The position numbers and the translations under genes are program-made. DNA of 64,000 nucleotides from NCBI GenBank assembly GCA_937927755.1, contig CALBDB010000060.1, positions 1 to 64,000 of the forward strand, given 5' to 3'. This document shows, in pieces, positions 1 to 64,000 of this stretch. The notes beneath the pieces are model-generated. The model made no database searches. It saw only the letters and a program-made list of their open reading frames with translations, and had not been told where the DNA came from. Position 1 is the first letter of the stretch, and every line of letters starts with the position of its first letter. This stretch comes from an uncultured Lysobacterales bacterium (GTDB taxonomy: Bacteria; Pseudomonadota; Gammaproteobacteria; Xanthomonadales; SZUA-36).

Positions 1-708
1 TTGAATGATCCGCCCAGGGAAAGACGGGAAGGCTCAGCACAATTTGTACCGCTGCAGACAATCCGTGAGCATTCGGACATCATAAGCTTCCACGTTCCGC
101 TGAATATGGACGGCGTGGATAAAACCTACCACATGGTGAACAGCGGCTTTCTCGACGGCCTGGACAAGAATCCGGTGTTGATAAACACCTGCCGGGGCGA
201 GGTATTTGAGTCAAAGGCTGTCTGCGAAGCACGCCGGGCAGGTACGCTTTCCGGCTTGATTATCGATTGCTGGGAGAATGAGCCGGATATTGATTTGAAG
301 CTGTTGGGCCTGGTGGATTTTGCCACCCCGCATATCGCCGGCTATTCAAAAGACGGCAAGGCCAACGGGACCACGGCAAGTGTCCGTGCAATCAGCCGGT
401 TTTTCGGGCTGGGGATAGATGACTGGCAGCCTGCGGGTGTTGAAGTTCCAGGTAGTCCGGTCATTCAACTGGATGGGAATGGCCTTGATGATGCTTCGGT
501 CCTGGCGCGGGCTATTCTGTCGACCTATCAGATAGCCGGTGACGACCGCGTGTTGCGCGAAAACCTGGAGCTCTTTGAACAACTGCGCGGCGATTATCCG
601 GTCAGGCGGGAGTTCGGTTTTTACTCGGTTCAGGCAACCGGTATCAAGCCGGAACTTGTCGGGAATCTGGAGCAACTGGGCTTCAAAATCCTGGATGACA
701 ACCAATAG
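1..708 (+). CDS. pdxB: Erythronate-4-phosphate dehydrogenase, C-terminal part
   Basis: This is the 3' part of a D-isomer-specific 2-hydroxyacid dehydrogenase that matches PdxB, the NAD-dependent enzyme oxidising 4-phosphoerythronate in pyridoxal phosphate synthesis. The reading frame is open from the first base, and the first residues (LNDPPR) are an internal motif, so the TTG at position 1 is not a start and roughly the first 140 residues lie outside the window. The catalytic triad of the family is visible in this fragment: Arg65 in INTCRGEVF, Glu92 in DCWENEP and His111 in ATPHIAGYS. The segment HIAGYSKDGKANGTT followed by a distinct C-terminal domain of about 110 residues is what separates PdxB from other hydroxyacid dehydrogenases. 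Stop TAG at 706-708. Confidence 0.9.
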   Translation: MNDPPRERREGSAQFVPLQTIREHSDIISFHVPLNMDGVDKTYHMVNSGFLDGLDKNPVLINTCRGEVFESKAVCEARRAGTLSGLIIDCWENEPDIDLKLLGLVDFATPHIAGYSKDGKANGTTASVRAISRFFGLGIDDWQPAGVEVPGSPVIQLDGNGLDDASVLARAILSTYQIAGDDRVLRENLELFEQLRGDYPVRREFGFYSVQATGIKPELVGNLEQLGFKILDDNQ

Positions 709-807
709 CGGTGGCTCATTGCAGGCGAACCGGCACTTGAAAAAAGTGAGCAACGGCTGCCGCAGAAACCAGGGTCATGATGAAGGTCCTTTTCACGTCC
801 GGGTGAT

Positions 808-1788
808 TTACTTCACAAGATTTCCCCGGTAGATCATCAGGATCAATTCGGTCGTCAATCTCGCTGATTCAGCGTTTCCAATTGGTGTCGATCCGGTTTT
901 CACCGCGCGTTCAAAATCCTGCAGGATTTCCTTGTGGGCGCTAGTGTCACTCACCGTCGCGCTGGTGGCGCCGTTGTGGTTGTATTCAAAACTGGTGTCC
1001 GTCGGGTTATCCACACCATCGATACTCCAGTGCGTTATCACATCATCCGTAAGAGTTACGCTGCCTTTCTCGGAGTGTATGTCCAGGCGTGCTGCAAAAC
1101 CGGGTTTTGTGGCCGTGGAACTGACAACCGTGCCAATCATTCCATTCTCATGGCGCATCAGTGCCGCACCGTGGTCCTCGGCCTCGATATCGTGGGTATA
1201 CCTGTCCAGCATACTGACGACCTGTGTGGGTTTGCCAAAAAACCAGGTATAGATATCCAGGTTGTGGCAGGCCTGCTGCATGAATGGTCCGCCGCCATCA
1301 ATGGCCAGGCCGCCGCGGTAATCACCACTGTCGTAATAGCTTTGCGGGCGATAGAATTTTGCCACCAGGTCAACTGCAAAAACACGCCCGAATGCGTTCT
1401 GCTCCAGAAGCTTTTTAACCGCCCGGTTATCCGGTGCTGTGCGGCGTTGATACGCAACTGCCAGGGTTACGTCTGCCTTCCGGCAAGCTGAAACCGCGGC
1501 ATCCATGGCTTCAATGCTTATATCGAGCGGCTTCTCGCACAGTGCGTGCTTGCCATGATGAGCGGCCGCGATAATACCTTCGTGATGTAAACCGTTTGGC
1601 GTGGTCACGCACACTGCATCGTACGGCTGGTCCACATCATCCAGCGAATGCCAGCTGGGCAAAGCCGGGTACGATGCCGGTGACTTGCCGGAGCGCGATA
1701 CTACGCCTGCAACCTCACCGCCAATTTCGGAAATCGCCTCTACATAGGTATTGCTGATATTGCCGGAACCAATAATTACATAACGCAT
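808..1788 (-). CDS. Gfo/Idh/MocA family oxidoreductase
   Basis: A 326-residue NAD(P)-dependent oxidoreductase of the Gfo/Idh/MocA family, whose members act on sugars, sugar acids and inositols. The N-terminal Rossmann fold starts with VIIGSGNISNTY. CEKPLDI (the family EKP motif, with catalytic Lys) and a later GGGPFMQQACHNLDIYTWFFG segment with the HxxD-type active site are present. I start it at the ATG at 1788 (MRYVIIGSG) because the nucleotide-binding strand begins there; 12 further upstream codons are open but look like leader sequence. It is divergent from the TRAP transporter genes and shares their 80-bp intergenic region, which holds a LacI-type palindrome, so it probably belongs to the same uronate regulon. 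Substrate cannot be told from sequence. Confidence 0.85.
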   Translation of the reverse strand: MRYVIIGSGNISNTYVEAISEIGGEVAGVVSRSGKSPASYPALPSWHSLDDVDQPYDAVCVTTPNGLHHEGIIAAAHHGKHALCEKPLDISIEAMDAAVSACRKADVTLAVAYQRRTAPDNRAVKKLLEQNAFGRVFAVDLVAKFYRPQSYYDSGDYRGGLAIDGGGPFMQQACHNLDIYTWFFGKPTQVVSMLDRYTHDIEAEDHGAALMRHENGMIGTVVSSTATKPGFAARLDIHSEKGSVTLTDDVITHWSIDGVDNPTDTSFEYNHNGATSATVSDTSAHKEILQDFERAVKTGSTPIGNAESARLTTELILMIYRGNLVK

Positions 1789-1809
1789 AATGTTTGACTC
1801 ACAATTCAT

Positions 1810-1823
1810 TGCTACCGGTGGCA
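1810..1823. promoter_or_regulatory. Candidate LacI-family operator
   Basis: TGCTACCGGTGGCA is a 14-bp palindrome with only one mismatched pair, centred on CG, as is typical of LacI-family operators. It lies between the divergent oxidoreductase (starts 1788) and dctP (starts 1869). The likely ligand is the LacI-type regulator encoded at 4674-5708 in the same locus. Inference from form and position only. Confidence 0.45.
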
Positions 1824-1868
1824 TTATCGTCTAAAGTAAATTCCTAAAACAAGAGCAGAAAATGACTC

Positions 1869-2855
1869 ATGGTTAAAAAACCTCTCTGGAATTGTTTATT
1901 TATAATTATCATGGTTAGCGGGTTGCTAACGGCTTGTTCACGGCATGATGACACCGTCGTACTAAAGCTCGCCCATGTCCTGGATACCGGCCACTCGGTG
2001 CACCAGGGTATGGTGCACATGGCGGAAAGGCTCGAGCGTTATTCGAATGGCAGCATGCGCATCGATATCTACCCGAGCGGCCAGCTCGGCGCCGAGCGCG
2101 ACACCGTGGAACTGGTGCAGATCGGCTCACTGGCAATGACCAAGGTTTCCGCCGCTCCCCTTGAAGCTTTTGTGCCCGCCATGCAGGTATTCAGCATTCC
2201 CTATGTTTTCAGATCGCGCGAACATTATTTCAAAGCGCTCGACTCCGAGGTCGGCAAGGAATTGCTGCGCTCCGTTGAAGTCGCACGGCTCCGGGGCATG
2301 GGCTACTACGACTCAGGCAGCCGCAGTTTTTACATGACCGACACGCCAGTGGAATCGCCCGACGATATAAAGGGTAAGAAGATCCGGGTAATGAAGAGCC
2401 AGACCGCGGTAAAAATGATTTCAGCCTTTGGCGGCGGCGCGACACCCATCTCCTGGGGTGAGTTGTATACGGCTCTGCAACAAGGGGTCGTGGATGGCGC
2501 CGAGAACAACCCGCCCAGTTTTTACCTGTCAGGGCATTATGAAGTCTCTAAATACTACGCCCTGAATGAACATACTGCCGTACCGGATATGTTGTTGATG
2601 AGTGACCGGATATGGAAATCACTGACCGAGCAACAACAGGAGTGGCTGCAACAGGCCGTGGATGACTCGGTCGTTTATCAGCGCGAGTTATGGCGTATAT
2701 CTACCGAAGAGGCCCTGGCGGCAGTCAGGGAAGCCGGCGTAACCGTGACCTATCCGGACAAGCAACCATTTATGGCGGCAGTCGCAGAGATGAAGGCCAG
2801 CTATGACGGCACGGAAACCGGCAGGTTTTTACGTGCGATTGACGCGGTGGAGTGA
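1869..2855 (+). CDS. TRAP transporter solute-binding lipoprotein (DctP family)
   Basis: A 328-residue extracytoplasmic solute receptor of a tripartite ATP-independent periplasmic transporter. Residues 1-22 are a lipoprotein signal ending in the lipobox LLTAC, so the mature protein is anchored at Cys23. The body shows the DctP-family run of motifs: LKLAHVLDTGHSVHQG, MRIDIYPSGQLGAERD, the central IRVMKSQTAVKMISAFGG region that carries the substrate carboxylate-binding Arg in this family, and WGELYTALQQGVVDGAENN. Four bases separate its stop from the small permease gene. Context with KduI and an unsaturated uronyl hydrolase suggests that the cargo is a uronate monomer or a short unsaturated uronide; that is an inference. 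Confidence 0.9.
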   Translation: MVKKPLWNCLFIIIMVSGLLTACSRHDDTVVLKLAHVLDTGHSVHQGMVHMAERLERYSNGSMRIDIYPSGQLGAERDTVELVQIGSLAMTKVSAAPLEAFVPAMQVFSIPYVFRSREHYFKALDSEVGKELLRSVEVARLRGMGYYDSGSRSFYMTDTPVESPDDIKGKKIRVMKSQTAVKMISAFGGGATPISWGELYTALQQGVVDGAENNPPSFYLSGHYEVSKYYALNEHTAVPDMLLMSDRIWKSLTEQQQEWLQQAVDDSVVYQRELWRISTEEALAAVREAGVTVTYPDKQPFMAAVAEMKASYDGTETGRFLRAIDAVE

Positions 2856-2859
2856 GTTC

Positions 2860-3360
2860 ATGAAAAAAATCACAAATTTGCTGGACGCAGTTTTGAAAAA
2901 CACCTTGATCGTCCTGATGGCGGGGCTGGTTTTTGCCGTGAGCTGGCAGGTTGTATCGCGATACATATTCACTTCGCCCAGTTCGTGGACCGAGGAAGTG
3001 GCCAGGTTCCTGTTGATCTGGGTGGGTGTATTGGGTGCCGCCTACGCTTTCCGTACCGGAGTGCACCTCGGGTTGGACGTGTTGCCCAAAAAGTTATCGG
3101 GTGTATCCGCACAAATCCTCAAGCTGTTTATCCTGCTGATGGTGATCATTTTTTCAGTTGCGGTACTGGTCATCGGCGGCGGTAACCTGGTCGTATTGAC
3201 CTGGGAGCTGAAACAATACTCCGCCGTGCTCGGCTTACCCATTGCATACGTTTATTCGATTATCCCCGTCGCGGGGCTGCTGATCTGCCTCTATGCATTG
3301 GCCGCGGCCATGGGGGAAGAATTGACGGCCCCTGAAGATTCGGCTCAGCCCGGGAGTTAG
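2860..3360 (+). CDS. TRAP transporter small permease (DctQ family)
   Basis: A 166-residue inner-membrane protein with four predicted membrane helices, about residues 9-31, 46-66, 88-108 and 125-147. The family motif FTSPSSWTEEVARFLLIWVGVLGAA lies in the first half. It pairs with the large permease encoded 1 base downstream and with the DctP-type receptor upstream. The start at 2860 (MKKITNLL) is chosen because the preceding in-frame codons would overlap the dctP coding end and add no conserved sequence. A clear three-gene TRAP operon, P-Q-M order. Confidence 0.9.
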   Translation: MKKITNLLDAVLKNTLIVLMAGLVFAVSWQVVSRYIFTSPSSWTEEVARFLLIWVGVLGAAYAFRTGVHLGLDVLPKKLSGVSAQILKLFILLMVIIFSVAVLVIGGGNLVVLTWELKQYSAVLGLPIAYVYSIIPVAGLLICLYALAAAMGEELTAPEDSAQPGS

Positions 3361-3361
3361 C

Positions 3362-4657
3362 ATGGTGGTTTTCATCCTTGTTTCGACATTCGTCATCCTG
3401 TTTGTGCTGGGTGTGCCCATCGCTTTCAGCCTCGGGCTGTCCACGCTGGCAACCATGTTATTCACGATGGATTTCACACCGGCCGTCACCACCATTGCAC
3501 AACGCATGGCGGGTGGCATCAACAGTTTTGCCCTGCTTGCGATCCCCCTGTTTATCCTGTCGGGCCTGTTAATGGCCCAGGGCGGTATCGCCAGGCGGGT
3601 TATTGACTTCTCAAAAGCGGTGATCGGTTCATTGCCGGGCGGGCTGGCATTTGTAAACGTCGTGTCCTGCATGTTGTTTGGTGCCATTTCCGGCTCGGCC
3701 GTGGCGGCGACGTCTGCGATCGGCGGTTTCATGATTCCGGAGATGAACAAGGCTGGCTACGACAAAAACTTCAATGCTGCTATCACGGCAACGTCGGCCA
3801 CCACCGGCATGCTGATACCACCGAGCAATATCCTGATCGTTTACGCGGTCGCCAGCGGTGGGGTGTCGATAGCCGCGCTGTTTGTCGCTGGTTATCTGCC
3901 GGGAATACTGGTTGGTTTGTCCCTGATGGGTGTGGCCGCTGTCTACGCCAAACGGCATAATTTTCCTGCCGGCGAGAGGGTGCCATTCAATGTATTGGTC
4001 AGGTGCACCGTGGCGGCAATCCCCAGCCTGTTCCTGATCGTACTGGTCATCGGCGGCATACTCGCCGGTATATTCACCGCAACCGAAGCAGGCGCCATTG
4101 CCGTGCTATACGCCCTGGCTCTCTCCATGTTTGTGTACCGGCAGCTGAGCCTGGCAGATCTGAGGCAGATATTGCTCAAGTCAGCACAAACCACCGCGAT
4201 TGTCATGTTCCTGATCGGCACTTCCATGGCCATGTCGTGGTTGCTTGCCTACGAAAACATTCCCACCATCGTGGCAAACACCCTGATCAACCTGAGCGAC
4301 AATCCCTTCGTAATCCTGCTGCTGATCAACCTGGTGTTGCTGTCGGTCGGCATCTTCATGGATATGACACCGGCGGTACTGATATTCACGCCGATCTTCC
4401 TGCCGGTAGCCGTAGAGCTGGGTATGTCTCCGTTGCACTTTGGCATCATGATGGTTCTGAACCTCTGTATCGGATTGTGCACGCCGCCGGTTGGCAGCAT
4501 TCTCTTTGTCGGTTGCGCGATCGCGAAAACCAGTATCAGTCAGATTGTGCGCCCGATGATTCCCATGTACGTAGCCATGTTCCTGGCATTGTTGGTGGTG
4601 ACATACGTGCCGGAACTCTCCGAATTTCTGCCGAGGTTTTTCGGCTTAATGGACTGA
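3362..4657 (+). CDS. TRAP transporter large permease (DctM family)
   Basis: A 431-residue inner-membrane subunit of the TRAP transporter that provides the sodium-coupled translocation path. It is hydrophobic throughout with about twelve to thirteen membrane segments. Family hallmarks: FALLAIPLFILSGLLMAQGG, GAISGSAVAATSAIGGFMIPEM, ATTGMLIPPSNILIVYAVASGG and the C-terminal LCIGLCTPPVGSILFVGCAIAKTS. Length is normal for the family. It sits one base after the small-permease gene and 16 bases before a LacI-family regulator on the same strand, so the four genes are likely co-transcribed. Confidence 0.92.
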   Translation: MVVFILVSTFVILFVLGVPIAFSLGLSTLATMLFTMDFTPAVTTIAQRMAGGINSFALLAIPLFILSGLLMAQGGIARRVIDFSKAVIGSLPGGLAFVNVVSCMLFGAISGSAVAATSAIGGFMIPEMNKAGYDKNFNAAITATSATTGMLIPPSNILIVYAVASGGVSIAALFVAGYLPGILVGLSLMGVAAVYAKRHNFPAGERVPFNVLVRCTVAAIPSLFLIVLVIGGILAGIFTATEAGAIAVLYALALSMFVYRQLSLADLRQILLKSAQTTAIVMFLIGTSMAMSWLLAYENIPTIVANTLINLSDNPFVILLLINLVLLSVGIFMDMTPAVLIFTPIFLPVAVELGMSPLHFGIMMVLNLCIGLCTPPVGSILFVGCAIAKTSISQIVRPMIPMYVAMFLALLVVTYVPELSEFLPRFFGLMD

Positions 4658-4673
4658 GCTAAAGACTGGAATA

Positions 4674-5708
4674 ATGAGCGACCCTGGTAAACAACCAACC
4701 ATTAATGATGTTGCGGATTTGGCCGGCACTTCCAAACGTACGGTATCGCGTGTAATTAACCGCTCCCCGAAGGTCAACGAGGCAACTCGCATGCGGGTCC
4801 TGGAAGTCATCGAAAAACTGAACTACACGCCCAACCGGCAAGCGCGGGGCCTGGCGGCCAGCCGCTCATACCTGCTTGGACTGATCTATGACTTACCTAC
4901 CCTGTTCATTGCGGATATCCAGAAAGGCATGCTGAATGTTTGTGAAGAGGCCGGCTACGAAGTGGTCGTGCATGCCTGCCATGTTGAAAGCGACCACCTG
5001 ATCGAGGATGTCACACGGTTTGTAAAACGAGCGCACCTGGACGGCGTGGCCATTCTTCCACCGGTCTCGGATATTGAAGAACTCGCCGACAGCCTGGATA
5101 AAATGGACTGCCGCTATGTGCGTTTCTCATCGAAGCTCGGCGGTGAGCCGTGGAAACAGGTAGTCACGGACTATATGCCGGCGATCATGGACATGACCAA
5201 TCATCTTGTATCGCTCGGACACCGCGATATTGCCTTCATATCAGGCCCCGAGAGCCATGTTTCTTCCCGTAAACGCTACGAGGTATTCATCCAGGCGCTC
5301 AATAATCATGGTATCGAGTTGCCCGGCAACATGATGGCGACAGGCGCCTTTACCTACGAATCCGGTGTGACGGCCGCAAAGAAACTTCTGTCGCAAAAAA
5401 GTCGACCGACCGCGATATTTGCCGCCAACGACGAGATGGCATTTGGTGTTATGAATGTCGCCAACCAGATGGGGATCAGGATTCCCGATGATCTCTCGGT
5501 GGTCGGTTTTGACGGTACGCCGTTTTCAACATTTGTCATCCCCTCGCTTTCCACCATCATCCGGCAAACCGATGAAATGGCCAACCTGGGCACGAAGAAG
5601 CTGCTGGCCTTGATCGAAGAGGGGCCGGATGCTGCGCACGGTTTTGAAACAATGGTTTCTCCACGGTTTGTGCCGAGGGAATCAACCGGTCCCGCACCCT
5701 CGGGGTGA
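4674..5708 (+). CDS. LacI-family transcriptional regulator
   Basis: A 344-residue regulator with an N-terminal LacI helix-turn-helix (residues about 8-55: TINDVADLAGTSKRTVSRVI, then the hinge-helix region NYTPNRQARGLAASRS) and a periplasmic-binding-protein-like sensor domain containing the usual FAANDEMAFGVMN and DLSVVGFDGTPFS motifs. It is encoded directly after the TRAP transporter and 45 bases before the TonB-dependent receptor gene. It probably senses a uronate-pathway intermediate and controls the transporter, the divergent oxidoreductase and the receptor. A candidate operator lies at 1810-1823. A second LacI-type paralogue is encoded at 11290-12387. Confidence 0.9.
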   Translation: MSDPGKQPTINDVADLAGTSKRTVSRVINRSPKVNEATRMRVLEVIEKLNYTPNRQARGLAASRSYLLGLIYDLPTLFIADIQKGMLNVCEEAGYEVVVHACHVESDHLIEDVTRFVKRAHLDGVAILPPVSDIEELADSLDKMDCRYVRFSSKLGGEPWKQVVTDYMPAIMDMTNHLVSLGHRDIAFISGPESHVSSRKRYEVFIQALNNHGIELPGNMMATGAFTYESGVTAAKKLLSQKSRPTAIFAANDEMAFGVMNVANQMGIRIPDDLSVVGFDGTPFSTFVIPSLSTIIRQTDEMANLGTKKLLALIEEGPDAAHGFETMVSPRFVPRESTGPAPSG

Positions 5709-5753
5709 GGCCCAAAATCAATAGCTGCCTGTTAGAAGGCTCCTGGAAACGAA

Positions 5754-8396
5754 ATGTTTTCGGTCATTCAAAACACAGTGATTACGTCAGTGCGAAACAC
5801 ATCCTCCAGGTTTCTGGTATTGGCAATCTTGCTGTTTGGCTTGTCGGATGAGGCCAGGGCCCAGGCGCCGGCAAATGAAAATAACAAGGACCGGGCCGAG
5901 GCTACAATCGAACAGGCTGAACCTCAAACAGAGGCAAGCAATCGGCGCAAAAAGACCTCACCATCCCCACTTCCGGAAGCGCTCCGGGATGAGCTCGAAG
6001 AGGTCGTGGTCGTGGCCAGGCGCATCGAGGGGAGTGGCGGTAACAGGCGGCACACTGCAGCGGGACGAGATGACTTGGATGCAACCGACCAGACCAGCAT
6101 GGAAGGTTTCTTTGATGATATTGATGGCCTTTCCACACTTGGCGCAGATGGCGAGGGAAACATCGTCAGCATCGATGGAATGAGTGCCGACCTCAGCAAC
6201 GTGACACTGAATGGCCAGGGTCTTGGACAAGGCCGTGGTAACGGGGGGTTCAACACAGGTGACCTATCGCCGGATATGATCCGGCGTGTAGAAATTTACA
6301 AGATACCCTCCGCTTCATTGGAAGAGGGCGGTTCAGGCGGTAGTGTAAACCTGCAATTGCGCAATCCCGTCGAAATCACCCAAGCCTCGAGCAACATCAA
6401 GGCCAGGCTGTCCTATGTTCCCGGCAAAGGCAACTTTTATCCGTCCGGTAGTTTTTTCCTGGGGCAACCTTCCGAGAGCAGAAAGTTCGGTTATATGCTC
6501 AGCCTGACCCTATCCGACCGTACCCGGGAATATGGCAGTCAGAGTATATCCAACTGGCTTCCGTATGAATTTGGCGGCAACCCGGCATACATACCAAGCC
6601 AGGTCAGGAACAGCGCAGTGACAGATAAGCAGCGGGATGTCTTCGCCGGTTTTTCCCTGGGCTTCAGGCCACGCGATAACCTGGATATCAGAGCCAGCCT
6701 GTTTCTTTCGCAAAAGCACAGAGACTACGAATCCCACGATTTACAGCACCGTCTGGAAAGACAAAGAGACATAACCGCGCTGGCATGCGATGGACGCATT
6801 ATTTCCGAACTCGAATCCTCCGACCGCAGCCGCGAAAACCTGCGCATTGTCGGTGGTTCACGGCAGGAGCAGGTTGACAGCCTGGTCCTGGGAACGGGCT
6901 TCAACTGGCGTCCCGCAAGATGGCGCATAGGTGGCGGCCTGGGGTACACGGCCGATAACAACGAATACGATTCACCGTCAGAATCAGCAGTCTTTGAAGC
7001 CAATAGCGCATTTGCTTACCAGGCGAGCAACGATGGAAGCCTGGTCATGTCTTATGCGGACGGTTTCCCGCCAGGCGAAGCTTTTGCAATCAGCCGTATC
7101 AACCTTTCTGACCGGAAAACCGAGGACAGTAGCCGCTTTGCCGTGCTTGATGTCCAACGGACACTTGCTGACAGTTTTATCCACCGGGTCAAATTTGGCG
7201 GCAAGACCAGTGAATCAGACCGTAGCCGGCGTACCTCAACAGGCCGGGTGACACTGGATGAAGACCTGTCGCTGGTCGACTTTTTCAGCGGCCAGTACCA
7301 GCAAACGCCGTGGGATTCCGACGAATGGCCAGGCAGTAATATGGGAATCGTCAATTCCTATATTCAGCAGAACCCAGTCGTCTGGAAAGATAACCTGCTC
7401 AACGAATATGACATCGAGCGGAGGACAAATGCCGGCTATCTGCAAACAGATTTCCGCACTAATGAGGAAAGGAGGCGATTCATCGTAGGGAACGCCGGTA
7501 TACGGCTTGTTGATAGCGATACCCTGGTTGCCGGGTATCAACAGGATGAAGACAGGTTCGTGCCGGTTTCTATAAGAACCAGCTATTCCGAGGTATTGCC
7601 GAGCACGCTTGTACGGATACGTGTAGCCGAGCGGGTGGCCCTGACCCTGGCCGCGGCCAGGGTGATGACCCATCCTTTATTTAACGACATGGCGCCTGGT
7701 ATCCGCTTCAATTACTCCGAGAAAACGGCCAAGGCCGGCAACCCGGGCCTGGAGCCTTTCCGCGCCAACCAATACCTGGCGGAAATAACGTGGGTGCCGG
7801 AACGCGGCCGGCGGCTAGCCGCTAACCTGACCTACAGGGATGTCGAGACCTATTTTGACTTCGGTGAAGAGTCCCTCGAATTCGAAGGTGACATTTACCT
7901 GGTAACCAGGCCGGTCAATGGTGAAAACGGGTACATCATGACAGCCAGTGTAAAGCTGGATCAGAGTCTGCGTCGCATGATCAGGCATTTGCAAAATTTT
8001 ACCCTGTCGCTGTCCTATTTACGCAACGAAAGCGGCACGGAAAAGCGGGATCCATATACCGGTAAAAAGCTGCCACTGCCAAATACCGCGGAACAGGTTG
8101 CCCGGGCGGACCTGGCGTACGGCAAAAATACCTTTTCGAGTAAGCTGAGCTACCAATGGCGGGGTAAATCCTTGAAAGCCTCGGTCAGCGAAAGCGGTTT
8201 GTCGGTCTGGAATCATTCAACAGGCAGCCTGAACCTCAACCTGGGCTGGCGCTTGAACGAGACTCTGCAACTTGTATTTGACGCCCGAAACCTGCTGGAA
8301 GAGGAACAGCGCAGAACAACCGATCGCTCCACGCAATTGTGGCGTATCTCCGAACGCGACCGGACTGTCGCGGCTACCCTGAGGGCCAGGTGGTAG
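5754..8396 (+). CDS. TonB-dependent receptor for oligosaccharide uptake
   Basis: An 880-residue outer-membrane TonB-dependent receptor. An N-terminal signal peptide (hydrophobic stretch about 22-33, cleavage near ARAQA) precedes a low-complexity linker rich in Glu, Lys and Arg, then the plug domain (VSIDGMSADLSNVTLNGQ, ending IYKIPSASLEEGGSGGSVNLQLRNP) and a long beta-barrel region with alternating aromatic residues that ends in the typical C-terminal aromatic residue (TLRARW). The plug resembles the receptors that gammaproteobacteria use for polysaccharide fragments. Position between the TRAP/LacI genes and a polysaccharide lyase indicates that it takes up oligo-uronides released outside the cell. 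No signal-transduction extension is evident. Confidence 0.88.
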   Translation: MFSVIQNTVITSVRNTSSRFLVLAILLFGLSDEARAQAPANENNKDRAEATIEQAEPQTEASNRRKKTSPSPLPEALRDELEEVVVVARRIEGSGGNRRHTAAGRDDLDATDQTSMEGFFDDIDGLSTLGADGEGNIVSIDGMSADLSNVTLNGQGLGQGRGNGGFNTGDLSPDMIRRVEIYKIPSASLEEGGSGGSVNLQLRNPVEITQASSNIKARLSYVPGKGNFYPSGSFFLGQPSESRKFGYMLSLTLSDRTREYGSQSISNWLPYEFGGNPAYIPSQVRNSAVTDKQRDVFAGFSLGFRPRDNLDIRASLFLSQKHRDYESHDLQHRLERQRDITALACDGRIISELESSDRSRENLRIVGGSRQEQVDSLVLGTGFNWRPARWRIGGGLGYTADNNEYDSPSESAVFEANSAFAYQASNDGSLVMSYADGFPPGEAFAISRINLSDRKTEDSSRFAVLDVQRTLADSFIHRVKFGGKTSESDRSRRTSTGRVTLDEDLSLVDFFSGQYQQTPWDSDEWPGSNMGIVNSYIQQNPVVWKDNLLNEYDIERRTNAGYLQTDFRTNEERRRFIVGNAGIRLVDSDTLVAGYQQDEDRFVPVSIRTSYSEVLPSTLVRIRVAERVALTLAAARVMTHPLFNDMAPGIRFNYSEKTAKAGNPGLEPFRANQYLAEITWVPERGRRLAANLTYRDVETYFDFGEESLEFEGDIYLVTRPVNGENGYIMTASVKLDQSLRRMIRHLQNFTLSLSYLRNESGTEKRDPYTGKKLPLPNTAEQVARADLAYGKNTFSSKLSYQWRGKSLKASVSESGLSVWNHSTGSLNLNLGWRLNETLQLVFDARNLLEEEQRRTTDRSTQLWRISERDRTVAATLRARW

Positions 8397-8437
8397 TTAC
8401 ACCTGGAGCAAATAACCATAACGATGCAAAAGCTTTA

Positions 8438-9646
8438 TCATTTCCCGGGAGAGAGCCAAAGCAACGGGTGTCGCATGGGCAGATTGCGAATAACTTCCGG
8501 AGTCGTGGGGTCAGGTTCAAGGCGTTTCCATAACTCCAGGTAGTCAGCTTCCGAGAAATGCAGGCCGGCGAATAACAGGCTTGGGTGACGCACCGGCCAC
8601 TGATCCCAAAACAGGACGTCCTTCCGGTGTGGCCAGGTGGATTTATCTTCCATGTAAGGATAAAGAAATGCCACGCCCTTTCTGAGACTGCGCCCATCGG
8701 CTAATTGATAGTTCCAGAGGTTGTCCTGTTCGGTGGACGCGATCTGCGCCACGCCAGCCATTGCGTCGAGCACGAACAGGGAATAGCCATAGGGTTTGGT
8801 ACGCGCCAGTTCTGCCGGGAAACTGCCATCCTCAGCCATCATTTCCGCCAGGTAGACGGTTTTGAACTGCTTACGAATCCATTCCAGTTCGGTCTCGCGC
8901 CCCGCCAGGTCCGCGAAGGCTGCGACCTGCATGGACCAGCAGACACCGTGATTATTGGGGTGAACCCTTTCCCTTTGCCCGTATGGATGCGTGGTCAACC
9001 AGTCGAGGTACTCTGAAAACCAGTGTTTGATATTCTCAAAATCCTGCACAGGTATTGCTTCACTATCACCCAGTATCTTCGCACCCCTGGCGACCTCGAC
9101 CAGGTGGATGGTATCGATGATGCCGATACTGCGCCCTTTATGCCGTCCCTTGATCGCCTGTCCATAGAGCAGGCTGGGGTTCATCATTGTCGACTCGTCA
9201 ACAAACCAGGCATTCAGGTGCTCCAGTGCGTGCGAGGCGTAGCGGGATTCACCCGTGACCAGGTAGGCGGATGCAAGCGTGCCGATGATCTCGCTCAGCC
9301 TTACCATGGCCCTTCGGTGTGCCACGAAGTTGTCCGGATTGCTCATGCCATCCCTGCGTACATAGGGCCCGTCCGGATTTTCCGGGTCAGGCCACCAGTA
9401 GTCTCCTTCGGAATAGAAATCGTGAACACCACCGGTACTGCGCTGCGCCCGGGTGGCGGTGACGGTCACCGGTGCCATATCCAGGTAAGCCAGGGCTTTG
9501 TTTAGAACTCTAGGTTTTTCAATCTCCACCAGGTTGAATCCCTGGTGGTGGGCAACAGGCTGCGCGGTATCAGCCGGTACTGTGAACGGGATGAGCGAAA
9601 CGAGTACGGTCAATAGCCAAGTCAACAGGGTGTCGTGCTTTTTCAC
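8438..9646 (-). CDS. Secreted polysaccharide lyase, alginate-lyase (PF05426) fold
   Basis: A 402-residue exported protein with a signal peptide (about residues 1-25, ending FTVPADT). The alginate_lyase-type (alpha/alpha)-toroid family is recognised from YSEGDYWWPDPENPDGPYVRRDG, NPSLLYGQAIKGRHKGRSIG followed by IIDT, and HPNNHGVCWSMQ. These motifs are closest in my judgement to the PL38/PL5-type enzymes, which cleave 1,4-linked uronans by beta-elimination. The start is a GTG at 9646 behind an AAGGA ribosome site. The presence of KduI and a GH105/GH88-like enzyme in the locus argues for glucuronan or another glucuronate-rich polymer, not alginate. It is divergent from the DUF3313-like lipoprotein gene. 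Confidence 0.82.
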   Translation of the reverse strand: MKKHDTLLTWLLTVLVSLIPFTVPADTAQPVAHHQGFNLVEIEKPRVLNKALAYLDMAPVTVTATRAQRSTGGVHDFYSEGDYWWPDPENPDGPYVRRDGMSNPDNFVAHRRAMVRLSEIIGTLASAYLVTGESRYASHALEHLNAWFVDESTMMNPSLLYGQAIKGRHKGRSIGIIDTIHLVEVARGAKILGDSEAIPVQDFENIKHWFSEYLDWLTTHPYGQRERVHPNNHGVCWSMQVAAFADLAGRETELEWIRKQFKTVYLAEMMAEDGSFPAELARTKPYGYSLFVLDAMAGVAQIASTEQDNLWNYQLADGRSLRKGVAFLYPYMEDKSTWPHRKDVLFWDQWPVRHPSLLFAGLHFSEADYLELWKRLEPDPTTPEVIRNLPMRHPLLWLSPGK

Positions 9647-9799
9647 AGGTTTTGTCCTTCAGGCCCACACCGGATGAATGGATCAGTCCAGTCTGTTCAC
9701 ATATACTACGAAATGGTGCTGGCGGTAACAATTAGAGTGCCTGTCCCTTGCTGCTCATGCCGCCAGTCTGGTTGCTTAGTGTACAGACAGAGGAAACAG

Positions 9800-10444
9800 A
9801 TGATGTGCCGGTCTTTCAAGATTTCCCTTATCCTCGCCACGGTTTTGTTAATGGCCTGCGCCGGTCCTGCCCCCACACCTGAGCCGGGATTGAAGGTCCT
9901 CGACCATGGCCGGGACCGTGAAATCCAGGTTGCCCAAGATGTCGATTTGAGCGGCTACACCAAGGTCATCCTGCACAATGCCCAAGTCGAGTTCAGGGAA
10001 AACTGGCAGCGCGATAAGGAGCGGTCCTACGGTAAAGAATTCCGTGAAGCAGACATGGAACGGTTGAAGAACAATGTGTCAGACCAGTTCTCAAAGGTGA
10101 TGGTCAAGAAGTTATCAAGCCGGGATGATTATGAACTGACCAGTGAAAGCGGCCCCGGTGTGATGCATTTCATACCACGTATCGTGGACCTGGACATCGA
10201 GGCTCCGGGTTGGATGCAGAACTCCATAGTCGAGTCTATGGCCAGAACCAAGGGCAGCATGACAATCGAGATGGTGGTTCGCGACTCGGTCAGTGACGAG
10301 TTGCTGGCCGTGGCATGGCAGAAGCAGTCCGACCCCCAGGAAGGCTACATGGAAATTACGAATACCGTAAACAACACCGTGGCATTCCGCTTGATGATGC
10401 AGAACTGGGCCGATTGGTTTCTAGGGCAGCTTGATAAGGCCTAG
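9800..10444 (+). CDS. DUF3313-like lipoprotein
   Basis: A 214-residue predicted lipoprotein with a signal peptide ending in the lipobox LLMAC (Cys about residue 19). The body (DLSGYTKVILHNAQVEFREN, later DSVSDELLAVAW and a C-terminal WADWFLGQLDKA) resembles the DUF3313 family of outer-membrane-associated proteins of unknown function. The ATG at 9800 is chosen because AGGA stands 6 bases upstream and the signal peptide begins there; the longer open frame from 9635 lacks any export signal. It lies inside the polyuronate locus but nothing in its sequence ties it to sugar metabolism. Confidence 0.65.
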   Translation: MMCRSFKISLILATVLLMACAGPAPTPEPGLKVLDHGRDREIQVAQDVDLSGYTKVILHNAQVEFRENWQRDKERSYGKEFREADMERLKNNVSDQFSKVMVKKLSSRDDYELTSESGPGVMHFIPRIVDLDIEAPGWMQNSIVESMARTKGSMTIEMVVRDSVSDELLAVAWQKQSDPQEGYMEITNTVNNTVAFRLMMQNWADWFLGQLDKA

Positions 10445-10489
10445 CCACCGGGCGGCCGTCCCATGGCAGGGAAGGCCGTATGCTGTGTG

Positions 10490-11281
10490 CTACTCCTCGT
10501 TGGCCGGCTTGCCGATGGTCGCCAGGATACCCCCATCAACGTAGAGCACATGTCCGTTGACAAAATCAGACGCCCTGGAAGCAAGGAATACGGCTGCGCC
10601 AGCGAGGTCCTCCGGGTCACCCCAGCGTCCTGCAGGTGTCCTGTGAATAATAAAGTCGTTAAAGGGATGTCCATCCACCCGGATGGGTTCGGTCTGTGAA
10701 GTTGCAATGTATCCAGGCCCGATACCGTTGATCTGGATATTATGCCTGGCCCATTCGGTGGCCATGTTACGGGTCAGCATCTTCAGGCCGCCCTTGGCGG
10801 AGGCATATGCCGATACGGTGTTTCTGCCCAGTTCACTCATCATTGAGCACATATTGATAATCTTGCCGCCGCCCCTGGCGATCATGCCTTTGGCCACGGC
10901 CTTGCCCATGATGAACGGGCCGGTGAGGTCGACATCGAGTACCTCGCTGAATTCGGCGGCGCTCATTTCGAGAATAGGAATTCGCTTGATGATCCCGGCA
11001 TTGTTCACAAGGATATCAATAGGGCCAACCTCCTTTTCCATGACTGGGATGGTTGTTTCAACCGCGTCTTCGTCTGTCACATCCAATAAATAGGCGTGAA
11101 TGTGTATTCCCTTCTCGGCAAACCTCAGTTTTGACGCTTCCAGTTTTTCCGGTACCCGTTCATTGATAATGATGGTGGCTCCGGCCTCGGCAAGCCCGGC
11201 GGCAATGGCCATGCCTATGCCGTGTGTGCCGCCGGTTACCAGGGCATTTTTACCTGTCAGATCAAACAACTTTGTGGACAT
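10490..11281 (-). CDS. kduD: Short-chain dehydrogenase, KduD / gluconate 5-dehydrogenase type
   Basis: A 263-residue classical short-chain dehydrogenase. The cofactor motif TGGTHGIG is at residues 16-23, NNAG at 93-96, the catalytic Ser near 146-149 (NMCSMMS), and Tyr159/Lys163 in YASAK. The overall sequence resembles 2-deoxy-D-gluconate 3-dehydrogenase (KduD) and gluconate 5-dehydrogenase. In the uronate pathway KduD reduces 3-deoxy-D-glycero-2,5-hexodiulosonate, the product of KduI, to 2-keto-3-deoxygluconate. KduI is encoded 2.3 kb away in the same locus, which supports this role. The gene starts 8 bases after the end of the LacI-type regulator gene and is co-transcribed with it. The alternative is gluconate 5-dehydrogenase. 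Confidence 0.72.
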   Translation of the reverse strand: MSTKLFDLTGKNALVTGGTHGIGMAIAAGLAEAGATIIINERVPEKLEASKLRFAEKGIHIHAYLLDVTDEDAVETTIPVMEKEVGPIDILVNNAGIIKRIPILEMSAAEFSEVLDVDLTGPFIMGKAVAKGMIARGGGKIINMCSMMSELGRNTVSAYASAKGGLKMLTRNMATEWARHNIQINGIGPGYIATSQTEPIRVDGHPFNDFIIHRTPAGRWGDPEDLAGAAVFLASRASDFVNGHVLYVDGGILATIGKPANEE

Positions 11282-11289
11282 AGCGGTAC

Positions 11290-12387
11290 TTACTCCTGTT
11301 TAAGTTTGGTTTTGAGGGCAGGGCCGGTTGACTGCCTTTCTATCAATTTGTATTCCAGAACAATGGCGGGCTGCACTTCTTCCAGTGATTCATCATCCAT
11401 GTGTCGAACATAACGCTCCAGCAAATTCACAGCCTGTTCACCCATGGCTCTTAATGGTTGGCGGACTGTTGTCAGCTTTGGCCAGACCGAGTGCGCAATT
11501 GGCGCATCGTCAAACCCGGCAACACTCAACTGCTCCGGAACGCTGATTTTCATTTCCTGTGCCGCGGCGAGTGTACCGGCAGCCATTTCGTCGTTACTGG
11601 CAAAGATGGCTGTAGGGCAGTGTTTCCGGCTCAACAATGTTCGCGCACACCGATAGCCGGACTGTACGTCAAAATTGCCGGTTTCGATATTTGACTCATG
11701 AATGGCCAGCCCATGATCACGCATGGCTGCGGCGTAACCTTCAAATCGCATGGCAGAAGCAGCAAAGAGAACCGGGCCCTTGATGATCGAGATGTCTTCA
11801 TGACCCAGTTCTATGAGATGCCGGGTGATTTCGTAGCCGGCAGCGTAATTGTCGATACTCACACACAGCTTGATATCCCGTTGCGGTGTGCTGGCAAGAC
11901 GCACGCAGGGAATGCCCTGTTCCTTGATGGCATCCAGCACCACCTGGTCAAAACAGATCGGTGGTGGCAGGATAATCCCGTCTATCCTTGAACGGTCGAT
12001 AAGCCGGTTGATTTCCCGGGGGTCATGGATGGTCTCCGGGGTTTGGTCTTCAAACTCACCCACGCCCTCGATCGACAGGTGGTACCCAATACGCCGGCAA
12101 CTATTCATCATGCCGATCAGCAGTTCACCCATCCATCCCACATTCGGGTTGTTGTACAACATCAGGAACTGGTAAGTCTGCCGGCCGGACAGGAGCCGTG
12201 CGCCTACATTCGGCCGGTAGTTCACCTTGGTGATCGCCTTCTGGATCTTATCCCTGGTGACCGGTTTTACATTGGTTTTGCTATTGATGACGCGGCTGAC
12301 CGTCATTGCCGAAACCCCGGCCTCGCGGGCAACATCCTTAATGGTTGCTTCACGATTGCCGGGTGCTTTGTTGCGAAGATTACTCAC
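11290..12387 (-). CDS. LacI-family transcriptional regulator (second)
   Basis: A 365-residue LacI/GalR-type repressor. Helix-turn-helix at about residues 15-35 (IKDVAREAGVSAMTVSRVIN), hinge region NYRPNVGARLLSGRQTYQF, and sensor-domain motifs FASNDEMAAGTLAAAQ and LSVAGFDDAPIAHSVWP. It is divergent from the DUF4861-kduI-GH105 operon and upstream of the kduD-like gene, and a near-perfect palindrome centred on CG lies 72 bases in front of its start. It most likely represses both transcription units and its own gene, with release by a uronate-derived sugar acid; the ligand is inferred from context. Confidence 0.9.
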   Translation of the reverse strand: MSNLRNKAPGNREATIKDVAREAGVSAMTVSRVINSKTNVKPVTRDKIQKAITKVNYRPNVGARLLSGRQTYQFLMLYNNPNVGWMGELLIGMMNSCRRIGYHLSIEGVGEFEDQTPETIHDPREINRLIDRSRIDGIILPPPICFDQVVLDAIKEQGIPCVRLASTPQRDIKLCVSIDNYAAGYEITRHLIELGHEDISIIKGPVLFAASAMRFEGYAAAMRDHGLAIHESNIETGNFDVQSGYRCARTLLSRKHCPTAIFASNDEMAAGTLAAAQEMKISVPEQLSVAGFDDAPIAHSVWPKLTTVRQPLRAMGEQAVNLLERYVRHMDDESLEEVQPAIVLEYKLIERQSTGPALKTKLKQE

Positions 12388-12457
12388 TTCATATTACTCG
12401 TAGCTTTACACCTGTCGGTCTTTGGGCCAGCCTCGGTCATCCAACATGGTTCACAAA

Positions 12458-12473
12458 ATGATAACGTTAACAT
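12458..12473. promoter_or_regulatory. Candidate LacI-family operator
   Basis: ATGATAACGTTAACAT is a 16-bp palindrome with a perfect TAACGTTA core and one mismatched pair, centred on CG. It lies between the LacI-type regulator (starts 12387) and the DUF4861 gene (starts 12599), the expected place for a site controlling both divergent units. The form is typical of the LacI family. Not tested against other sites in the genome. Confidence 0.55.
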
Positions 12474-12598
12474 ATAATCAAGTACAACACTGCCAGCAAG
12501 CATGGTTTCTTTCTTACAAGCGCATTTCGAGGCGAATAGGTGCGGACCGGCAACGTCAATGCCCTGCAAGATTTTGGAACTGAACCGAGAGACAGAAA

Positions 12599-13540
12599 AT
12601 GAATATTCTCAAGGCATTTATTGGAATTACGGCTGCATATACGCTGTTGTTCCTGGTCGGTGCATGTGATCCTTCCGATCAGAAAAACGTACCCGTACAA
12701 ACCTCAGTGGATACGGTTAGCGAAAAGGATTCGGAATCCGGACAGGTGACGATGGCCTACGGCCGTTACGTGCCAGAGCGTGAAGACGATTTTACCTGGG
12801 AGAACGACAAGGTGGCATTCCGTGTTTACGGGCCTTCCTCCGGTGGTAAAGGACAGGTCAGCGGTGTTGACGCATGGCTGAAGAAGGTACCGTATTCCAT
12901 TATTGATAAATGGTACGCCGGCCATCTCCAGGGCATCAGCTACCATGAAGACCACGGTGAAGGTTATGACCCGTTCCATGTTGGTGACAGTCGCGGTGTT
13001 GGCGGAACGGCCATCTGGATTGACGGCGTAGCCTGGCCCGCCGCCAAGTACAAGAGCTATGAAGTGCTGCAAAGCGGTGGTGACGTTGTTGAGTTCACCC
13101 TGCAGTATGAGTGGCAGACCCCCTTGGGCCTCGTTGCAGAAAGCAAGACAGTTTCATTGGCGTTGGGTGACCAGCTATACCGGGTCAACTCCGTATTCAC
13201 ATTGGATGGTCAGCCCACGAAATTACCGGTTGCTATCGGTTTAACAACGCATGACGAAAAGGCGCAAGTCGCCAGTGATGGTGATAAGGGCAGGATTTCA
13301 ACCTGGGAAAATATCGATGGTATCGGAATTGGCACAGGTGTCCTGGTGGCGCCGGACAGCACCGGTATGATCTTGCATAAACCCAGCGATGAAAAAGACG
13401 CCAGTCACATCTGGCTGGTAACTTCTTCCGGCGACAACGGTGAACTGAGCTTCAGGGCCGGTTTTGCCTGGGCAGCAGCGCGGGAAATCACCTCTTTTGA
13501 GCAATGGAATGAATACCTGGACGCCCAGGTTGATCAATAA
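12599..13540 (+). CDS. DUF4861 family lipoprotein
   Basis: A 313-residue exported protein with a lipobox (LVGAC, Cys about 23). The remaining sequence matches the DUF4861 family: YHEDHGEGYDPFHVGDSRGVGG, YEVLQSGGDVVEFTLQYEW and DHTHDEK-like segments (here LTTHDEKAQV), consistent with a beta-sandwich. DUF4861 genes are commonly found next to polysaccharide lyases and uronate genes. It is the first gene of a unit with kduI and the GH105-type hydrolase. Function unknown; a carbohydrate-binding or lyase-related role is a guess from context. Confidence 0.7.
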   Translation: MNILKAFIGITAAYTLLFLVGACDPSDQKNVPVQTSVDTVSEKDSESGQVTMAYGRYVPEREDDFTWENDKVAFRVYGPSSGGKGQVSGVDAWLKKVPYSIIDKWYAGHLQGISYHEDHGEGYDPFHVGDSRGVGGTAIWIDGVAWPAAKYKSYEVLQSGGDVVEFTLQYEWQTPLGLVAESKTVSLALGDQLYRVNSVFTLDGQPTKLPVAIGLTTHDEKAQVASDGDKGRISTWENIDGIGIGTGVLVAPDSTGMILHKPSDEKDASHIWLVTSSGDNGELSFRAGFAWAAAREITSFEQWNEYLDAQVDQ

Positions 13541-13630
13541 GCGCAGGTCAATAAGTCCCTGCTCAATAGGAATACCAGCATTAATTAAGGCAATGCAGCA
13601 TTAATACTGCAAACAATAGTGGAGCAAAAG

Positions 13631-14461
13631 ATGAAATTTTTACACACCGCAGACCGTGAACGGTATCGCCGGATGACGACAGGTGAGTTGCGCGAAGCTT
13701 ACCTGATCGACGGCATGTTCATCCCCGGGGAAGTGACCCTTCAATATGTCGATGTCGAGCGCAGCATTGTTGGCTCGGCTGTACCCGTAAACGGGGGGCT
13801 GAACCTGCCGGTTCACAAGGAGCTGGCATCCGATTATTTTGCACAGCGTCGTGAAATCGGTGTGATCAATATCGGCCGAGCGGGAAAAGTCGTCGTGGAT
13901 GGTGAGAGCTTCGATCTCGATAACCGCGACAGCCTGTACATCGGCCGCGGCAGTCGCGAAGTTGAGTTCACCAGTGCCTCGGACGATGACCCGGCAAAAT
14001 TCTATTTTGTAAGCTATCCGGCCCACAAGGCGTACCCGTCCAAACTGGTAAAAAGGTCAGAAGCCAACCGTCTCGAAATGGGCTCGGTGGAAGAGTGCAA
14101 TGACCGTGTTATCAACCAGTCACTGATACCCGGTATCGTGGATACCTGCCAGCTCGTGATGGGTTTCACTGAACTCTCACCCGGCAGCAACTGGAATACG
14201 ATGCCGGTGCACACCCATCGCCGCCGTACCGAGGTGTACATGTATTTCGACCTGGCCGACGACCAGTGTGTATTTCATTTTATGGGTGAACCGAATGAAA
14301 CAAAGTCCATCGTGGTCAGGAACGGCCAGGCCGTTGCTTCACCAAGCTGGTCGATCCACAGTGGCGTGGGTACCCGGAACTACACATTTATATGGGCCAT
14401 GGGTGGTGAGAACCAGGAGTTCCCGGATATGGACCACGTCGATATGAAAGATATTTTGTAA
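13631..14461 (+). CDS. kduI: 5-dehydro-4-deoxy-D-glucuronate isomerase
   Basis: A 276-residue KduI, which isomerises 4-deoxy-L-threo-5-hexosulose uronate, the open-chain form of unsaturated uronates, to 3-deoxy-D-glycero-2,5-hexodiulosonate. The sequence is typical along its full length: REAYLIDGMFIPGEV, MVYTHIDR-region equivalent VDVERSIVGSAVP, and the zinc-binding cupin stretch MPVHTHRRRTEVYMYF. The ATG at 13631 is chosen: it follows GGAG with good spacing, whereas the GTG four codons upstream would place the ribosome site inside the gene. The gene lies 90 bases after DUF4861 and 33 bases before the unsaturated uronyl hydrolase, so the three form an operon. Confidence 0.95.
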   Translation: MKFLHTADRERYRRMTTGELREAYLIDGMFIPGEVTLQYVDVERSIVGSAVPVNGGLNLPVHKELASDYFAQRREIGVINIGRAGKVVVDGESFDLDNRDSLYIGRGSREVEFTSASDDDPAKFYFVSYPAHKAYPSKLVKRSEANRLEMGSVEECNDRVINQSLIPGIVDTCQLVMGFTELSPGSNWNTMPVHTHRRRTEVYMYFDLADDQCVFHFMGEPNETKSIVVRNGQAVASPSWSIHSGVGTRNYTFIWAMGGENQEFPDMDHVDMKDIL

Positions 14462-14494
14462 ACGGATTAAACCAGTGTTTATACAGGTGAAGAA

Positions 14495-15694
14495 ATGAAC
14501 AAGATTCGACTTGATAGTCTGCGCCTAATTAGTTTGCTGTTGGCCTGCGTGATCCCTTTAACAGCCAGCGCAGTGCAGAAGAGCAACGAGCCTGATCTTT
14601 TTGCCTTGAGGGCCGAAAACAGCTTCGACCCGGCCACGATAGACGCCATCGGCGACAAGGTTGTGGATTGGCAACTTGCAAATCTCGACAACTTCAGCAG
14701 TTACATGCGCAATTACCGGGAAAACACCGCCCACCGGCGAGGCTGGGTACATGGCGCGATGTACGTTGGGATGATGAACTGGGCGGCTTTGCCGGGTAAT
14801 GAACAATACATTGCACCGCTCAGGAAAATTGCCGAAGAGGAAGAGTGGAAACTGGGCGACCGGCTTTTCCATGGTGACGACCATATCGTCGGCCAGATGT
14901 ACCTGGCTTTTTACGAGATGGACAAAGACCGGGATATGATCGATCACACGATCAGACAGTTGAACCAGATCCTGGTCGCCAACCCACAGGGCTCTCTTGA
15001 GTTTCTCGGTGATTCAATTCACGGTGTAGGATGGGAATGCCAGCTACGCTGGTGCTGGTGTGATGCCTTGTTCATGTCGCCCCAGACCTGGATCGGCTTG
15101 TCACTGGCACTGGGGGAACCGCAATACTTGGAATATGCCGACCGGGAATTCTGGGCCACGACCGACTACCTGCTGGATCCTGAGACACACCTGTACTTCC
15201 GCGACAGCCGTTATTTCGACCGCCGTGACGAGGCCGGCAACAAGATTTTCTGGTCACGTGGAAATGGCTGGGTTTATGCAGGCCTGGTCAATATCCTGAG
15301 GATTTTCCCACAGGATCATCCGTCGTATCCGAAGTACGTCCAGTTGTACAAGGACATGTCCGCCACGTTCGCAAGCCTGCAGCGTGACCATGGTTTCTGG
15401 AGCCCGTCATTACTGGATCAAAGCCCGAACCCAACACCGGAAACCAGTGGCACCGGGTTTATAACCTATGGTCTCGCCTGGGGTGTAAATAACGGCCACC
15501 TGGACGCTGGCGCCTATGGCCCGGTGGTCAGGAAGGGCTGGAGTGCCCTGGTCAGCGCTGTTGCGGATGACGGCAAGCTGGGCTGGGTTCAACCGATCGG
15601 TGCGGCTCCGGACAGCGTATTTGAAACCGACAGCCAGTTATATGGCGTTGGCGCATTCCTGCTGGCTGCCTCGCAGGTAATTGGTCTCGAATAA
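14495..15694 (+). CDS. Unsaturated uronyl hydrolase, GH105/GH88 type
   Basis: A 399-residue exported hydrolase with a signal peptide (about 1-26, ending TASA). It removes 4,5-unsaturated uronate residues from the non-reducing end of oligosaccharides made by lyases, through hydration of the double bond. Family motifs: WVHGAMYVGM, HGDDHIVGQMYLA (Asp128/129), WCDALFMSP (Asp190, the catalytic Asp position), FWSRGNGWVYAGL, PETSGTGFITYG and LGWVQPIG. GH105 and GH88 share this (alpha/alpha)6 fold and cannot be fully separated by eye. With the lyase at 8438-9646, KduI and the KduD-like enzyme it gives a complete route from polymer to 2-keto-3-deoxygluconate. Confidence 0.9.
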   Translation: MNKIRLDSLRLISLLLACVIPLTASAVQKSNEPDLFALRAENSFDPATIDAIGDKVVDWQLANLDNFSSYMRNYRENTAHRRGWVHGAMYVGMMNWAALPGNEQYIAPLRKIAEEEEWKLGDRLFHGDDHIVGQMYLAFYEMDKDRDMIDHTIRQLNQILVANPQGSLEFLGDSIHGVGWECQLRWCWCDALFMSPQTWIGLSLALGEPQYLEYADREFWATTDYLLDPETHLYFRDSRYFDRRDEAGNKIFWSRGNGWVYAGLVNILRIFPQDHPSYPKYVQLYKDMSATFASLQRDHGFWSPSLLDQSPNPTPETSGTGFITYGLAWGVNNGHLDAGAYGPVVRKGWSALVSAVADDGKLGWVQPIGAAPDSVFETDSQLYGVGAFLLAASQVIGLE

Positions 15695-15834
15695 GCAGGT
15701 TTCACGGGCTCCCCTTCAACCGCTTCGGAAAACAGTGTTAGCGGATACGAAATTTGATATAAACAGGGTCAGACAATGCCGGGGCCGCGCCACGCTGAAA
15801 TCACCTGACGGGCCTCAAATGATGGAGGTTTGAT

Positions 15835-16314
15835 ATGCCGCAGTTCACCCTGAAGATCAATGGCACAGACCACTCCCTGGATGTGCCTTCCGATATGCCC
15901 TTGTTGTGGGCCTTGCGCGACAAGCTAAATATGACCGGTACCAAGTACAGTTGCGGGATTGGCCAGTGCGGCACCTGCACGGTGCTGGTGGATGGCAAAC
16001 CAACAAAATCCTGCCGTTCGCGTGCGGTGAACCTGATCGGCAAGGAAATTGTAACCATCGAAGGCTTGACTGCCGATTGCAGCCACCCGGTACAAAAGGC
16101 CTGGAATGAAGTAGACGTGCCGCAATGCGGATATTGCCAGGGCGGGCAGATACTGGCCGCCGTGGCGTTGCTGGAGAACAATCCAAAACCGGACGATGCC
16201 GCAATTGACGAGGCCATGTCGGACAACCTGTGCCGCTGTGGTACCTATGTTCGTATCCGCAAGGCAATCAAGCTGGCCGCAGAATATGCGGCTGACGAGG
16301 GAGGTGCCGCATGA
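15835..16314 (+). CDS. Molybdenum hydroxylase, [2Fe-2S] small subunit (IorA type)
   Basis: A 159-residue iron-sulphur subunit of the xanthine dehydrogenase family, closest to isoquinoline 1-oxidoreductase alpha subunit (IorA). A plant-type ferredoxin domain carries Cys40, Cys45, Cys48 and Cys60 (CGIGQCGTC...C), and the C-terminal helical domain carries the second cluster ligands Cys98, Cys101, Cys133 and Cys135 (QCGYCQGGQ and LCRCGTY). Both clusters are intact. The gene overlaps the large-subunit gene by 4 bases (ATGA), so translation is coupled. It has no signal of its own and would be exported together with the Tat-targeted partner. Confidence 0.9.
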   Translation: MPQFTLKINGTDHSLDVPSDMPLLWALRDKLNMTGTKYSCGIGQCGTCTVLVDGKPTKSCRSRAVNLIGKEIVTIEGLTADCSHPVQKAWNEVDVPQCGYCQGGQILAAVALLENNPKPDDAAIDEAMSDNLCRCGTYVRIRKAIKLAAEYAADEGGAA

Positions 16315-18491
16315 ATACTTCAATAAAACCAGCCGGCAACAAATTAGACCGCCGGTCATTCCTGAAGGTCTCAATGCTGGCCTCCGGTGCCCTGATGATC
16401 GGTGTCGGTTCCTATGGCACCCTGCTCGCCGGTGAGGCCGGGCAGGAAACCTGGATACCCAACCTGTACGTTCGCATCGACCCTGATGGCAAAGTTACGA
16501 TCATCAGCAAGAACCCGGAAGGCGGGCAGGGTGTTAAAACCGCGTTTCCGATGGTGGTCGCAGAGTGCCTTGAAGTCGACTGGAAGGATGTAAGAGTGGA
16601 ACAGGCAGCGCTGGCGGTGGATGACCGTTACGGCCGCCAGGCGCTGGGTGGCAGCCGCGGCACGCCGGATGGCTGGAATGATCTCAGAATCGCCGGTACT
16701 GCTGCTAAAGACCTGTTGGTAGCCGCCGCCGCAAACGAATGGACCGTGCCCGCATCAGAATGTTATGCCGAGAGCGGCGCTGTTGTGCATAAACCAAGCG
16801 GCAAATCCAAACCCTACGCAAGTCTGTTGAAAACTGCGGCTACGTTGCCCGCGCCCGACGTGTCAAAACTCAGGCTCAAGAGCCGCCCTGAAGAATTCAA
16901 ATTACTGGGTACTTTTGTCCGTGGTGTCGACAATCAGAAAATCCTGACCGGAAAACCATTGTTCGGCAGCGACATCAGGCTTGATGGAATGCTGTACGCC
17001 ATGTACCAGAAAAGCCCGGTGTTTGGCGGAAAGGCGCGTAGTGCCAACCTGGAACATATACTGACATTGCCGGGGGTGACCCACGCCTTTATCGTTGCGG
17101 GTACCGGAGAATATAACGGCCTGCAACCGGGTGTGGCTGTTGTTGGAACAGGCTTTTGGGAGGTGAATAACGCTCGTGAACAGCTGGAAGTCGACTGGGA
17201 AACTACACATGCCGACTCGACTGCGTCATTTGATGCTCAGGCGGCCAAGCTGGCCGGCGAGATGGGCGAGGTCCTGCGCCATGATGGCGACATTGATGCC
17301 GCCTTCAAGACTGCGGCAAAAGTCGTTGAAGCCAGTTACTACTATCCGTTCGTGGCCCACGCGAACATGGAGCCGATGAACTGTACGGCGCAATTGCACG
17401 AATCCGGCAAGCTGGAGCTGTGGGCACCAACCCAGAACGGTAAAGCCGCGCGGGAAAAAATTTCAGCCAACATGGGTATTCCCGAGAGCCGAATCCATAT
17501 CCACCAGGTGCGCATGGGCACCGCGTTTGGTCGCCGTTCGCGCACCGACTTTGCCAGCGAGGCGGCGTGGATAGCGCGTGAGATTGGTGGCAAGCCGGTG
17601 CAACTCGTGTGGGCCCGCGAGGAAGACATGCGCCACGATTTTTACCGGCCCGCCGGTTGGCACCATTTCAAAGCCGGTCTGGATGATGACGGTAAGATGA
17701 TTGCCTTTGATCACCACTTCATCACCATGGGTAAAAACGGCAAGACGATTTCCGGCGCCAGCCTGTCGCCAAAACACTACCCGGCGGGACTTATGCCCAA
17801 TTTCCGCTTCAGGTGGTCCATTATCGAGTGCAATGTGCCGACGGGGCCATGGCGTGATCCCGGGCATTCGGCTTATTGCTTTGCCTACCAGGGTTTCTTC
17901 GACGAGGTGGCGATCGCCGCTGGACGTGACCCGCTCGAGTTTCGTCTCGACTTGTTGTCCAAATCTTACGGCAAACCGCCACTGGATCTTGTGCGCAGCA
18001 GCAATACGCTGAAACTGGCTGCCGAAAAGGCCGGCTGGGGACGTGACCTGGGGCCGAATCGGGGTCTTGGCCTGGCCTTTCATTTCAGCCATCGTGGATA
18101 CGCCGCACACGTGGCTCAAGTCGTGGCTGAAGGCGCCAGCATAAAGGTGGAGAAGGTGTTTTCCGTTTTGGATGTGGGGCCGATCCTGAACCTCAGTGGC
18201 GCCAAACACCAGGTGGAAGGTTGTGTAATTGATGCGCTCAGCACGACACAACTCGAAGTCACTTTCGAAGACGGCGCAACACGCCAGGGCAACTTCCAGA
18301 ATTACCGCCTGCTTAAGCTGGACCGGGCTCCGGACGTCAAGTGTCACTTTATCCAGAGTGAGAACCCGCCCACCGGTCTCGGTGAACCACCGTTTCCACC
18401 GGTTGGGCCAGCCATCGCCAATGCCATATTTGCCGCAACCGGAACCAGGATACGCGAGCTGCCATTCAGGCGGTCCGGGATCACGATATAG
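16311..18491 (+). CDS. Molybdenum hydroxylase, molybdopterin-binding subunit (IorB type)
   Basis: A 726-residue large subunit of the xanthine dehydrogenase/aldehyde oxidase family, IorB type. A twin-arginine signal (DRRSFLKVSMLASGALMIG, about residues 13-32) targets the folded heterodimer to the periplasm. Molybdopterin-binding motifs follow: NPEGGQGVKTAFP, AHANMEPMNCTAQ, RMGTAFGRRSRTDF, and the C-terminal PTGLGEPPFPPVGPAIANAI, which has the catalytic Glu (GLGEP). No FAD subunit gene is adjacent, which is usual for IorAB enzymes that pass electrons to cytochromes. Substrate is unknown; N-heterocycles or aldehydes are typical for the family. No molybdenum cofactor maturation gene (XdhC type) is seen nearby. 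Confidence 0.9.
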   Translation: MNTSIKPAGNKLDRRSFLKVSMLASGALMIGVGSYGTLLAGEAGQETWIPNLYVRIDPDGKVTIISKNPEGGQGVKTAFPMVVAECLEVDWKDVRVEQAALAVDDRYGRQALGGSRGTPDGWNDLRIAGTAAKDLLVAAAANEWTVPASECYAESGAVVHKPSGKSKPYASLLKTAATLPAPDVSKLRLKSRPEEFKLLGTFVRGVDNQKILTGKPLFGSDIRLDGMLYAMYQKSPVFGGKARSANLEHILTLPGVTHAFIVAGTGEYNGLQPGVAVVGTGFWEVNNAREQLEVDWETTHADSTASFDAQAAKLAGEMGEVLRHDGDIDAAFKTAAKVVEASYYYPFVAHANMEPMNCTAQLHESGKLELWAPTQNGKAAREKISANMGIPESRIHIHQVRMGTAFGRRSRTDFASEAAWIAREIGGKPVQLVWAREEDMRHDFYRPAGWHHFKAGLDDDGKMIAFDHHFITMGKNGKTISGASLSPKHYPAGLMPNFRFRWSIIECNVPTGPWRDPGHSAYCFAYQGFFDEVAIAAGRDPLEFRLDLLSKSYGKPPLDLVRSSNTLKLAAEKAGWGRDLGPNRGLGLAFHFSHRGYAAHVAQVVAEGASIKVEKVFSVLDVGPILNLSGAKHQVEGCVIDALSTTQLEVTFEDGATRQGNFQNYRLLKLDRAPDVKCHFIQSENPPTGLGEPPFPPVGPAIANAIFAATGTRIRELPFRRSGITI

Positions 18492-18581
18492 CTTGGCAGG
18501 AGTGGAACCGGGGTCCAGCCAGGGTTGCACTTCTACACAATTTTTAGTTGGGCGGTGAATCTTCAATGCAGGCACGGCACG

Positions 18582-19598
18582 ATGATACATTACAGAATCT
18601 TACTATTGGCCTGGTTTGTTGTGGGAGCCGTTTCGCCGCTGCATGCCGGATTACTTTTCGAAGATGACACCCCACTGGAACTTGTGCTGACCGGTCCGCT
18701 TTGGTCCCTGGTTGAAAACAAGGAAGATCGCAACGAATGGCCATTCCGGTTAAGCGCCAATGGGCTTGAGATTGATTTACAACTAAAAGCAAGGGGCAAC
18801 AGCCGTTTGCGTGTTTGTAGTTTTCCTCCACTGAGATTCAATTTCAAGAAAGCTGATACGGTTGGAACCCTGTTCGAGGGACAGGATAAGTTAAAGCTGG
18901 TGACACGCTGCCGGAATTCCAGAAGTTCCGAGGCAGATGTCCTGGAAGAGTATGCGGCTTACCGGATTTTTGGGATGCTGTCAGATGTCGGCTTTCGGGT
19001 ACGACTTGTGCACATCACTTATAACGACACAGATGGCCGTATCACGGATAAAGAACGAACCAGCTACGGTTTCTTTATTGAACCACTGAGACAACTGGCT
19101 TCCCGCAACGGAGGCAGACTGTCCGAAATTCCCGCCATTTCGCGCAATTGGATCAATGAAGAACAGGCCGCGCTGGTTTACATATTCCAGTATCTCATTG
19201 GTAACACCGATTGGTCGTTGGTTACGGCTGAAAGTGAAGAAAACTGTTGTCACAATATCGAACTGATCAAGATCGATTCAAAACAATTCATTGTCCCGTA
19301 TGATTTTGACCTGGCAGGCATCGTAAGTGCCAGTTACGCGAAACCCGACCCGTCGCTCAGGATAAGAAGTGTCAAGGTGCGCCGGTACCGTGGCTTCTGC
19401 ACTGAACCCGGGGTTCTGCCGGAGGCGCTCTCCGCCATCACTTCGAGGGAAGATGAAATACTGGGAATATTCGCTGATCTGCCATTCTTGACAGAAAAGG
19501 AAAAAGCCAGGTCAATTGACTATCTTGAAGGGTTTTTTAAGAAAGCCGCCAATGGAGAAAAGCTGATTTCATTGTTCGAGAGAAAGTGCCATCGATGA
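18582..19598 (+). CDS. Secreted protein of unknown function
   Basis: A 338-residue protein that I do not recognise as a named enzyme. Residues 1-21 form a signal peptide (ILLLAWFVVGAVSPLHAG). The mature part has LKARGNSRLRVCSFPPLRFNF, GQDKLKLVTRC, an EYAAYRIFGMLSD helix, YLIGNTDWS and VPYDFDLAGIV. The order of a beta-rich start, an R-x-C-x-F-P-P-L-R motif and the NTDW...DFD segment recalls the kinase-like fold of the CotH family, in which Asp residues near the end act in phosphotransfer; this is a weak resemblance. It starts 90 bases after the molybdenum hydroxylase operon and could be a separate unit. Start taken at 18582, where the signal peptide begins. Confidence 0.55.
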   Translation: MIHYRILLLAWFVVGAVSPLHAGLLFEDDTPLELVLTGPLWSLVENKEDRNEWPFRLSANGLEIDLQLKARGNSRLRVCSFPPLRFNFKKADTVGTLFEGQDKLKLVTRCRNSRSSEADVLEEYAAYRIFGMLSDVGFRVRLVHITYNDTDGRITDKERTSYGFFIEPLRQLASRNGGRLSEIPAISRNWINEEQAALVYIFQYLIGNTDWSLVTAESEENCCHNIELIKIDSKQFIVPYDFDLAGIVSASYAKPDPSLRIRSVKVRRYRGFCTEPGVLPEALSAITSREDEILGIFADLPFLTEKEKARSIDYLEGFFKKAANGEKLISLFERKCHR

Positions 19599-19632
19599 AA
19601 ACCGAGCTTTTCGCAATTCCGCTGGCTTTGCC

Positions 19633-20226
19633 TCATTGTTCGAGGGCGGGTTCCAGAATATGCGCAAGCGGCTCGTCACCGTAAAGTCGATAACAGTATT
19701 CCAGTTTCAGCAGTGCGGCCTGCTGACGGGCCATTGCTTGTAATTGCTCGGAGTCTGTTTGCGCCAGGTATACCAGGCGCTTGTAGTTGCCAAAATAACC
19801 GGGGATCAGTTGCGGAAACCGGTCTATCCAAAGGCCTTTTACAACCAGGCGTTCAAAATGCCTGACCAGGAAATCGGTCAGGTAGAAGCTGCCCGGTTCG
19901 TCCTCGGATAATTCATGGAAGCTGTCGCTACCCGCATAGAATTCGTAACAGTGCGCGCCGGGTATTCGCTCAACCCCGTACTCTTCCAGCACCTTGTCGA
20001 GACCGCCGCCGGTACCGCAATCCGCGTAGGCGGCAAATATCTTTTGATACTCACCGGTGTTCTGTTCAATCATATCCTTGACTGCTCCGGGGATCCGGTC
20101 AGGCGTATTGTGTAACTCGGGGGGCAGGCATTTAAATTTGATATGGTCCCAATGGTTCAATTTGCTTATGCGTACCAGTTCTCTGGCAATTGCCCCACAG
20201 GCGATTACGAGAACTTTAGCTTTCAT
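19633..20226 (-). CDS. DUF1638 family protein
   Basis: A 197-residue cytoplasmic protein of the DUF1638 family: VLVIACGAIARELVRI at the N terminus, CLPPELHNTPDRIPGAV, YADCGTGGGLD and PGAHCYEFYAGSD. The conserved Cys and His residues in these motifs suggest metal or cofactor binding. DUF1638 genes regularly accompany MttB-type methyltransferases and corrinoid proteins, as here, where it is the last of three genes in that order. The start at 20226 is used because the N-terminal beta strand begins there; the longer open frame upstream overlaps the corrinoid gene. Function is not established. Confidence 0.85.
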   Translation of the reverse strand: MKAKVLVIACGAIARELVRISKLNHWDHIKFKCLPPELHNTPDRIPGAVKDMIEQNTGEYQKIFAAYADCGTGGGLDKVLEEYGVERIPGAHCYEFYAGSDSFHELSEDEPGSFYLTDFLVRHFERLVVKGLWIDRFPQLIPGYFGNYKRLVYLAQTDSEQLQAMARQQAALLKLEYCYRLYGDEPLAHILEPALEQ

Positions 20227-20248
20227 GCGGTGCCTCTTTTCGTCAGGG

Positions 20249-20941
20249 TCAGCCCGTTGCGGCAAGCAGTTCCCGGGCAGCATCGACCGCTGTGGCTGCA
20301 TCACGGCAATAGGCATCCGCGCCGACCGCCTGGCCAAACTCTTCGTTGAGCGGGGCGCCGCCGACCAGCACCTTGTACTTGTCCCGGATACCCTTTTCCT
20401 TCATCTGGTCGATGACCACTTTCATGTATGGCATGGTGGTGGTGAGCAAGGCTGACATGCCAAGGAAATCTGCCTGGTGTTCCTCGATTGCCTCGATATA
20501 GGTATCAGCATCGATATTGATTCCGAGATCAATCACCTCGAAACCGGCGCCTTCCATCATCATGCCGACAAGGTTTTTGCCAATGTCGTGGATATCGCCC
20601 TTAACCGTTCCGATCACCATTTTCCCGGCCGGCTTGACGCCTGTTTCAACCAGCAGGGGTTTGAGTTTTGCCATGCCGGCTTTCATGGCATTTGCGGCCA
20701 TCAGAACTTCGGGCACGAAAAGAACACCATCGCGGAAATCGATGCCAACAACAGCCATGCCGCCAACCAGTGCTTCGGTAAGCACCTGTTGCGCGCTCCA
20801 GCCACGGTCGAGAAGAATTTGGGTGCCCTCGGTTATTTCCTCGGCCAAACCGTCGTACAGATCATCGTGCATCTGGTCGACCAGTTCATCATCCGGTAAT
20901 TCCGACAGGATAATTTCTTCGTCATCAAATTGATCAGTCAT
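20249..20941 (-). CDS. Corrinoid protein (MtbC/MttC/MtgC type)
   Basis: A 230-residue cobalamin-binding protein that carries methyl groups between a substrate-specific methyltransferase and a folate methyltransferase. The N-terminal helical B12-binding-2 domain spans about residues 15-100 (GLAEEITEGTQILLDRGW...FVPEVLMAANAM). The Rossmann domain starts at about 105 with GTVKGDIHDIGKNLVG, where Asp116-x-His118-x-x-Gly121 is the lower-ligand motif. Positioned 32 bases after the MttB-type gene and 22 bases before the DUF1638 gene, so a three-gene operon. The third enzyme, a methyl-corrinoid:tetrahydrofolate methyltransferase, is not in the window. Confidence 0.93.
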   Translation of the reverse strand: MTDQFDDEEIILSELPDDELVDQMHDDLYDGLAEEITEGTQILLDRGWSAQQVLTEALVGGMAVVGIDFRDGVLFVPEVLMAANAMKAGMAKLKPLLVETGVKPAGKMVIGTVKGDIHDIGKNLVGMMMEGAGFEVIDLGINIDADTYIEAIEEHQADFLGMSALLTTTMPYMKVVIDQMKEKGIRDKYKVLVGGAPLNEEFGQAVGADAYCRDAATAVDAARELLAATG

Positions 20942-20973
20942 CAGCTTCAGGGCCTCGTTTAAATGTTTTGTTT

Positions 20974-22503
20974 TTACCAGCGACTGTTTCCAGGGTGCAT
21001 GTTATCCGGATTCAGCAGGATCGGGAAACGCTCGCGGATTTTTGCGTCGATGGCCGGATCGATATATTCCGGGTAGTGGCTGGAAAGGATCGATTTAACC
21101 CGCTCGCCCGCCTGTTGGCGGATATCCGGTGATCCAGCGGCTTCCCACTCACCCGGTGCCAGGCGGTCTGCGAGGGCAGGGTACTCATATTCGGTTCGCA
21201 TCAGGTCCAGTGTTTGTTGGGCCCGCAGATAATGCCCTTCGCCGTGGACAACCTGCTCCATGACCTTGTAAGACAGAGTTTCCTCGTTGACCTCGATACC
21301 CCGCACCGTGCGTAAGACGGCACCCAGCAGATCATTGTCAATGACCATGGATTCCAGCGACAGGGCCATCAGGCTGCCCAGCATGCCGCTGCACTCGGAC
21401 ACATCGTTGCAACCTGCCTGCGCAGCCAGCGCGATGGCCAGGGCTTTTTCATAACCAGCCTGGCAATCGGGCAGCTTGGAGTCGGTCATGCCGGCACCTA
21501 CCGAGCTGGGCAGGCCGTAATAATTGATCATCTGCACCGCAGCGGCTGAAACCAGGGCCTCTTCACCGCTGCCGCCCGTGAAGGAACCCGTTCGTAGGTC
21601 GGAAACAAAGGGCCAGGGGCCTAAAACAACCGGCGTCCCTGGATCAACCACATGTACCATCAACATACCGGCGAGCGCTTCAGCGACTGATTGGACCACT
21701 GCGCCGGCCAATGCCGCCGGAGCCGTGGCGCCTGCTTGCGGGGCCACCGTGACCCAGATGGGCGCACCAAACTTGATCGACTCCACACAGACTTCACTAT
21801 TGTCCTGTCCATAACGCAGGGGCGAAATGACCGGGCAGCCGCCACTGTTGCAAAACGGCCTTTCATGAAATTTTTCCTTGCCGCCGGCAATCATATACAG
21901 CATTTCCAGCGTGGGCTGAACGTGCGAGGCGTCTGCAAAGGTTAATTGCGTGTGCTTCAGGGTTCCGGCAGCGCTGACATACGCCGAATTGATATCGCAG
22001 GCGAACTGGTCCTGGATCTCGGTGGGGACCACCAGGCGCGCCAACGCGTGGATATTGTCCATCCGGTCCACCAGCCTGGCCGTGTCGTAAAGGTCGTCGA
22101 GGGTGGAGGGCCGGTACGAAGATGCACCGACATCAAGCATGTTTACGGCTTCGCCGCCGCCATAGTTGTGTACGCGATTGTCACCGACATCTATATCGTG
22201 TTTCGGATCCCGGCCAAACAAGCGTGCGTTCCTGGGTGCGTTTGCAATTGAGTCCTCGACAAATGCCCTTGGGAAGCAAAGCCGGCCATGTTCATTGATA
22301 AAACAACCGCGTTCGAGCGCCTGTTCTTTTACGATGGGGATCGGGTCCCCCATTCCGATGTTTTCGAGCACATCGAGTATGGTCCTGTGAACCTGTTGTT
22401 CATCCGGCTGCGTGAGCGGCCGGTAACGCCCACCCGGCATGCCCGGTTTGACAGCAGAAGTTTTCCTTGTGTTTTCCTGGCGGTTTTTTCTGCCTCTGCG
22501 CAT
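20974..22503 (-). CDS. MttB-family corrinoid methyltransferase without pyrrolysine
   Basis: A 509-residue member of the trimethylamine:corrinoid methyltransferase family. The frame contains no in-frame amber codon before its stop, so it is a non-pyrrolysine homologue, the group that includes glycine betaine and other quaternary-amine methyltransferases. Family motifs: DVLENIGMGDPIPIVKEQAL, GGGEAVNMLD, AYVSAAGTLKHTQLTFAD, GGCPVISPLRYGQDNSE and AGMTDSKLPDCQAGYEKA. It is followed by its corrinoid partner. AAAGG stands 8 bases before the ATG at 22503. Likely role: demethylation of a quaternary amine (glycine betaine, carnitine, proline betaine or similar), feeding methyl groups to tetrahydrofolate. 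The exact substrate cannot be read from sequence. Confidence 0.9.
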   Translation of the reverse strand: MRRGRKNRQENTRKTSAVKPGMPGGRYRPLTQPDEQQVHRTILDVLENIGMGDPIPIVKEQALERGCFINEHGRLCFPRAFVEDSIANAPRNARLFGRDPKHDIDVGDNRVHNYGGGEAVNMLDVGASSYRPSTLDDLYDTARLVDRMDNIHALARLVVPTEIQDQFACDINSAYVSAAGTLKHTQLTFADASHVQPTLEMLYMIAGGKEKFHERPFCNSGGCPVISPLRYGQDNSEVCVESIKFGAPIWVTVAPQAGATAPAALAGAVVQSVAEALAGMLMVHVVDPGTPVVLGPWPFVSDLRTGSFTGGSGEEALVSAAAVQMINYYGLPSSVGAGMTDSKLPDCQAGYEKALAIALAAQAGCNDVSECSGMLGSLMALSLESMVIDNDLLGAVLRTVRGIEVNEETLSYKVMEQVVHGEGHYLRAQQTLDLMRTEYEYPALADRLAPGEWEAAGSPDIRQQAGERVKSILSSHYPEYIDPAIDAKIRERFPILLNPDNMHPGNSRW

Positions 22504-22601
22504 GCTGTTTACCTTTCGAGAACCGGTTTGTTATCGGCACCAATTTTACACCGGTCAGGTGAGGTGAGTCTTGCCTTACCGTCGCACCAGTGCCCGATGA
22601 A

Positions 22602-22618
22602 TGCACCAACACGGTGCA
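22602..22618. promoter_or_regulatory. NtrC-type binding site upstream of glnK
   Basis: TGCACCAACACGGTGCA differs at one position from the NtrC consensus TGCACY-N4-TGGTGCA. It is centred about 105 bases upstream of the -24 element at 22714-22730, a normal activator distance. It supports nitrogen-limitation control of glnK-amtB, and its midpoint position could also influence the divergent methyltransferase operon. Confidence 0.8.
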
Positions 22619-22713
22619 TTTTTGGATTTAAGCTGTAAAGGCCGTAGCTCGAGAGTCCATTGGTACCTCCCCTTATCAGCCTCTTTTGGCTGTGTTTAAT
22701 TGAAAAAACACGA

Positions 22714-22730
22714 TGGCGCGATTCCTGCAT
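22714..22730 (+). promoter_or_regulatory. Sigma-54 promoter of glnK-amtB
   Basis: TGGCGCGATTCCTGCAT has the invariant GG (22715-22716) and GC (22727-22728) separated by ten bases, and matches the sigma-54 consensus TGGCACG-N4-TTGCA at all but two positions. A start of transcription near 22740 would leave a short leader before the glnK ATG at 22768. Confidence 0.8.
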
Positions 22731-22749
22731 ATAGATAACGGAGACATAA

Positions 22750-23106
<357 letters not shown>

Positions 23107-23116
23107 GAGAAATATC

Positions 23117-24379
23117 ATGGAAAACCAGATTTTTGAACTTCAGTATGCGATTGATACCTTCTATTTTCTCATATGCGGCGCACTTGTCATGTGGATGGCT
23201 GCCGGCTTCTCCCTGTTGGAATCCGGTCTTGTTCGGTCCAAGAACACCGTTGAAATCCTGACCAAGAACGTCGCGCTTTATGCCGTGGCCTGCATCATGT
23301 ACCTGGCGACCGGTTACGCGCTCATGTACGGCGGCGGCTGGTTTCTGCAGGGAATCGAGGCGTTTAACCTTGGCGAGGTGCTGACTGCATCGGCCGAGAA
23401 CGGCTTTGACGGCGATAGTGTTTATTCACCCGCTTCCGATTTCTTCTTCCAGGTTGTCTTTGTTGCAACGGCGATGTCGATTGTGTCCGGCGCGGTGGCC
23501 GAGCGTATGAAGCTCTGGTCATTCCTGGTGTTCGCCATGTTTATGACCGGTGTTATCTACCCGCTGGAAGGTTCGTGGACCTGGGGCGGCAATGATGTTT
23601 TCGGCATGTTCAACCTGGGTGACCTCGGCTTCAGCGATTTTGCCGGTTCCGGTATTGTCCACCTCGCCGGTGCGGCGGCAGCACTTGCGGGTGTACTGTT
23701 GCTGGGCGCCAGGAAAGGCAAATACACAAAAGACGGCCAGATTATCGCCATTCCCGGCGCCAACCTGCCATTGGCGACCCTGGGTATGTTTATCCTGTGG
23801 ATGGGGTGGTTCGGCTTCAACGGCGGTTCCGTGCTCAAGCTTGCGGATGCCTCAAACGCCCACTCGGTCGCCATGGTGTTTTTAAATACCAATGCAGCGG
23901 CCGCGGCCGGCCTGGTCGGTGCACTGCTGACCGCGCGGGCATTGTTCGGCAAGGCCGACCTGACGATGGCATTGAACGGCGCGCTTGCAGGTCTCGTGGC
24001 GATTACGGCTGAGCCGTCGACCCCGACCGCCCTGCAGGCCTCCCTGTTTGGCCTGATTGCCGGAGTCATTGTTGTGTTCAGTATCATCGGTATGGATCGC
24101 TTGAAGATCGATGATCCCGTAGGCGCCATCTCGGTGCATGGTGTTATCGGTTTGTTCGGATTGTTACTGGTGCCGGTGACCAATGACAGTTCAAGTTTTA
24201 CCGGCCAGTTGGCCGGTGCGGCAACCATCTTCGCCTGGGTCTTTGGTGCCAGCCTGGTGGTCTGGTTTGCATTGAAGTTAACCATGGGTATCCGTGTTGC
24301 CGAGGAAGAAGAGTACGAAGGGCTGGATATCGGCGAATGCGGTATAGAAGCCTACCCGGAGTTTACCTCTTCCACATAG
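23117..24379 (+). CDS. amtB: Ammonium transporter
   Basis: A 420-residue Amt/MEP/Rh channel with about eleven membrane helices. Family motifs: GFSLLESGLVRSKNTVEIL, FFFQVVFVATAMSIVSGAVAER, DFAGSGIVHLAGAAAALAG (first pore histidine) and GAISVHGVIGLFG (second pore histidine). Start at 23117 behind GGAGA; the longer frame from 22976 only overlaps glnK in another frame. Co-transcribed with glnK, which binds AmtB and closes the pore when nitrogen is sufficient. It uses the Amt type with a short cytoplasmic tail ending EAYPEFTSST. Confidence 0.93.
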   Translation: MENQIFELQYAIDTFYFLICGALVMWMAAGFSLLESGLVRSKNTVEILTKNVALYAVACIMYLATGYALMYGGGWFLQGIEAFNLGEVLTASAENGFDGDSVYSPASDFFFQVVFVATAMSIVSGAVAERMKLWSFLVFAMFMTGVIYPLEGSWTWGGNDVFGMFNLGDLGFSDFAGSGIVHLAGAAAALAGVLLLGARKGKYTKDGQIIAIPGANLPLATLGMFILWMGWFGFNGGSVLKLADASNAHSVAMVFLNTNAAAAAGLVGALLTARALFGKADLTMALNGALAGLVAITAEPSTPTALQASLFGLIAGVIVVFSIIGMDRLKIDDPVGAISVHGVIGLFGLLLVPVTNDSSSFTGQLAGAATIFAWVFGASLVVWFALKLTMGIRVAEEEEYEGLDIGECGIEAYPEFTSST

Positions 24380-24431
24380 TTGTCCATTAACAGGTGCCTG
24401 GAGTCGCCACATCCCATGGCGATCATTTATG

Positions 24432-24476
24432 GGGTCAGGTTCAGCTTGATAAACTGAACCTGATCCTTTTTTTATT
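24432..24476 (+). terminator. Rho-independent terminator after amtB
   Basis: A 13-bp stem (GGTCAGGTTCAG at 24433-24444 pairs with CTGAACCTGATC at 24454-24465, one G-U pair) with a nine-base loop and a run of seven T. It ends the glnK-amtB unit and abuts the convergent glcB stop codon. Confidence 0.85.
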
Positions 24477-26646
24477 TTTGCCTGGCCTTAAACTGCTGAC
24501 GATAAGCATGCAGCAGTGGTTCGGTGTAACCACTTGGCTGTTCGTTACCTTTGAACAGCAGGTCGCAAGCTGCTGAGAACGCAATGCTGTCGGCGAAGTT
24601 CGGCGCCATATTGATGTAAGCGGGATCGCCGGCATTCTGCGCATCCACGACCTCGGCCATACGCTGCAGGGTTTCCATGACCTGCTCTTTGGTGCAAAGG
24701 CCATGTTCCAGCCAGTTGGCAATATGCTGGCTGGAAATCCGCAGTGTCGCCCGGTCTTCCATCAATCCAACATGGTTGATATCGGGCACCTTGGAGCAAC
24801 CCACCCCTTGCTCAACCCAACGCACCACGTAACCCAGCAACCCCTGGGCATTGTTGTCCAGTTCTTTCTGAATAGCGTCTGCGGAAGGTTTTTCATCGCC
24901 CATCAGGGGGATGGTCAAAATATCATCGACGCTGGCGCGTTGACGGCCGGCCAGTTCAGCCTGGCGTTCGGTCACGCTTACCTGGTGGTAATGCAGGGCG
25001 TGTAGTGTTGCCGCTGTCGGTGAAGGTACCCATGCCGTATTTGCACCTGCCATCGGGTGGCCGACCTTGGCCATCATCATGTCGGCCATATTGTCGGGGG
25101 TCGGCCACATGCCCTTGCCGATCTGAGCTTTACCTTGAAACCCGCAGGCCAGACCAAGATCAACATTTTGATCTTCGTAAGCCAGTATCCACGGCATGGT
25201 CTTTAATGCCTCCTTGGCTGCAAATGCACCGGCATTCATGCTGGTGTGAATTTCATCACCGGTACGATCCAGGAAGCCGGTATTGATAAATACGACACGG
25301 TTTTTGACGGCGCGAATACACTCTTTCAGGTTGACCGAAGTGCGGCGCTCTTCATCCATTATGCCAACCTTAAGGGTATAGCGGCCCAGGCCAAATGCAT
25401 CTTCAACGCGGCCAAATAGCTCATCGGTAAAAGCCACTTCCTCTGGTCCGTGCATTTTGGGCTTGACTATATAGATGCTGCCGGTCCGGGAATTGCCCAG
25501 CTTTGTATCGCCTTTCAAATCATGCATGGCGGCCAGCGTGGTCATCATGGCATCCATAATGCCCTCTGGTACCTCGTTACCCTCGTTGTCGAGAATTGCA
25601 GGGTTGGTCATCAGGTGGCCGACGTTGCGCACGAACAACAAGCTCCGGCCCGGTAATGTCAGTGATCCGCCTGCTGGCGTCTTGTATTCACGATCAGCAT
25701 TCATTTTACGGACGATGGTTTTACCGCCTTTTTCAAATGTCTCCTGCAAATTACCTTTCATCAAGCCCAGCCAGTTGCGATAGACCAGTGCTTTATCCTC
25801 GGCATCGACTGCGGCAACCGAATCTTCGCAGTCCATGATGGTGGTCAGCGCAGCCTCCACAATTACATCACTGATGCCGGCAGTATCAGCAGAACCAATA
25901 AAGCTGCCCGGGTCAATTTGAATATCCAGGTGTATTAGATTGTTTCTGATCAATACAGATGTTGGGTTGTCCGTGCCGCCTTTATATCCAACAAACTGGT
26001 CCGGGTTCGCCAGCGACACACCGGCGCCATCATTCAACGAGACTTTCAATGCACCATGTTCAATACGGTATGCCGCAGCGTCGGCGTGCGAGCCAGCTTC
26101 CAACGGTGCTGCCTGGTCCAGTACCCCGCGGGCATAAGCGATCACCCTGGCGCCACGTACCGGGTTATAGGCGCCTGATTTTTCCGCGCCGCCCTCTTCC
26201 GGGATCACATCGCTGCCATAAAGGGCATCGTACAGACTGCCCCAGCGGGCGTTTGCAGCATTTAATGCAAAGCGGGCATTCATGACCGGCACAACCAGCT
26301 GTGGCCCGGCCTGCAGTGCAATTTCGGGGTCTACATTTTCGGTCCCAATCCGGAAATCGGGTCCTTCTTCAACGAGGTAGCCGATTTCCTGCAAGAATGC
26401 CTTGTATTCAACCTTGTTAATGGGCTGAGCGGCGTTTTGATCGTGCCAGGCATCGATCTGTGACTGCAATTTTTCACGTATTTGCAACAACTCACGGTTT
26501 CTGGGTGCCAGGTCATTGAGGATATCTTCAAATGATGCCCAAAAATGCTCAGCAGTGACGCCTGTGCCAGGGGTTAACTCATTGGCCACAAAGTCAGAAA
26601 TTTCATGGGCGACTTGTAAGCCTCCGAGCTGGATGCGATCAGCCAT
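24472..26646 (-). CDS. glcB: Malate synthase G
   Basis: A 724-residue malate synthase of the G isoform, which condenses glyoxylate with acetyl-CoA to malate. Length matches the usual 720-725. Recognisable parts: the N-terminal [36 protein letters not shown], the catalytic segment [34 protein letters not shown]-type region (here [16 protein letters not shown]), [17 protein letters not shown] and [18 protein letters not shown]. Convergent with amtB. With isocitrate lyase at 27891-29486 and a LysR regulator between them it makes a complete glyoxylate shunt. Confidence 0.97.
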
Positions 26647-26820
26647 TTATCAGTCCTGTGTTTGCTGTTTAGAGAAACTCACGCCCGCCTGCGACGCAGG
26701 GGCCTGACTATCAATGCAAGCATTCTATGGACTGCTGCCGGTCCTGGCCAACTCCGCTGCATAATTTTCATTATTTGTTTCGTGAATGGTAAAGCCGGTC
26801 ACCCTAAAGAAAACGTATGA

Positions 26821-27759
26821 TCACACCACGTCTTTGGCAACATCTACAATTAAACGTCGAATCCATTGATGTGCGGGGTTATGTTGCAACAGCGGGCTCC
26901 ACGCCATCGTTAACTCAATTGGCGGAATGTCAAACGGTGGTGGCTTAATAATCACATTGGGGTCATCCTTTACCAGGCTGGCCGCCCTGCTGGGCAGGGT
27001 GATGATGAGATCACGCAAGGTCGCCAATCGCATCGCGGCGTAGTAATGTCTTGTAAACACCCGTATACGACGTTTTTTGCCCAGTTTGGTCAGTGCTTCA
27101 TCGACCCATCCCAGGCTCTGAACGGCATCAGGTTCCATGCCCACACCAACCCCCATTCCTGTTTTGCTAACCCAAACATGGCCAGCTTCAAGGTAGGTTT
27201 CCAAATTAAAATTGTCGCGTATCGGATTCTTGTGGTTAAAGATACAAGAAAAACCATCTTTCCAGATGGGCATCTGGTGAAAAGACTGCGGCAACACATC
27301 GAAGCGATTTATCACCAGGTCGACACTGCCGCGCTCCAGATCCTGAAAGGTCACATCACTGGGTGTCAGAATATCCAGCGTGACATCCGGCGCCTCTGAC
27401 CGCATTCGCCGCAGCATGTGTGGCAATAGCGTTGCTTCACTGTAGTCACTTACTGAAATTCGGAACACACGATGTGCATTGGCAGCATCAAATTGCCGGT
27501 CAGGCTGAACCACATTTTCGATCGAGGCAACTACATCCCGAATTTTTGGTTGCAGCTTTTCCGCCTGTTCAGTTGGGCTCATCCCGTCACTGGTACGCAC
27601 CAGCAAAGGGTCGGAAAACAGCTTGCGCAATCGTCGCAAACCATTGCTCATTGCAGGCTGGGAGATTCCCAGGCTCTCGGCAGCGCGGGTCACATTCCGT
27701 TCGCGTAGCAGGACATCAAGGTAGATCAGTAAATTGAGATCGACATTCTTTAAATTCAC
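26821..27759 (-). CDS. LysR-family regulator, probable glyoxylate-shunt control
   Basis: A 312-residue LysR-type regulator of the NodD-like kind. N-terminal winged helix-turn-helix (LLRERNVTRAAESLGISQPAMSNGLRRLR, about residues 16-44) is followed by a substrate-binding domain (RVFRISVSDYSEATLLPHML...). It lies between glcB and aceA and is divergent from aceA across 131 bases, which is the classical layout for a LysR protein controlling its neighbour. Control of aceA and glcB is an inference from position. Confidence 0.85.
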   Translation of the reverse strand: MNLKNVDLNLLIYLDVLLRERNVTRAAESLGISQPAMSNGLRRLRKLFSDPLLVRTSDGMSPTEQAEKLQPKIRDVVASIENVVQPDRQFDAANAHRVFRISVSDYSEATLLPHMLRRMRSEAPDVTLDILTPSDVTFQDLERGSVDLVINRFDVLPQSFHQMPIWKDGFSCIFNHKNPIRDNFNLETYLEAGHVWVSKTGMGVGVGMEPDAVQSLGWVDEALTKLGKKRRIRVFTRHYYAAMRLATLRDLIITLPSRAASLVKDDPNVIIKPPPFDIPPIELTMAWSPLLQHNPAHQWIRRLIVDVAKDVV

Positions 27760-27890
27760 AAGGGTTCTCTCAGATTCGAAAAGCGCCTTTATTCATGAAA
27801 TAAATATGCAGTATAAAGACTATAGATTATCTAAATTTAGAGTGTATGGCTAGAATGGTTTTATCGAATACGAGAAACCGAGGACAGGCT

Positions 27891-29486
27891 ATGTCAAGTT
27901 ACACGAAAGATATCAATGCTATCGCCGGAGTATGCGACGCTGCTGGCAGCTCCTGGAATGCTATCAACCCTGAATCTGCCGCGCGTATGCGTGCCCAGAA
28001 CAGGTTTAAGACCGGCCTGGAGATTGCCCGGTACACGGCCGACATAATGCGCCGTGACATGGCGGAATACGATGCCGATCCTTCCCAGTTCACCCAGTCA
28101 CTGGGTTGCTGGCATGGCTTTATCGGCCAGCAAAAAATGATCTCTATCAAGAAGCACTTTGGCAGTACAAAGAAGAAATATCTTTACCTTTCCGGCTGGA
28201 TGGTTGCTGCGCTCAGGTCTGAATTTGGTCCCTTGCCCGATCAGTCCATGCATGAGAAAACCACTGTTCCCGAATTGATCGCGGAGCTGTACACATTTCT
28301 GCGGCAGGCTGACTCACGTGAGCTGAACCTGCTGTTCCGTGAGTTGGATGCGGCCCGGGCAGCCGGCGACGCTGTTAGGGAAGCCGGGATCAAAAAAGAA
28401 ATCGACAACCATGAAACCCACGTCGTACCCATCATTGCCGATATCGATGCAGGCTTTGGCAACGCGGAGGCCACTTACTTGCTGGCCAAGCAGATGATAG
28501 AGGCTGGTGCCTGTTGTCTGCAGATCGAAAACCAGGTTTCTGATGAAAAACAATGCGGCCACCAGGACGGTAAAGTTACGGTTCCGCATGCCGACTTCCT
28601 GGCCAAGATCAATGCCTGCCGATATGCCTTCCTGGAGCTGGGTATCGACAATGGCATCATCGTCGCGCGTACCGATTCGCTCGGCGCAGGTCTTACCAAG
28701 CAGATCGCGGTGACCCACGGGCCGGGCGACCTGGGTGACCAGTACAACTCTTTCCTCGACTGCGAGGAAATCCACCTGGAAGATATGCAGAATGGCGATA
28801 TCGTTCTGAACCGCGACGGCCACCTGCTGCGTCCGAAGCGCCTGGAATCCGGCCTGTTCCAGTTCCGCGAAGGTACCGGTGAAGACCGTTGCGTTCTCGA
28901 CTGTATCACCTCGCTGGAAAATGGCGCCGACATGATCTGGATCGAGACCGAGAAACCCCATATCGGCCAGATCGCCGGCATGGTCAATCGTGTTCGCGAG
29001 GTCATTCCCAATGCCAAGCTGGTGTACAACAACAGCCCGTCGTTCAACTGGACACTGAACTTCCGCCAGCAGACGTATGACGCCTGGGTTGAGGAAGGCA
29101 GAGACGTCTCTGCCTATGACCGCAACAACCTGATGAGCATAGACTACGACGACAGCGAACTTGGCAGGGAAGCAGATGAACATATCCAGACGTTCCAGGC
29201 CGATGCTGCCCGCGAAGCCGGTATCTTCCATCACCTGATTACGCTGCCCACCTACCACACCGCGGCCCTGTCCACCGACACCCTGTCGAAAGAGTACTTC
29301 GGTGAACTGGGTATGCTTGGCTACGTGCTGCACGTGCAGCGTGAGGAGATCCGCAACGGTATCGCCTGTGTGAAACATCAGATTATGTCGGGCTCCAATA
29401 TCGGTGATGACCACAAGGAATACTTCGCCGGTGAGGCTGCGCTGAAGGCTGGCGGCAAGGCCAACACGATGAACCAGTTTGGCTAG
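27891..29486 (+). CDS. aceA: Isocitrate lyase
   Basis: A 531-residue isocitrate lyase that splits isocitrate into glyoxylate and succinate. The catalytic signature KQCGH is at residues 220-224 (Cys222 the active base), preceded by the Mg-binding ADIDAGFGNAEATYLL. The length and the KQCGHQDGKVTVPHADFL sequence match the longer Pseudomonas-type isocitrate lyase, not the 434-residue E. coli type. The start at 27891 (MSSYTKDI) is preferred over an upstream ATG at 27846 because GAGGACAGG supplies a ribosome site and the family starts here. A strong terminator follows. Confidence 0.97.
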   Translation: MSSYTKDINAIAGVCDAAGSSWNAINPESAARMRAQNRFKTGLEIARYTADIMRRDMAEYDADPSQFTQSLGCWHGFIGQQKMISIKKHFGSTKKKYLYLSGWMVAALRSEFGPLPDQSMHEKTTVPELIAELYTFLRQADSRELNLLFRELDAARAAGDAVREAGIKKEIDNHETHVVPIIADIDAGFGNAEATYLLAKQMIEAGACCLQIENQVSDEKQCGHQDGKVTVPHADFLAKINACRYAFLELGIDNGIIVARTDSLGAGLTKQIAVTHGPGDLGDQYNSFLDCEEIHLEDMQNGDIVLNRDGHLLRPKRLESGLFQFREGTGEDRCVLDCITSLENGADMIWIETEKPHIGQIAGMVNRVREVIPNAKLVYNNSPSFNWTLNFRQQTYDAWVEEGRDVSAYDRNNLMSIDYDDSELGREADEHIQTFQADAAREAGIFHHLITLPTYHTAALSTDTLSKEYFGELGMLGYVLHVQREEIRNGIACVKHQIMSGSNIGDDHKEYFAGEAALKAGGKANTMNQFG

Positions 29487-29514
29487 ATCTTCACTCCAGT
29501 GATGTTTAAAAAGA

Positions 29515-29539
29515 GCGGGCTCAGGCCCGCCTTTTTTTT
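29515..29539 (+). terminator. Rho-independent terminator after aceA
   Basis: GCGGGC (29515-29520), loop TCAG, GCCCGC (29525-29530), then C and eight T. Located 28 bases after the aceA stop. Confidence 0.9.
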
Positions 29540-29668
29540 GAAGCCAGCTTTCGTTCATACTGTATTATTATTTAGTTTGATGAAGCACCGGGCGCCGCCT
29601 CTGACAACGTCCCGGCGCTTTTGAGAGTTTTTTCTGAGACGTTTTCACATTCATATGAGGTTTAGAAA

Positions 29669-30604
29669 ATGTTGAACAAATCCTTTAGCCAGGCTTTGCT
29701 CGGTTTGCTCCTGGTGTGTTTGTGCGCGACGGCTGTCGCAACGCCCCCACCTGCGCGCGCTCCGGAACTCGATGACCTCGCCAATGCGAGCTACCGTGGC
29801 CTGCGGGATGCCGAAGGGGCCGTTACTTTAACGGATGGTCAATGGCAGGGAGAACCCTATGAAAAGGGCGCCGCGACGCTGCCGTCCGCCCGCCTGGTGG
29901 GTAACCTGGTGGTGCAGGGTGACCTGGATTTCGATGGACGCACCGAGAGTGTTAACCTGGTGAACTATAGCAGCGGAGGCACGGGTCAATTCGTGCACCT
30001 GGCGGTCAGCCGGTTCGCGGAAGGGGGGGTCGACAATTTCGCTACGGTATTGCTGGGTGACCGTGTCATGGTTCGCGGCATTAACATCGAAAACGGCTCG
30101 GTCGTCGTGGATATGATCCAGGCCGGACGCGACGACGGCGCATGTTGCGCCGGTGATGTAGTAACACGCGCCTGGCACCTGCAGGAAGGAAAACTGGCGG
30201 AAGTGGACATGCATGGCGAGACCGAACGTTTTTCAGTCGAGACGATTGGCGGTGTCGAGTGGGTCTTGAGCCGCTGGGGCCACGATGAACCCGTTGAGGA
30301 CGTTGTTCGCATTACGCTTAGCTATGCAGATGGCAAGTTCTCCGGCAGTACAAGCTGCAACCGTTATTTTGCCGGGGTCAGCGTTGGTGATGAAATCGCC
30401 GGCAGCATCTCTGTTGGAGCCGTGGGCAGCACCCGCATGGCCTGCGCCGATGAACGCTTCGCCATCGCCGAGAGCCGCTTTTTGAAGGCCCTTGAGCAGG
30501 TCGGCCGAATAACCTTCCTGGCCGGTGAGCTGGTATTGAACTGGGGGCAGGGCTCGGACTTCGGTGCCTTGTATTTCAAACGTAACAAGCCCGATGCGGG
30601 CTGA
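29669..30604 (+). CDS. Secreted META-domain protein
   Basis: A 311-residue exported protein: signal peptide 1-25 (LLLVCLCATAVA), a beta-rich central region (GDLDFDGRTESVNLVNYSSGG, with a Cys pair in DDGACCAGDV) and a C-terminal META/HslJ domain from about residue 215 (SGSTSCNRYFAGVSVG, STRMACADERFAIAESRFLKAL, GELVLNW). META domains occur in surface and heat-shock-related proteins of unknown biochemical role. The central region recalls the LppP/LprE-type sensor domain found in other META proteins. Single gene, followed 78 bases later by an AraC-type regulator on the same strand. Confidence 0.75.
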   Translation: MLNKSFSQALLGLLLVCLCATAVATPPPARAPELDDLANASYRGLRDAEGAVTLTDGQWQGEPYEKGAATLPSARLVGNLVVQGDLDFDGRTESVNLVNYSSGGTGQFVHLAVSRFAEGGVDNFATVLLGDRVMVRGINIENGSVVVDMIQAGRDDGACCAGDVVTRAWHLQEGKLAEVDMHGETERFSVETIGGVEWVLSRWGHDEPVEDVVRITLSYADGKFSGSTSCNRYFAGVSVGDEIAGSISVGAVGSTRMACADERFAIAESRFLKALEQVGRITFLAGELVLNWGQGSDFGALYFKRNKPDAG

Positions 30605-30682
30605 CCGGCGAGTTGACTGCCACAAAATAGTGGTTGAAAATCAAATGATGCATATTGCTGTTAATAATTCTTAGGCGCCGGT

Positions 30683-31678
30683 ATGGCAGTTTTTGCATCC
30701 GGTGTCGTCAATCTCTGGGCAACCATAGAATCCTATGGTCTTGATCCCGGGCCGTTATTTGCGGCCGAGAACATCAAGGTAAACCTTCCCATTGATCCCC
30801 GCCTGCGGCTTCCCTACGAAAAGATTGACCGTATCCGGGCGCGTGCCGTGAAACTGTGTGGCGACGAAGCATTCGGGCTCAGGTCTGCAATGGTCTACCT
30901 GCCTTCGCAGTTCGGGGCGCTTGGATATGCGTGGCAAGCCAGCCTGACCCTGAGAAGAGCCTATTTACGGTTACAACGTTTTGTTCGTATCGCAAATGAC
31001 AAGGCGGTTGTTGAAGTAGCCGACCGGGATGGTTGCATGGTGGTGTCACTCAGGATTGGCGCGCCCACCGTATCAGGGTTTGCACGCGATGACAGCGCGC
31101 TGGCAGTGATCACCAGGATGAGCCGTTTGATCAGTGGTGATCATTTCCGTTTGCAGGCTGTCAACTTCATTCACGAAGAGCCCGGGGATATTAAGCCTTA
31201 TTTTGAATTTTTCGGTTGCAAGCTGAATTTCGGCCAGGCTGAAAACCAGCTCTTTATTCCGCTACCGCTCGCTGATGAAGAGTTGACCGGTGGCAATGCC
31301 ACGCTGGCAATGCTAAATGACAATGTTGTTCTCCACGACCTGGCCCAGATCGACCATGCGGATATCGTTACCCGTGTGCAGGCAAAATTGATTGACCAGT
31401 TACCGCATGGAGGTGTCAATGATCAATCAGTGGCTGAAGCCTTGCACATGTCGGTACGTACGCTTCGCCGCAAGCTTGCGGAAGTTAAAACAAGTTTTCG
31501 CTCACAAATAGTTGAAACCCGGCGCAGACTGGCGATGCAATACATTTTGGACGACAGCCTTACCCTGACCGAAATCTCATTGTTACTTGGCTTTTCTGAA
31601 CAAAGCGCATTCTCCCGTGCTTTCAAAAGCTGGACTGGTTCTACTCCCACCGAGATGCGCCAGGCGCGAGCTATTTGA
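30683..31678 (+). CDS. AraC-family transcriptional regulator
   Basis: A 331-residue regulator with an N-terminal arabinose-binding-like domain of the OruR/ArgR sort (about residues 15-195) and a C-terminal AraC helix-turn-helix pair (about 235-330: VAEALHMSVRTLRRKLAEV and LTEISLLLGFSEQSAFSRAF followed by WTGSTPTEMRQ). It is convergent with the LysR gene at 31765-32682. Nothing next to it points to a target pathway. Confidence 0.88.
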   Translation: MAVFASGVVNLWATIESYGLDPGPLFAAENIKVNLPIDPRLRLPYEKIDRIRARAVKLCGDEAFGLRSAMVYLPSQFGALGYAWQASLTLRRAYLRLQRFVRIANDKAVVEVADRDGCMVVSLRIGAPTVSGFARDDSALAVITRMSRLISGDHFRLQAVNFIHEEPGDIKPYFEFFGCKLNFGQAENQLFIPLPLADEELTGGNATLAMLNDNVVLHDLAQIDHADIVTRVQAKLIDQLPHGGVNDQSVAEALHMSVRTLRRKLAEVKTSFRSQIVETRRRLAMQYILDDSLTLTEISLLLGFSEQSAFSRAFKSWTGSTPTEMRQARAI

Positions 31679-31764
31679 TTCCTGATGGGATGCTGCCAAG
31701 CCGGAGGCGGCTGATGGGTGACCCAGTATCTTTTTACCCCCGCCCGGACACTACCAAAACCAGC

Positions 31765-32682
31765 TTAATCCCTGCTGGCACCCTCTGCCTGTTGCCGGAT
31801 CAACCCCGCAAGTGCCAGGGTTGCCGGGCCTGCGCCTTCGGCATCGGTGATAATCATGTACAAATCAGCATACTGATGTAAGCCGTGTTTCAGCGGTAGT
31901 GGTTTGAGCAGACCCTGTTCCAGCTCGCGCCGGATTTTCAACAGCGGCGACCAGGCAAAGCCCAGGCCCTGGCACAGCGCCTGAATCCGGGTGCCCATGG
32001 TGCTAACTGTCAAGCGTTGTTCAGATCCCAGCCAGCCCGCCTTCAGGTTGCGACGTTCCCCACTGTCCCTGACCACCAGTTGCCGGTGCTGGTGTAAGTC
32101 ACGTTCAGTGATCTCCCTGTCCAGGTGATGGAGTGGATGAACTGGACTTGCGACGCATGCAAACTCGAGGCGAATCAGGTGATCCCCCAGCCAGCCCTGC
32201 GGTACGTAAGGGGAAATTGCAAGTTGCACGCGCCCATGACGGACGAGGTCGGACGTACCCGACATAACGCTCTCAATCAGTTCGATCCGTGTGCCTGGAT
32301 AGGCCTCGGCAAACGCTGCAAATGCGGGCAGCAGGATCTGGTTGGGAAAAATGGCATCGACCGCCACGTGGAGCTCGGCTTCTACCCCGGCAGCCAGCGT
32401 GCGGGCCATGCGTTCAATATCAGCGGCCTCATCCAGCAACAGGCGGGCGCGTCTTAACGCCACTTCACCCACCTTGGTCAGAACTGCCCGGCGGCCCTCG
32501 ATTTTAAGCACTGCGGTTCCCAGCGATTCTTCCAGTCGCTGGATGCTGTGGCTGATCGTAGACTGACTTTTGCCCAGCGACTCAGCTGCCGGCGCATAAC
32601 CACCCTGATCCACCACGGCCACCAGTGAACGCCAGTGATCGAGGGTCACTTTTGCACTAAATGTGTCTTTTATATCGATCAT
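31765..32682 (-). CDS. LysR-family regulator
   Basis: A 305-residue LysR-type regulator. Winged helix-turn-helix at about residues 16-45 (LVAVVDQGGYAPAAESLGKS, QSTISHSIQRLEESLG) and a ligand domain with HPLHHLDREITERDL. It is divergent from the azoreductase-pirin pair across 82 bases that contain AT-rich imperfect palindromes near 32675-32745, so it is the probable redox or electrophile-responsive regulator of those two genes. Confidence 0.85.
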   Translation of the reverse strand: MIDIKDTFSAKVTLDHWRSLVAVVDQGGYAPAAESLGKSQSTISHSIQRLEESLGTAVLKIEGRRAVLTKVGEVALRRARLLLDEAADIERMARTLAAGVEAELHVAVDAIFPNQILLPAFAAFAEAYPGTRIELIESVMSGTSDLVRHGRVQLAISPYVPQGWLGDHLIRLEFACVASPVHPLHHLDREITERDLHQHRQLVVRDSGERRNLKAGWLGSEQRLTVSTMGTRIQALCQGLGFAWSPLLKIRRELEQGLLKPLPLKHGLHQYADLYMIITDAEGAGPATLALAGLIRQQAEGASRD

Positions 32683-32764
32683 TTCGATTATATTAAACGA
32701 AAAAATACTGTTTATTGTGCATTATATCGATATTAAAGTGTAGGTGAATTTACGGAGGACGACC

Positions 32765-33400
32765 ATGAAACGCATACTCTTTATCAAAAGCGGTCTTTTC
32801 GGGGATGACAGCGTCAGCACGCAGATCGCCCAATCCCTTGTGGATCGGCTGATCGAAAAACACCCCGGTAGCGACGTAAGCAGGATTGACCTGGACGAAG
32901 ATGACTTGCCGCACCTGGACGCCGAAGAATTTAACAGCTGGACAGCATCCGCCGACAAACTCGATGAAAAACAGAAAGCGCTGGCAGCTCGGTCCGACAA
33001 TTTGATCGACCAGTTGCTATCGCATGATACCCTGGTGCTGGCGGTGCCCATGTACAACCTCGGCATCCCGTCTACGTTGAAAGCATGGATTGATCGTGTC
33101 ACCCGGGCCGGCAAAACTTTCCGTTACACATCCGAAGGCCCCGCCGGGCTGGTCAGTGGTATGCAGGCCTACCTGGTATTCGCCCGTGGCGGTATTTACA
33201 GGGATACACCACTGGACACCCAGACCGGCTATCTGACGTCGGTGTTGGGCCTGATGGGAATCGAAGACGTCGAGAGCATTTATGCCGAAGGACTCAACAT
33301 GGGTGGAGATGCACGCGACCAGTCGATTGCAGGAGCCATGGCCAGGGTTGAAAAACTGTTTGCCGAATATCAAAAGGAGCTCAATTATGCAGCCGCGTAA
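32765..33400 (+). CDS. azoR: FMN-dependent NADH-azoreductase / quinone reductase
   Basis: A 211-residue flavodoxin-fold NAD(P)H:quinone or azo reductase. FMN-binding motifs: IKSGLFGDDSVSTQIAQSLV (phosphate loop), VPMYNLGIPSTLKAWIDRVTRAGKTF and ARGGIY. In vivo this family detoxifies quinones by two-electron reduction. Start at 32765 (MKRILF) behind GGAGG; codons upstream are not conserved. It overlaps the pirin gene by 14 bases, so the two are translationally linked, and it is divergent from a LysR regulator. Confidence 0.88.
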   Translation: MKRILFIKSGLFGDDSVSTQIAQSLVDRLIEKHPGSDVSRIDLDEDDLPHLDAEEFNSWTASADKLDEKQKALAARSDNLIDQLLSHDTLVLAVPMYNLGIPSTLKAWIDRVTRAGKTFRYTSEGPAGLVSGMQAYLVFARGGIYRDTPLDTQTGYLTSVLGLMGIEDVESIYAEGLNMGGDARDQSIAGAMARVEKLFAEYQKELNYAAA

Positions 33401-34256
33401 GGTTATCAAAATCGCCCAGGCCCGCGCCGCTTCGGACGGCGCCGGTGTCAAGATCCAGAGATTATCCGGATTTGGCAGCTACCTGAATATGGACCCCTTC
33501 CTGATGCTGGATGAGATTCGCTCACAGGACAAGGACGACTATATCGCCGGTTTTCCGCCGCACCCGCACCGTGGATTCGAAACCGTGACCTATATGCGCG
33601 TTGGCGGTTTTTCACACAAGGACTCCATGGGAAATGAAGGCACTATCAATGCCGGTGGCGCGCAGTGGATGACGGCGGCCAGTGGTGTGATCCACTCGGA
33701 AATGCCCAGTGTAGATGATAGCCCCGGTGAAGATGATAATCCGGGTATGCACGGATTTCAGTTCTGGCTAAACCTGCCGGCCGCAGAAAAAATGGGCCAG
33801 CCTGGCTACCGGGATATACAGGGCAAGGAGGTCACCAGTTTTCAGCAGGATGGCGCCTTGATCAGGTTGATAGCCGGCGAAATGGGCGCGGCGGAATCTG
33901 TCGTGACGGGCCCGGTAACGGGCAAGACCACGCAAGCCTTGCTGGCTGATGTCATGCTTTCAGCAGGCGGCAGCGCCACGCTTAGGTATTCCAAAGACCT
34001 GTCCAGCCAGTTCTATGTATACCAGGGCAGTGTTCGCATCGGTGACAAAACCATGTCGCGCGGTGAATTGGCGCAGTTGGGCCAGGGTGATTCGTTGCAG
34101 TTGATAGCGGAGCAGGATTCGGGTTTATTGCTTTTCGGCGGTTTGCCGTTGCGCGAACCGGTGGTGCACTATGGTCCTTTCGTTATGAACTCCCAGCAGG
34201 AGATCGACCAGGCCATCCGGGATTACCAGGCCGGCACGCTGGTGCGGAGGCAGTAA
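33387..34256 (+). CDS. Pirin family protein
   Basis: A 289-residue pirin, a bicupin protein related to quercetin 2,3-dioxygenase. The N-terminal metal-binding motif is complete: FPPHPHRGFETVTYMRVGGFSHKDSMGN, with two His of HPHRG, then GGAQWMTAASGVIHSEMP with a third His and Glu. The second cupin (SQFYVYQGSVRIGD) has lost these ligands, as usual. AAGGAG precedes the ATG at 33387, inside the end of azoR. Pirins paired with quinone reductases are common; a quinone or flavonoid stress role is inferred. Confidence 0.88.
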   Translation: MQPRKVIKIAQARAASDGAGVKIQRLSGFGSYLNMDPFLMLDEIRSQDKDDYIAGFPPHPHRGFETVTYMRVGGFSHKDSMGNEGTINAGGAQWMTAASGVIHSEMPSVDDSPGEDDNPGMHGFQFWLNLPAAEKMGQPGYRDIQGKEVTSFQQDGALIRLIAGEMGAAESVVTGPVTGKTTQALLADVMLSAGGSATLRYSKDLSSQFYVYQGSVRIGDKTMSRGELAQLGQGDSLQLIAEQDSGLLLFGGLPLREPVVHYGPFVMNSQQEIDQAIRDYQAGTLVRRQ

Positions 34257-34266
34257 AAGCTGAATT

Positions 34267-34959
34267 CTACGGGTTTAAAAACTCCGCGCGTGTATGTATG
34301 TTCTCCTTGAAGCACCCGCCCAGCGCGGTGGTGCTGGTGGTCGAATTGGAGTCCATGACGCCACGTGATTTGACACAGTAATGTACCGCGTCGATGCTCA
34401 CCGCCACGTCCTCGGTGCCCAGTAAAGCCTGTAATGCCACCAGTATCTGCCTTGTCAGGCGTTCCTGGACCTGCGGGCGCTGCCCGAAAAAGCGTACGAT
34501 CCGGTTGATCTTGGACAAGCCGATGATGGTGTCTTTCGGGATATACGCAACCTTGGCAGAGCCATCAATGGTCACGAAGTGATGCTCACAGGTACTGGTA
34601 AGATCAATGTCGCGGACCTTGACCATTTCGTTTGCGCCCATTTTGTTTTCGATCAGGGATAACTTTGGGAAGTGGCTGTAGTCCAGCCCGGAAAATATCT
34701 CGTGAACATACATTTTCGCAATACGGTGTGGTGTTTCAGCGAGGCTGTCATCGTTCAGATCGAGCCCGAGTGTTTCCAAAACCTGGACCATCTGTTTGCT
34801 TATACGGCGGTATTTTTCCTCTGCACTCAATCCTGTTTCGATCATCGGTGTTTCCAGGCCATGTTCTATCAGGGTGTCGCGCACCACGATGGCTTCCCGG
34901 CTCAGTGTCTCACTGTCGGCCGGCGCATGGATATTCAGTTTGATCGGGTTGGCGCTCAT
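34267..34959 (-). CDS. folE: GTP cyclohydrolase I
   Basis: A 230-residue GTP cyclohydrolase I, the first enzyme of tetrahydrofolate and other reduced-pterin synthesis (GTP to 7,8-dihydroneopterin triphosphate). Zinc and catalytic motifs are intact: [14 protein letters not shown] (Cys, His), [25 protein letters not shown] and [10 protein letters not shown] (second Cys). The start codon overlaps the stop of folX (ATGA at 34956-34959). In Pseudomonas putida and other bacteria one folE copy belongs to a light-induced set together with photolyase and CFA-like genes; a CarH-type operator ahead of folX places this copy in the same kind of circuit. Confidence 0.95.
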
Positions 34960-35384
34960 GATGCTTTCTCCAGAACAGGGTAAGTACTGGCCTGTGAAGC
35001 ATGGTGCTCCAGGGTCAGTGAGACGGAATCCGCGAAACGCAGGGCATGGGGTTTGTCGATCGTGACTTTTGAGAACCTCACGCTCGGGTGTTCGCTGCAG
35101 ATGGCCAGTACATCGGCTACCAGTTTTTCCAGCAGCAGAAACTGCCCCTGTTCCACGTGTTTGATCACCTTTTTCGTGATGACCTTGTAGTTCAGTGCAT
35201 TTTCAATGCTGTCTTGCAGCACTTCATCGTCGATGCTGTAACTGATCTCTATATTGAGCACCACATCCTGCTTCTTTACCCTTTCTTCAGGGTTAAAGCC
35301 GATTAATGTGCGCAGTCGCAAATTCCGGATATTGATCGTCGCGCATGCTGGGGTGTAGTCAGTATGTTGATGCGTAGCTTGCAT
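34956..35384 (-). CDS. folX: Dihydroneopterin triphosphate 2'-epimerase / aldolase-like protein
   Basis: A 142-residue tunnelling-fold protein. [57 protein letters not shown] and [20 protein letters not shown] match FolX better than FolB, since FolX keeps the R-T-x-I-G-x-x-x-E-E start. FolX epimerises dihydroneopterin triphosphate to the monapterin form, which with FolM gives tetrahydromonapterin. It comes before folE in the operon. Start at 35384 (MQATHQ); the 21 codons upstream run into the promoter region and are not conserved. FolM is not in the window. Confidence 0.8.
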
Positions 35385-35429
35385 ATATTTTTCCGAGCCG
35401 TACAGTTGAGATAAGTATTTTATGATAAT

Positions 35430-35446
35430 TGTACAGTTATTATACA
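35430..35446. promoter_or_regulatory. CarH-type operator for folX-folE
   Basis: TGTACA-GTTAT-TATACA: two hexamers whose starts are 11 bases apart, on the same face of the helix. It lies 46-62 bases upstream of the folX start. CarH tetramers bind tandem 11-bp direct repeats with the core nTnnACA, which this fits. The same 17-bp form occurs at five other intergenic positions in this region. Confidence 0.7.
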
Positions 35447-35494
35447 ATAAAAATCAAATACTTTGTAAATATATATTTAAATCTAACTTTTTCA

Positions 35495-35511
35495 TGTACA
35501 ATAAGTGTACA
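35495..35511. promoter_or_regulatory. CarH-type operator inside the gpx promoter
   Basis: TGTACA-ATAAG-TGTACA, 11-bp period. It exactly fills the 17-bp spacer between a possible -35 (TTTTCA, 35489-35494) and -10 (TATTAA, 35512-35517) for the peroxidase gene starting at 35540, so binding would block RNA polymerase. Promoter hexamers are weak matches; the repeat itself is clear. Confidence 0.7.
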
Positions 35512-35539
35512 TATTAACTACTACTAACAGGAATCTACG

Positions 35540-36079
35540 ATGAAAACACTGTATGCGCTTTTAGCCTTGATCACCAGCCTGCCAGTCTTTGCCTGCGAGA
35601 GCCCGCTCCTGGATCAGGATTTCCGCCGGCTCGCCTCAACCGAAGAAGTCAACCTTTGCGAGGCCTATAGTGGAAAAGTCGTGCTGGTCGTAAACACCGC
35701 CTCCAAGTGCGGCAACACACCACAATACGACGGGCTGGAAAAGCTCTATGAACAATATGGAGATGACGGTCTGGTGGTTTTGGGTTTTCCATCCAATGAC
35801 TTTATGGGTCAGGAACCCGGTACCGAAGCCCAGATCGAGGAGTTCTGCCGGCTTACCTATGGCGTTGAATTTCCAATGTTCGAAAAGACAAGCGTCAAAA
35901 AGGATAACGCAGACCCGTTTTTCACGGCGCTTGCCGAGGCTTCCGGCACCCACCCCACCTGGAATTTTCACAAGTTCCTGATCGGCCGGGATGGCGAGCT
36001 GATTTCTGACTTCAGCCCGCGCACGCAACCTTATGACGACAAACTGGTTGCCGCCATCGAGCAGGCATTGTCCAGGTGA
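35540..36079 (+). CDS. Periplasmic glutathione peroxidase-family protein
   Basis: A 179-residue thioredoxin-fold peroxidase of the GPx/BtuE family, with an added signal peptide (residues 1-18, ending SLPVFA), so it acts in the periplasm. Peroxidatic Cys57 sits in VNTASKCGNTPQY, with the partner Gln in GFPSNDFMGQEPG and Trp in PTWNFHKFLIG, so the catalytic triad or tetrad is complete. In the periplasm it would use thioredoxin-like partners, not glutathione. The promoter contains a CarH-type operator. The stop overlaps the leader of the SOUL-protein gene, whose ATG follows 4 bases later, giving a two-gene operon. Confidence 0.88.
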   Translation: MKTLYALLALITSLPVFACESPLLDQDFRRLASTEEVNLCEAYSGKVVLVVNTASKCGNTPQYDGLEKLYEQYGDDGLVVLGFPSNDFMGQEPGTEAQIEEFCRLTYGVEFPMFEKTSVKKDNADPFFTALAEASGTHPTWNFHKFLIGRDGELISDFSPRTQPYDDKLVAAIEQALSR

Positions 36080-36083
36080 CATT

Positions 36084-36701
36084 ATGAAAATCATCTCTCG
36101 TAGCCTGCTGGCTGTTTTCCTGATATTTGCGGCAGAGAACGTCATGGCAGTGGAAGAGGCAGAATACACCGTTTCCGTGAAGCAGGATAATCTCGAGATT
36201 CGAGATTATGCGCCTTCAATTGTGGCGGAAGTCATCGTCTACGGTGAATTCGAAGATGCTTCGAGCGATGCTTTTCGCACCTTGTTCAATTACATTTCGG
36301 GTAAAAATACCGCTCAAAGCAAGATCGCCATGACCGCGCCTGTCTCGCAGAAAGCAGAGCCGGAGAAAATAGCGATGACCGCACCGGTCGGTCAACGGAA
36401 ATCAGGCCAGGGGTGGGCAGTCAGTTTCATGATGCCAGCCTCCTACACGATGGATACCATTCCTGTGCCTGACGACTCTTCCGTCGTACTCAGGGAGATA
36501 CCGGCCTATCGTGCTGCGGCTATTCGCTACTCGGGCTTTTGGAGCGAAAAAGTTTACAAAAAACAACTTTTCATATTGCAGGAGTGGATCAAGTCGAAAA
36601 ACCTGGAGCCCATTGGAGAGCCTGTCTGGGCGCGTTACAATGCGCCCTTGACACCGTGGTTTATGCGCCGGAATGAAATACTGATACCACTAGCCCCCTG
36701 A
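36084..36701 (+). CDS. SOUL family haem-binding protein, exported
   Basis: A 205-residue SOUL/HEBP-domain protein with a signal peptide (1-22, ending ENVMA). SOUL motifs: LEIRDYAPSIVAEVIVYGEFEDA, FNYISGKNTAQSKIAMTAPVSQ, a second IAMTAPVGQ, SFMMPASYTMDTIPVP and RYSGFWSEKVYKK. SOUL proteins bind haem or porphyrins. Tetrapyrroles are photosensitisers that make singlet oxygen, so a periplasmic SOUL protein in an operon with a peroxidase and a light-responsive operator fits photo-oxidative protection. The role is inferred. Confidence 0.85.
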   Translation: MKIISRSLLAVFLIFAAENVMAVEEAEYTVSVKQDNLEIRDYAPSIVAEVIVYGEFEDASSDAFRTLFNYISGKNTAQSKIAMTAPVSQKAEPEKIAMTAPVGQRKSGQGWAVSFMMPASYTMDTIPVPDDSSVVLREIPAYRAAAIRYSGFWSEKVYKKQLFILQEWIKSKNLEPIGEPVWARYNAPLTPWFMRRNEILIPLAP

Positions 36702-36718
36702 CCAGGATAAGGCCACCT

Positions 36719-37960
36719 TCAGGCGGGCTTTTCCGCCACCAGATGTACATCGCTGATCGATCCTTCAATAAACCCGCCCTCGCAATAGCAAAGGTAAAAT
36801 TCCCACATCCAGATAAATTCGTCCGGGTAACCCATGTTGGTGACCTCATGGATTTGGGTGAAAAAATTATGCCGCCAATGATTTAACGTTAACGCGTAGT
36901 CCTGGCCGATGTCCTCGACTTTCGTTACCACCATGTCACTGACCTTCGCGATGGTCTCCATCATCACGGCCAGACTGGGCAGGCAGCTGCCCGGGAAAAT
37001 GTAGCGCTGGATAAAGTCCACATTTTTTTGCGAATAGGCGTATTGTTCATCGGCAATGGTGATCGCCTGGATCAACATGCGCCCACCAGGTTTCAGAAGC
37101 CGGCTGCATTTGTCAAAATAGGTGTCGTATTGATCGCTGCCGATAGCCTCTATCATTTCGATGGAGACAAGCTTGTCATAGTTGCCTTCCAGGTCGCGAT
37201 AGTCTTCAAGCAGCAACTCGATCCTGTCCTGCAGGCCGGCGTCATTGATACGCTGCCAGGCCAATTCATACTGCTGGCGGGAGATGGTTGTCGTGGTGAC
37301 GCGGCAACCATAGTTTTTCGCCGCGTGTATGGCAAAACCGCCCCAGCCGGAACCGATCTCAATGACATGGTCATCCGGTCCGAGCGCCAGCTTCTGACAG
37401 ACCACGTCGAGACGGTGTCTTTGTGCATCCGCCAGGCTTTGATCCGCGTGCTCAAACATGGCCGATGAGTACATCATCGACTCATCCAGCCATAATGCAA
37501 AAAAATCATTACCCAGGTCGTAGTGTGCGGAAATATTGCGTCGCGCACCTTCGCGGGTATTGCGGTTCAACCAGTGAAAAAAGCGCTGCAGCGAACGTGT
37601 CAGCCGGGCGGTTCCTTTTTCCATATCATCCAGTACATGGCGGTTGCGCAGCAGGATACGAACGAGGCTGACCAGGTCTTCGCATTGCCATGAGCCACGC
37701 ATATAGGCCTCACCTGCGCCAACGGAACCGCCAAACGCGATATCGCTGTAAAAGGCCGGATCTGTCACTTCGATTTTACTGCTAAGTTCCGCATGGCTTT
37801 CACCATATGTGGTGCTGAAGCCGCCCTCGACCAATTCAAGCTTGCCGGTTTGCAGGCGCTGCAATTGCTTGAGCACCAGGCGGCGCGCGAAGCTATCCAG
37901 CACACCGGGCCGAGCTTTTGTATTGAGATGGCGTTCAGAGGCCAGGCTGACGGACTTCAT
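36719..37960 (-). CDS. cfa: Cyclopropane-fatty-acyl-phospholipid synthase family methyltransferase
   Basis: A 413-residue SAM-dependent methyltransferase of the CFA synthase family. Membrane-lipid-binding N-terminal domain with GGSVGAGEAYMRGSWQCEDLV, then ISAHYDLGNDFFALWLDESMMYSSAMF, the SAM motif VIEIGSGWGGFAIHAA, SIEMIEAIG and YIFPGSCLPSL. The last gene of the carH1 operon. In the same family UfaM of Rhodobacter methylates a vaccenoyl chain on the way to furan fatty acids, so product may be a cyclopropane, a methyl branch or a furan precursor. The paralogue at 42602-43702 heads the same operon. Confidence 0.9.
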   Translation of the reverse strand: MKSVSLASERHLNTKARPGVLDSFARRLVLKQLQRLQTGKLELVEGGFSTTYGESHAELSSKIEVTDPAFYSDIAFGGSVGAGEAYMRGSWQCEDLVSLVRILLRNRHVLDDMEKGTARLTRSLQRFFHWLNRNTREGARRNISAHYDLGNDFFALWLDESMMYSSAMFEHADQSLADAQRHRLDVVCQKLALGPDDHVIEIGSGWGGFAIHAAKNYGCRVTTTTISRQQYELAWQRINDAGLQDRIELLLEDYRDLEGNYDKLVSIEMIEAIGSDQYDTYFDKCSRLLKPGGRMLIQAITIADEQYAYSQKNVDFIQRYIFPGSCLPSLAVMMETIAKVSDMVVTKVEDIGQDYALTLNHWRHNFFTQIHEVTNMGYPDEFIWMWEFYLCYCEGGFIEGSISDVHLVAEKPA

Positions 37961-37965
37961 ATCTT

Positions 37966-38733
37966 TTATCCTTCTGTCGTAATGTTTTTGGCGGGATGGT
38001 CATACACAGGCACGCGCTTGAGCCATAAGCGAAGTGCCTGCCAGTGAATGGCAAATATTATTTTCAAAGTCATCATGGGGTAGATGAGCAACACGCGGGC
38101 GAGTGACCAGGCACTGATTTCGGTGCGTTTGAACTCCAGCGTGGCATCAAAAATCTTCTGGCCCTGGCGTGCGTTTTCCATATGAACGGTCAAGGCCTCC
38201 TGCGGGCTTGAAAACCGCCAGTCATAGTCAATATCCATTGGCATGAACGGCGAAACGTGCATCTTCTTAACCGGTGAATAACGTTTGTGTGTTGCCTTGC
38301 CCTGGTTCATGGCCTCGCCCAGCACATAGCAATACCTCTCGCCCCAGGGTGTGTTGTTTACCTCTGCAACAATGGTTTCGAGTCGTTGGTCATCCGCATC
38401 AAAGCAATAGTAGAAACTGACGGGATTAAAGCAATATCCAAAATAACTGAGGTTGGTCAGCAAACGTATGGGCCCCTGCGGGCGATCACCTGTTTGACTT
38501 TCCACCAGGTCGCGCACGGCTTGATCAAGGGGCACGGTCGCATCACCAAGGTGATTTTCCCTGCGAAAACGGGCCAGGGCAATTTTGTTTGTCGACCACA
38601 ACCAGCGGTTCTCGAACACCGAGTCCAGTTCCGACAAATCCAGGTACATCATAAACAAACGGTACACAAACTCGTGACCGGTTGGCTGTATGCGCCTGTG
38701 TCTAACCTGTCCTGCGAAAATTGCGCTTTTCAT
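37966..38733 (-). CDS. DUF1365 family protein
   Basis: A 255-residue DUF1365 protein: SAIFAGQVRHRRIQPTGHEF, FGYCFNPVSFYYCFD, EVNNTPWGERYCYV and KKMHVSPFMPMDIDYDW are hallmark motifs. DUF1365 genes almost always accompany a CFA-type methyltransferase and a FAD-dependent amine-oxidase-like protein, as here, and are thought to act in fatty-acyl modification. Start at 38733, overlapping the flavoprotein gene end by 32 bases. A hydrophobic stretch near the C terminus (LLIYPMMTLKIIFAIHWQAL) could associate with the membrane. Confidence 0.9.
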   Translation of the reverse strand: MKSAIFAGQVRHRRIQPTGHEFVYRLFMMYLDLSELDSVFENRWLWSTNKIALARFRRENHLGDATVPLDQAVRDLVESQTGDRPQGPIRLLTNLSYFGYCFNPVSFYYCFDADDQRLETIVAEVNNTPWGERYCYVLGEAMNQGKATHKRYSPVKKMHVSPFMPMDIDYDWRFSSPQEALTVHMENARQGQKIFDATLEFKRTEISAWSLARVLLIYPMMTLKIIFAIHWQALRLWLKRVPVYDHPAKNITTEG

Positions 38734-39976
38734 CTTTGTTGCGCTCCTCGAAATGTTCCAGTGCCGCCAGTGCACTGACCACACCATCCTCGTGGAAGCC
38801 ATTCCGCCAATATGCACCACAATAATAAGTTCGGTAAGCGCCGTTGATTTCAGCGTGACGCTTTTGTGCCTCAATTGATTCGGGGGTAAAAACCGGGTGG
38901 CTGTACTGAATGCGTTTGATTATCTTGTCCGAGCGAATGGCCACGTTGTGATTTAAGGTGACACAAAATGTAACCGGCGCCTTGATGCCCTGCAGGATGT
39001 TCATGTTGTAGCTGACGGCAACGCGTTCCTGCGAATAGGCCGGGATGTGGTAATTCCAGGCGGCCCAGGCACGACGGCTCCTCGGCATCAGGGATTCATC
39101 CGTATGCAATACGGCCTCATTGGGCTGGTAGCGGAATTTTCCGAGTACCTGCTCTTCAGGCAGGCTCGGGTCAGCCAGTAGCTTCAGCGCCTGGTCACCA
39201 TGACAGGCCATGAATACCTGGTCGAAATGCTCGATGTCATGACCGATGACTTTCACTTCGACATGTTCCGGTGATCGCTTTATATACTCAACCGGCGCGT
39301 TTAACCGGATGCGGTCGCGGTGGCCGGCCACCAGTTTCTCCACGTAACGGTTGGAGCCGCCCTTTATGACCCGCCAAACGGGCCTGTCATTGACACTCAA
39401 CATGCCGTGGTTTTGAAAGAACCGGATAAAGAACACGGCAGGCATTTGGCCCATCACTTCCGGCTTGGCCGACCATATCGCTGCACCCATTGGGATGATG
39501 AAATGATCGATGAATTCAGTTGAATACTTTTCTTTGACGAGATAATCGTGCAGCGATATCTGTGCAGCGTTCTCCAGTAAGGCCGGAGCCTCGCGATTGA
39601 AGCGCAATATCTCTCGAATCATCCGGTAAAATGAAGGCCGGAAAATATTCCTGCGCTGTGCGAAAAGACTGTTAATGGTTGAGCCACAGTATTCGAGACC
39701 GGTTTTTTCGTGCTGTACGCTAAAACCCATATCGCTGTCCTGCCAGGCAACACCCAGCTCATCCAGCAGGCGGATGAAGTTCGGGTAAGTGCGCTCGTTG
39801 AAAACGATAAAGCCGGTGTCGATCGCATATTCACTTCCATCGTGTTCGACCGACACGGTATTGGTATGACCACCGATCCTGTCGTCCGCTTCGAATACAG
39901 ATACATCGTGCTCGCGGGCGAGGTGATAGGCTGCGACATTACCGGCTATACCGGTTCCGATGACGGCGATCTTCAT
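38702..39976 (-). CDS. FAD-dependent amine-oxidase-like protein
   Basis: A 424-residue flavoprotein of the amine oxidase/desaturase superfamily. The dinucleotide motif is KIAVIGTGIAGNVAAYHLA at residues 2-20, then DRIGGHTNTVSVEHDG, a substrate-domain GGSNRYVEKLVAGHRDRI and a C-terminal YRTYYCGAYWRNGFHEDGVVSAL FAD motif. With CFA-like methyltransferase and DUF1365 genes it belongs to the acyl-chain-modifying set; in Rhodobacter a flavoprotein of this kind (UfaD) desaturates a methylated acyl chain. Start at 39976, which begins at the Rossmann strand; the upstream open frame lacks conserved sequence. Confidence 0.88.
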   Translation of the reverse strand: MKIAVIGTGIAGNVAAYHLAREHDVSVFEADDRIGGHTNTVSVEHDGSEYAIDTGFIVFNERTYPNFIRLLDELGVAWQDSDMGFSVQHEKTGLEYCGSTINSLFAQRRNIFRPSFYRMIREILRFNREAPALLENAAQISLHDYLVKEKYSTEFIDHFIIPMGAAIWSAKPEVMGQMPAVFFIRFFQNHGMLSVNDRPVWRVIKGGSNRYVEKLVAGHRDRIRLNAPVEYIKRSPEHVEVKVIGHDIEHFDQVFMACHGDQALKLLADPSLPEEQVLGKFRYQPNEAVLHTDESLMPRSRRAWAAWNYHIPAYSQERVAVSYNMNILQGIKAPVTFCVTLNHNVAIRSDKIIKRIQYSHPVFTPESIEAQKRHAEINGAYRTYYCGAYWRNGFHEDGVVSALAALEHFEERNKDEKRNFRRTG

Positions 39977-40076
39977 GTCGATATTCTGTTGGTCTGTGCG
40001 CCGGCCCTGCCGGGTTCGTTTATGAACCGGGTAGCACGCGTGCTTTTGAAGCGCGGGCATGAGCGTTCCGCCATCG

Positions 40077-40601
40077 TTACCATCTTTGCGGCACCAATTG
40101 GATGTCACCGGGGTTGTAACCCACCGACTCCAGCATGTCCACTATGGCCGCGTATTCCGGTGCAGGTATGGCGGGTTTCCTGGCCATGATCCACACGTAA
40201 TCGCGCTTGTTGCGACCGATGACCGTGACGGTATAGTCTTCGTCCAGGTAAATAATCCGGTAGTCAGCCTTGATCGGCCACACGAATTGCATACCCCAGA
40301 CCGCATTAGACTCTTCGCTTACAAACCCGCGTGGCTGATAGGTTTTAAGTTTTCCGCCAAAGCTGTCTTCGTGAAAAGTGAAAGTCGTGGCGATGCTGCC
40401 GTCATCATCCAGCCGATAGGACTCAATGGCATTGTGGGCACCTTTTTCGATAAATGTCGGAATATTGGCAATCACGTACCAGTCACCCATGAAGCGGTCA
40501 ATATCGACGTGATCGACGGTTTTGAGCGGTTCCATGTTGCTACATCCCAGCAAGCTGAACATAAGTAGAAAGGTCGCAATTGTCCGAAATGGAATTTTCA
40601 A
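40077..40601 (-). CDS. Outer-membrane lipocalin (Blc type)
   Basis: A 174-residue bacterial lipocalin with a lipoprotein signal (LLGC, Cys20). The lipocalin signature FMGDWYVIANIPTFIEKG (G-x-W) is at about residues 38-55, followed by the eight-strand barrel (GMQFVWPIKADYRIIYLD, VIGRNKRDYVWIMARKP). It binds lipids or fatty acids in the periplasmic leaflet. Member of the carH1 operon; a second lipocalin is in the carH2 operon. The 100 bases between it and the flavoprotein gene are the only sizeable gap in the operon. Confidence 0.9.
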   Translation of the reverse strand: MKIPFRTIATFLLMFSLLGCSNMEPLKTVDHVDIDRFMGDWYVIANIPTFIEKGAHNAIESYRLDDDGSIATTFTFHEDSFGGKLKTYQPRGFVSEESNAVWGMQFVWPIKADYRIIYLDEDYTVTVIGRNKRDYVWIMARKPAIPAPEYAAIVDMLESVGYNPGDIQLVPQRW

Positions 40602-40619
40602 TGCCAGTTCCCCATTTGC

Positions 40620-41249
40620 TCAAAGCAACTCATAACGCAGACGGCGGCCGCCCTTCGCCTCGGTCTCCAGGGCCAGCCACTCGTTGTTTTCCGAGTACCA
40701 TAACTCAATTTTCATCTCGCCGGCACCCAGCTGGTAACGCAGGGCCGGCTGCATCACGCCACGGACCTCGAGCTGTACCCGTTCCGGTTCGCTCACTTCA
40801 ATATCGAGAACCTCGCCGTTTTGTACATTGATCAGCTGCTCCTGTTGCAGAAAAGCCGGGTTCCAATAGGCGAAACTCATGCTGCAGGAAGGCAGCTCCG
40901 CTTCACCAGCCGTTCCCGTCAGGACAAAACGATCGCCCTGCAATGACCCGCTAACCTTGTAAGGTTTGCCATTGGCGTCCGTTGTCGACTCGATTTCTCT
41001 CAGGCAGTCTCCCGCCCAGATTTCCGTGTTTTCGTGTTCATATCCATACAGCTTTACGAACATCAGACGGTACTCAAAATTGGCCTCGCTCTGCAACAGC
41101 CTTTGGTTATCGAGTTCTTGCAGAATAAAATCGTGGGTGCCAATTTTCTTGTCATCCAGGTACACCTGGAAACGCCATTCCTGTCCGGCGGCTATGACGG
41201 AAGCGGGCAGGCTAAGTAATGCGATCAGCAAAACTATTTTCTTAAACAT
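40620..41249 (-). CDS. DUF6134-like exported protein
   Basis: A 209-residue protein with a signal peptide (1-20, ending SVIA). The mature part (GQEWRFQVYLDDKKIGTHDF, EANFEYRLMFVKLYGYEHENTEIW, CSMSFAYWNPAFLQQEQLIN) resembles the DUF6134 family, seen in light-response and CFA clusters, and is predicted to be an all-beta periplasmic protein. Two Cys (GDCLREI and PSCSMSF) could form a disulphide. Encoded 6 bases after the DUF1295 gene and 18 bases before lipocalin. Function unknown. Confidence 0.65.
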   Translation of the reverse strand: MFKKIVLLIALLSLPASVIAAGQEWRFQVYLDDKKIGTHDFILQELDNQRLLQSEANFEYRLMFVKLYGYEHENTEIWAGDCLREIESTTDANGKPYKVSGSLQGDRFVLTGTAGEAELPSCSMSFAYWNPAFLQQEQLINVQNGEVLDIEVSEPERVQLEVRGVMQPALRYQLGAGEMKIELWYSENNEWLALETEAKGGRRLRYELL

Positions 41250-41255
41250 GGTTTC

Positions 41256-42041
41256 TCAAGCTCCTGTCTCTTTGCGCGGTATACCCGGAAAGAATGCATT
41301 GGTGCGACGAACGTATTGCCGATACTGCGGCCTGCGTCCACTGATATCCTTTTCAAGCAATGCGACGCCCGAGACCTTCAACAGCAGGAATGTCATTAAA
41401 AGGGGTGAAATCACGGTCCACCAGGCACCCGCAGACAATGCAACCAGGTAGAAGCCCCACCAAAGCGTAAAATTGCCAAAATAATTAGGGTGCCGTGTGT
41501 AGCGCCAGAGCCCTTTGTCCAGAACTTTTCCGTCATTGCCAGGGTCACGCCTGAAACGTGAAAGCTGCATATCTCCAACGGCTTCAAATAACACGCCGAT
41601 AACGATCAGGGCACAACCCGCATAATCGAGAAGTCCGATAGCGGATTGGCCACTGATTGCTGCTGCCAACGGCAGGCTGATGACCCAGGCCAGGACCGCC
41701 TGGAGAAGAAATACGATATAGAAACTCTTGTAACGAAAGCCGGGCTCGTTGTTGGCCCGAATTTCCTGATAGCGGTAGTCTTCCGGTTGCCCATGATTTC
41801 GCCATGTGATGTAGGCAGACAGGCGTAACGCCCAGATGGCGACGAGGACTGGAATCAAAAACTCGCGTGGCCCGCTATTTCCATCCATCGCTCCGTAAAC
41901 CAGGGCGACAAGCAGAAACATCAGTGACCACAGTGAATCGACGATGCTTACATCATTTCGTACCAGGCTGATGATCCAGAAAAATACGGCAACCATCAGC
42001 AGGGATGCACCGGACCAGGAAAATGCGACCCAATCAATCAT
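41256..42041 (-). CDS. DUF1295 membrane protein (steroid 5-alpha-reductase-like)
   Basis: A 261-residue polytopic membrane protein with about seven helices. GLWRYTRHPNYFGNFTLWWGFYLVAL is the DUF1295/ICMT-like signature, with the NADPH- and substrate-binding RHPNYFG motif; LLLKVSGVALLEKDISGRRP and YRQYVRRTNAFFPG are the typical end. Such proteins reduce double bonds in lipid or steroid-like substrates. In Rhodobacter a DUF1295 gene belongs to the singlet-oxygen regulon next to CFA-like genes. Member of the carH1 operon, 3 bases from DUF2878. Confidence 0.88.
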   Translation of the reverse strand: MIDWVAFSWSGASLLMVAVFFWIISLVRNDVSIVDSLWSLMFLLVALVYGAMDGNSGPREFLIPVLVAIWALRLSAYITWRNHGQPEDYRYQEIRANNEPGFRYKSFYIVFLLQAVLAWVISLPLAAAISGQSAIGLLDYAGCALIVIGVLFEAVGDMQLSRFRRDPGNDGKVLDKGLWRYTRHPNYFGNFTLWWGFYLVALSAGAWWTVISPLLMTFLLLKVSGVALLEKDISGRRPQYRQYVRRTNAFFPGIPRKETGA

Positions 42042-42044
42042 CGT

Positions 42045-42605
42045 TCACTCCGCTTCCGGAATTTTTTGTACCGGGACCATGGGTGCAGGCTTGCGTTTTC
42101 CATCAAAGTGGCCTGCCGCATAGGTCAGAATCGGCATCACCACTGCCCAGATGACTGCCAGCGCGACCATGCTGGAGCGGTAGTCAACCAGTTCAATGGC
42201 ACCCAGGCGCTGACCAGCCAGGTAGCTCAGCGGACCGAACACCGCACCCATCACGGAGGCCAGCAGCAAGTTGCTCTTTAACCAGCCCATGGAGTAATTC
42301 AAGGTGGTGGAAAACAGCGCCCACATGGCCAGGATCCAGTAAGGGGCGACGCCGGAGAAAAACATACCGGCCGGATAACGCACCCAGCCGCTGCTCACCA
42401 ACAGGCTGTCAAATACCAGGCCCATTACCACGCTCAGAGTGATTAACTGCAACTCGTGAGACGGGTGATCAGCTATCCTGAGGTGCAGTGCAACAACCAG
42501 GCAAACAACCAGGAAACCGATCCACGGCATCCCGTTGGCCGCACTGAGCACACAGGAAAACCAGCCGACCTGGAATGCAATAAAATTGATCAGCGTGCGG
42601 CTCAC
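42045..42605 (-). CDS. DUF2878 membrane protein
   Basis: A 186-residue integral membrane protein with about six helices: [61 protein letters not shown] and [17 protein letters not shown]. These are DUF2878 motifs. The family is found almost only in clusters with CFA-type methyltransferases, DUF1295 and lipocalin. The start overlaps the end of the upstream methyltransferase gene by 4 bases. Function unknown. Confidence 0.85.
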
Positions 42606-43702
42606 TGCTCCCCTGCCCCTGTGCTGTCCGTGCGCCGCTCAAACAGGTAATGACTTACATACCACTCACGTCCGTCGTTGTGAGCAAACAGCTCGGCACA
42701 CGCCATGAAGAATATGCGCCAACGCATAACCCACTTCGCAGCACCTTCGGCGCCATAAGTTGACGCCATGATCTTCATGGCTTCATCCTTGTTGGCGTCC
42801 ATATTGAGCAGCCAGGCATTGGCGGTTTTTTCATAATGCCGGCCACTCCAGCGCCATTGGTCGACCAATTGAAGATCATCCTGGAAGCGCAGTGGAAGGT
42901 CGTCGCTTGGCATGATTCCACCGGAAAAAAAATGCCTGCTCATCCAGTCGCTGGGTCCCTGGTCGATAAATTCATAGGCGCAAGTGCGATGGCAAAATAT
43001 ATGTTTAAAAAATTTACCCTGCGGTCGCAACCAGGTGCTGATCCGGCGATAGAGTTCGCCGTAATTACGCATGTGTTCGAACATTTCGACTGAAACAACA
43101 CGATCAAAGCGCTGCTGTGTATCAAAAACGTTCATATCACAGGTGATCACCGAAATATTTTCCAGGCCACGCTCCCTGGCTTGGCTGGTAATGTATTCAC
43201 GCTGACTGTTGGAATTGGATACGGAAACGACCTTGCAGTCCGGGTAGTGTGCGGCAATCCACAGGCTCAGGGAGCCCCAGCCGCAACCCAGGTCAAGCAC
43301 GTGCATACCGTCTTCAATCCCGGCATGGAGACAGGTGATACGCAGTGCTTCAGCCTCGGCCTGGACGAGGTCCCGGGTGTCATCGTTCCAGTAACAACTG
43401 CTGTACTTGCGGTGGTCACCCATCACCAGGCCAAAAAACTCAGCCGGCACCTCGTAGTGCTGCTCATTGGCAAGTTCAGGCACCGGGGCGATCTCGGCAA
43501 TGTTCATTCCTGCGACAAATGATGAAAGTTCCCGGCTGGCCCGCTCCACATCATCGGCATTGATGTCCTCAAGGCGCCGACGGTTGAGGCGGTGGATGCC
43601 GGCACGTATTACGCGGTCAGGCACCAGGCCCAATTCGGCCCAGCCGATAGCTCCTGGATTCCTTCTGGAATCATTTTTTGCCAAATTCGTTTTTTGCTGC
43701 AT
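42602..43702 (-). CDS. SAM-dependent methyltransferase, CFA-synthase-like (short form)
   Basis: A 366-residue methyltransferase related to CFA synthase but with a shorter N-terminal domain ([20 protein letters not shown]). SAM motif [42 protein letters not shown] aligns with the YD-G-DF-x4-L-YS region of CFA synthases; [18 protein letters not shown] follows. It has the eukaryote-like coclaurine N-methyltransferase look of this subgroup. It is the second gene of the carH1 operon, 14 bases after carH1. It probably modifies a lipid or small amine; the substrate is unknown. Confidence 0.85.
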
Positions 43703-43716
43703 TCCCTGATTCCTTT

Positions 43717-44643
43717 CTACTCAACCGGTATCGCATTGCTCAGTTTCGCGATACCTGAATTCAAGTCCGTTCCCAGCACAATTACGCCGGCCCGTTTAAC
43801 CATATCGTGGACTTGCGCAGACGCATGACCACCAAGAAATACCGGTACCGGTGACTGCCTGGTCAGCCCGGGCAGGGCCTGGTCAAGCAGTTCGGTCCCC
43901 GGCTGTAAGTACCCGGACAGTATAATGGCCTTGCTGCCGGTTTTTCTGGCCACATCAGGCAAGTCGTCCAATGGCATGTCAGCACCCAGCAGGATTGTTT
44001 GGTACCCGGCAGCATTGGCTGTCAGGGCAAAAAGAAGCAGGCCCGTTTCATGCCGGTCGCCCGGCAGGCAGGAAAGCAGCAGTTTCGGACCCTTTCCAGA
44101 CCGGACGCGATGATGAAACCTTGCACCCAGTTTGTTGCGCAGGTAAAAGCCGAAGAAATGCTCTTCAGCAATGCTGCCTTGATCTTTTGCCCATCTGCGG
44201 CCAAGTTCGGCCAAAAGCGCCATTAGGAGCTTCTCCGTCACCGTGTCTATCGGATAGAGCGCAAGCGCCTCTCCGTAGACGTCCTCGAGTGCTGCTTCAT
44301 TAAATTGAATGACGGCGGCTGTCATACGGTCGATATAGCGTTTCCATGTAGCGTTAATCACCTCGTCGGACGTAATGAACTCCGAATTCTCAGCATCCAG
44401 CTGGGCCTTGATCTGGCCGATGCGCATCCCGCGGTCCAACAGGCCTACGACGCGTGTAATCAAATCGATGTGGGCCTGTGTATACAACCGGTGGCCACTG
44501 GCTTTGCGGACCGGTTCGAACAGGCCGTAACGGCGTTCCCAGGCACGCAATGTAATCGCATTAACATCGGTAAGATCAGATACCGTGCGAATAGGATAAA
44601 GAGCAGTCTCTGGCGATTCGGTCTTTTTTGTGCTGTTACTCAT
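43717..44643 (-). CDS. carH: CarH/LitR-type B12 photoreceptor repressor 1
   Basis: A 308-residue light-responsive repressor. MerR-type winged helix at about residues 17-82 ([33 protein letters not shown]), helical B12-binding-2 domain about 95-180, and a B12-binding Rossmann domain about 186-305. The photoreceptor signatures are complete: Trp151-x9-Glu161-His162 (the cap that senses cleavage of the 5'-deoxyadenosyl group) and Asp196-x-His198-x2-Gly201 (cobalamin ligand motif). In known CarH proteins the adenosylcobalamin-bound tetramer represses in the dark and falls apart in light. It heads a nine-gene operon to 36719 and has a CarH-type operator in its own promoter, so it is likely autoregulated. 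Paralogue at 50115-51044. Confidence 0.9.
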
Positions 44644-44705
44644 TTTCCTACCCGTATTTACAATATGTTGGTAACTAAGGTTGGGGTTAATTTGATATTA
44701 AAAAT

Positions 44706-44722
44706 TATACTAAAAGTGTACA
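44706..44722. promoter_or_regulatory. CarH-type operator for the carH1 operon
   Basis: TATACT-AAAAG-TGTACA, 11-bp period, 63-79 bases upstream of the carH1 start. On the minus strand it overlaps a consensus -10 hexamer TATAAT (44709-44704), so occupancy would cover the core promoter of the nine-gene operon. Confidence 0.7.
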
Positions 44723-44765
44723 TAAATGGACTTTTGCATCCGCTCTCCATCTTCCTGTTTGCCTC

Positions 44766-44795
44766 AAAAAAACCCCGGGATTCATGGTCCCGGGG
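44766..44795 (-). terminator. Rho-independent terminator after the fasciclin gene
   Basis: Read on the minus strand: CCCCGGGA stem (44795-44788), loop of seven bases, TCCCGGGG (44780-44773), then a run of seven T (44772-44766). It separates the fasciclin gene from the carH1 promoter, so the two are independent units. Confidence 0.9.
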
Positions 44796-44821
44796 CATTT
44801 GGGGCATTGAGCGAACGACTA

Positions 44822-45385
44822 TCAGGGGCAGTTGCTCTGCGGTGGATACGGAAGGATCACTTCGGAGATCACGTGGATGATACCGTTGTCCGCGGGCACG
44901 TCGACTGCCAGCAGGTTTGCGTCGCGACCTATGGCATCAGTAATTACCAGGGATCCGGGCGTGCGGGTGACAAAGTCCCCGGACAGCATGCGGATTTCGT
45001 CTAGTGGAAGCACTTCGGCTGCATCTTTACGACCTTTCGCGGCATGGTAGGTCAGTACGTCTGCGACATAGTCAGGCTGAAGAGCCTGAAGCTCTAATAC
45101 GTCGGCATAACAGAACAGCGGCAGGATGTCATTAAGACGACCAAAGGCTTCATCGGTAGGCGCGAACAACGTGCGCTGGCCTCTGCCATCAAGGTAGGCA
45201 ACGATATCAGGGTACAGGCCCGCCGCAAGTAACAAGATTGAAAACTCTTCAGTCTCGGCATTGATGGCGGCGGCGACATCAACGATCGTGGTCTGGTCTT
45301 CGGGCTTCTTGGCAAAACCTACTGTAGATACAATAAGTGATGCGGCAGCTACCATTCCGATAAGTGACTTTCTATAAATACTCAT
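44822..45385 (-). CDS. Secreted fasciclin-domain protein
   Basis: A 187-residue exported protein: signal peptide 1-24 (GMVAAASLIVSTVGFA) and one FAS1 domain from about residue 33 to 180. FAS1 motifs are present: EFSILLLAAGLYPDIVAYLDG (H1 region), RTLFAPTDEAFGRLND, VADVLTYHAAKGRKD (YH motif) and NGIIHVISEVILP (H2 end). FAS1 domains mediate adhesion and, in bacteria, biofilm or surface contacts. Two Cys residues lie at FCYAD and at the extreme C terminus. The promoter carries a CarH-type operator, so expression may be light-dependent. A remnant of a second fasciclin gene is at 52528-52713. Confidence 0.9.
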   Translation of the reverse strand: MSIYRKSLIGMVAAASLIVSTVGFAKKPEDQTTIVDVAAAINAETEEFSILLLAAGLYPDIVAYLDGRGQRTLFAPTDEAFGRLNDILPLFCYADVLELQALQPDYVADVLTYHAAKGRKDAAEVLPLDEIRMLSGDFVTRTPGSLVITDAIGRDANLLAVDVPADNGIIHVISEVILPYPPQSNCP

Positions 45386-45465
45386 GTTTATCTCCTACAT
45401 AGTCCGTTTGAAAATTTAATTAGTTAGAAGTCATGCTGTTTTCATGTCCATCTGGTATATATTAT

Positions 45466-45482
45466 TGTACAAAACTTATACA
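45466..45482. promoter_or_regulatory. CarH-type operator inside the fasciclin promoter
   Basis: TGTACA-AAACT-TATACA, 11-bp period. On the minus strand it fills the 17-bp spacer between a perfect -35 (TTGACA, 45489-45484) and a -10-like AATAAT (45466-45461). This is the clearest promoter-operator arrangement of the six sites. Confidence 0.75.
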
Positions 45483-45754
45483 TTGTCAAATGCTTTTTTA
45501 ATTTAATTGGTGGCCCGTCAGGCAGAAAGTCGCGTAAGCGAGCTTAAAGAACAAAAAATTGGCTGTTAAACAGCGACCTATCCATAAGTGCAGGCAGGAG
45601 AAATGCGGGCTGTGTGGTAAATGGTCCGTGCGCTGGCAAACATAAACCTGTTTGCGGCAGGAGCCGCTTTATCAAGTGCTTAATAGCTTTTATGTATGAA
45701 CGTGATCAAATCTTTCGATTTCCATCTATAGCCAACTGGGTATTTAATAGTATT

Positions 45755-48009
<2,255 letters not shown>

Positions 48010-48103
48010 TCCAGATAGAAAAGCTCTCGGGGCCATTGCATGATGGCACATGAGCGCATCGGCAATGAGTTTCGAGGGTCTTTCGTAATTCATCGAAAAA
48101 CGG

Positions 48104-48135
48104 ACGGCGGCGTAAAGTGCGCCGCCGTTCTTTTT
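48104..48135 (+). terminator. Rho-independent terminator after katG
   Basis: ACGGCGGCG (48104-48112), seven-base loop, CGCCGCCGT (48120-48128), then TC and five T. Lies 95 bases after the katG stop and 19 bases before the chelatase-like gene. Confidence 0.85.
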
Positions 48136-48153
48136 ACGCACGGAAAATAACGC

Positions 48154-48984
48154 TTGCAAAGAATAATACTTGTAGACAATGGATCACGGCGTGCCGATGC
48201 TGTCTTGAACTTACATCGACTGGCCAGGCAGTTGAGTGAAAGGTCCGGTCAAAAGATCCATGCGGTGCCGCTTCAACATGCCCATAAAATTCCGGCCGAA
48301 GCCTTTGGTGATGCACTTGACGGCAGGCGTGTGGCCACATTCCCGGAATACGTCGAAGAGGCATTGGCCAGTGGTGTTGATGAGTTTGTCATCATTCCAC
48401 TGTTTTTTGGTAACAGCCGGGCCATTACTTCGTTTATCCCGGACACGCTGGAGGCCCTCCAAAAAACACATGGGAAATTCAGCTGGTCGGTTGCAGACGA
48501 GCTGTGCCCCTTGCCCGGGGGAGAGCCGAAACTGGCAAAGCTTCTCTATGCAAACCTCGCAATGCTGGCGGATACAACGCTGACCGACCTGGACTGCATC
48601 GTGTTGGTCGACCACGGGTCTCCATCCAAAAAAGTTACGGATGTAAGGTTAAAGCTGGCTGAACAGCTAACACCCTATCTGCCCGAAGGTACGCCCCTGC
48701 TGCAGGCAGTAATGGAGCGAAGGGAAGGGCGTGAATACGATTTTAACGGCCCATTGTTAAAAGAGTTGCTGGAGAAACTGGCCCTCGAACATGAGGTTTT
48801 GAACGTCGCGATCTCGATGCTTTTTCTTTCTCCCGGCCGCCACGCAGGAAAGGGCGGAGACATTGAGGAGATATGCAGTAACGTGATGCGAAACCATCCG
48901 GGCTTGAGTACCCACATCTCTCCCCTGGTAGGGGATAATCCGTTGCTCATTGATTTATTGAATGACCGTATGCGGGGAAAGTGA
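48154..48984 (+). CDS. CbiX/SirB-type tetrapyrrole chelatase-like protein
   Basis: A 276-residue two-domain protein of the sirohydrochlorin cobalt/ferrochelatase (CbiX) family. The C-terminal half keeps both metal-binding histidines: VLVDHGSPS at about residue 150 and FLSPGRHAGKGGDI. The N-terminal half has lost them: VDNGSR has Asn for His, and PLFFGNSRAITSFIP lacks the second. So one functional site is expected, in the second half. The start is TTG at 48154: an in-frame stop lies just before it and no ATG fits, and no clear ribosome site is seen. Chelatases of this family insert cobalt (cobalamin) or iron (sirohaem). Neighbourhood with two B12 photoreceptors suggests cobalt or haem traffic but does not prove it. 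Confidence 0.75.
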   Translation: MQRIILVDNGSRRADAVLNLHRLARQLSERSGQKIHAVPLQHAHKIPAEAFGDALDGRRVATFPEYVEEALASGVDEFVIIPLFFGNSRAITSFIPDTLEALQKTHGKFSWSVADELCPLPGGEPKLAKLLYANLAMLADTTLTDLDCIVLVDHGSPSKKVTDVRLKLAEQLTPYLPEGTPLLQAVMERREGREYDFNGPLLKELLEKLALEHEVLNVAISMLFLSPGRHAGKGGDIEEICSNVMRNHPGLSTHISPLVGDNPLLIDLLNDRMRGK

Positions 48985-49030
48985 GCCCGTTTATATAGAA
49001 CCGGACGAGTTTGGCAATAGCCCGTTGCCG

Positions 49031-49579
49031 TTAACCGTTTTTGTCCTGGCTGACAAAAATCAATTCATCGGTTTTGTAACCTAGTGATTTTGCCAATTTT
49101 ACAAGCCGATCTGTTACAGAAGGATCCAGGCCGGGTGTCCGTGACAGAATCCACAAATAATCCTTGTCCGGTCCCGTCACCAATGACCACTGGTAGGCGT
49201 CCTTGTCGAGCGCAATAATGTTATACGATGCGTAAAAAGGCCCGAAGAAAGAGACCTTTAGCTGGCCAATGGTCGAATCACCTACAAAGTAGGCTTTACC
49301 TTCGGCTTCCTTCCACGTTTCTTTGTCCGTGTTGTAGCCCCGGTTCAGTACACGCACCCCGCCATCGTCCTTTAAGCGATACTCGGCCGTTACGTCGGAC
49401 AGGCCACGTTCAAACCTGTGATCCATACGGGCAATCTCGTACCAGGTGCCGAGATACCTGCCCAGTTCAAAATCCTTAACAGGCTGTGTACCTTCGGGTA
49501 TGCCTGTGCAGCCGGCCAGTCCAGTAGCTATCAAGGCAACCAAAAGCCAGGTGAGTTTTGTTTGAACCCTGCTTTTCAT
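49031..49579 (-). CDS. Outer-membrane lipocalin (second copy)
   Basis: A 182-residue lipocalin with lipoprotein signal (LAGC, Cys24). Signature LGRYLGTWYEIARMDHRFERG, then VTAEYRLKDDGGVRVLNRGY, KVSFFGPFYASYNIIALD and DYLWILSRTPGLD, a full Blc-type barrel. Its ATG directly follows the stop of the upstream unknown gene (TAAATG), so it is the last gene of the carH2 operon. It differs clearly from the lipocalin at 40077-40601, so the two are separate paralogues, both placed under a carH gene. Confidence 0.9.
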   Translation of the reverse strand: MKSRVQTKLTWLLVALIATGLAGCTGIPEGTQPVKDFELGRYLGTWYEIARMDHRFERGLSDVTAEYRLKDDGGVRVLNRGYNTDKETWKEAEGKAYFVGDSTIGQLKVSFFGPFYASYNIIALDKDAYQWSLVTGPDKDYLWILSRTPGLDPSVTDRLVKLAKSLGYKTDELIFVSQDKNG

Positions 49580-50110
49580 TTACATATACCTCGAGTCATA
49601 GGCCCAGTGCAAAATTGCCTGGCGTTGCCTTGGCCGGCAAAGCAGATCGCCCTTGATGCAATTATTACGGAGCTGGGAAATATGCCGGCTCATTGCTTTC
49701 CAGCGACGTATTTGCCGCTCATCATCCTCGTGGCGGCGACCCATGTAATACCTGCAATACCACTGGAACCAGCCGCGTGGGTCGTCCTCGTGTATCCAGC
49801 CCTTTTGTCGCCAGTAGGAAAGCGGTTTGGATGCCTTCACCTGGAAGAAATTCAGATCAGGGTCGTGTCTTTCAGGGCTCAACTTGGCATTGTGAAACCA
49901 ATTATCGGGAAATTCCGCAGTGCAATCGGTCATGTACTTACCGCCGAACACTCCCATGGACAGCATCTGCGCAGGCGTGAGCTGTGGCCTGAAGTCCGGG
50001 GAGAAATCCTGTCCGGGCTTACATACCAGTTCGTAGCTGTAGCCCTTCTGCATACGGTCATTAACAACGACTGTCTTAATCACGTGCCTGGTACCAATCT
50101 GTCTGCGCAT
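49580..50110 (-). CDS. Conserved protein of unknown function in the carH2 operon
   Basis: A 176-residue cytoplasmic protein without signal or membrane segment. I recognise no named domain. It is rich in Trp, Tyr and Arg: PAQMLSMGVFGGKYM, DDPRGWFQWYCRYYMGRRH, ERQIRRWKAMSRHISQLRNN and CRPRQRQAILHWAYDSR. Five Cys residues are spread along the chain (VCKPG, TDCTAE, WYCRYY, NNCIKG, LLCRPRQ). Dense aromatic and basic residues suggest binding of a nucleotide, flavin or nucleic acid, which is a guess. Start ATG at 50110, 4 bases after the carH2 stop, so co-translated. I believe homologues occur beside light-response genes elsewhere, but that needs a search. Confidence 0.7.
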   Translation of the reverse strand: MRRQIGTRHVIKTVVVNDRMQKGYSYELVCKPGQDFSPDFRPQLTPAQMLSMGVFGGKYMTDCTAEFPDNWFHNAKLSPERHDPDLNFFQVKASKPLSYWRQKGWIHEDDPRGWFQWYCRYYMGRRHEDDERQIRRWKAMSRHISQLRNNCIKGDLLCRPRQRQAILHWAYDSRYM

Positions 50111-50114
50111 CGGA

Positions 50115-51044
50115 CTACTGTCTGAAATTGAGTGCGGCGGCGATCTGCTTGATGCCCGTGTCAATGTCTTTGCCGATCAATTGCACGCCCGACTTTTTAA
50201 GGCGGTCAAAATTGTTGGCTGCGATACCCCCGCCCAGGAATACCGGAACCGAAACATCACTGACAAGGCGGGGCAATTGTTCCGTAATCACGTTTTCTTC
50301 CGGCTCAATAACACCTGACAGCACCAGGGCATCGCTTTTTGTCTTGTTTACCGCAGCTGGAAGTTCTTCCAGTGGCATATTGGCACCCAGTAACACAGTT
50401 TGAAAACCATGATCACAGGCATCCAGTCCGAATAGCAGCAAGCCGATCTCGTGCAGCTCATCGGGCAAACAGGCCAGTAGCAGCCTGGGGCCGACCTGGT
50501 CCCGTGACCGGTGGTGGAATCGTGCGCCGAGTTTGTTGCGAAGATAAAAGCCAAAAAAATGCTCTTCCGCCACGCTGCCCTGTTTGCTGATCCAGCGTTC
50601 GCCAAGTTCCTTGAGCAGCGGGGTCAGAAGTTTGTCGGTTACAATCCGCACCGGATAAAACGACAGCGCTTCGCCGTAGATGCGCTCGAGTGAAGACTCA
50701 TCAAAACGGATAATGGCAGCTATCATGCCGTTGATATAGCGTTGCCAGTGACCCTGTTTTTCGTCGCCCGTTTCTTTGCCAAGGTCTGCGCCTGATAACG
50801 TCTCGGCATTTATTTGGCCGATACGCATACCCCTGTCCAGCAGGCCTACCACGCGGTTGATCAGATCGATGTGCTCCTGCGTATATAACCTGTGCCCACT
50901 GGATTTTCTAATTGGTTCTATCAGGCCATAACGTGTTTCCCATGCCCTGAGGGTTATTGCATTGACACCGGTTAACTCCGAGACCGTCCTGATCGGGAAC
51001 AGGCCTGGCGTGTGTGTGGCTGATTGTTTTTCGGGTTCTTTCAT
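50115..51044 (-). CDS. carH: CarH/LitR-type B12 photoreceptor repressor 2
   Basis: A 309-residue paralogue of the regulator at 43717-44643, alike along its whole length with no gap across the cobalamin-binding signatures. MerR-type winged helix ([20 protein letters not shown]), helical domain and B12-binding Rossmann domain. Trp151-x9-Glu161-His162 and Glu196-x-His198-x2-Gly201 are both intact, so it should bind adenosylcobalamin and respond to light. The linker after the DNA-binding domain (residues 80-98) is the least conserved part. It leads a three-gene operon with an unknown protein and a lipocalin. A CarH-type operator lies 82-98 bases upstream. Confidence 0.9.
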   Translation of the reverse strand: MKEPEKQSATHTPGLFPIRTVSELTGVNAITLRAWETRYGLIEPIRKSSGHRLYTQEHIDLINRVVGLLDRGMRIGQINAETLSGADLGKETGDEKQGHWQRYINGMIAAIIRFDESSLERIYGEALSFYPVRIVTDKLLTPLLKELGERWISKQGSVAEEHFFGFYLRNKLGARFHHRSRDQVGPRLLLACLPDELHEIGLLLFGLDACDHGFQTVLLGANMPLEELPAAVNKTKSDALVLSGVIEPEENVITEQLPRLVSDVSVPVFLGGGIAANNFDRLKKSGVQLIGKDIDTGIKQIAAALNFRQ

Positions 51045-51125
51045 GGTTCACATCGGCTGGATTGTTTGAATAACTGATAGGAATGTTATCACAAACCGGC
51101 ACAAATATTATACAAATATTAAACT

Positions 51126-51142
51126 TATACTAATTCTATACA
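51126..51142. promoter_or_regulatory. CarH-type operator for the carH2 operon
   Basis: TATACT-AATTC-TATACA, 11-bp period. Minus-strand promoter elements near it are weak (TTCAAT at 51148-51143 as a possible -35; TATAAT at 51112-51107 as a possible -10). Confidence 0.65.
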
Positions 51143-51269
51143 TATTGAAGCTGGATCAAAGCGTGCATAAACCCCTGAATATGAACAAAATACCATATAA
51201 AGCTTGGTATTATTCAACTATATCTATTTATAAAAACCCAAAAAATCTTACAAAATAGTATTGTAAAAC

Positions 51270-51286
51270 TATACAAAATCTGTACA
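51270..51286. promoter_or_regulatory. CarH-type operator for the DUF4397 gene
   Basis: TATACA-AAATC-TGTACA, 11-bp period, 148-164 bases upstream of the DUF4397 start. A -10-like TACAAT (51283-51288) overlaps its right half, and TTGTAA (51262-51267) precedes it. Confidence 0.65.
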
Positions 51287-51433
51287 ATACGATTTCGTTG
51301 TTTAAGAAATTCCCCATGTGGGACTTACTTACGAAGTATCCGGCGAAGTATTTAAAGCTCGACCGGTTTAACCAGAACGATTAGCTGGACAAGGAACATC
51401 CCGCTGGCTAGTCCACTTAAAGAGGAGTTAGAC

Positions 51434-52498
51434 ATGTTACGTAAAAGTCATTTAGTTATAGGTTTTGCATCACTTTTGAGTAGCCAGCTCGCATTGGCTG
51501 ATGCCCGAGTAACGGTTGCTCATTTTGCACCATTCGCCGAGAACATTGACGACACGTCTGTAAGTGTCGCCGTTAATGGCCAGGTGGCGCTTGAAAATGT
51601 GAAATTCAAAATGTTTACCGATTACATTAATCTTCCGGCTGGGGAGACTGTAGTCGACATTATTCCAACGGGCACGACGACGGTCGCTATGACGGCGACA
51701 TATATGCTTGAGGACGGTAAGGATTACACCGTTTACGCGGCCGGAAACGGAAGCTTGCAGGACCTCGAGCTGTTCGTCCTGGATGACGACAATAGCGCCC
51801 CGGCTACCGGCAATGTGAAGGTCCGGGTTGTTCACGCTGCTCCCTTTGGCGCTACCCCGGAATCGACAGAAGTTTCAATCAGGACTGCCAGTGGTGATCT
51901 CGTTGGAGGTCTCACAGGTGTGCCCTATGGCGTTTCAAGCGGCTACCTGGAGTTGCCCGAAGGCACCTATGACCTGAAAGTAGCTTCAAACAACGGTCAG
52001 GTCAATTATATTGACCCCCTGCCGGTTGAACTGACTTCCGGCACAATCGCCACGCTGTTTGCCGTGGGTGACATTGTTAACCAGGACCTGTCCATTGTCG
52101 CCACGCCGATCGCGGAGTTGCCTCTTCGTGAAGTCGTTGACGATTCCACCAATGGCGCCTACATGCTCGACGGCCTGGACGGGCAGGGCTTCTGGTTCAC
52201 ACCTATCCCGGCTCAGAACCGCGTCGTGGGCAGTTGGTACACCTATAACACTGACGGCTCACCTACCTGGTTTACCTTTGACGGTGATTTCGATGGAATG
52301 ACCGCAATGACAACCCTTTATCAGAGCACCGGTATGACCGACATGGGTGATCCGCAAATGACTGAGGCTGTCGGCACAATTGAATTCACCGTAGTGGATT
52401 GCTCGCTGATCGAAGCTGTTGTCAGCGCTGGTAATAATGTTGACGTTTACGATGGTATTCGACTCACGTCATCAGCCAGCTGTCCGCCTGCAGAGTGA
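51434..52498 (+). CDS. Secreted DUF4397-domain protein
   Basis: A 354-residue exported protein: signal peptide 1-22 (SLLSSQLALA), then DUF4397 units (VTVAHFAPFAENIDDTSVSV, and VKVRVVHAAPFGATPESTEVSI), each the start of an Ig-like beta repeat, to about residue 225. The C-terminal part (GAYMLDGLDGQGFWFTPIPA, VGSWYTYNTDGSPTWFTFDG) is a separate beta domain that ends in a Cys-containing tail (SASCPPAE). Probably a surface or extracellular matrix protein, like the fasciclin protein. A CarH-type operator lies upstream. It is followed 29 bases later by a 61-residue fasciclin remnant. Confidence 0.82.
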   Translation: MLRKSHLVIGFASLLSSQLALADARVTVAHFAPFAENIDDTSVSVAVNGQVALENVKFKMFTDYINLPAGETVVDIIPTGTTTVAMTATYMLEDGKDYTVYAAGNGSLQDLELFVLDDDNSAPATGNVKVRVVHAAPFGATPESTEVSIRTASGDLVGGLTGVPYGVSSGYLELPEGTYDLKVASNNGQVNYIDPLPVELTSGTIATLFAVGDIVNQDLSIVATPIAELPLREVVDDSTNGAYMLDGLDGQGFWFTPIPAQNRVVGSWYTYNTDGSPTWFTFDGDFDGMTAMTTLYQSTGMTDMGDPQMTEAVGTIEFTVVDCSLIEAVVSAGNNVDVYDGIRLTSSASCPPAE

Positions 52499-52527
52499 CA
52501 ACACACCTTTTCTGAAAGGAGAACATA

Positions 52528-52713
52528 ATGATTTTCAGGAAATTACCACGACGGCTTCAGAAAATTGCCCACTTTTCAGTGCTGGCCGCAGCTATAAGTC
52601 TTGTTGCGATCTCGGCAAATGCCGGCAACTACAAGGCCAAGAAGGGTATCGGTGACACTGCCAGCAGCAATGAAGTTATCAATGTCATCGACGAGGTAAT
52701 TTTGCCAAATTGA
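52528..52713 (+). pseudogene. 61-residue remnant of a fasciclin-domain protein
   Basis: A short open frame with an AAAGGAGA ribosome site (52516-52523). Residues 1-32 are a signal peptide (FSVLAAAISLVAISANA); the last residues, NEVINVIDEVILPN, match the closing strand of a FAS1 domain, where the intact fasciclin protein at 44822-45385 has NGIIHVISEVILP. The roughly 130 residues between are missing, replaced by about ten residues rich in Lys and Gly. So it is either a deletion derivative of a fasciclin gene, or a small secreted peptide that now uses this remnant. A strong terminator follows. It shares the operator-controlled upstream region with the DUF4397 gene. Confidence 0.65.
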
Positions 52714-52768
52714 TTACAAGCCCCCGAAGTTTCTTCGCAGCCATCCCCTCGCTGTGGAAAACTTCATT

Positions 52769-52799
52769 ACCGCCGGCCCCAGGGTCGGCGGTTTTTTTT
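52769..52799 (+). terminator. Rho-independent terminator
   Basis: ACCGCCG (52769-52775), ten-base loop, CGGCGGT (52786-52792), then a run of T to 52799. It ends the DUF4397 unit and overlaps the stop of the convergent serine hydrolase gene. Confidence 0.88.
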
Positions 52800-54333
52800 A
52801 CTCTGCCTCTTTACTTCCTTCTTCCTCCGCGCGTGTCAGCGTATTGCCGATGAAACTGAGTGAGGCAACCCTGCCGTCCGGCCCTATGTTGAAGGTGGCG
52901 AATTCATGTAAATCCCAGTTTGGGTATTCCATCAAAAAGGAATCCAGGTGCCAGTGGCTCAATGCAAATTCATATCGCGTGGTTTTTAAAGTCATGTCAC
53001 CGCCGGACTGTTCGACCAGGAAGTCCCCAAGCGCAGCGCTTCGGTAAGTGCCGGCGTAAGACGCCAGGGGCAGGCTTGTCCTGGTGTTTTCGAGACGCTT
53101 CTGCTGAGTTTCTTTCCAGCTTTCCTCGCTTTTGGCTGCCCGGGATTCGTACAGATTAAAAACATCCTGGTTCCAGTCACGTCTGTTTTCTGCAGTGCTG
53201 TTGTCCATTACTTCCCACATCAGCGCGTGACGCATTTCCGCGTGGTCGCGGTTACCCAGCACGATGACGGCCTTGCGCGCGGCCCGGTCCAGCCCGATGA
53301 TGGCGATCAGGCCTGAAAGGCTGCCGGTGTGAAAATCGATTTTCCTGCCCTGGAAATCCTGCTGGAACCAGGCCAGCCCGTAGCTGCGCCAGTTGGGTTC
53401 GGTGAGCTCGACGGTCGGGTAAAAATCGCTGGCGCTGGAAAGCTGGTGAGGCTCGAACATCTGCCTGATACTCTCTTCGGATACAAGCCGGTCGCCACTG
53501 TTGGTGATACCGTCGCGCAACAGGAACTGGGCCCACAAACTCATATCATGAATGGAGGACCAGGCCGAACCGGCAGCATGGGCAAAATCGGCTGGGAAAT
53601 CCCATTCGGCAACGCTGAGTTCATCGTCAAGGAACATGTGAGGCATGACATGTGATTGATCTGCTTTAATCTGCCCACGTTCACCATAGGTCTCGTTCAT
53701 GCCGATGGGGTGCCACAGGTGTTCGGTTAGAAAGTCATGCCAGCGTTGGCCGCTGAGCCGCTCGATCAGCAGGCCGGCAATCTCGAACATGGTGTTCTGG
53801 TAAATAAGCCGTGTCCGGACCGGGGCCGCAGACGGTACCTCCCGCAGACGCGTGAGTTGCTCGTCCAGCGGCATTTGCTGGAAAAACGACCAGATATCGG
53901 TCGAGGGCAAGCCTGTTCTGTGTGCCAGCAAATCCCTCACGCTCAACTGCTGGGTCAGCGCCGGGTCGGCAAAGTGCAACTCGGGGATATGCTTGATGAT
54001 CGGGTCGTCGAGCGACAACTTTTCCTCGTCTACCAGCATCAGGATACCCATGACAACCATCGCCTTGGTGGTCGAGGCGATGGCGAACAAGGTGTGTTCA
54101 TCCACGGCCTTGCCGTCTTTCATGCTGGTTTGGCCAAAGCCTTTCTGGAACAGCACTTCATCCGGTGTCACCACCGCCACCGACATACCAGGTACGCGCC
54201 ACAGGTCCATGCCACGTTCGGTAAATGCAGACAGTTGGTCTCCATCAACTGCGCTTATGGCGGGTATGGCCATTCCCAACAGCAGACAGAAGGTTGCAAA
54301 TTGACGAATGGTGTTAATCAGTGAGATTGTCAT
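52798..54333 (-). CDS. Serine hydrolase, beta-lactamase/penicillin-binding family
   Basis: A 511-residue exported protein: signal peptide 1-28 (CLLLGMAIPAISA), then a class-C beta-lactamase/DD-peptidase-type domain with catalytic Ser87-x-x-Lys90 (STTK), Tyr178-x-Asn180 (YQN) and the third motif HTGSLSG (in place of KTG). A C-terminal DUF3471-like beta domain follows (SYAGTYRSAALGDFLVEQ). Such proteins are usually esterases or D-aminopeptidases; HTG is common in them and less so in true beta-lactamases. The ATG at 54333 is preferred to an upstream TTG because the signal peptide starts there. It is followed by the convergent terminator at 52769-52799. Confidence 0.85.
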   Translation of the reverse strand: MTISLINTIRQFATFCLLLGMAIPAISAVDGDQLSAFTERGMDLWRVPGMSVAVVTPDEVLFQKGFGQTSMKDGKAVDEHTLFAIASTTKAMVVMGILMLVDEEKLSLDDPIIKHIPELHFADPALTQQLSVRDLLAHRTGLPSTDIWSFFQQMPLDEQLTRLREVPSAAPVRTRLIYQNTMFEIAGLLIERLSGQRWHDFLTEHLWHPIGMNETYGERGQIKADQSHVMPHMFLDDELSVAEWDFPADFAHAAGSAWSSIHDMSLWAQFLLRDGITNSGDRLVSEESIRQMFEPHQLSSASDFYPTVELTEPNWRSYGLAWFQQDFQGRKIDFHTGSLSGLIAIIGLDRAARKAVIVLGNRDHAEMRHALMWEVMDNSTAENRRDWNQDVFNLYESRAAKSEESWKETQQKRLENTRTSLPLASYAGTYRSAALGDFLVEQSGGDMTLKTTRYEFALSHWHLDSFLMEYPNWDLHEFATFNIGPDGRVASLSFIGNTLTRAEEEGSKEAE

Positions 54334-54447
54334 CAGGTCGATCCTTGTTGTTGTGCCCGGGCGGGTCAATGTGGAGATTGTAACGGTTTATTGAAGGCGA
54401 TACTTTGCAAGCCGGACCGGGCTGCAAGCCTGATTCAAACCCCGGGT

Positions 54448-55473
54448 TTAGTTGCCGCAGGGCACCGCAGGCAGTCGATAATCCACCTCTATGGCCCCAT
54501 CTTGGCGAATGACGATTTCGATATCGTCATCCCCGGAACGGTCTTTGCAGCCGGGTACACGTTGCAGATCTGATTCTTTGCTGCCCTCGTCATCACCGCG
54601 GTCCGTGCGATATACCCTCGAGGCAATCACCCCGGCATCGAGGTACCTGTTCATGGCGTCAACACGCGGGTGGGAAAATGTGTGACCGGCTGAGAAAATT
54701 GCGAAATCTGCGCCGACGGCGTTAAGAAAACAGGTGCTGCCGGATGTTTCCGAGCCGTGGTGAGGCGCGATTATGACCTGCGCGCTGATCGGTACATCCG
54801 CCGCTTCATCCACCATCAGTTTTTCGGCGTATTTGCATTGTTCAGCCGTACCAAGGTGCATATCCCGGCCAACCGTATCCCCTGTGAACAGGACCGACTG
54901 GTTATTGTAAGTCAGCCTCAGGACAATACTGATGACGTTGCGCAACTCCGCCTTTGACAGGTGGCCCTGTTCGTGGGGCCAGCGGTTGTAGCCGCGCACT
55001 GCCTGTATATCGGCGGCGCCCAGGTTAAGCATGGTCCCAGGCACCAGTGGTTCGGTACCAAGGTTGATGACGGTCGCGCCTGTCTGCGTCTCCAGCCCGA
55101 TGGCGCGATTCATGTTCTCCCAGCCCTTGTTGCCGCGCCGCTCGAACCCGGTGCGGATGATTTTCCTGACACGAAATGTATCGAGGATCAGGTCGGCGTC
55201 ACCCAGGTGGTCGCCGTCATTGTGACTGATCACCATCAGGTCGATGTCGTTGTCACCGATGACTTCGACTGCGGCTTCATGACACCTCCGGTTGTTCCAA
55301 TGACCGGCGTCATAGACCATGAAGCCAGGTCCTGGGGCGCGGGTGATGGTGCACAGGCCCGGACCAACATCAACGATGCGGATATAGAGATCATTTTCGC
55401 CCGGCACGAGGGCTCCCTGCGCCGCGGAGATCCACAACATACCAAGAAACATGAGTATATATTTTTGCATCAT
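54448..55473 (-). CDS. Exported metallo-beta-lactamase-fold hydrolase, ComEC-like
   Basis: A 341-residue protein with a signal peptide (1-20, WISAAQG). The metal-binding motif is SHNDGDHLG (His84, Asp86, Asp88, His89), and LFTGD (about residue 220) and APHHGSETSGS provide the further ligands; this order is that of the C-terminal hydrolase domain of ComEC and related stand-alone proteins. Four Cys near CHEA, CKYA, CFLN and VPGC suggest disulphides in the periplasm. A nuclease or phosphodiesterase role is possible. The gene begins 8 bases after the unknown membrane protein gene, forming an operon with it. Confidence 0.8.
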   Translation of the reverse strand: MMQKYILMFLGMLWISAAQGALVPGENDLYIRIVDVGPGLCTITRAPGPGFMVYDAGHWNNRRCHEAAVEVIGDNDIDLMVISHNDGDHLGDADLILDTFRVRKIIRTGFERRGNKGWENMNRAIGLETQTGATVINLGTEPLVPGTMLNLGAADIQAVRGYNRWPHEQGHLSKAELRNVISIVLRLTYNNQSVLFTGDTVGRDMHLGTAEQCKYAEKLMVDEAADVPISAQVIIAPHHGSETSGSTCFLNAVGADFAIFSAGHTFSHPRVDAMNRYLDAGVIASRVYRTDRGDDEGSKESDLQRVPGCKDRSGDDDIEIVIRQDGAIEVDYRLPAVPCGN

Positions 55474-55481
55474 CGGCCCTG

Positions 55482-56249
55482 CTAACCAGGCTTGGGGGTG
55501 TTACTACCGGGATTCTTCGGGTCGTCTTCGCCGGTTGAGAAAATCACCTTGAACGTTTCCCGCAGCTTGATCATGGCCCGTCTGCTGAACATTCCCACCA
55601 GCGCACACATTCCTGCAAGTCCGTTCAAGTCCAGTTCCAGATAACCGGAACTGCTGTCCTGGGCAGGCAATACAGCCAGGATTCCACCCCGGAACAGCCA
55701 GTAAAAAATGACGCCCAGTATGCTGCCCTGTATGGGCCGCAGTATGTACCAGGGTATGTGGTCGTGTTTCCAGTTTGCATGGGTGCTTGCATGGTTCAGG
55801 AAGGAGAACATGGTCGATACTATGCTGCCGATGCCGGCCGCGAGAAAAGCAACCGATGCCTCGAGAACAATCTCCTTGTCCATGATCATCAGCCAGAATG
55901 TTTCGCCTTCATCTATGCTTTCCGGCACCATGACCTTGATGAGAAGCACTATGTAAACCGTCAATATAGCCAACAGAAATACCAGTACATGGAGTGTTCC
56001 GCCATGGGGAAATGCAACCCCCACAGTTTCTTCCGAGGTGGAAACTGCTGTTTGCTTTGTCAGTGAGTAATACAGGGCGGCTAATCCCGTGATCATCGCC
56101 CCGGACAGGGCAATTGCTTCGAGCCAGCCCCAGCAAAGAAAACCGACTGCCGAACAACTGTAGCGTGCTGATATCCAAACCGGCGGAAGCACAAGACTCA
56201 ATATATAAACGGCCAGAAAAACCAGAAAAATAGTTGAAACCCTGCGCAT
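55482..56249 (-). CDS. Membrane protein of unknown function
   Basis: A 255-residue inner-membrane protein with about six hydrophobic segments (IFLVFLAVYILSLVL, AIALSGAMITGLAALYY, VLVFLLAILTVYIVLLI, ASVAFLAAGIGSIVSTMFSF, PIQGSILGVIFYWLF, LNGLAGMCALVGMF) and a cytoplasmic C-terminal tail of charged and Pro-rich residues. No family recognised. It is encoded 8 bases upstream of the ComEC-like hydrolase, so the two may work together. Confidence 0.6.
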   Translation of the reverse strand: MRRVSTIFLVFLAVYILSLVLPPVWISARYSCSAVGFLCWGWLEAIALSGAMITGLAALYYSLTKQTAVSTSEETVGVAFPHGGTLHVLVFLLAILTVYIVLLIKVMVPESIDEGETFWLMIMDKEIVLEASVAFLAAGIGSIVSTMFSFLNHASTHANWKHDHIPWYILRPIQGSILGVIFYWLFRGGILAVLPAQDSSSGYLELDLNGLAGMCALVGMFSRRAMIKLRETFKVIFSTGEDDPKNPGSNTPKPG

Positions 56250-56410
56250 GGTTTTCTCCCTTGGTGTTTTTGTACCTACCCTAATCCTAGATCAATACTC
56301 GCGACTCTGCTGTGTGAATTTGCCCCACAGAATTTTAAAGAGAATACTCCTATATTTAAATGGTGATAAATAAACTCGCCAGATAGTGATCTTCGCAATC
56401 AACCGGTCCG

Positions 56411-57250
56411 AATCACTTCATTACGGATCCGGCTGATGTCGATTGGCCCCGTCAACGCGCCTTTTTTGGTACCCGCTACCTGAAGTACGGTGCCGCATAT
56501 TATCCCTTTCTGACCAGGTCCGGTAATTTAGGCGGAATTGAAGATGACAAGGTGTCCGTTCGTTACCGGTCGTCTCGAAGAAGGTCATCCACGCTACCGC
56601 TTTCATAATGGAGGGAAGTAAACGAAGAATTATTTAATGCTGCGAAAAGGGAATTGAACAAAAAGAACATCAATCTGCCGCCATCGGCGGCCATGGCCGG
56701 TATCCATGCTGCCACGGATAACAACCGGGGCGTTTGGAAGGCGCCTGCGAATATAAGTGTCAGCGGTATCAAGAAACCTGCTGTAGACATAAGCCATGCA
56801 CAACAGGAACCGATCAACGTTGATCCGGCCTCCGGAAAGTCCATCAACGCCATTCGCGTTTTCACAGGTAAGGGCACATTGGTATGGGGCGCACGTACGC
56901 TGGCGGGAAATGATCAGGAGTGGCGTTAAATACCGGTCTGGCGTTTCGCGACAATGATCGAAGAGTCGCTGTATAAATCCACTCAATGGGCGGTACTCGA
57001 GCCAAACGATGCCAACACCTCGACAAAGGTACGGGCAATGACCGCCAATTACCTGACGGATAAGTGGCGCGACGGTGCACTGGCGGGTTCAAAACCGGAG
57101 CATGCTCTCTTCGTCAATTGCGGATTAGGCAACACCATGACCCAGCAGGACATCATAGAGGGCCGACTGATCGTCCAGCTTGGCCTGGCCGTGGTGCGGC
57201 CGGCTGAATTTATCGTTTTGCGATTTGATCTGAAAGTTCCAACAAGTTAA
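56411..57250 (+). pseudogene. Decayed phage-type tail-sheath protein gene
   Basis: One reading frame across this span encodes the C-terminal half of a contractile-tail sheath protein of the T4 gp18 / phage-derived injection system type. Recognisable parts: AFFGTRYLKYGAAYYPFL, LNKKNINLPPSAAMAGIHAA, ISVSGIKKPAVDISHAQQ, GKSINAIRVFTGKGTLVWGA and RTLAGNDQEWR, then EPNDANTSTKVRAM, ALAGSKPEHALFV, MTQQDIIEGRLIVQLGLAVV and RPAEFIVLRF. The frame is interrupted by two in-frame TAA codons, at 56606-56608 and 56930-56932; the second falls where an aromatic residue (EWR-Y) is expected. The segment between about 56500 and 56605 has also diverged. No N-terminal half and no other tail gene is adjacent, so this is a solitary relic. 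Confidence 0.8.
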
Positions 57251-57338
57251 TCAATCATTCTCATCCCTGCAAGCGAGGGGTGAGCTAAAAACCATATTGG
57301 CGATATAATCAATCGATTGCCGTTTGAAAAATAAGCTT

Positions 57339-58382
57339 ATGAGGACCACCCGGGTAATTCACATAGTCAGTTGCCATGCTGAAGGGGAGGTTGGTGACGT
57401 TATTGTTGGTGGAGTGGCGCCACCACCAGGCGAAACGCTTTGGGATCAACGCTGCTTCATCGAGCAGGATGACAAGTTACGCCGGTTTGTGTTGAACGAA
57501 CCACGCGGCGGTGTTTTCAGGCACGTGAACCTGCTGGTGCCGGCAAAGGATCCACGCGCGCAAATGGGCATGATAATCATGGAGCCTGCGGATACCCCGC
57601 CGATGTCTGGCTCCAATTCAATCTGCGTAGCGACGGTGCTCCTTGAAACCGGGATTGTGCCAATGACTGAGCCGGAGACTGAGCTGGTTCTGGAGGCCCC
57701 GGGCGGCCTGGTCAGGATCCGGGCGCATTGTCATGACGGAAAGGCGGAGCGCATTACCATACTTAATGTGCCGTCGTTTGTGGATCAACTCGAGGTTCCG
57801 TTGGAAGTGCCGGGCTTGGGAAGCCTGTCGGTGCATACCGCCTATGGTGGAGACAGTTTTGTGATCGTTGACTCCGAGGCGGTCGGAATCGAAATCGAGC
57901 GCGCCAATGCCCGTGAGCTTGCTGAACTGGGGGTCAGGATCACCTCTGCTGCCAATGAGCAACTGGGTTTCCGCCACCCCTTGAATGCGGATTGGGATCA
58001 CATCTCGTTCTGCCAGTTTGCGGAACCGCTGGTCGCGGATAGCGGTGAATACACCGGGAAAAATGCCGTGGCGATACGACCCGGCAAGATAGACCGTTCA
58101 CCGACCGGTACCGGGTGTTCCGCACGCCTGGCAGTGTTGCATGCCCAGGGCAGGTTAAAAGTGGGGGATGTTTACAGGGCGCGATCAATTATCGGCTCGG
58201 AATTCGTATGTGGAATTGACTCAACCACGGCCGTTGGTGACAAGGATGCAATTGTGCCTGCCATCTCCGGCCGTGCTTGGATCACCGGCACCCATCAGCT
58301 GATGCTTGATCCGGATGACCCCTGGCCGCACGGCTACCGGGTAGCGGATACCTGGCCGGTACCCAGCAACCAGGACGACTGA
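57339..58382 (+). CDS. Proline racemase family protein, Ser/Thr active-site type
   Basis: A 347-residue member of the proline racemase superfamily, which includes proline racemase, 4-hydroxyproline 2-epimerase and trans-3-hydroxy-L-proline dehydratase. The first catalytic position is Ser90 ([12 protein letters not shown], Cys in racemases) and the second is Thr256 ([14 protein letters not shown], Cys in racemases and epimerases). Thr at the second site is the mark of the dehydratases, so trans-3-hydroxyproline dehydration is the best guess. The Asp of GGDSFVIVD is present. The start at 57339 is used; a TTG five codons upstream is less likely. The prolyl aminopeptidase gene follows 6 bases after the stop, suggesting collagen-like peptide catabolism. 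Confidence 0.82.
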
Positions 58383-58388
58383 GATATC

Positions 58389-59354
58389 ATGGCAAACGAG
58401 CATTTCTATCCACCCATAGAACCTTTTGAAACCGGTGTGCTGTGCGTTGACGGTCCACATGAACTGTACTGGGAACAATGCGGAAACCCAAATGGAGAAC
58501 CCATACTTTTTCTTCACGGCGGGCCGGGCGCCGGATGCTCGGAACAGGACCGTTGTTTTTTTGATCCCACGTATTTTCGCATCGTGCTACTCGATCAACG
58601 CGGCAGCGGGCGCTCACGACCCGTGGGCGACCTGACCGGTAACGACATGGACCACACCGCGCATGACATTGAACAATTGCGTGAAACACTGGGCATAGAC
58701 AAGTGGCACGTTTTCGGTGGTTCCTATGGCAGCACGATTGCGCTTTTTTATGCGCAGGAATTTCCGGCGCGCTGCCTGAGCCTTGTACTGAGGGGCATCT
58801 GGTTGTTACGTGACGAGGAGATCGACTGGTGGCTATACCGGATTAGGATGATCCAACCTGAACTCTGGAATGAATTCGCCGGGTTTATTCCAGAACCCGA
58901 ACGCGGCGACCTGCTTGAAGCCTACTGGGGGCGGTTGACGGCAAAGGACCGTGACCTGGCATTGCGAGCGGCCAAACACTGGACACTCTATGAAGTCGCC
59001 TGTTGTACGCTGTTGCCGAATGAGGAGTTTCTCGATCATTTTAGTGATCCGGATACTGCCTGGGCGGTTGCGCGACTTGAAGCGCACTATTTTCGCAATG
59101 TCAGGCTTGATCCTGATACGCTGTTGCTGGACCGCGTAAAGCGTATCCGCCACATACCAGCGTTTGCTGTACACGGCCGCTACGATATCGTCTGTTCGGT
59201 AAAAAATCTTATTGATCTCGCTGAAGCCTGGCCCGAACTCGATACCGTCATAGCGCCGGACGCCGGCCATTCATCACACGAACCAGGGATCACGAAAGAA
59301 CTGGTAGCTGCGACCAACCGTATCGTTAAGACGGGTAGTCCCTGCTTTAAATAG
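58389..59354 (+). CDS. pip: Prolyl aminopeptidase (proline iminopeptidase)
   Basis: A 321-residue alpha/beta hydrolase (peptidase family S33) that removes N-terminal proline or hydroxyproline from peptides. Oxyanion motif HGGPGAGC (43-50), nucleophile Ser112 in FGGSYGSTIAL, acid Asp in VHGRYDIVC and base His in DAGHSSHEPG. DQRGSGRSRP is typical of the proline-iminopeptidase branch. Encoded 6 bases after the racemase-family enzyme; the pair would release and then process proline-type residues from peptides. Cytoplasmic, no signal peptide. Confidence 0.93.
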   Translation: MANEHFYPPIEPFETGVLCVDGPHELYWEQCGNPNGEPILFLHGGPGAGCSEQDRCFFDPTYFRIVLLDQRGSGRSRPVGDLTGNDMDHTAHDIEQLRETLGIDKWHVFGGSYGSTIALFYAQEFPARCLSLVLRGIWLLRDEEIDWWLYRIRMIQPELWNEFAGFIPEPERGDLLEAYWGRLTAKDRDLALRAAKHWTLYEVACCTLLPNEEFLDHFSDPDTAWAVARLEAHYFRNVRLDPDTLLLDRVKRIRHIPAFAVHGRYDIVCSVKNLIDLAEAWPELDTVIAPDAGHSSHEPGITKELVAATNRIVKTGSPCFK

Positions 59355-59403
59355 TCCGGCAAACTGACCAACGCCGCTGGTCAGTGAATGAATTGAGGTT
59401 CTG

Positions 59404-59838
59404 CTACCCGGCTACGTTGATGTCGTTATTATAACTGTCGTCGTTGGCAGCTTTGAGTGCCTGGCGACGGCTTTCGGCAGCAACTGTGCATTTGAGGGAA
59501 AATTTCTCTTCTTCCAGCACACGTGCGTGCCAGCGGTAACCGCTAAAGCCGGGTTTTAGGCCGAATGCTATAACCAGTATCACCAGTAACAACAACTGCG
59601 CAACAGGGCTGGAAACCCATGAGCCTGCCAGTTGGGCGATATCAAACATTAGCGTGGTTGTGATCACCAGCATGACCGTTACCAGGCCCAGCCCGCGCCG
59701 CACCGCCCAAACCGACGGCGCCAGGAACGCCAGCCACGAAAAACCACGGCGCACGGCCTGTATGCCATATTTTGGGTGTTGGTAGATATCAAAAACGCGC
59801 ATGTACTTTATAGAAAACCTCTCCAGAGTTTCATACAT
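59404..59838 (-). CDS. DUF2628-like small membrane protein
   Basis: A 144-residue inner-membrane protein. MRVFDIYQHPKYGIQAVRRGFSWLAFL is the DUF2628 signature, followed by two or three hydrophobic segments (FLAPSVWAVRRGLGLVTVMLVI, VAQLLLLVILVIAFGL) and a C-terminal soluble tail (RRQALKAANDDS). It may start at the ATG at 59838 or at the internal ATG at 59802, where the conserved part begins. Convergent with pip. Function unknown. Confidence 0.75.
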   Translation of the reverse strand: MYETLERFSIKYMRVFDIYQHPKYGIQAVRRGFSWLAFLAPSVWAVRRGLGLVTVMLVITTTLMFDIAQLAGSWVSSPVAQLLLLVILVIAFGLKPGFSGYRWHARVLEEEKFSLKCTVAAESRRQALKAANDDSYNNDINVAG

Positions 59839-60050
59839 TTTGATACCGTTCGCCGTTGGCTGGCTCCCGGATCATTACGCCAGATTTTAAGTTTCTTAAT
59901 ATCCGCTTGTGGTGAATGCCTTATTCTCACCAAATTTGTTCAAATCATACAGTGTCATTGGTCACAAGATGCTGATTCAGATCAATCACAGACGCTCCGA
60001 TTTTCCACATGCGTACCCGCGATGACAGATGGCTGTAAAGCATCCGAAGT

Positions 60051-61895
60051 CTATTCCGGTGGCGGGCATTTAAACGGAATTTCCACAACCGGGGGACGGT
60101 TGATACCCTCCCGTTCCAGGACGGCAAGAACCTCGGGAAATGGTGCGGGATCAAATTTGGGATAGATCAGCCAGCTCGCCATCATGAATGGCACGCCTGA
60201 CTCCGCATAGGGGCGCAGGATCTCTGCGGCTTTTTGCTCTTCACCCAGCAACTTCAAGATATGCCAGTGGTTCGATCGATCATAGTTATCACCCGGGTCG
60301 AGCGATTTGTAAATAGCCTCAACATCGTCCCTGCGGCCTTCAGCGCAGGCCTGCCGGGCTCGCACCAAGGTGTCATCCCCCGGGAACAGACGACCATAAC
60401 GAACGTCAAGTTCACCGGCCTCGGGGATTCGACCAGCCCACAATAATGTTCTATGGGTCTGGTAAATCAGGCCTTTATTATTCGGCCAGCGCTGAAGTGC
60501 CAGCAACCCATAATCTGCGGCCTCCGAGGCACTTGAAAACCGGTATTCTCCCTGTATGCGTGCATGAACCACGGCTTCATCTGTGATACCCCGTTCCAAC
60601 CAGTGGTCAGATATTTCTTTCAGCAGACCTGAATCAGATGACAGTTGCGCAGCAATGCCCAGGTCAGACCTTGCCTGTTCATCATTGGGGCGATCTATCA
60701 GATATTCGCGATAAAGACGAATGGCTTCTTTCAAACGCAATTCAACTAACGCCCTAAGGGCCATGTATCCATTTTTTTCCGTTGTGTTTGGCGCCGTGTC
60801 GATGGCTGAATCAATTCTCTGATTGAACTCAAGAAGCATTTCCCTGGGTTCCAGATCCGTCAGACCACTCTGACTCCAGGCAGGTGACAGTTGTGTCTGC
60901 CAGAAGCCAGCCGCTGCCAGGTGTGCCGCCGCAAAATCCGGGTCGATTGCGCGTGCTTCTTCAAAGTGCTGATACGACTCCTGGAATAACAAGTTGTCAT
61001 TTGCTGAAGCAACACTCTCGCGTGCGGCAGCCTGACCGCGCAAATACTCTTCATAAGCTTCCACCGATCGGGTGCCGGTATTGATCATGGACGCCAATGC
61101 CGCCGGGTCCATTGTCGTTTCCAGCGCATTTGCGATGTTGAGTGCCAGGTCTTCCTGGATTTCAATCATATCGGCGATATCGCGGTCGTAGTTTTCAGAC
61201 CAGACATGAAAACCATCCTTGGCACGGATTAACTGTGCCGTGACCCGGATACGATCTCCCGAACTTCGCACAGAGCCCTCGAGGATATGCGCGACCCCCA
61301 GTTCATTCGCGATATCGGGAATGTCGAGTTTGCTGCCCTTGTAACGGAATGATGATGTGCGTGATGAAACCAGCAGATCCGGAGTCTTGGCAAGCACATT
61401 GAGGATTTCTTCAGCCAACCCGTCGGCAAACCACTCCTGGTCCTGGGCCTGGCTGAGATCGGCGAAAGGCAGAACCGCTATGGATTTTGGTGCAGATTCG
61501 ATTGTTACTGCCTGTTGATCAGTCTCCGGGCCTGGTGAGGATTCCGGTGTTGGCGGGGAGAAGTTATCCCAGGCGAAATAGACCACGGCGACGAGCAAAA
61601 TAACAATGATCGACCTGTCCAGTTTGCGGCCGGTTTTCGATGTAATGGACTTGGTGCGATCCACGTCTTTTTCTTTTCTGAGCCCATCGGGCGTCATCTC
61701 AAAGGCCCAGGCGAAGAATACCGCCAATGGAAAACCGATGGCCAGCGCCAGCATGAAGACCTGCATCACCCAGTCGGGTGCCTGGATGTTTTCTAACACG
61801 AGGTCCACGACCTGTAGCAGCACCCACGCAGAGACCAGGTAGGCAATACCAACCCGGAAAACATTGCGCCGTTTCAGTTCGTCAAAAAAGCTCAT
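60051..61895 (-). CDS. Membrane-anchored TPR protein with TolB-N/FlgO-like domain (copy 1)
   Basis: A 614-residue protein. Three N-terminal membrane segments (about 15-35, 45-66 and 94-112), then a TolB-N/FlgO-like domain (SIAVLPFADLSQAQDQEWFADGLAEEIL through VLEGSVRSSGDRIRVTAQLIRAKDGFHVWSENYDR, about residues 138-255), then tetratricopeptide repeats to the C terminus (AIDPDFAAAHLAAAGFW onward). This architecture is common in gammaproteobacteria, often in many copies and often fused to adenylate cyclase or DNA-binding heads; here the head is a plain membrane anchor. Function not established. It is a tandem paralogue of the gene at 62029-63885. Confidence 0.8.
   Translation of the reverse strand: MSFFDELKRRNVFRVGIAYLVSAWVLLQVVDLVLENIQAPDWVMQVFMLALAIGFPLAVFFAWAFEMTPDGLRKEKDVDRTKSITSKTGRKLDRSIIVILLVAVVYFAWDNFSPPTPESSPGPETDQQAVTIESAPKSIAVLPFADLSQAQDQEWFADGLAEEILNVLAKTPDLLVSSRTSSFRYKGSKLDIPDIANELGVAHILEGSVRSSGDRIRVTAQLIRAKDGFHVWSENYDRDIADMIEIQEDLALNIANALETTMDPAALASMINTGTRSVEAYEEYLRGQAAARESVASANDNLLFQESYQHFEEARAIDPDFAAAHLAAAGFWQTQLSPAWSQSGLTDLEPREMLLEFNQRIDSAIDTAPNTTEKNGYMALRALVELRLKEAIRLYREYLIDRPNDEQARSDLGIAAQLSSDSGLLKEISDHWLERGITDEAVVHARIQGEYRFSSASEAADYGLLALQRWPNNKGLIYQTHRTLLWAGRIPEAGELDVRYGRLFPGDDTLVRARQACAEGRRDDVEAIYKSLDPGDNYDRSNHWHILKLLGEEQKAAEILRPYAESGVPFMMASWLIYPKFDPAPFPEVLAVLEREGINRPPVVEIPFKCPPPE
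61724..61862. repeat. 139-bp near-identical repeat, copy 1
   Basis: Pairs with 63714-63852 at a constant offset of 1990 bases with only three mismatches. It codes the first membrane segments of the TPR protein. Sequence on both sides, and the rest of both genes, has diverged much more, so recent gene conversion or domain exchange is likely. Confidence 0.85.
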
Positions 61896-61921
61896 TCAGA
61901 GCCTCCGTATTGAAAATGAAT

Positions 61922-62020
61922 GTGGGAGGCGCGTCTCGCGGCGATTTCCCTGTAGGAGCGACGTGCTCGTCGCGATAGGATTCGCACACAATCGCGATCA
62001 GCTTCGCCGTTCGCTTCTAC
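61922..62020. repeat. REP-like inverted repeats between the TPR genes
   Basis: GTAGGAGCGACGTGCTCGTC (continuing GCGATAG, from 61952) is followed by an inverted relative ending GCTTCTAC (61992-62020), giving a hairpin-forming pair. A degenerate third copy, GTGGGAGGCGCGTCTCGCGG, is at 61922-61941. The GTAGGAGCG/GTGGGAGCG heads are typical of Pseudomonas-like REP elements, which are moved by RAYT transposases. No RAYT gene is in the window. Confidence 0.75.
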
Positions 62021-62028
62021 AGTTCGTA

Positions 62029-63885
62029 TTAATGACATTCGAAATCATCCTCACCCACGGGGCTGCACATGTCCGGCCAGCCGGTATTGCGCCAGTGTTC
62101 GGGAAGACGCATTTCCTGCACGAAAGCCTTGGTGTCCGGAGATTCGCGCAGTTGGCGCGCTTCATCGGCTGGCATATTGGGGTTCAGAATGGCCAGGATG
62201 CCAGGATACTTCCGTCCGTTGGTCAATTCATTGATGTATTCGAAGAATAAATCGGGTCGCTTTGCCATTAACGCCAGCTTGGGGCGGAACTTCAAGAGCT
62301 TGAGAGCTTCATCGTTTGGTGTTTGTTCAGAGTTAAACATCCAGTCAATGGTAGTGTGCGCATTTTCAGTGCTCATCCAGTTTCCCAGGTCGATTTGATC
62401 AACATAACGATGCAGTTCATCTCTCTGGCCCAGTTCGAAAAGACGCTGTATGTTCCAGGAATATGTGTATCTGAAGTCGGGACCGTGCTCTGTCATGGTG
62501 CGTATACCTGCATCACGTTTTTCAATATCGCCGTTGGCGTCATACTGGTTCGTGAGGGCATTCAGGAAAACCGGTACAAACGGGTCCAGCATCACCATGC
62601 GTTCGCTGACCTCGATCGCTGCTTCCAGTTGCAGCGAATACGACAGCATTTGAGAGTAGTCCTCCATGATATCGGTAGAGTCAGGGTCGAGTTGGAGTGC
62701 GCGCTTATAAAACTCCTTTGCACTGGCCCACTCTCCCTGCAACCACAGGTTGTTAGCCATTGCATGTAAGGCAGTGGCCAGTTCCGGGTCCAGGTCCAGC
62801 GCTTTTTGAGCTGCGCTGGTACTTTTTGCACGGAAATCACCAATTTCCTGCAACACTTCTTCAGATACATAAAACTCAACGACATCATAACTGTGCGCCA
62901 ATCCGGCCCAGGCTGGCGCAAATTCGGGATCAATATCCAGCGCTTGCTGAAACAGGCTCAGTGCCTCGAGTACACCCTCACCCCGGGCGCGATGCAGTGC
63001 CCGGGCCCGTAAATAGAGGTCGTAAACCTGTGGATCCACGGTTTGTAGACCGGTGTTGGCCGTGCTCTCGGAAATTCCAAGGGATACCTGCAAGGCCGCT
63101 GCAATCTTGTTGGCAATGTCATCCTGTATGGCAAAGATGTTTTCCAGCTTGCGGTCGTAAGAATCTGACCATAAGTGAAAGCCATCACTGGCCCGGATTA
63201 ACTGGGCCGTAATGCGAACCTGTTCGCCATCACGGCGTACGCTGCCCTCGAGAACAGTACCGACACCCAGCTTTTCACCGATCTCGCGAATATCCTGGTT
63301 TTGGTCTTTAAAAGAAAATACGGATGTACGTGCAGCCACCTGGAGTTCGCGAATTTTGGCCAGGCGGTTGAGTATCTCCTCGGTGATACCGTCTGAAAAA
63401 TATTCCTGCTCCGGGTCTGAGCTCATATTCACAAAAGGCAGCACGGCAATGGTGACCGGGCCGGCGTCGGCAATGTCTGCCTGGGTTGATGGTGCAGCGG
63501 TTTCCTGAACAGAGTCTGCGACATTTCCGGATGTCTCCGGCTGATTTCCCAGTTGCTTGTAAAGAAGAAAAGCGACCGCAAGAACCAGTACCAGGATAAT
63601 AGTGCGGTTCAGCTTCTGCCCGGTCTGTGGCGTAATGGATTGGTTACGGTCTACATCCTTTTCCTTTTTTATCCCTTCCGGCGTCATCTCAAACGCCCAG
63701 GCAAAGAAAATTGCCAATGGAAAACCGATGGCCAGCGCCAGCATAAAGACCTGCATGACCCAGTCGGGTGCCTGGATGTTTTCTAACACGAGGTCCACGA
63801 CCTGTAGCAGCACCCACGCAGATACCAGGTAGGCAATACCAACCCGGAAAACGTTTCTTCTTTTCAGTTCTTCAAAAAAGCTCAA
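62029..63885 (-). CDS. Membrane-anchored TPR protein with TolB-N/FlgO-like domain (copy 2)
   Basis: A 618-residue paralogue of the product of 60051-61895. It has the same build: membrane segments at the N terminus, TolB-N/FlgO-like domain (TIAVLPFVNMSSDPEQEYFSDGITEEIL, VLEGSVRRDGEQVRITAQLIR) and at least five TPR units (RARALHRARGEGVLEALSLFQQALDIDPEFAPAWAGLAHSY and following). The C-terminal halves are much less alike than the first 85 residues. The start is TTG at 63885 (TTG AGC TTT TTT), matching the ATG AGC TTT TTT start of copy 1. It begins one base after the stop of the upstream gene, so translation is probably coupled. Confidence 0.8.
   Translation of the reverse strand: MSFFEELKRRNVFRVGIAYLVSAWVLLQVVDLVLENIQAPDWVMQVFMLALAIGFPLAIFFAWAFEMTPEGIKKEKDVDRNQSITPQTGQKLNRTIILVLVLAVAFLLYKQLGNQPETSGNVADSVQETAAPSTQADIADAGPVTIAVLPFVNMSSDPEQEYFSDGITEEILNRLAKIRELQVAARTSVFSFKDQNQDIREIGEKLGVGTVLEGSVRRDGEQVRITAQLIRASDGFHLWSDSYDRKLENIFAIQDDIANKIAAALQVSLGISESTANTGLQTVDPQVYDLYLRARALHRARGEGVLEALSLFQQALDIDPEFAPAWAGLAHSYDVVEFYVSEEVLQEIGDFRAKSTSAAQKALDLDPELATALHAMANNLWLQGEWASAKEFYKRALQLDPDSTDIMEDYSQMLSYSLQLEAAIEVSERMVMLDPFVPVFLNALTNQYDANGDIEKRDAGIRTMTEHGPDFRYTYSWNIQRLFELGQRDELHRYVDQIDLGNWMSTENAHTTIDWMFNSEQTPNDEALKLLKFRPKLALMAKRPDLFFEYINELTNGRKYPGILAILNPNMPADEARQLRESPDTKAFVQEMRLPEHWRNTGWPDMCSPVGEDDFECH
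63714..63852. repeat. 139-bp near-identical repeat, copy 2
   Basis: Partner of 61724-61862 (three mismatches). See that entry for meaning. Confidence 0.85.
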
Positions 63886-63886
63886 T

Positions 63887-64000
63887 CTACCAGTCCTTTA
63901 ATGGAAACGTGATCGGCGAGGCCGGCGGCCAGGGCATACCGGCGGCTTTGATCCTCGCTGCAAAATTGGGTGTGACCTCAAGATCAAAAGGCGCGCCGCA
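63887..64000 (-). CDS. 3' end of an unrecognised gene cut by the window edge
   Basis: On the minus strand a frame is open from the window edge to TAG at 63887-63889 and encodes 37 residues including FDLEVTPNFAARIKAAGMPW and ending ITFPLKDW. The Pro- and Trp-rich tail looks like a real C terminus. I do not recognise the family. It ends one base before the TTG start of TPR copy 2, which supports that both are real genes of one operon. Confidence 0.5.
   Translation of the reverse strand, partial: CGAPFDLEVTPNFAARIKAAGMPWPPASPITFPLKDW

Follow-up and report, generated by a model that had tools for sequence, protein, structure and literature searches.

A CarH-linked operon predicted to direct light-induced furan fatty acid synthesis in an uncultured Lysobacterales bacterium

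Dimethyl furan fatty acids are antioxidants of fish, plants and foods, and their biological sources and the enzymes that make them are poorly known. Bacterial synthesis of furan fatty acids was first published in 2020; the R. palustris genes for UfaM, UfaD, UfaO (a DUF1365 family protein) and FufM are proven to make 9M5 and 9D5 (PMC7380195). In R. palustris, ufaD, ufaO and ufaM are adjacent and a DUF1295 gene lies next to fufM, far from the other three, and in Rhodobacter the control is by RpoE-ChrR. A gammaproteobacterial UfaM, that of Halomonas, yields a pathway intermediate in E. coli (PMC12089945). In the LitR regulons of P. putida (PplR) and P. mendocina (PmlR), the genes for a light-regulated MerR/LitR protein and a FAD oxidoreductase form one operon with ufaM, folE and folX also belong to the regulon, the half-sites are TGTAYA, and ufaM of the P. 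mendocina LitR operon is light-induced 25-33 fold; these regulators are class II LitR proteins, which lack part of the B12-binding region, are relieved by a LOV protein and have half-sites spaced at 18 bp (PMC9758184). The best-studied CarH proteins control carotenoid genes, and the CarH proteins of Thermus, Bacillus megaterium and Myxococcus act at tandem 11-bp operators of the form nAnnTnnACAn (PMC8156234). Finally, the blue-light regulon of Vibrio cholerae (MerR, ChrR) includes the CFA-annotated VC1122 and a regulator of the MerR/LitR type, both responsive to blue light; ordinary CFA was assumed there, a furan product was not assigned, and no CarH of the B12 type is involved (PMC5241685).

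The window, which is the whole 64,000-nucleotide stretch of DNA analysed here, shares features with each of these systems. All four enzymes of the Cereibacter sphaeroides and R. palustris pathway have counterparts in it, and both of the R. palustris gene arrangements recur, but in the window the four genes belong to a single operon, behind CarH rather than under RpoE-ChrR and with DUF2878, DUF6134 and lipocalin genes in addition. With the Pseudomonas regulons it shares an operon that joins a MerR/LitR regulator and a FAD oxidoreductase to ufaM, the folE and folX genes and the TGTAYA half-sites; in contrast to them, its regulator is a class I CarH in which the B12 motifs are intact, the spacing is 11 bp, and its operon includes fufM, which is not named in the published description of the Pseudomonas operon (PMC9758184). 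LitR-light control of ufaM has thus already been published for Pseudomonas; what is new is a B12-type CarH predicted to drive a complete dimethyl-furan operon, a putative target other than the carotenoid genes.

The operon (36719-44643) is one tight unit of nine genes, all on the minus strand, in the 5' to 3' order carH1 (43717-44643), fufM (42602-43702), DUF2878 (42045-42605), DUF1295 (41256-42041), DUF6134 (40620-41249), lipocalin (40077-40601), ufaD (38702-39976, its start taken as the ATG at 39976), ufaO (37966-38733) and ufaM (36719-37960). Open reading frame positions and profile matches placed every gene named in an earlier sequence-only reading where that reading had put it, though it had missed the DUF6134 gene. 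The close packing it described also held, since neighbouring genes overlap by as much as 32 nt or lie at most 18 nt apart, with the sole exception of about 100 nt ahead of ufaD. A terminator-like hairpin (44796-44772) sets carH1 apart from the upstream fasciclin gene.

CarH1 contains MerR HTH (MerR_1), B12-binding_2 and B12-binding domains in the same order as the CarH proteins of Thermus, B. megaterium and Myxococcus. The B12-binding domain scores 29.5 bits, just under the Pfam cut-off of 32.1, and the best PDB matches of CarH1 are to T. thermophilus CarH. Its cobalamin motifs are intact: W-x9-EH (W151..E161-H162), shared with those three, and E/D-x-H-x-x-G in the form GDRHETG, both of which are kept in 12 copies. 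Because it reaches 133 bits against 400 for the NCBIfam CarH equivalog NF052513, a cut-off that is a naming threshold and not a mechanistic feature, it is filed as a class I LitR/CarH-type B12 photoreceptor repressor and not as an equivalog. A PduO-type adenosyltransferase is encoded in the genome.

The predicted operator of carH1 (44702-44723, minus strand; TGTACACTTTTAGTATA core) consists of two clear tandem 11-bp units, compared to three or four in characterised CarH operators, and lies over a TATAAT -10-like box, 63 nt 5' of the gene. CarH boxes fitting the repeat nAnnTnnACAn match exactly at 10 places in the genome, and 7 of these lie in the window, where 0.03 would be expected; loci from the same family gave 17 matches, 328 kb of other families' loci gave none, and the loci of families lacking CarH contain no such box. 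Only exact matches were counted because, with one mismatch, the genome hits are about as many as those of a reversed control. Two of the boxes (35430-35511) lie between folX-folE on the minus strand and the glutathione peroxidase and SOUL genes on the plus strand, and another (45466-45482, minus) overlaps the TTGACA-17-AATAAT promoter of the fasciclin gene (44822-45385). Boxes at 51126-51142 (minus) and 51270-51286 precede carH2 (50115-51044, minus), which codes for another CarH paralog of class I and has the same operators. Its operon partners are a conserved unnamed protein (49580-50128) and lipocalin 2 (49031-49579); carH2 is part of the same regulon as carH1, in a separate operon. The Pseudomonas-type LitR box (TRTACA-N12-TGTAYA) gave one mismatched match in the window, which is no excess.

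Both AdoCbl and light gate the repressors of the CarH type. This, together with the score of CarH1 below the NCBIfam cut-off, leaves some room for a furan pathway whose CarH1 is not a light switch, but either senses the B12 level without light or gives way to a singlet-oxygen route of induction. We regard this as improbable: the W-x9-EH motif and H198 are intact, the type and position of the operator fit, and the ufaM of the P. mendocina LitR operon provides a precedent for induction by light (PMC9758184). In addition, no ChrR lies beside the operon, and no ChrR-type protein adjoining a sigma factor was found in the genome, whose single Cupin_7 protein is a tandem cupin for which no neighbouring sigma factor was seen. 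The B12-light control proposed from the sequence is backed by the intact motifs of CarH1 and by its CarH-type operators.

The sequence-only reading had counted two CFA-family methyltransferases. Both do match the CMAS profile (fufM product 1.9e-40, ufaM product 1.3e-85), but they are two different enzymes, one of the UfaM type and one of the FufM type. In the PDB, the window FufM comes closest to the coclaurine and pavine N-methyltransferases of plants (5e-74), and it is 38% identical to coclaurine N-methyltransferase; these data would suit an operon that makes a monomethyl furan acid only, with a FufM-like protein acting on small molecules. However, its identity to R. palustris FufM, the methylator of 9M5, is 49% over 331 aa (28% to E. 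coli CFA), and in the tree it joins that protein at 100/99, leaving the plant N-methyltransferases outside at 100/100. The alkaloid-type assignment suggested by the PDB search was accordingly rejected. The reference assignment itself is sound, since the identities of the R. palustris proteins L094 (FufM) and L088 to Cereibacter UfaM, 28% and 37%, match the published values of 26% for RPA0924 (FufM) and 38% for RPA3082. Moreover, fufM is found in 37 of 40 relatives carrying ufaO but in 1 of 21 without it (p 5.5e-12), a near-perfect co-occurrence, and the FufM branch includes candidate lipid methylases, because Arabidopsis LIME1, a lipid-droplet protein, shares 38% identity with FufM (PMC10940516). 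A purely monomethyl product is thus very unlikely, and the window enzyme is a predicted 9M5-furan-fatty-acyl methyltransferase.

The ufaM product, a predicted cis-vaccenoyl-phospholipid methyltransferase, is 40% identical to both reference UfaMs (R. palustris and Cereibacter), and the tree separates the UfaM set from true CFA synthases at 100/99. The earlier reading would have been refuted had the methyltransferases aligned with nothing but small-molecule N-methyltransferases; UfaM does not do so, and FufM, whose nearest solved structures are of that kind, is yet closer to R. palustris FufM. At the positions of E. coli CFAS 139, 236, 240 and 266, the window UfaM has S, E, A and Q (C139S, G236E, H240A, H266Q), as in both reference UfaMs; the CFA-type residues C139 and H240 are absent. 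A plain CFA operon was rejected on the basis of the tree and these active-site residues. Adjoining ufaM are the genes for a UfaD homolog with a FAD (GxGxxG) motif, 43% and 39% identical to the R. palustris and C. johrii UfaDs, and for UfaO (DUF1365, 1.4e-87), 33% and 31% identical to its counterparts in the same two organisms. The first is a predicted FAD-dependent methylated-fatty-acyl desaturase; the DUF1365 protein, to which the earlier reading gave no such role, is the predicted oxygenase UfaO, closing the furan ring. That the operon instead makes another methyl-branched or cyclopropane lipid, with an ordinary CFA synthase and with the flavoprotein and DUF1365 acting elsewhere, would accord with the CMAS matches and with the CFA synthases that are the nearest solved structures of UfaM, but has little chance of being correct in view of the UfaM clade and residues, the UfaD and UfaO orthologs and a separate true CFA synthase in the same genome (C37), 56% identical to E. 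coli Cfa.

The identity of UfaO, just about 33%, counts against the furan-operon reading. Single-sequence structure predictions of UfaO and of DUF6134 gave no usable model (pLDDT 39).

Of the 40 ufaO loci among 61 genomes, nearly all keep the core order ufaD-ufaO-ufaM together with DUF2878/DUF1295/fufM, and the identical nine-gene order, with a CarH box, occurs in an organism from a different class within the phylum; the grouping is therefore not due to chance. Within the family, carH adjoins the operon in 13 of 13 genomes that have both on a contig long enough, and the carH-ufaO association is significant but modest (p 6e-4). In C. johrii (L119), a member of the same order (L137), two other families (L187 and L189) and Shinella (L161), operons with the same enzymes lie beside rpoE-chrR, which bears out the idea that CarH stands in place of ChrR. 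This shows that one set of enzymes has come under two distinct sensors of light stress, ChrR and CarH.

Based on the results presented above, the operon is likely (probability about 0.8) to serve furan fatty acid synthesis and to be induced by light under the control of B12. Without light, AdoCbl-bound CarH1, and probably CarH2 too, would sit on the tandem 11-bp boxes over the promoter and repress its own operon; in the light, breakage of the Co-C bond would release CarH and allow transcription. UfaM would then methylate the cis-vaccenoyl chains of phospholipids, UfaD would desaturate the product, UfaO would insert an O2-derived oxygen and close the ring to give 9M5, and FufM would add the second methyl to give 9D5, so that the furan chains could scavenge singlet oxygen in the membrane. 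A furan or related product, as the sequence-only reading proposed, is backed by the orthology of the window proteins to UfaM, UfaD and UfaO, which were defined by experiment, and to FufM; with FufM, which that reading had not recognised, as the second methyltransferase, a dimethyl furan acid is the expected end product.

The remaining genes encode a DUF2878 membrane protein (PF11086, 7e-44), kept in the operon across the order, a DUF1295 membrane protein (PF06966, 9e-74), a DUF6134 exported protein with a signal-peptide-like N-terminus (PF19630, 4.5e-44) and a Blc-type lipocalin lipoprotein (PF08212, 8e-36; Blc subfamily NF007786, with a score under the cut-off), probably a lipid carrier. The DUF1295 protein is 32% identical to R. 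palustris L094:410-1318, whose frame overlaps the fufM start; we take this homolog, directly before fufM, to be RPA0923. No profile match supports a kinship of DUF6134 with the Rhodobacter DUF3833 protein, or of DUF2878 with the gene after Rhizobium fufM. These four proteins are presumably accessory, probably in substrate access, membrane anchoring or the movement of furan lipids or their oxidation products. Tentatively, and with the odds against it, they might extend the pathway, enabling FufM at the membrane and transporting dimethyl-furan phospholipids, or the products of their oxidation, through the envelope as far as the outer membrane. If so, the CarH-furan cassette would amount to a transferable sunscreen of the outer membrane, gated by B12, and the bacteria bearing it would be one origin of the dimethyl furan acids that occur in fish and other aquatic organisms.

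Judged from its genes, the operon looks like a sunlight-triggered membrane-protection kit. It would place the entire dimethyl pathway in one operon, kept through an order and tied, in the family of the source organism, to a B12 photoreceptor. It thus lends itself readily to testing whether B12 gates the control of membrane antioxidants, with DUF2878, DUF1295, DUF6134 and the lipocalin as four new candidate accessory families. The stretch of about 100 nt that separates the lipocalin gene from ufaD could accommodate an internal promoter.

The nine genes at 36719-44643 all lie on the minus strand and are transcribed in the order carH1 (43717-44643), methyltransferase 1 (42602-43702), DUF2878, DUF1295, DUF6134, lipocalin, FAD amine-oxidase-like protein, DUF1365 and methyltransferase 2 (36719-37960). 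From first to last, the junctions measure +14, -4, +3, +6, +18, about +100, -32 and +5 nt, with the start codons of the FAD protein (ATG 39976) and the DUF1365 protein (ATG 38733) placed by conserved N-termini. Just 5' of the carH1 promoter, the upstream fasciclin gene closes with a terminator-like hairpin. The sequence-only reading proposed a B12-light-regulated operon for furan or related fatty acids, which is supported at the sequence level; all the genes that it named are present, and only DUF6134 had been overlooked.

In the published pathway, UfaM adds a methyl group to cis-vaccenoyl chains, UfaD desaturates the methylated chains, the DUF1365 protein UfaO inserts O2-derived oxygen to give the monomethyl furan acid 9M5, and FufM adds a second methyl group to give dimethyl 9D5 (Lemke et al. 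2020, PMC7380195). The reference genomes of R. palustris (L008, G001) and Cereibacter johrii (L052, G002) were located by using R. palustris RubisCO as bait, and both were searched for CMAS and DUF1365. Full-length CMAS proteins number exactly three in R. palustris: the one adjoining DUF1365 is UfaM, and the second and third share 37% and 28% identity with Cereibacter UfaM, the published values being 38% for RPA3082 and 26% for RPA0924 (FufM). The Cereibacter ufaD-ufaO pair adjoins rpoE and a ChrR-cupin gene; MFS, DUF3833 and 245-aa SDR genes come after the pair, in agreement with RSP1091-1087. Compared with the R. palustris and Cereibacter proteins, respectively, the window FAD protein is 43% and 39% identical to UfaD, the DUF1365 protein 33% and 31% to UfaO, and methyltransferase 2 40% and 40% to UfaM. 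In an 81-row tree, all UfaMs, including that of the window, fall on one side of a 100/99 branch that excludes the CFA synthases. At E. coli CFAS positions 139, 236, 240 and 266, the UfaMs checked carry S (once A), E, A and Q, and E. coli Cfa carries C, G, H and H; a separate true CFA synthase (56% identity to E. coli Cfa) is encoded elsewhere in the genome. Halomonas UfaM expressed in E. coli yields the furan fatty acid intermediate (PMC12089945). Furan fatty acids are the predicted products here.

Methyltransferase 1 shares 49% identity with R. palustris FufM over 331 aa and, in a second tree, lies within a 23-row set holding that protein (100/99). A likeness to N-methyltransferases, the warning sign named earlier, does appear in its best solved-structure matches, which are plant N-methyltransferases, but the second tree splits the bacterial FufMs, R. 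palustris included, from these plant enzymes at 100/100. Arabidopsis LIME1, a lipid-droplet protein on the FufM branch, is a proposed plant FufM (PMC10940516). Immediately 5' of R. palustris fufM is a DUF1295 gene (taken as RPA0923; 32% identity to the window DUF1295); the window operon's DUF1295, DUF2878, DUF6134 and lipocalin are putative accessory genes.

Across 61 genomes (its own and relatives), UfaO is present in 40; FufM occurs in 37 of these versus 1 of the 21 without UfaO (p 5.5e-12), and contig breaks fall at two of the three exceptions. The order ufaD-ufaO-ufaM-DUF2878-DUF1295-fufM(-lipocalin) is kept across families of the order, often with a fatty acid desaturase gene directly 5' of ufaD. 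In Acinetobacter, plasmids bear lipocalin, desaturase, ufaD, ufaO, ufaM, DUF1295 and fufM genes, and a photolyase gene lies close by, as on NZ_CP090068 from pig manure (L160, 2223-9029). Phylum-wide, FufM was found in 16 of 199 sampled genomes. One of these 16, which belongs to another class (G076, L184 3059-10894), has the identical nine-gene order with a W-x9-EH CarH first; this suggests that the CarH-furan cassette moved as a unit, although old common descent may also account for it.

The alignment of CarH1 to T. thermophilus CarH extends through the B12 region, with W-x9-EH and the D-x-H-x-x-G loop intact; CarH1 falls below the strict NCBIfam CarH equivalog cut-off. A PduO-type adenosyltransferase for making AdoCbl is present in the genome. 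The box TGTAYA-N6-GTAYA, two tandem 11-bp units of the published CarH operator nAnnTnnACAn (PMC8156234), has 7 matches in the window versus 0.03 expected (one palindromic box scored on both strands): one 5' of carH1, two at carH2 (50115-51044, minus strand), one at the fasciclin gene (44822-45385), overlying a TTGACA-17-AATAAT promoter, and others at two sites lying between folX-folE and glutathione peroxidase-SOUL. The rest of the 3.4 Mb genome holds only 3 more exact matches, two of them between fasciclin-like and thioredoxin genes (L113, G000:C154; 172-341 and 7223, counting a one-mismatch box 5' of a CIA30-SDR pair, homologs of which occur near carH in some relatives). Same-family loci gave 17 matches, most <400 nt from carH; the CarH-less families of the order gave 0 over 328 kb of loci. 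Among the relatives, CarH is confined to the window's family (18/61 genomes), where it occurs in 16 of 22 genomes with UfaO versus 2 of 15 without (p 6e-4), and it adjoins the furan operon in 13/13 whose contig permits the check. Elsewhere, the same enzymes adjoin rpoE-chrR (L137 of the same order, L187, L189, Shinella and Rhizobium plasmids), so the gene maps display the proposed replacement of ChrR by CarH. The operon would respond to light through CarH.

In Pseudomonas, light controls a LitR operon that includes ufaM and a gene for an FAD oxidoreductase (ufaM induction 25-33 fold), and this class II LitR is thought unable to bind B12 (PMC9758184); in Vibrio cholerae, blue light affects a CFA-annotated gene (PMC5241685). 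The literature searched holds no account of a single operon containing fufM, of the DUF1295 and DUF2878 partners in such an operon, or of furan acids under the control of a B12-type CarH; papers beyond it could.

At 34267-36701, folX-folE and the divergent glutathione peroxidase and SOUL heme-binding genes have two CarH boxes in common and are therefore likely to belong to the same light regulon. At 49031-51044 (minus strand), the genes after carH2 encode a 182-aa protein without a Pfam family (94 positions ≥97% identical in 11 copies) and then a second lipocalin; homologs of the 182-aa protein directly follow ufaM in several relatives, often then SOUL. The neighbours of the fasciclin gene at 45784-48984 encode a KatG-type catalase-peroxidase, which has a signal-peptide-like N-terminus, and a CbiX chelatase. 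The B12-dependent methyl transfer set at 19633-22503 (minus strand; MttB-type methyltransferase, corrinoid protein, DUF1638) has no visible link to the furan operon. The N-terminal 336 aa of two tandem paralogs at 60051-63885 (minus strand) are 54% identical, the first 68 residues being near-identical; the proteins contain a membrane segment and TPR repeats.
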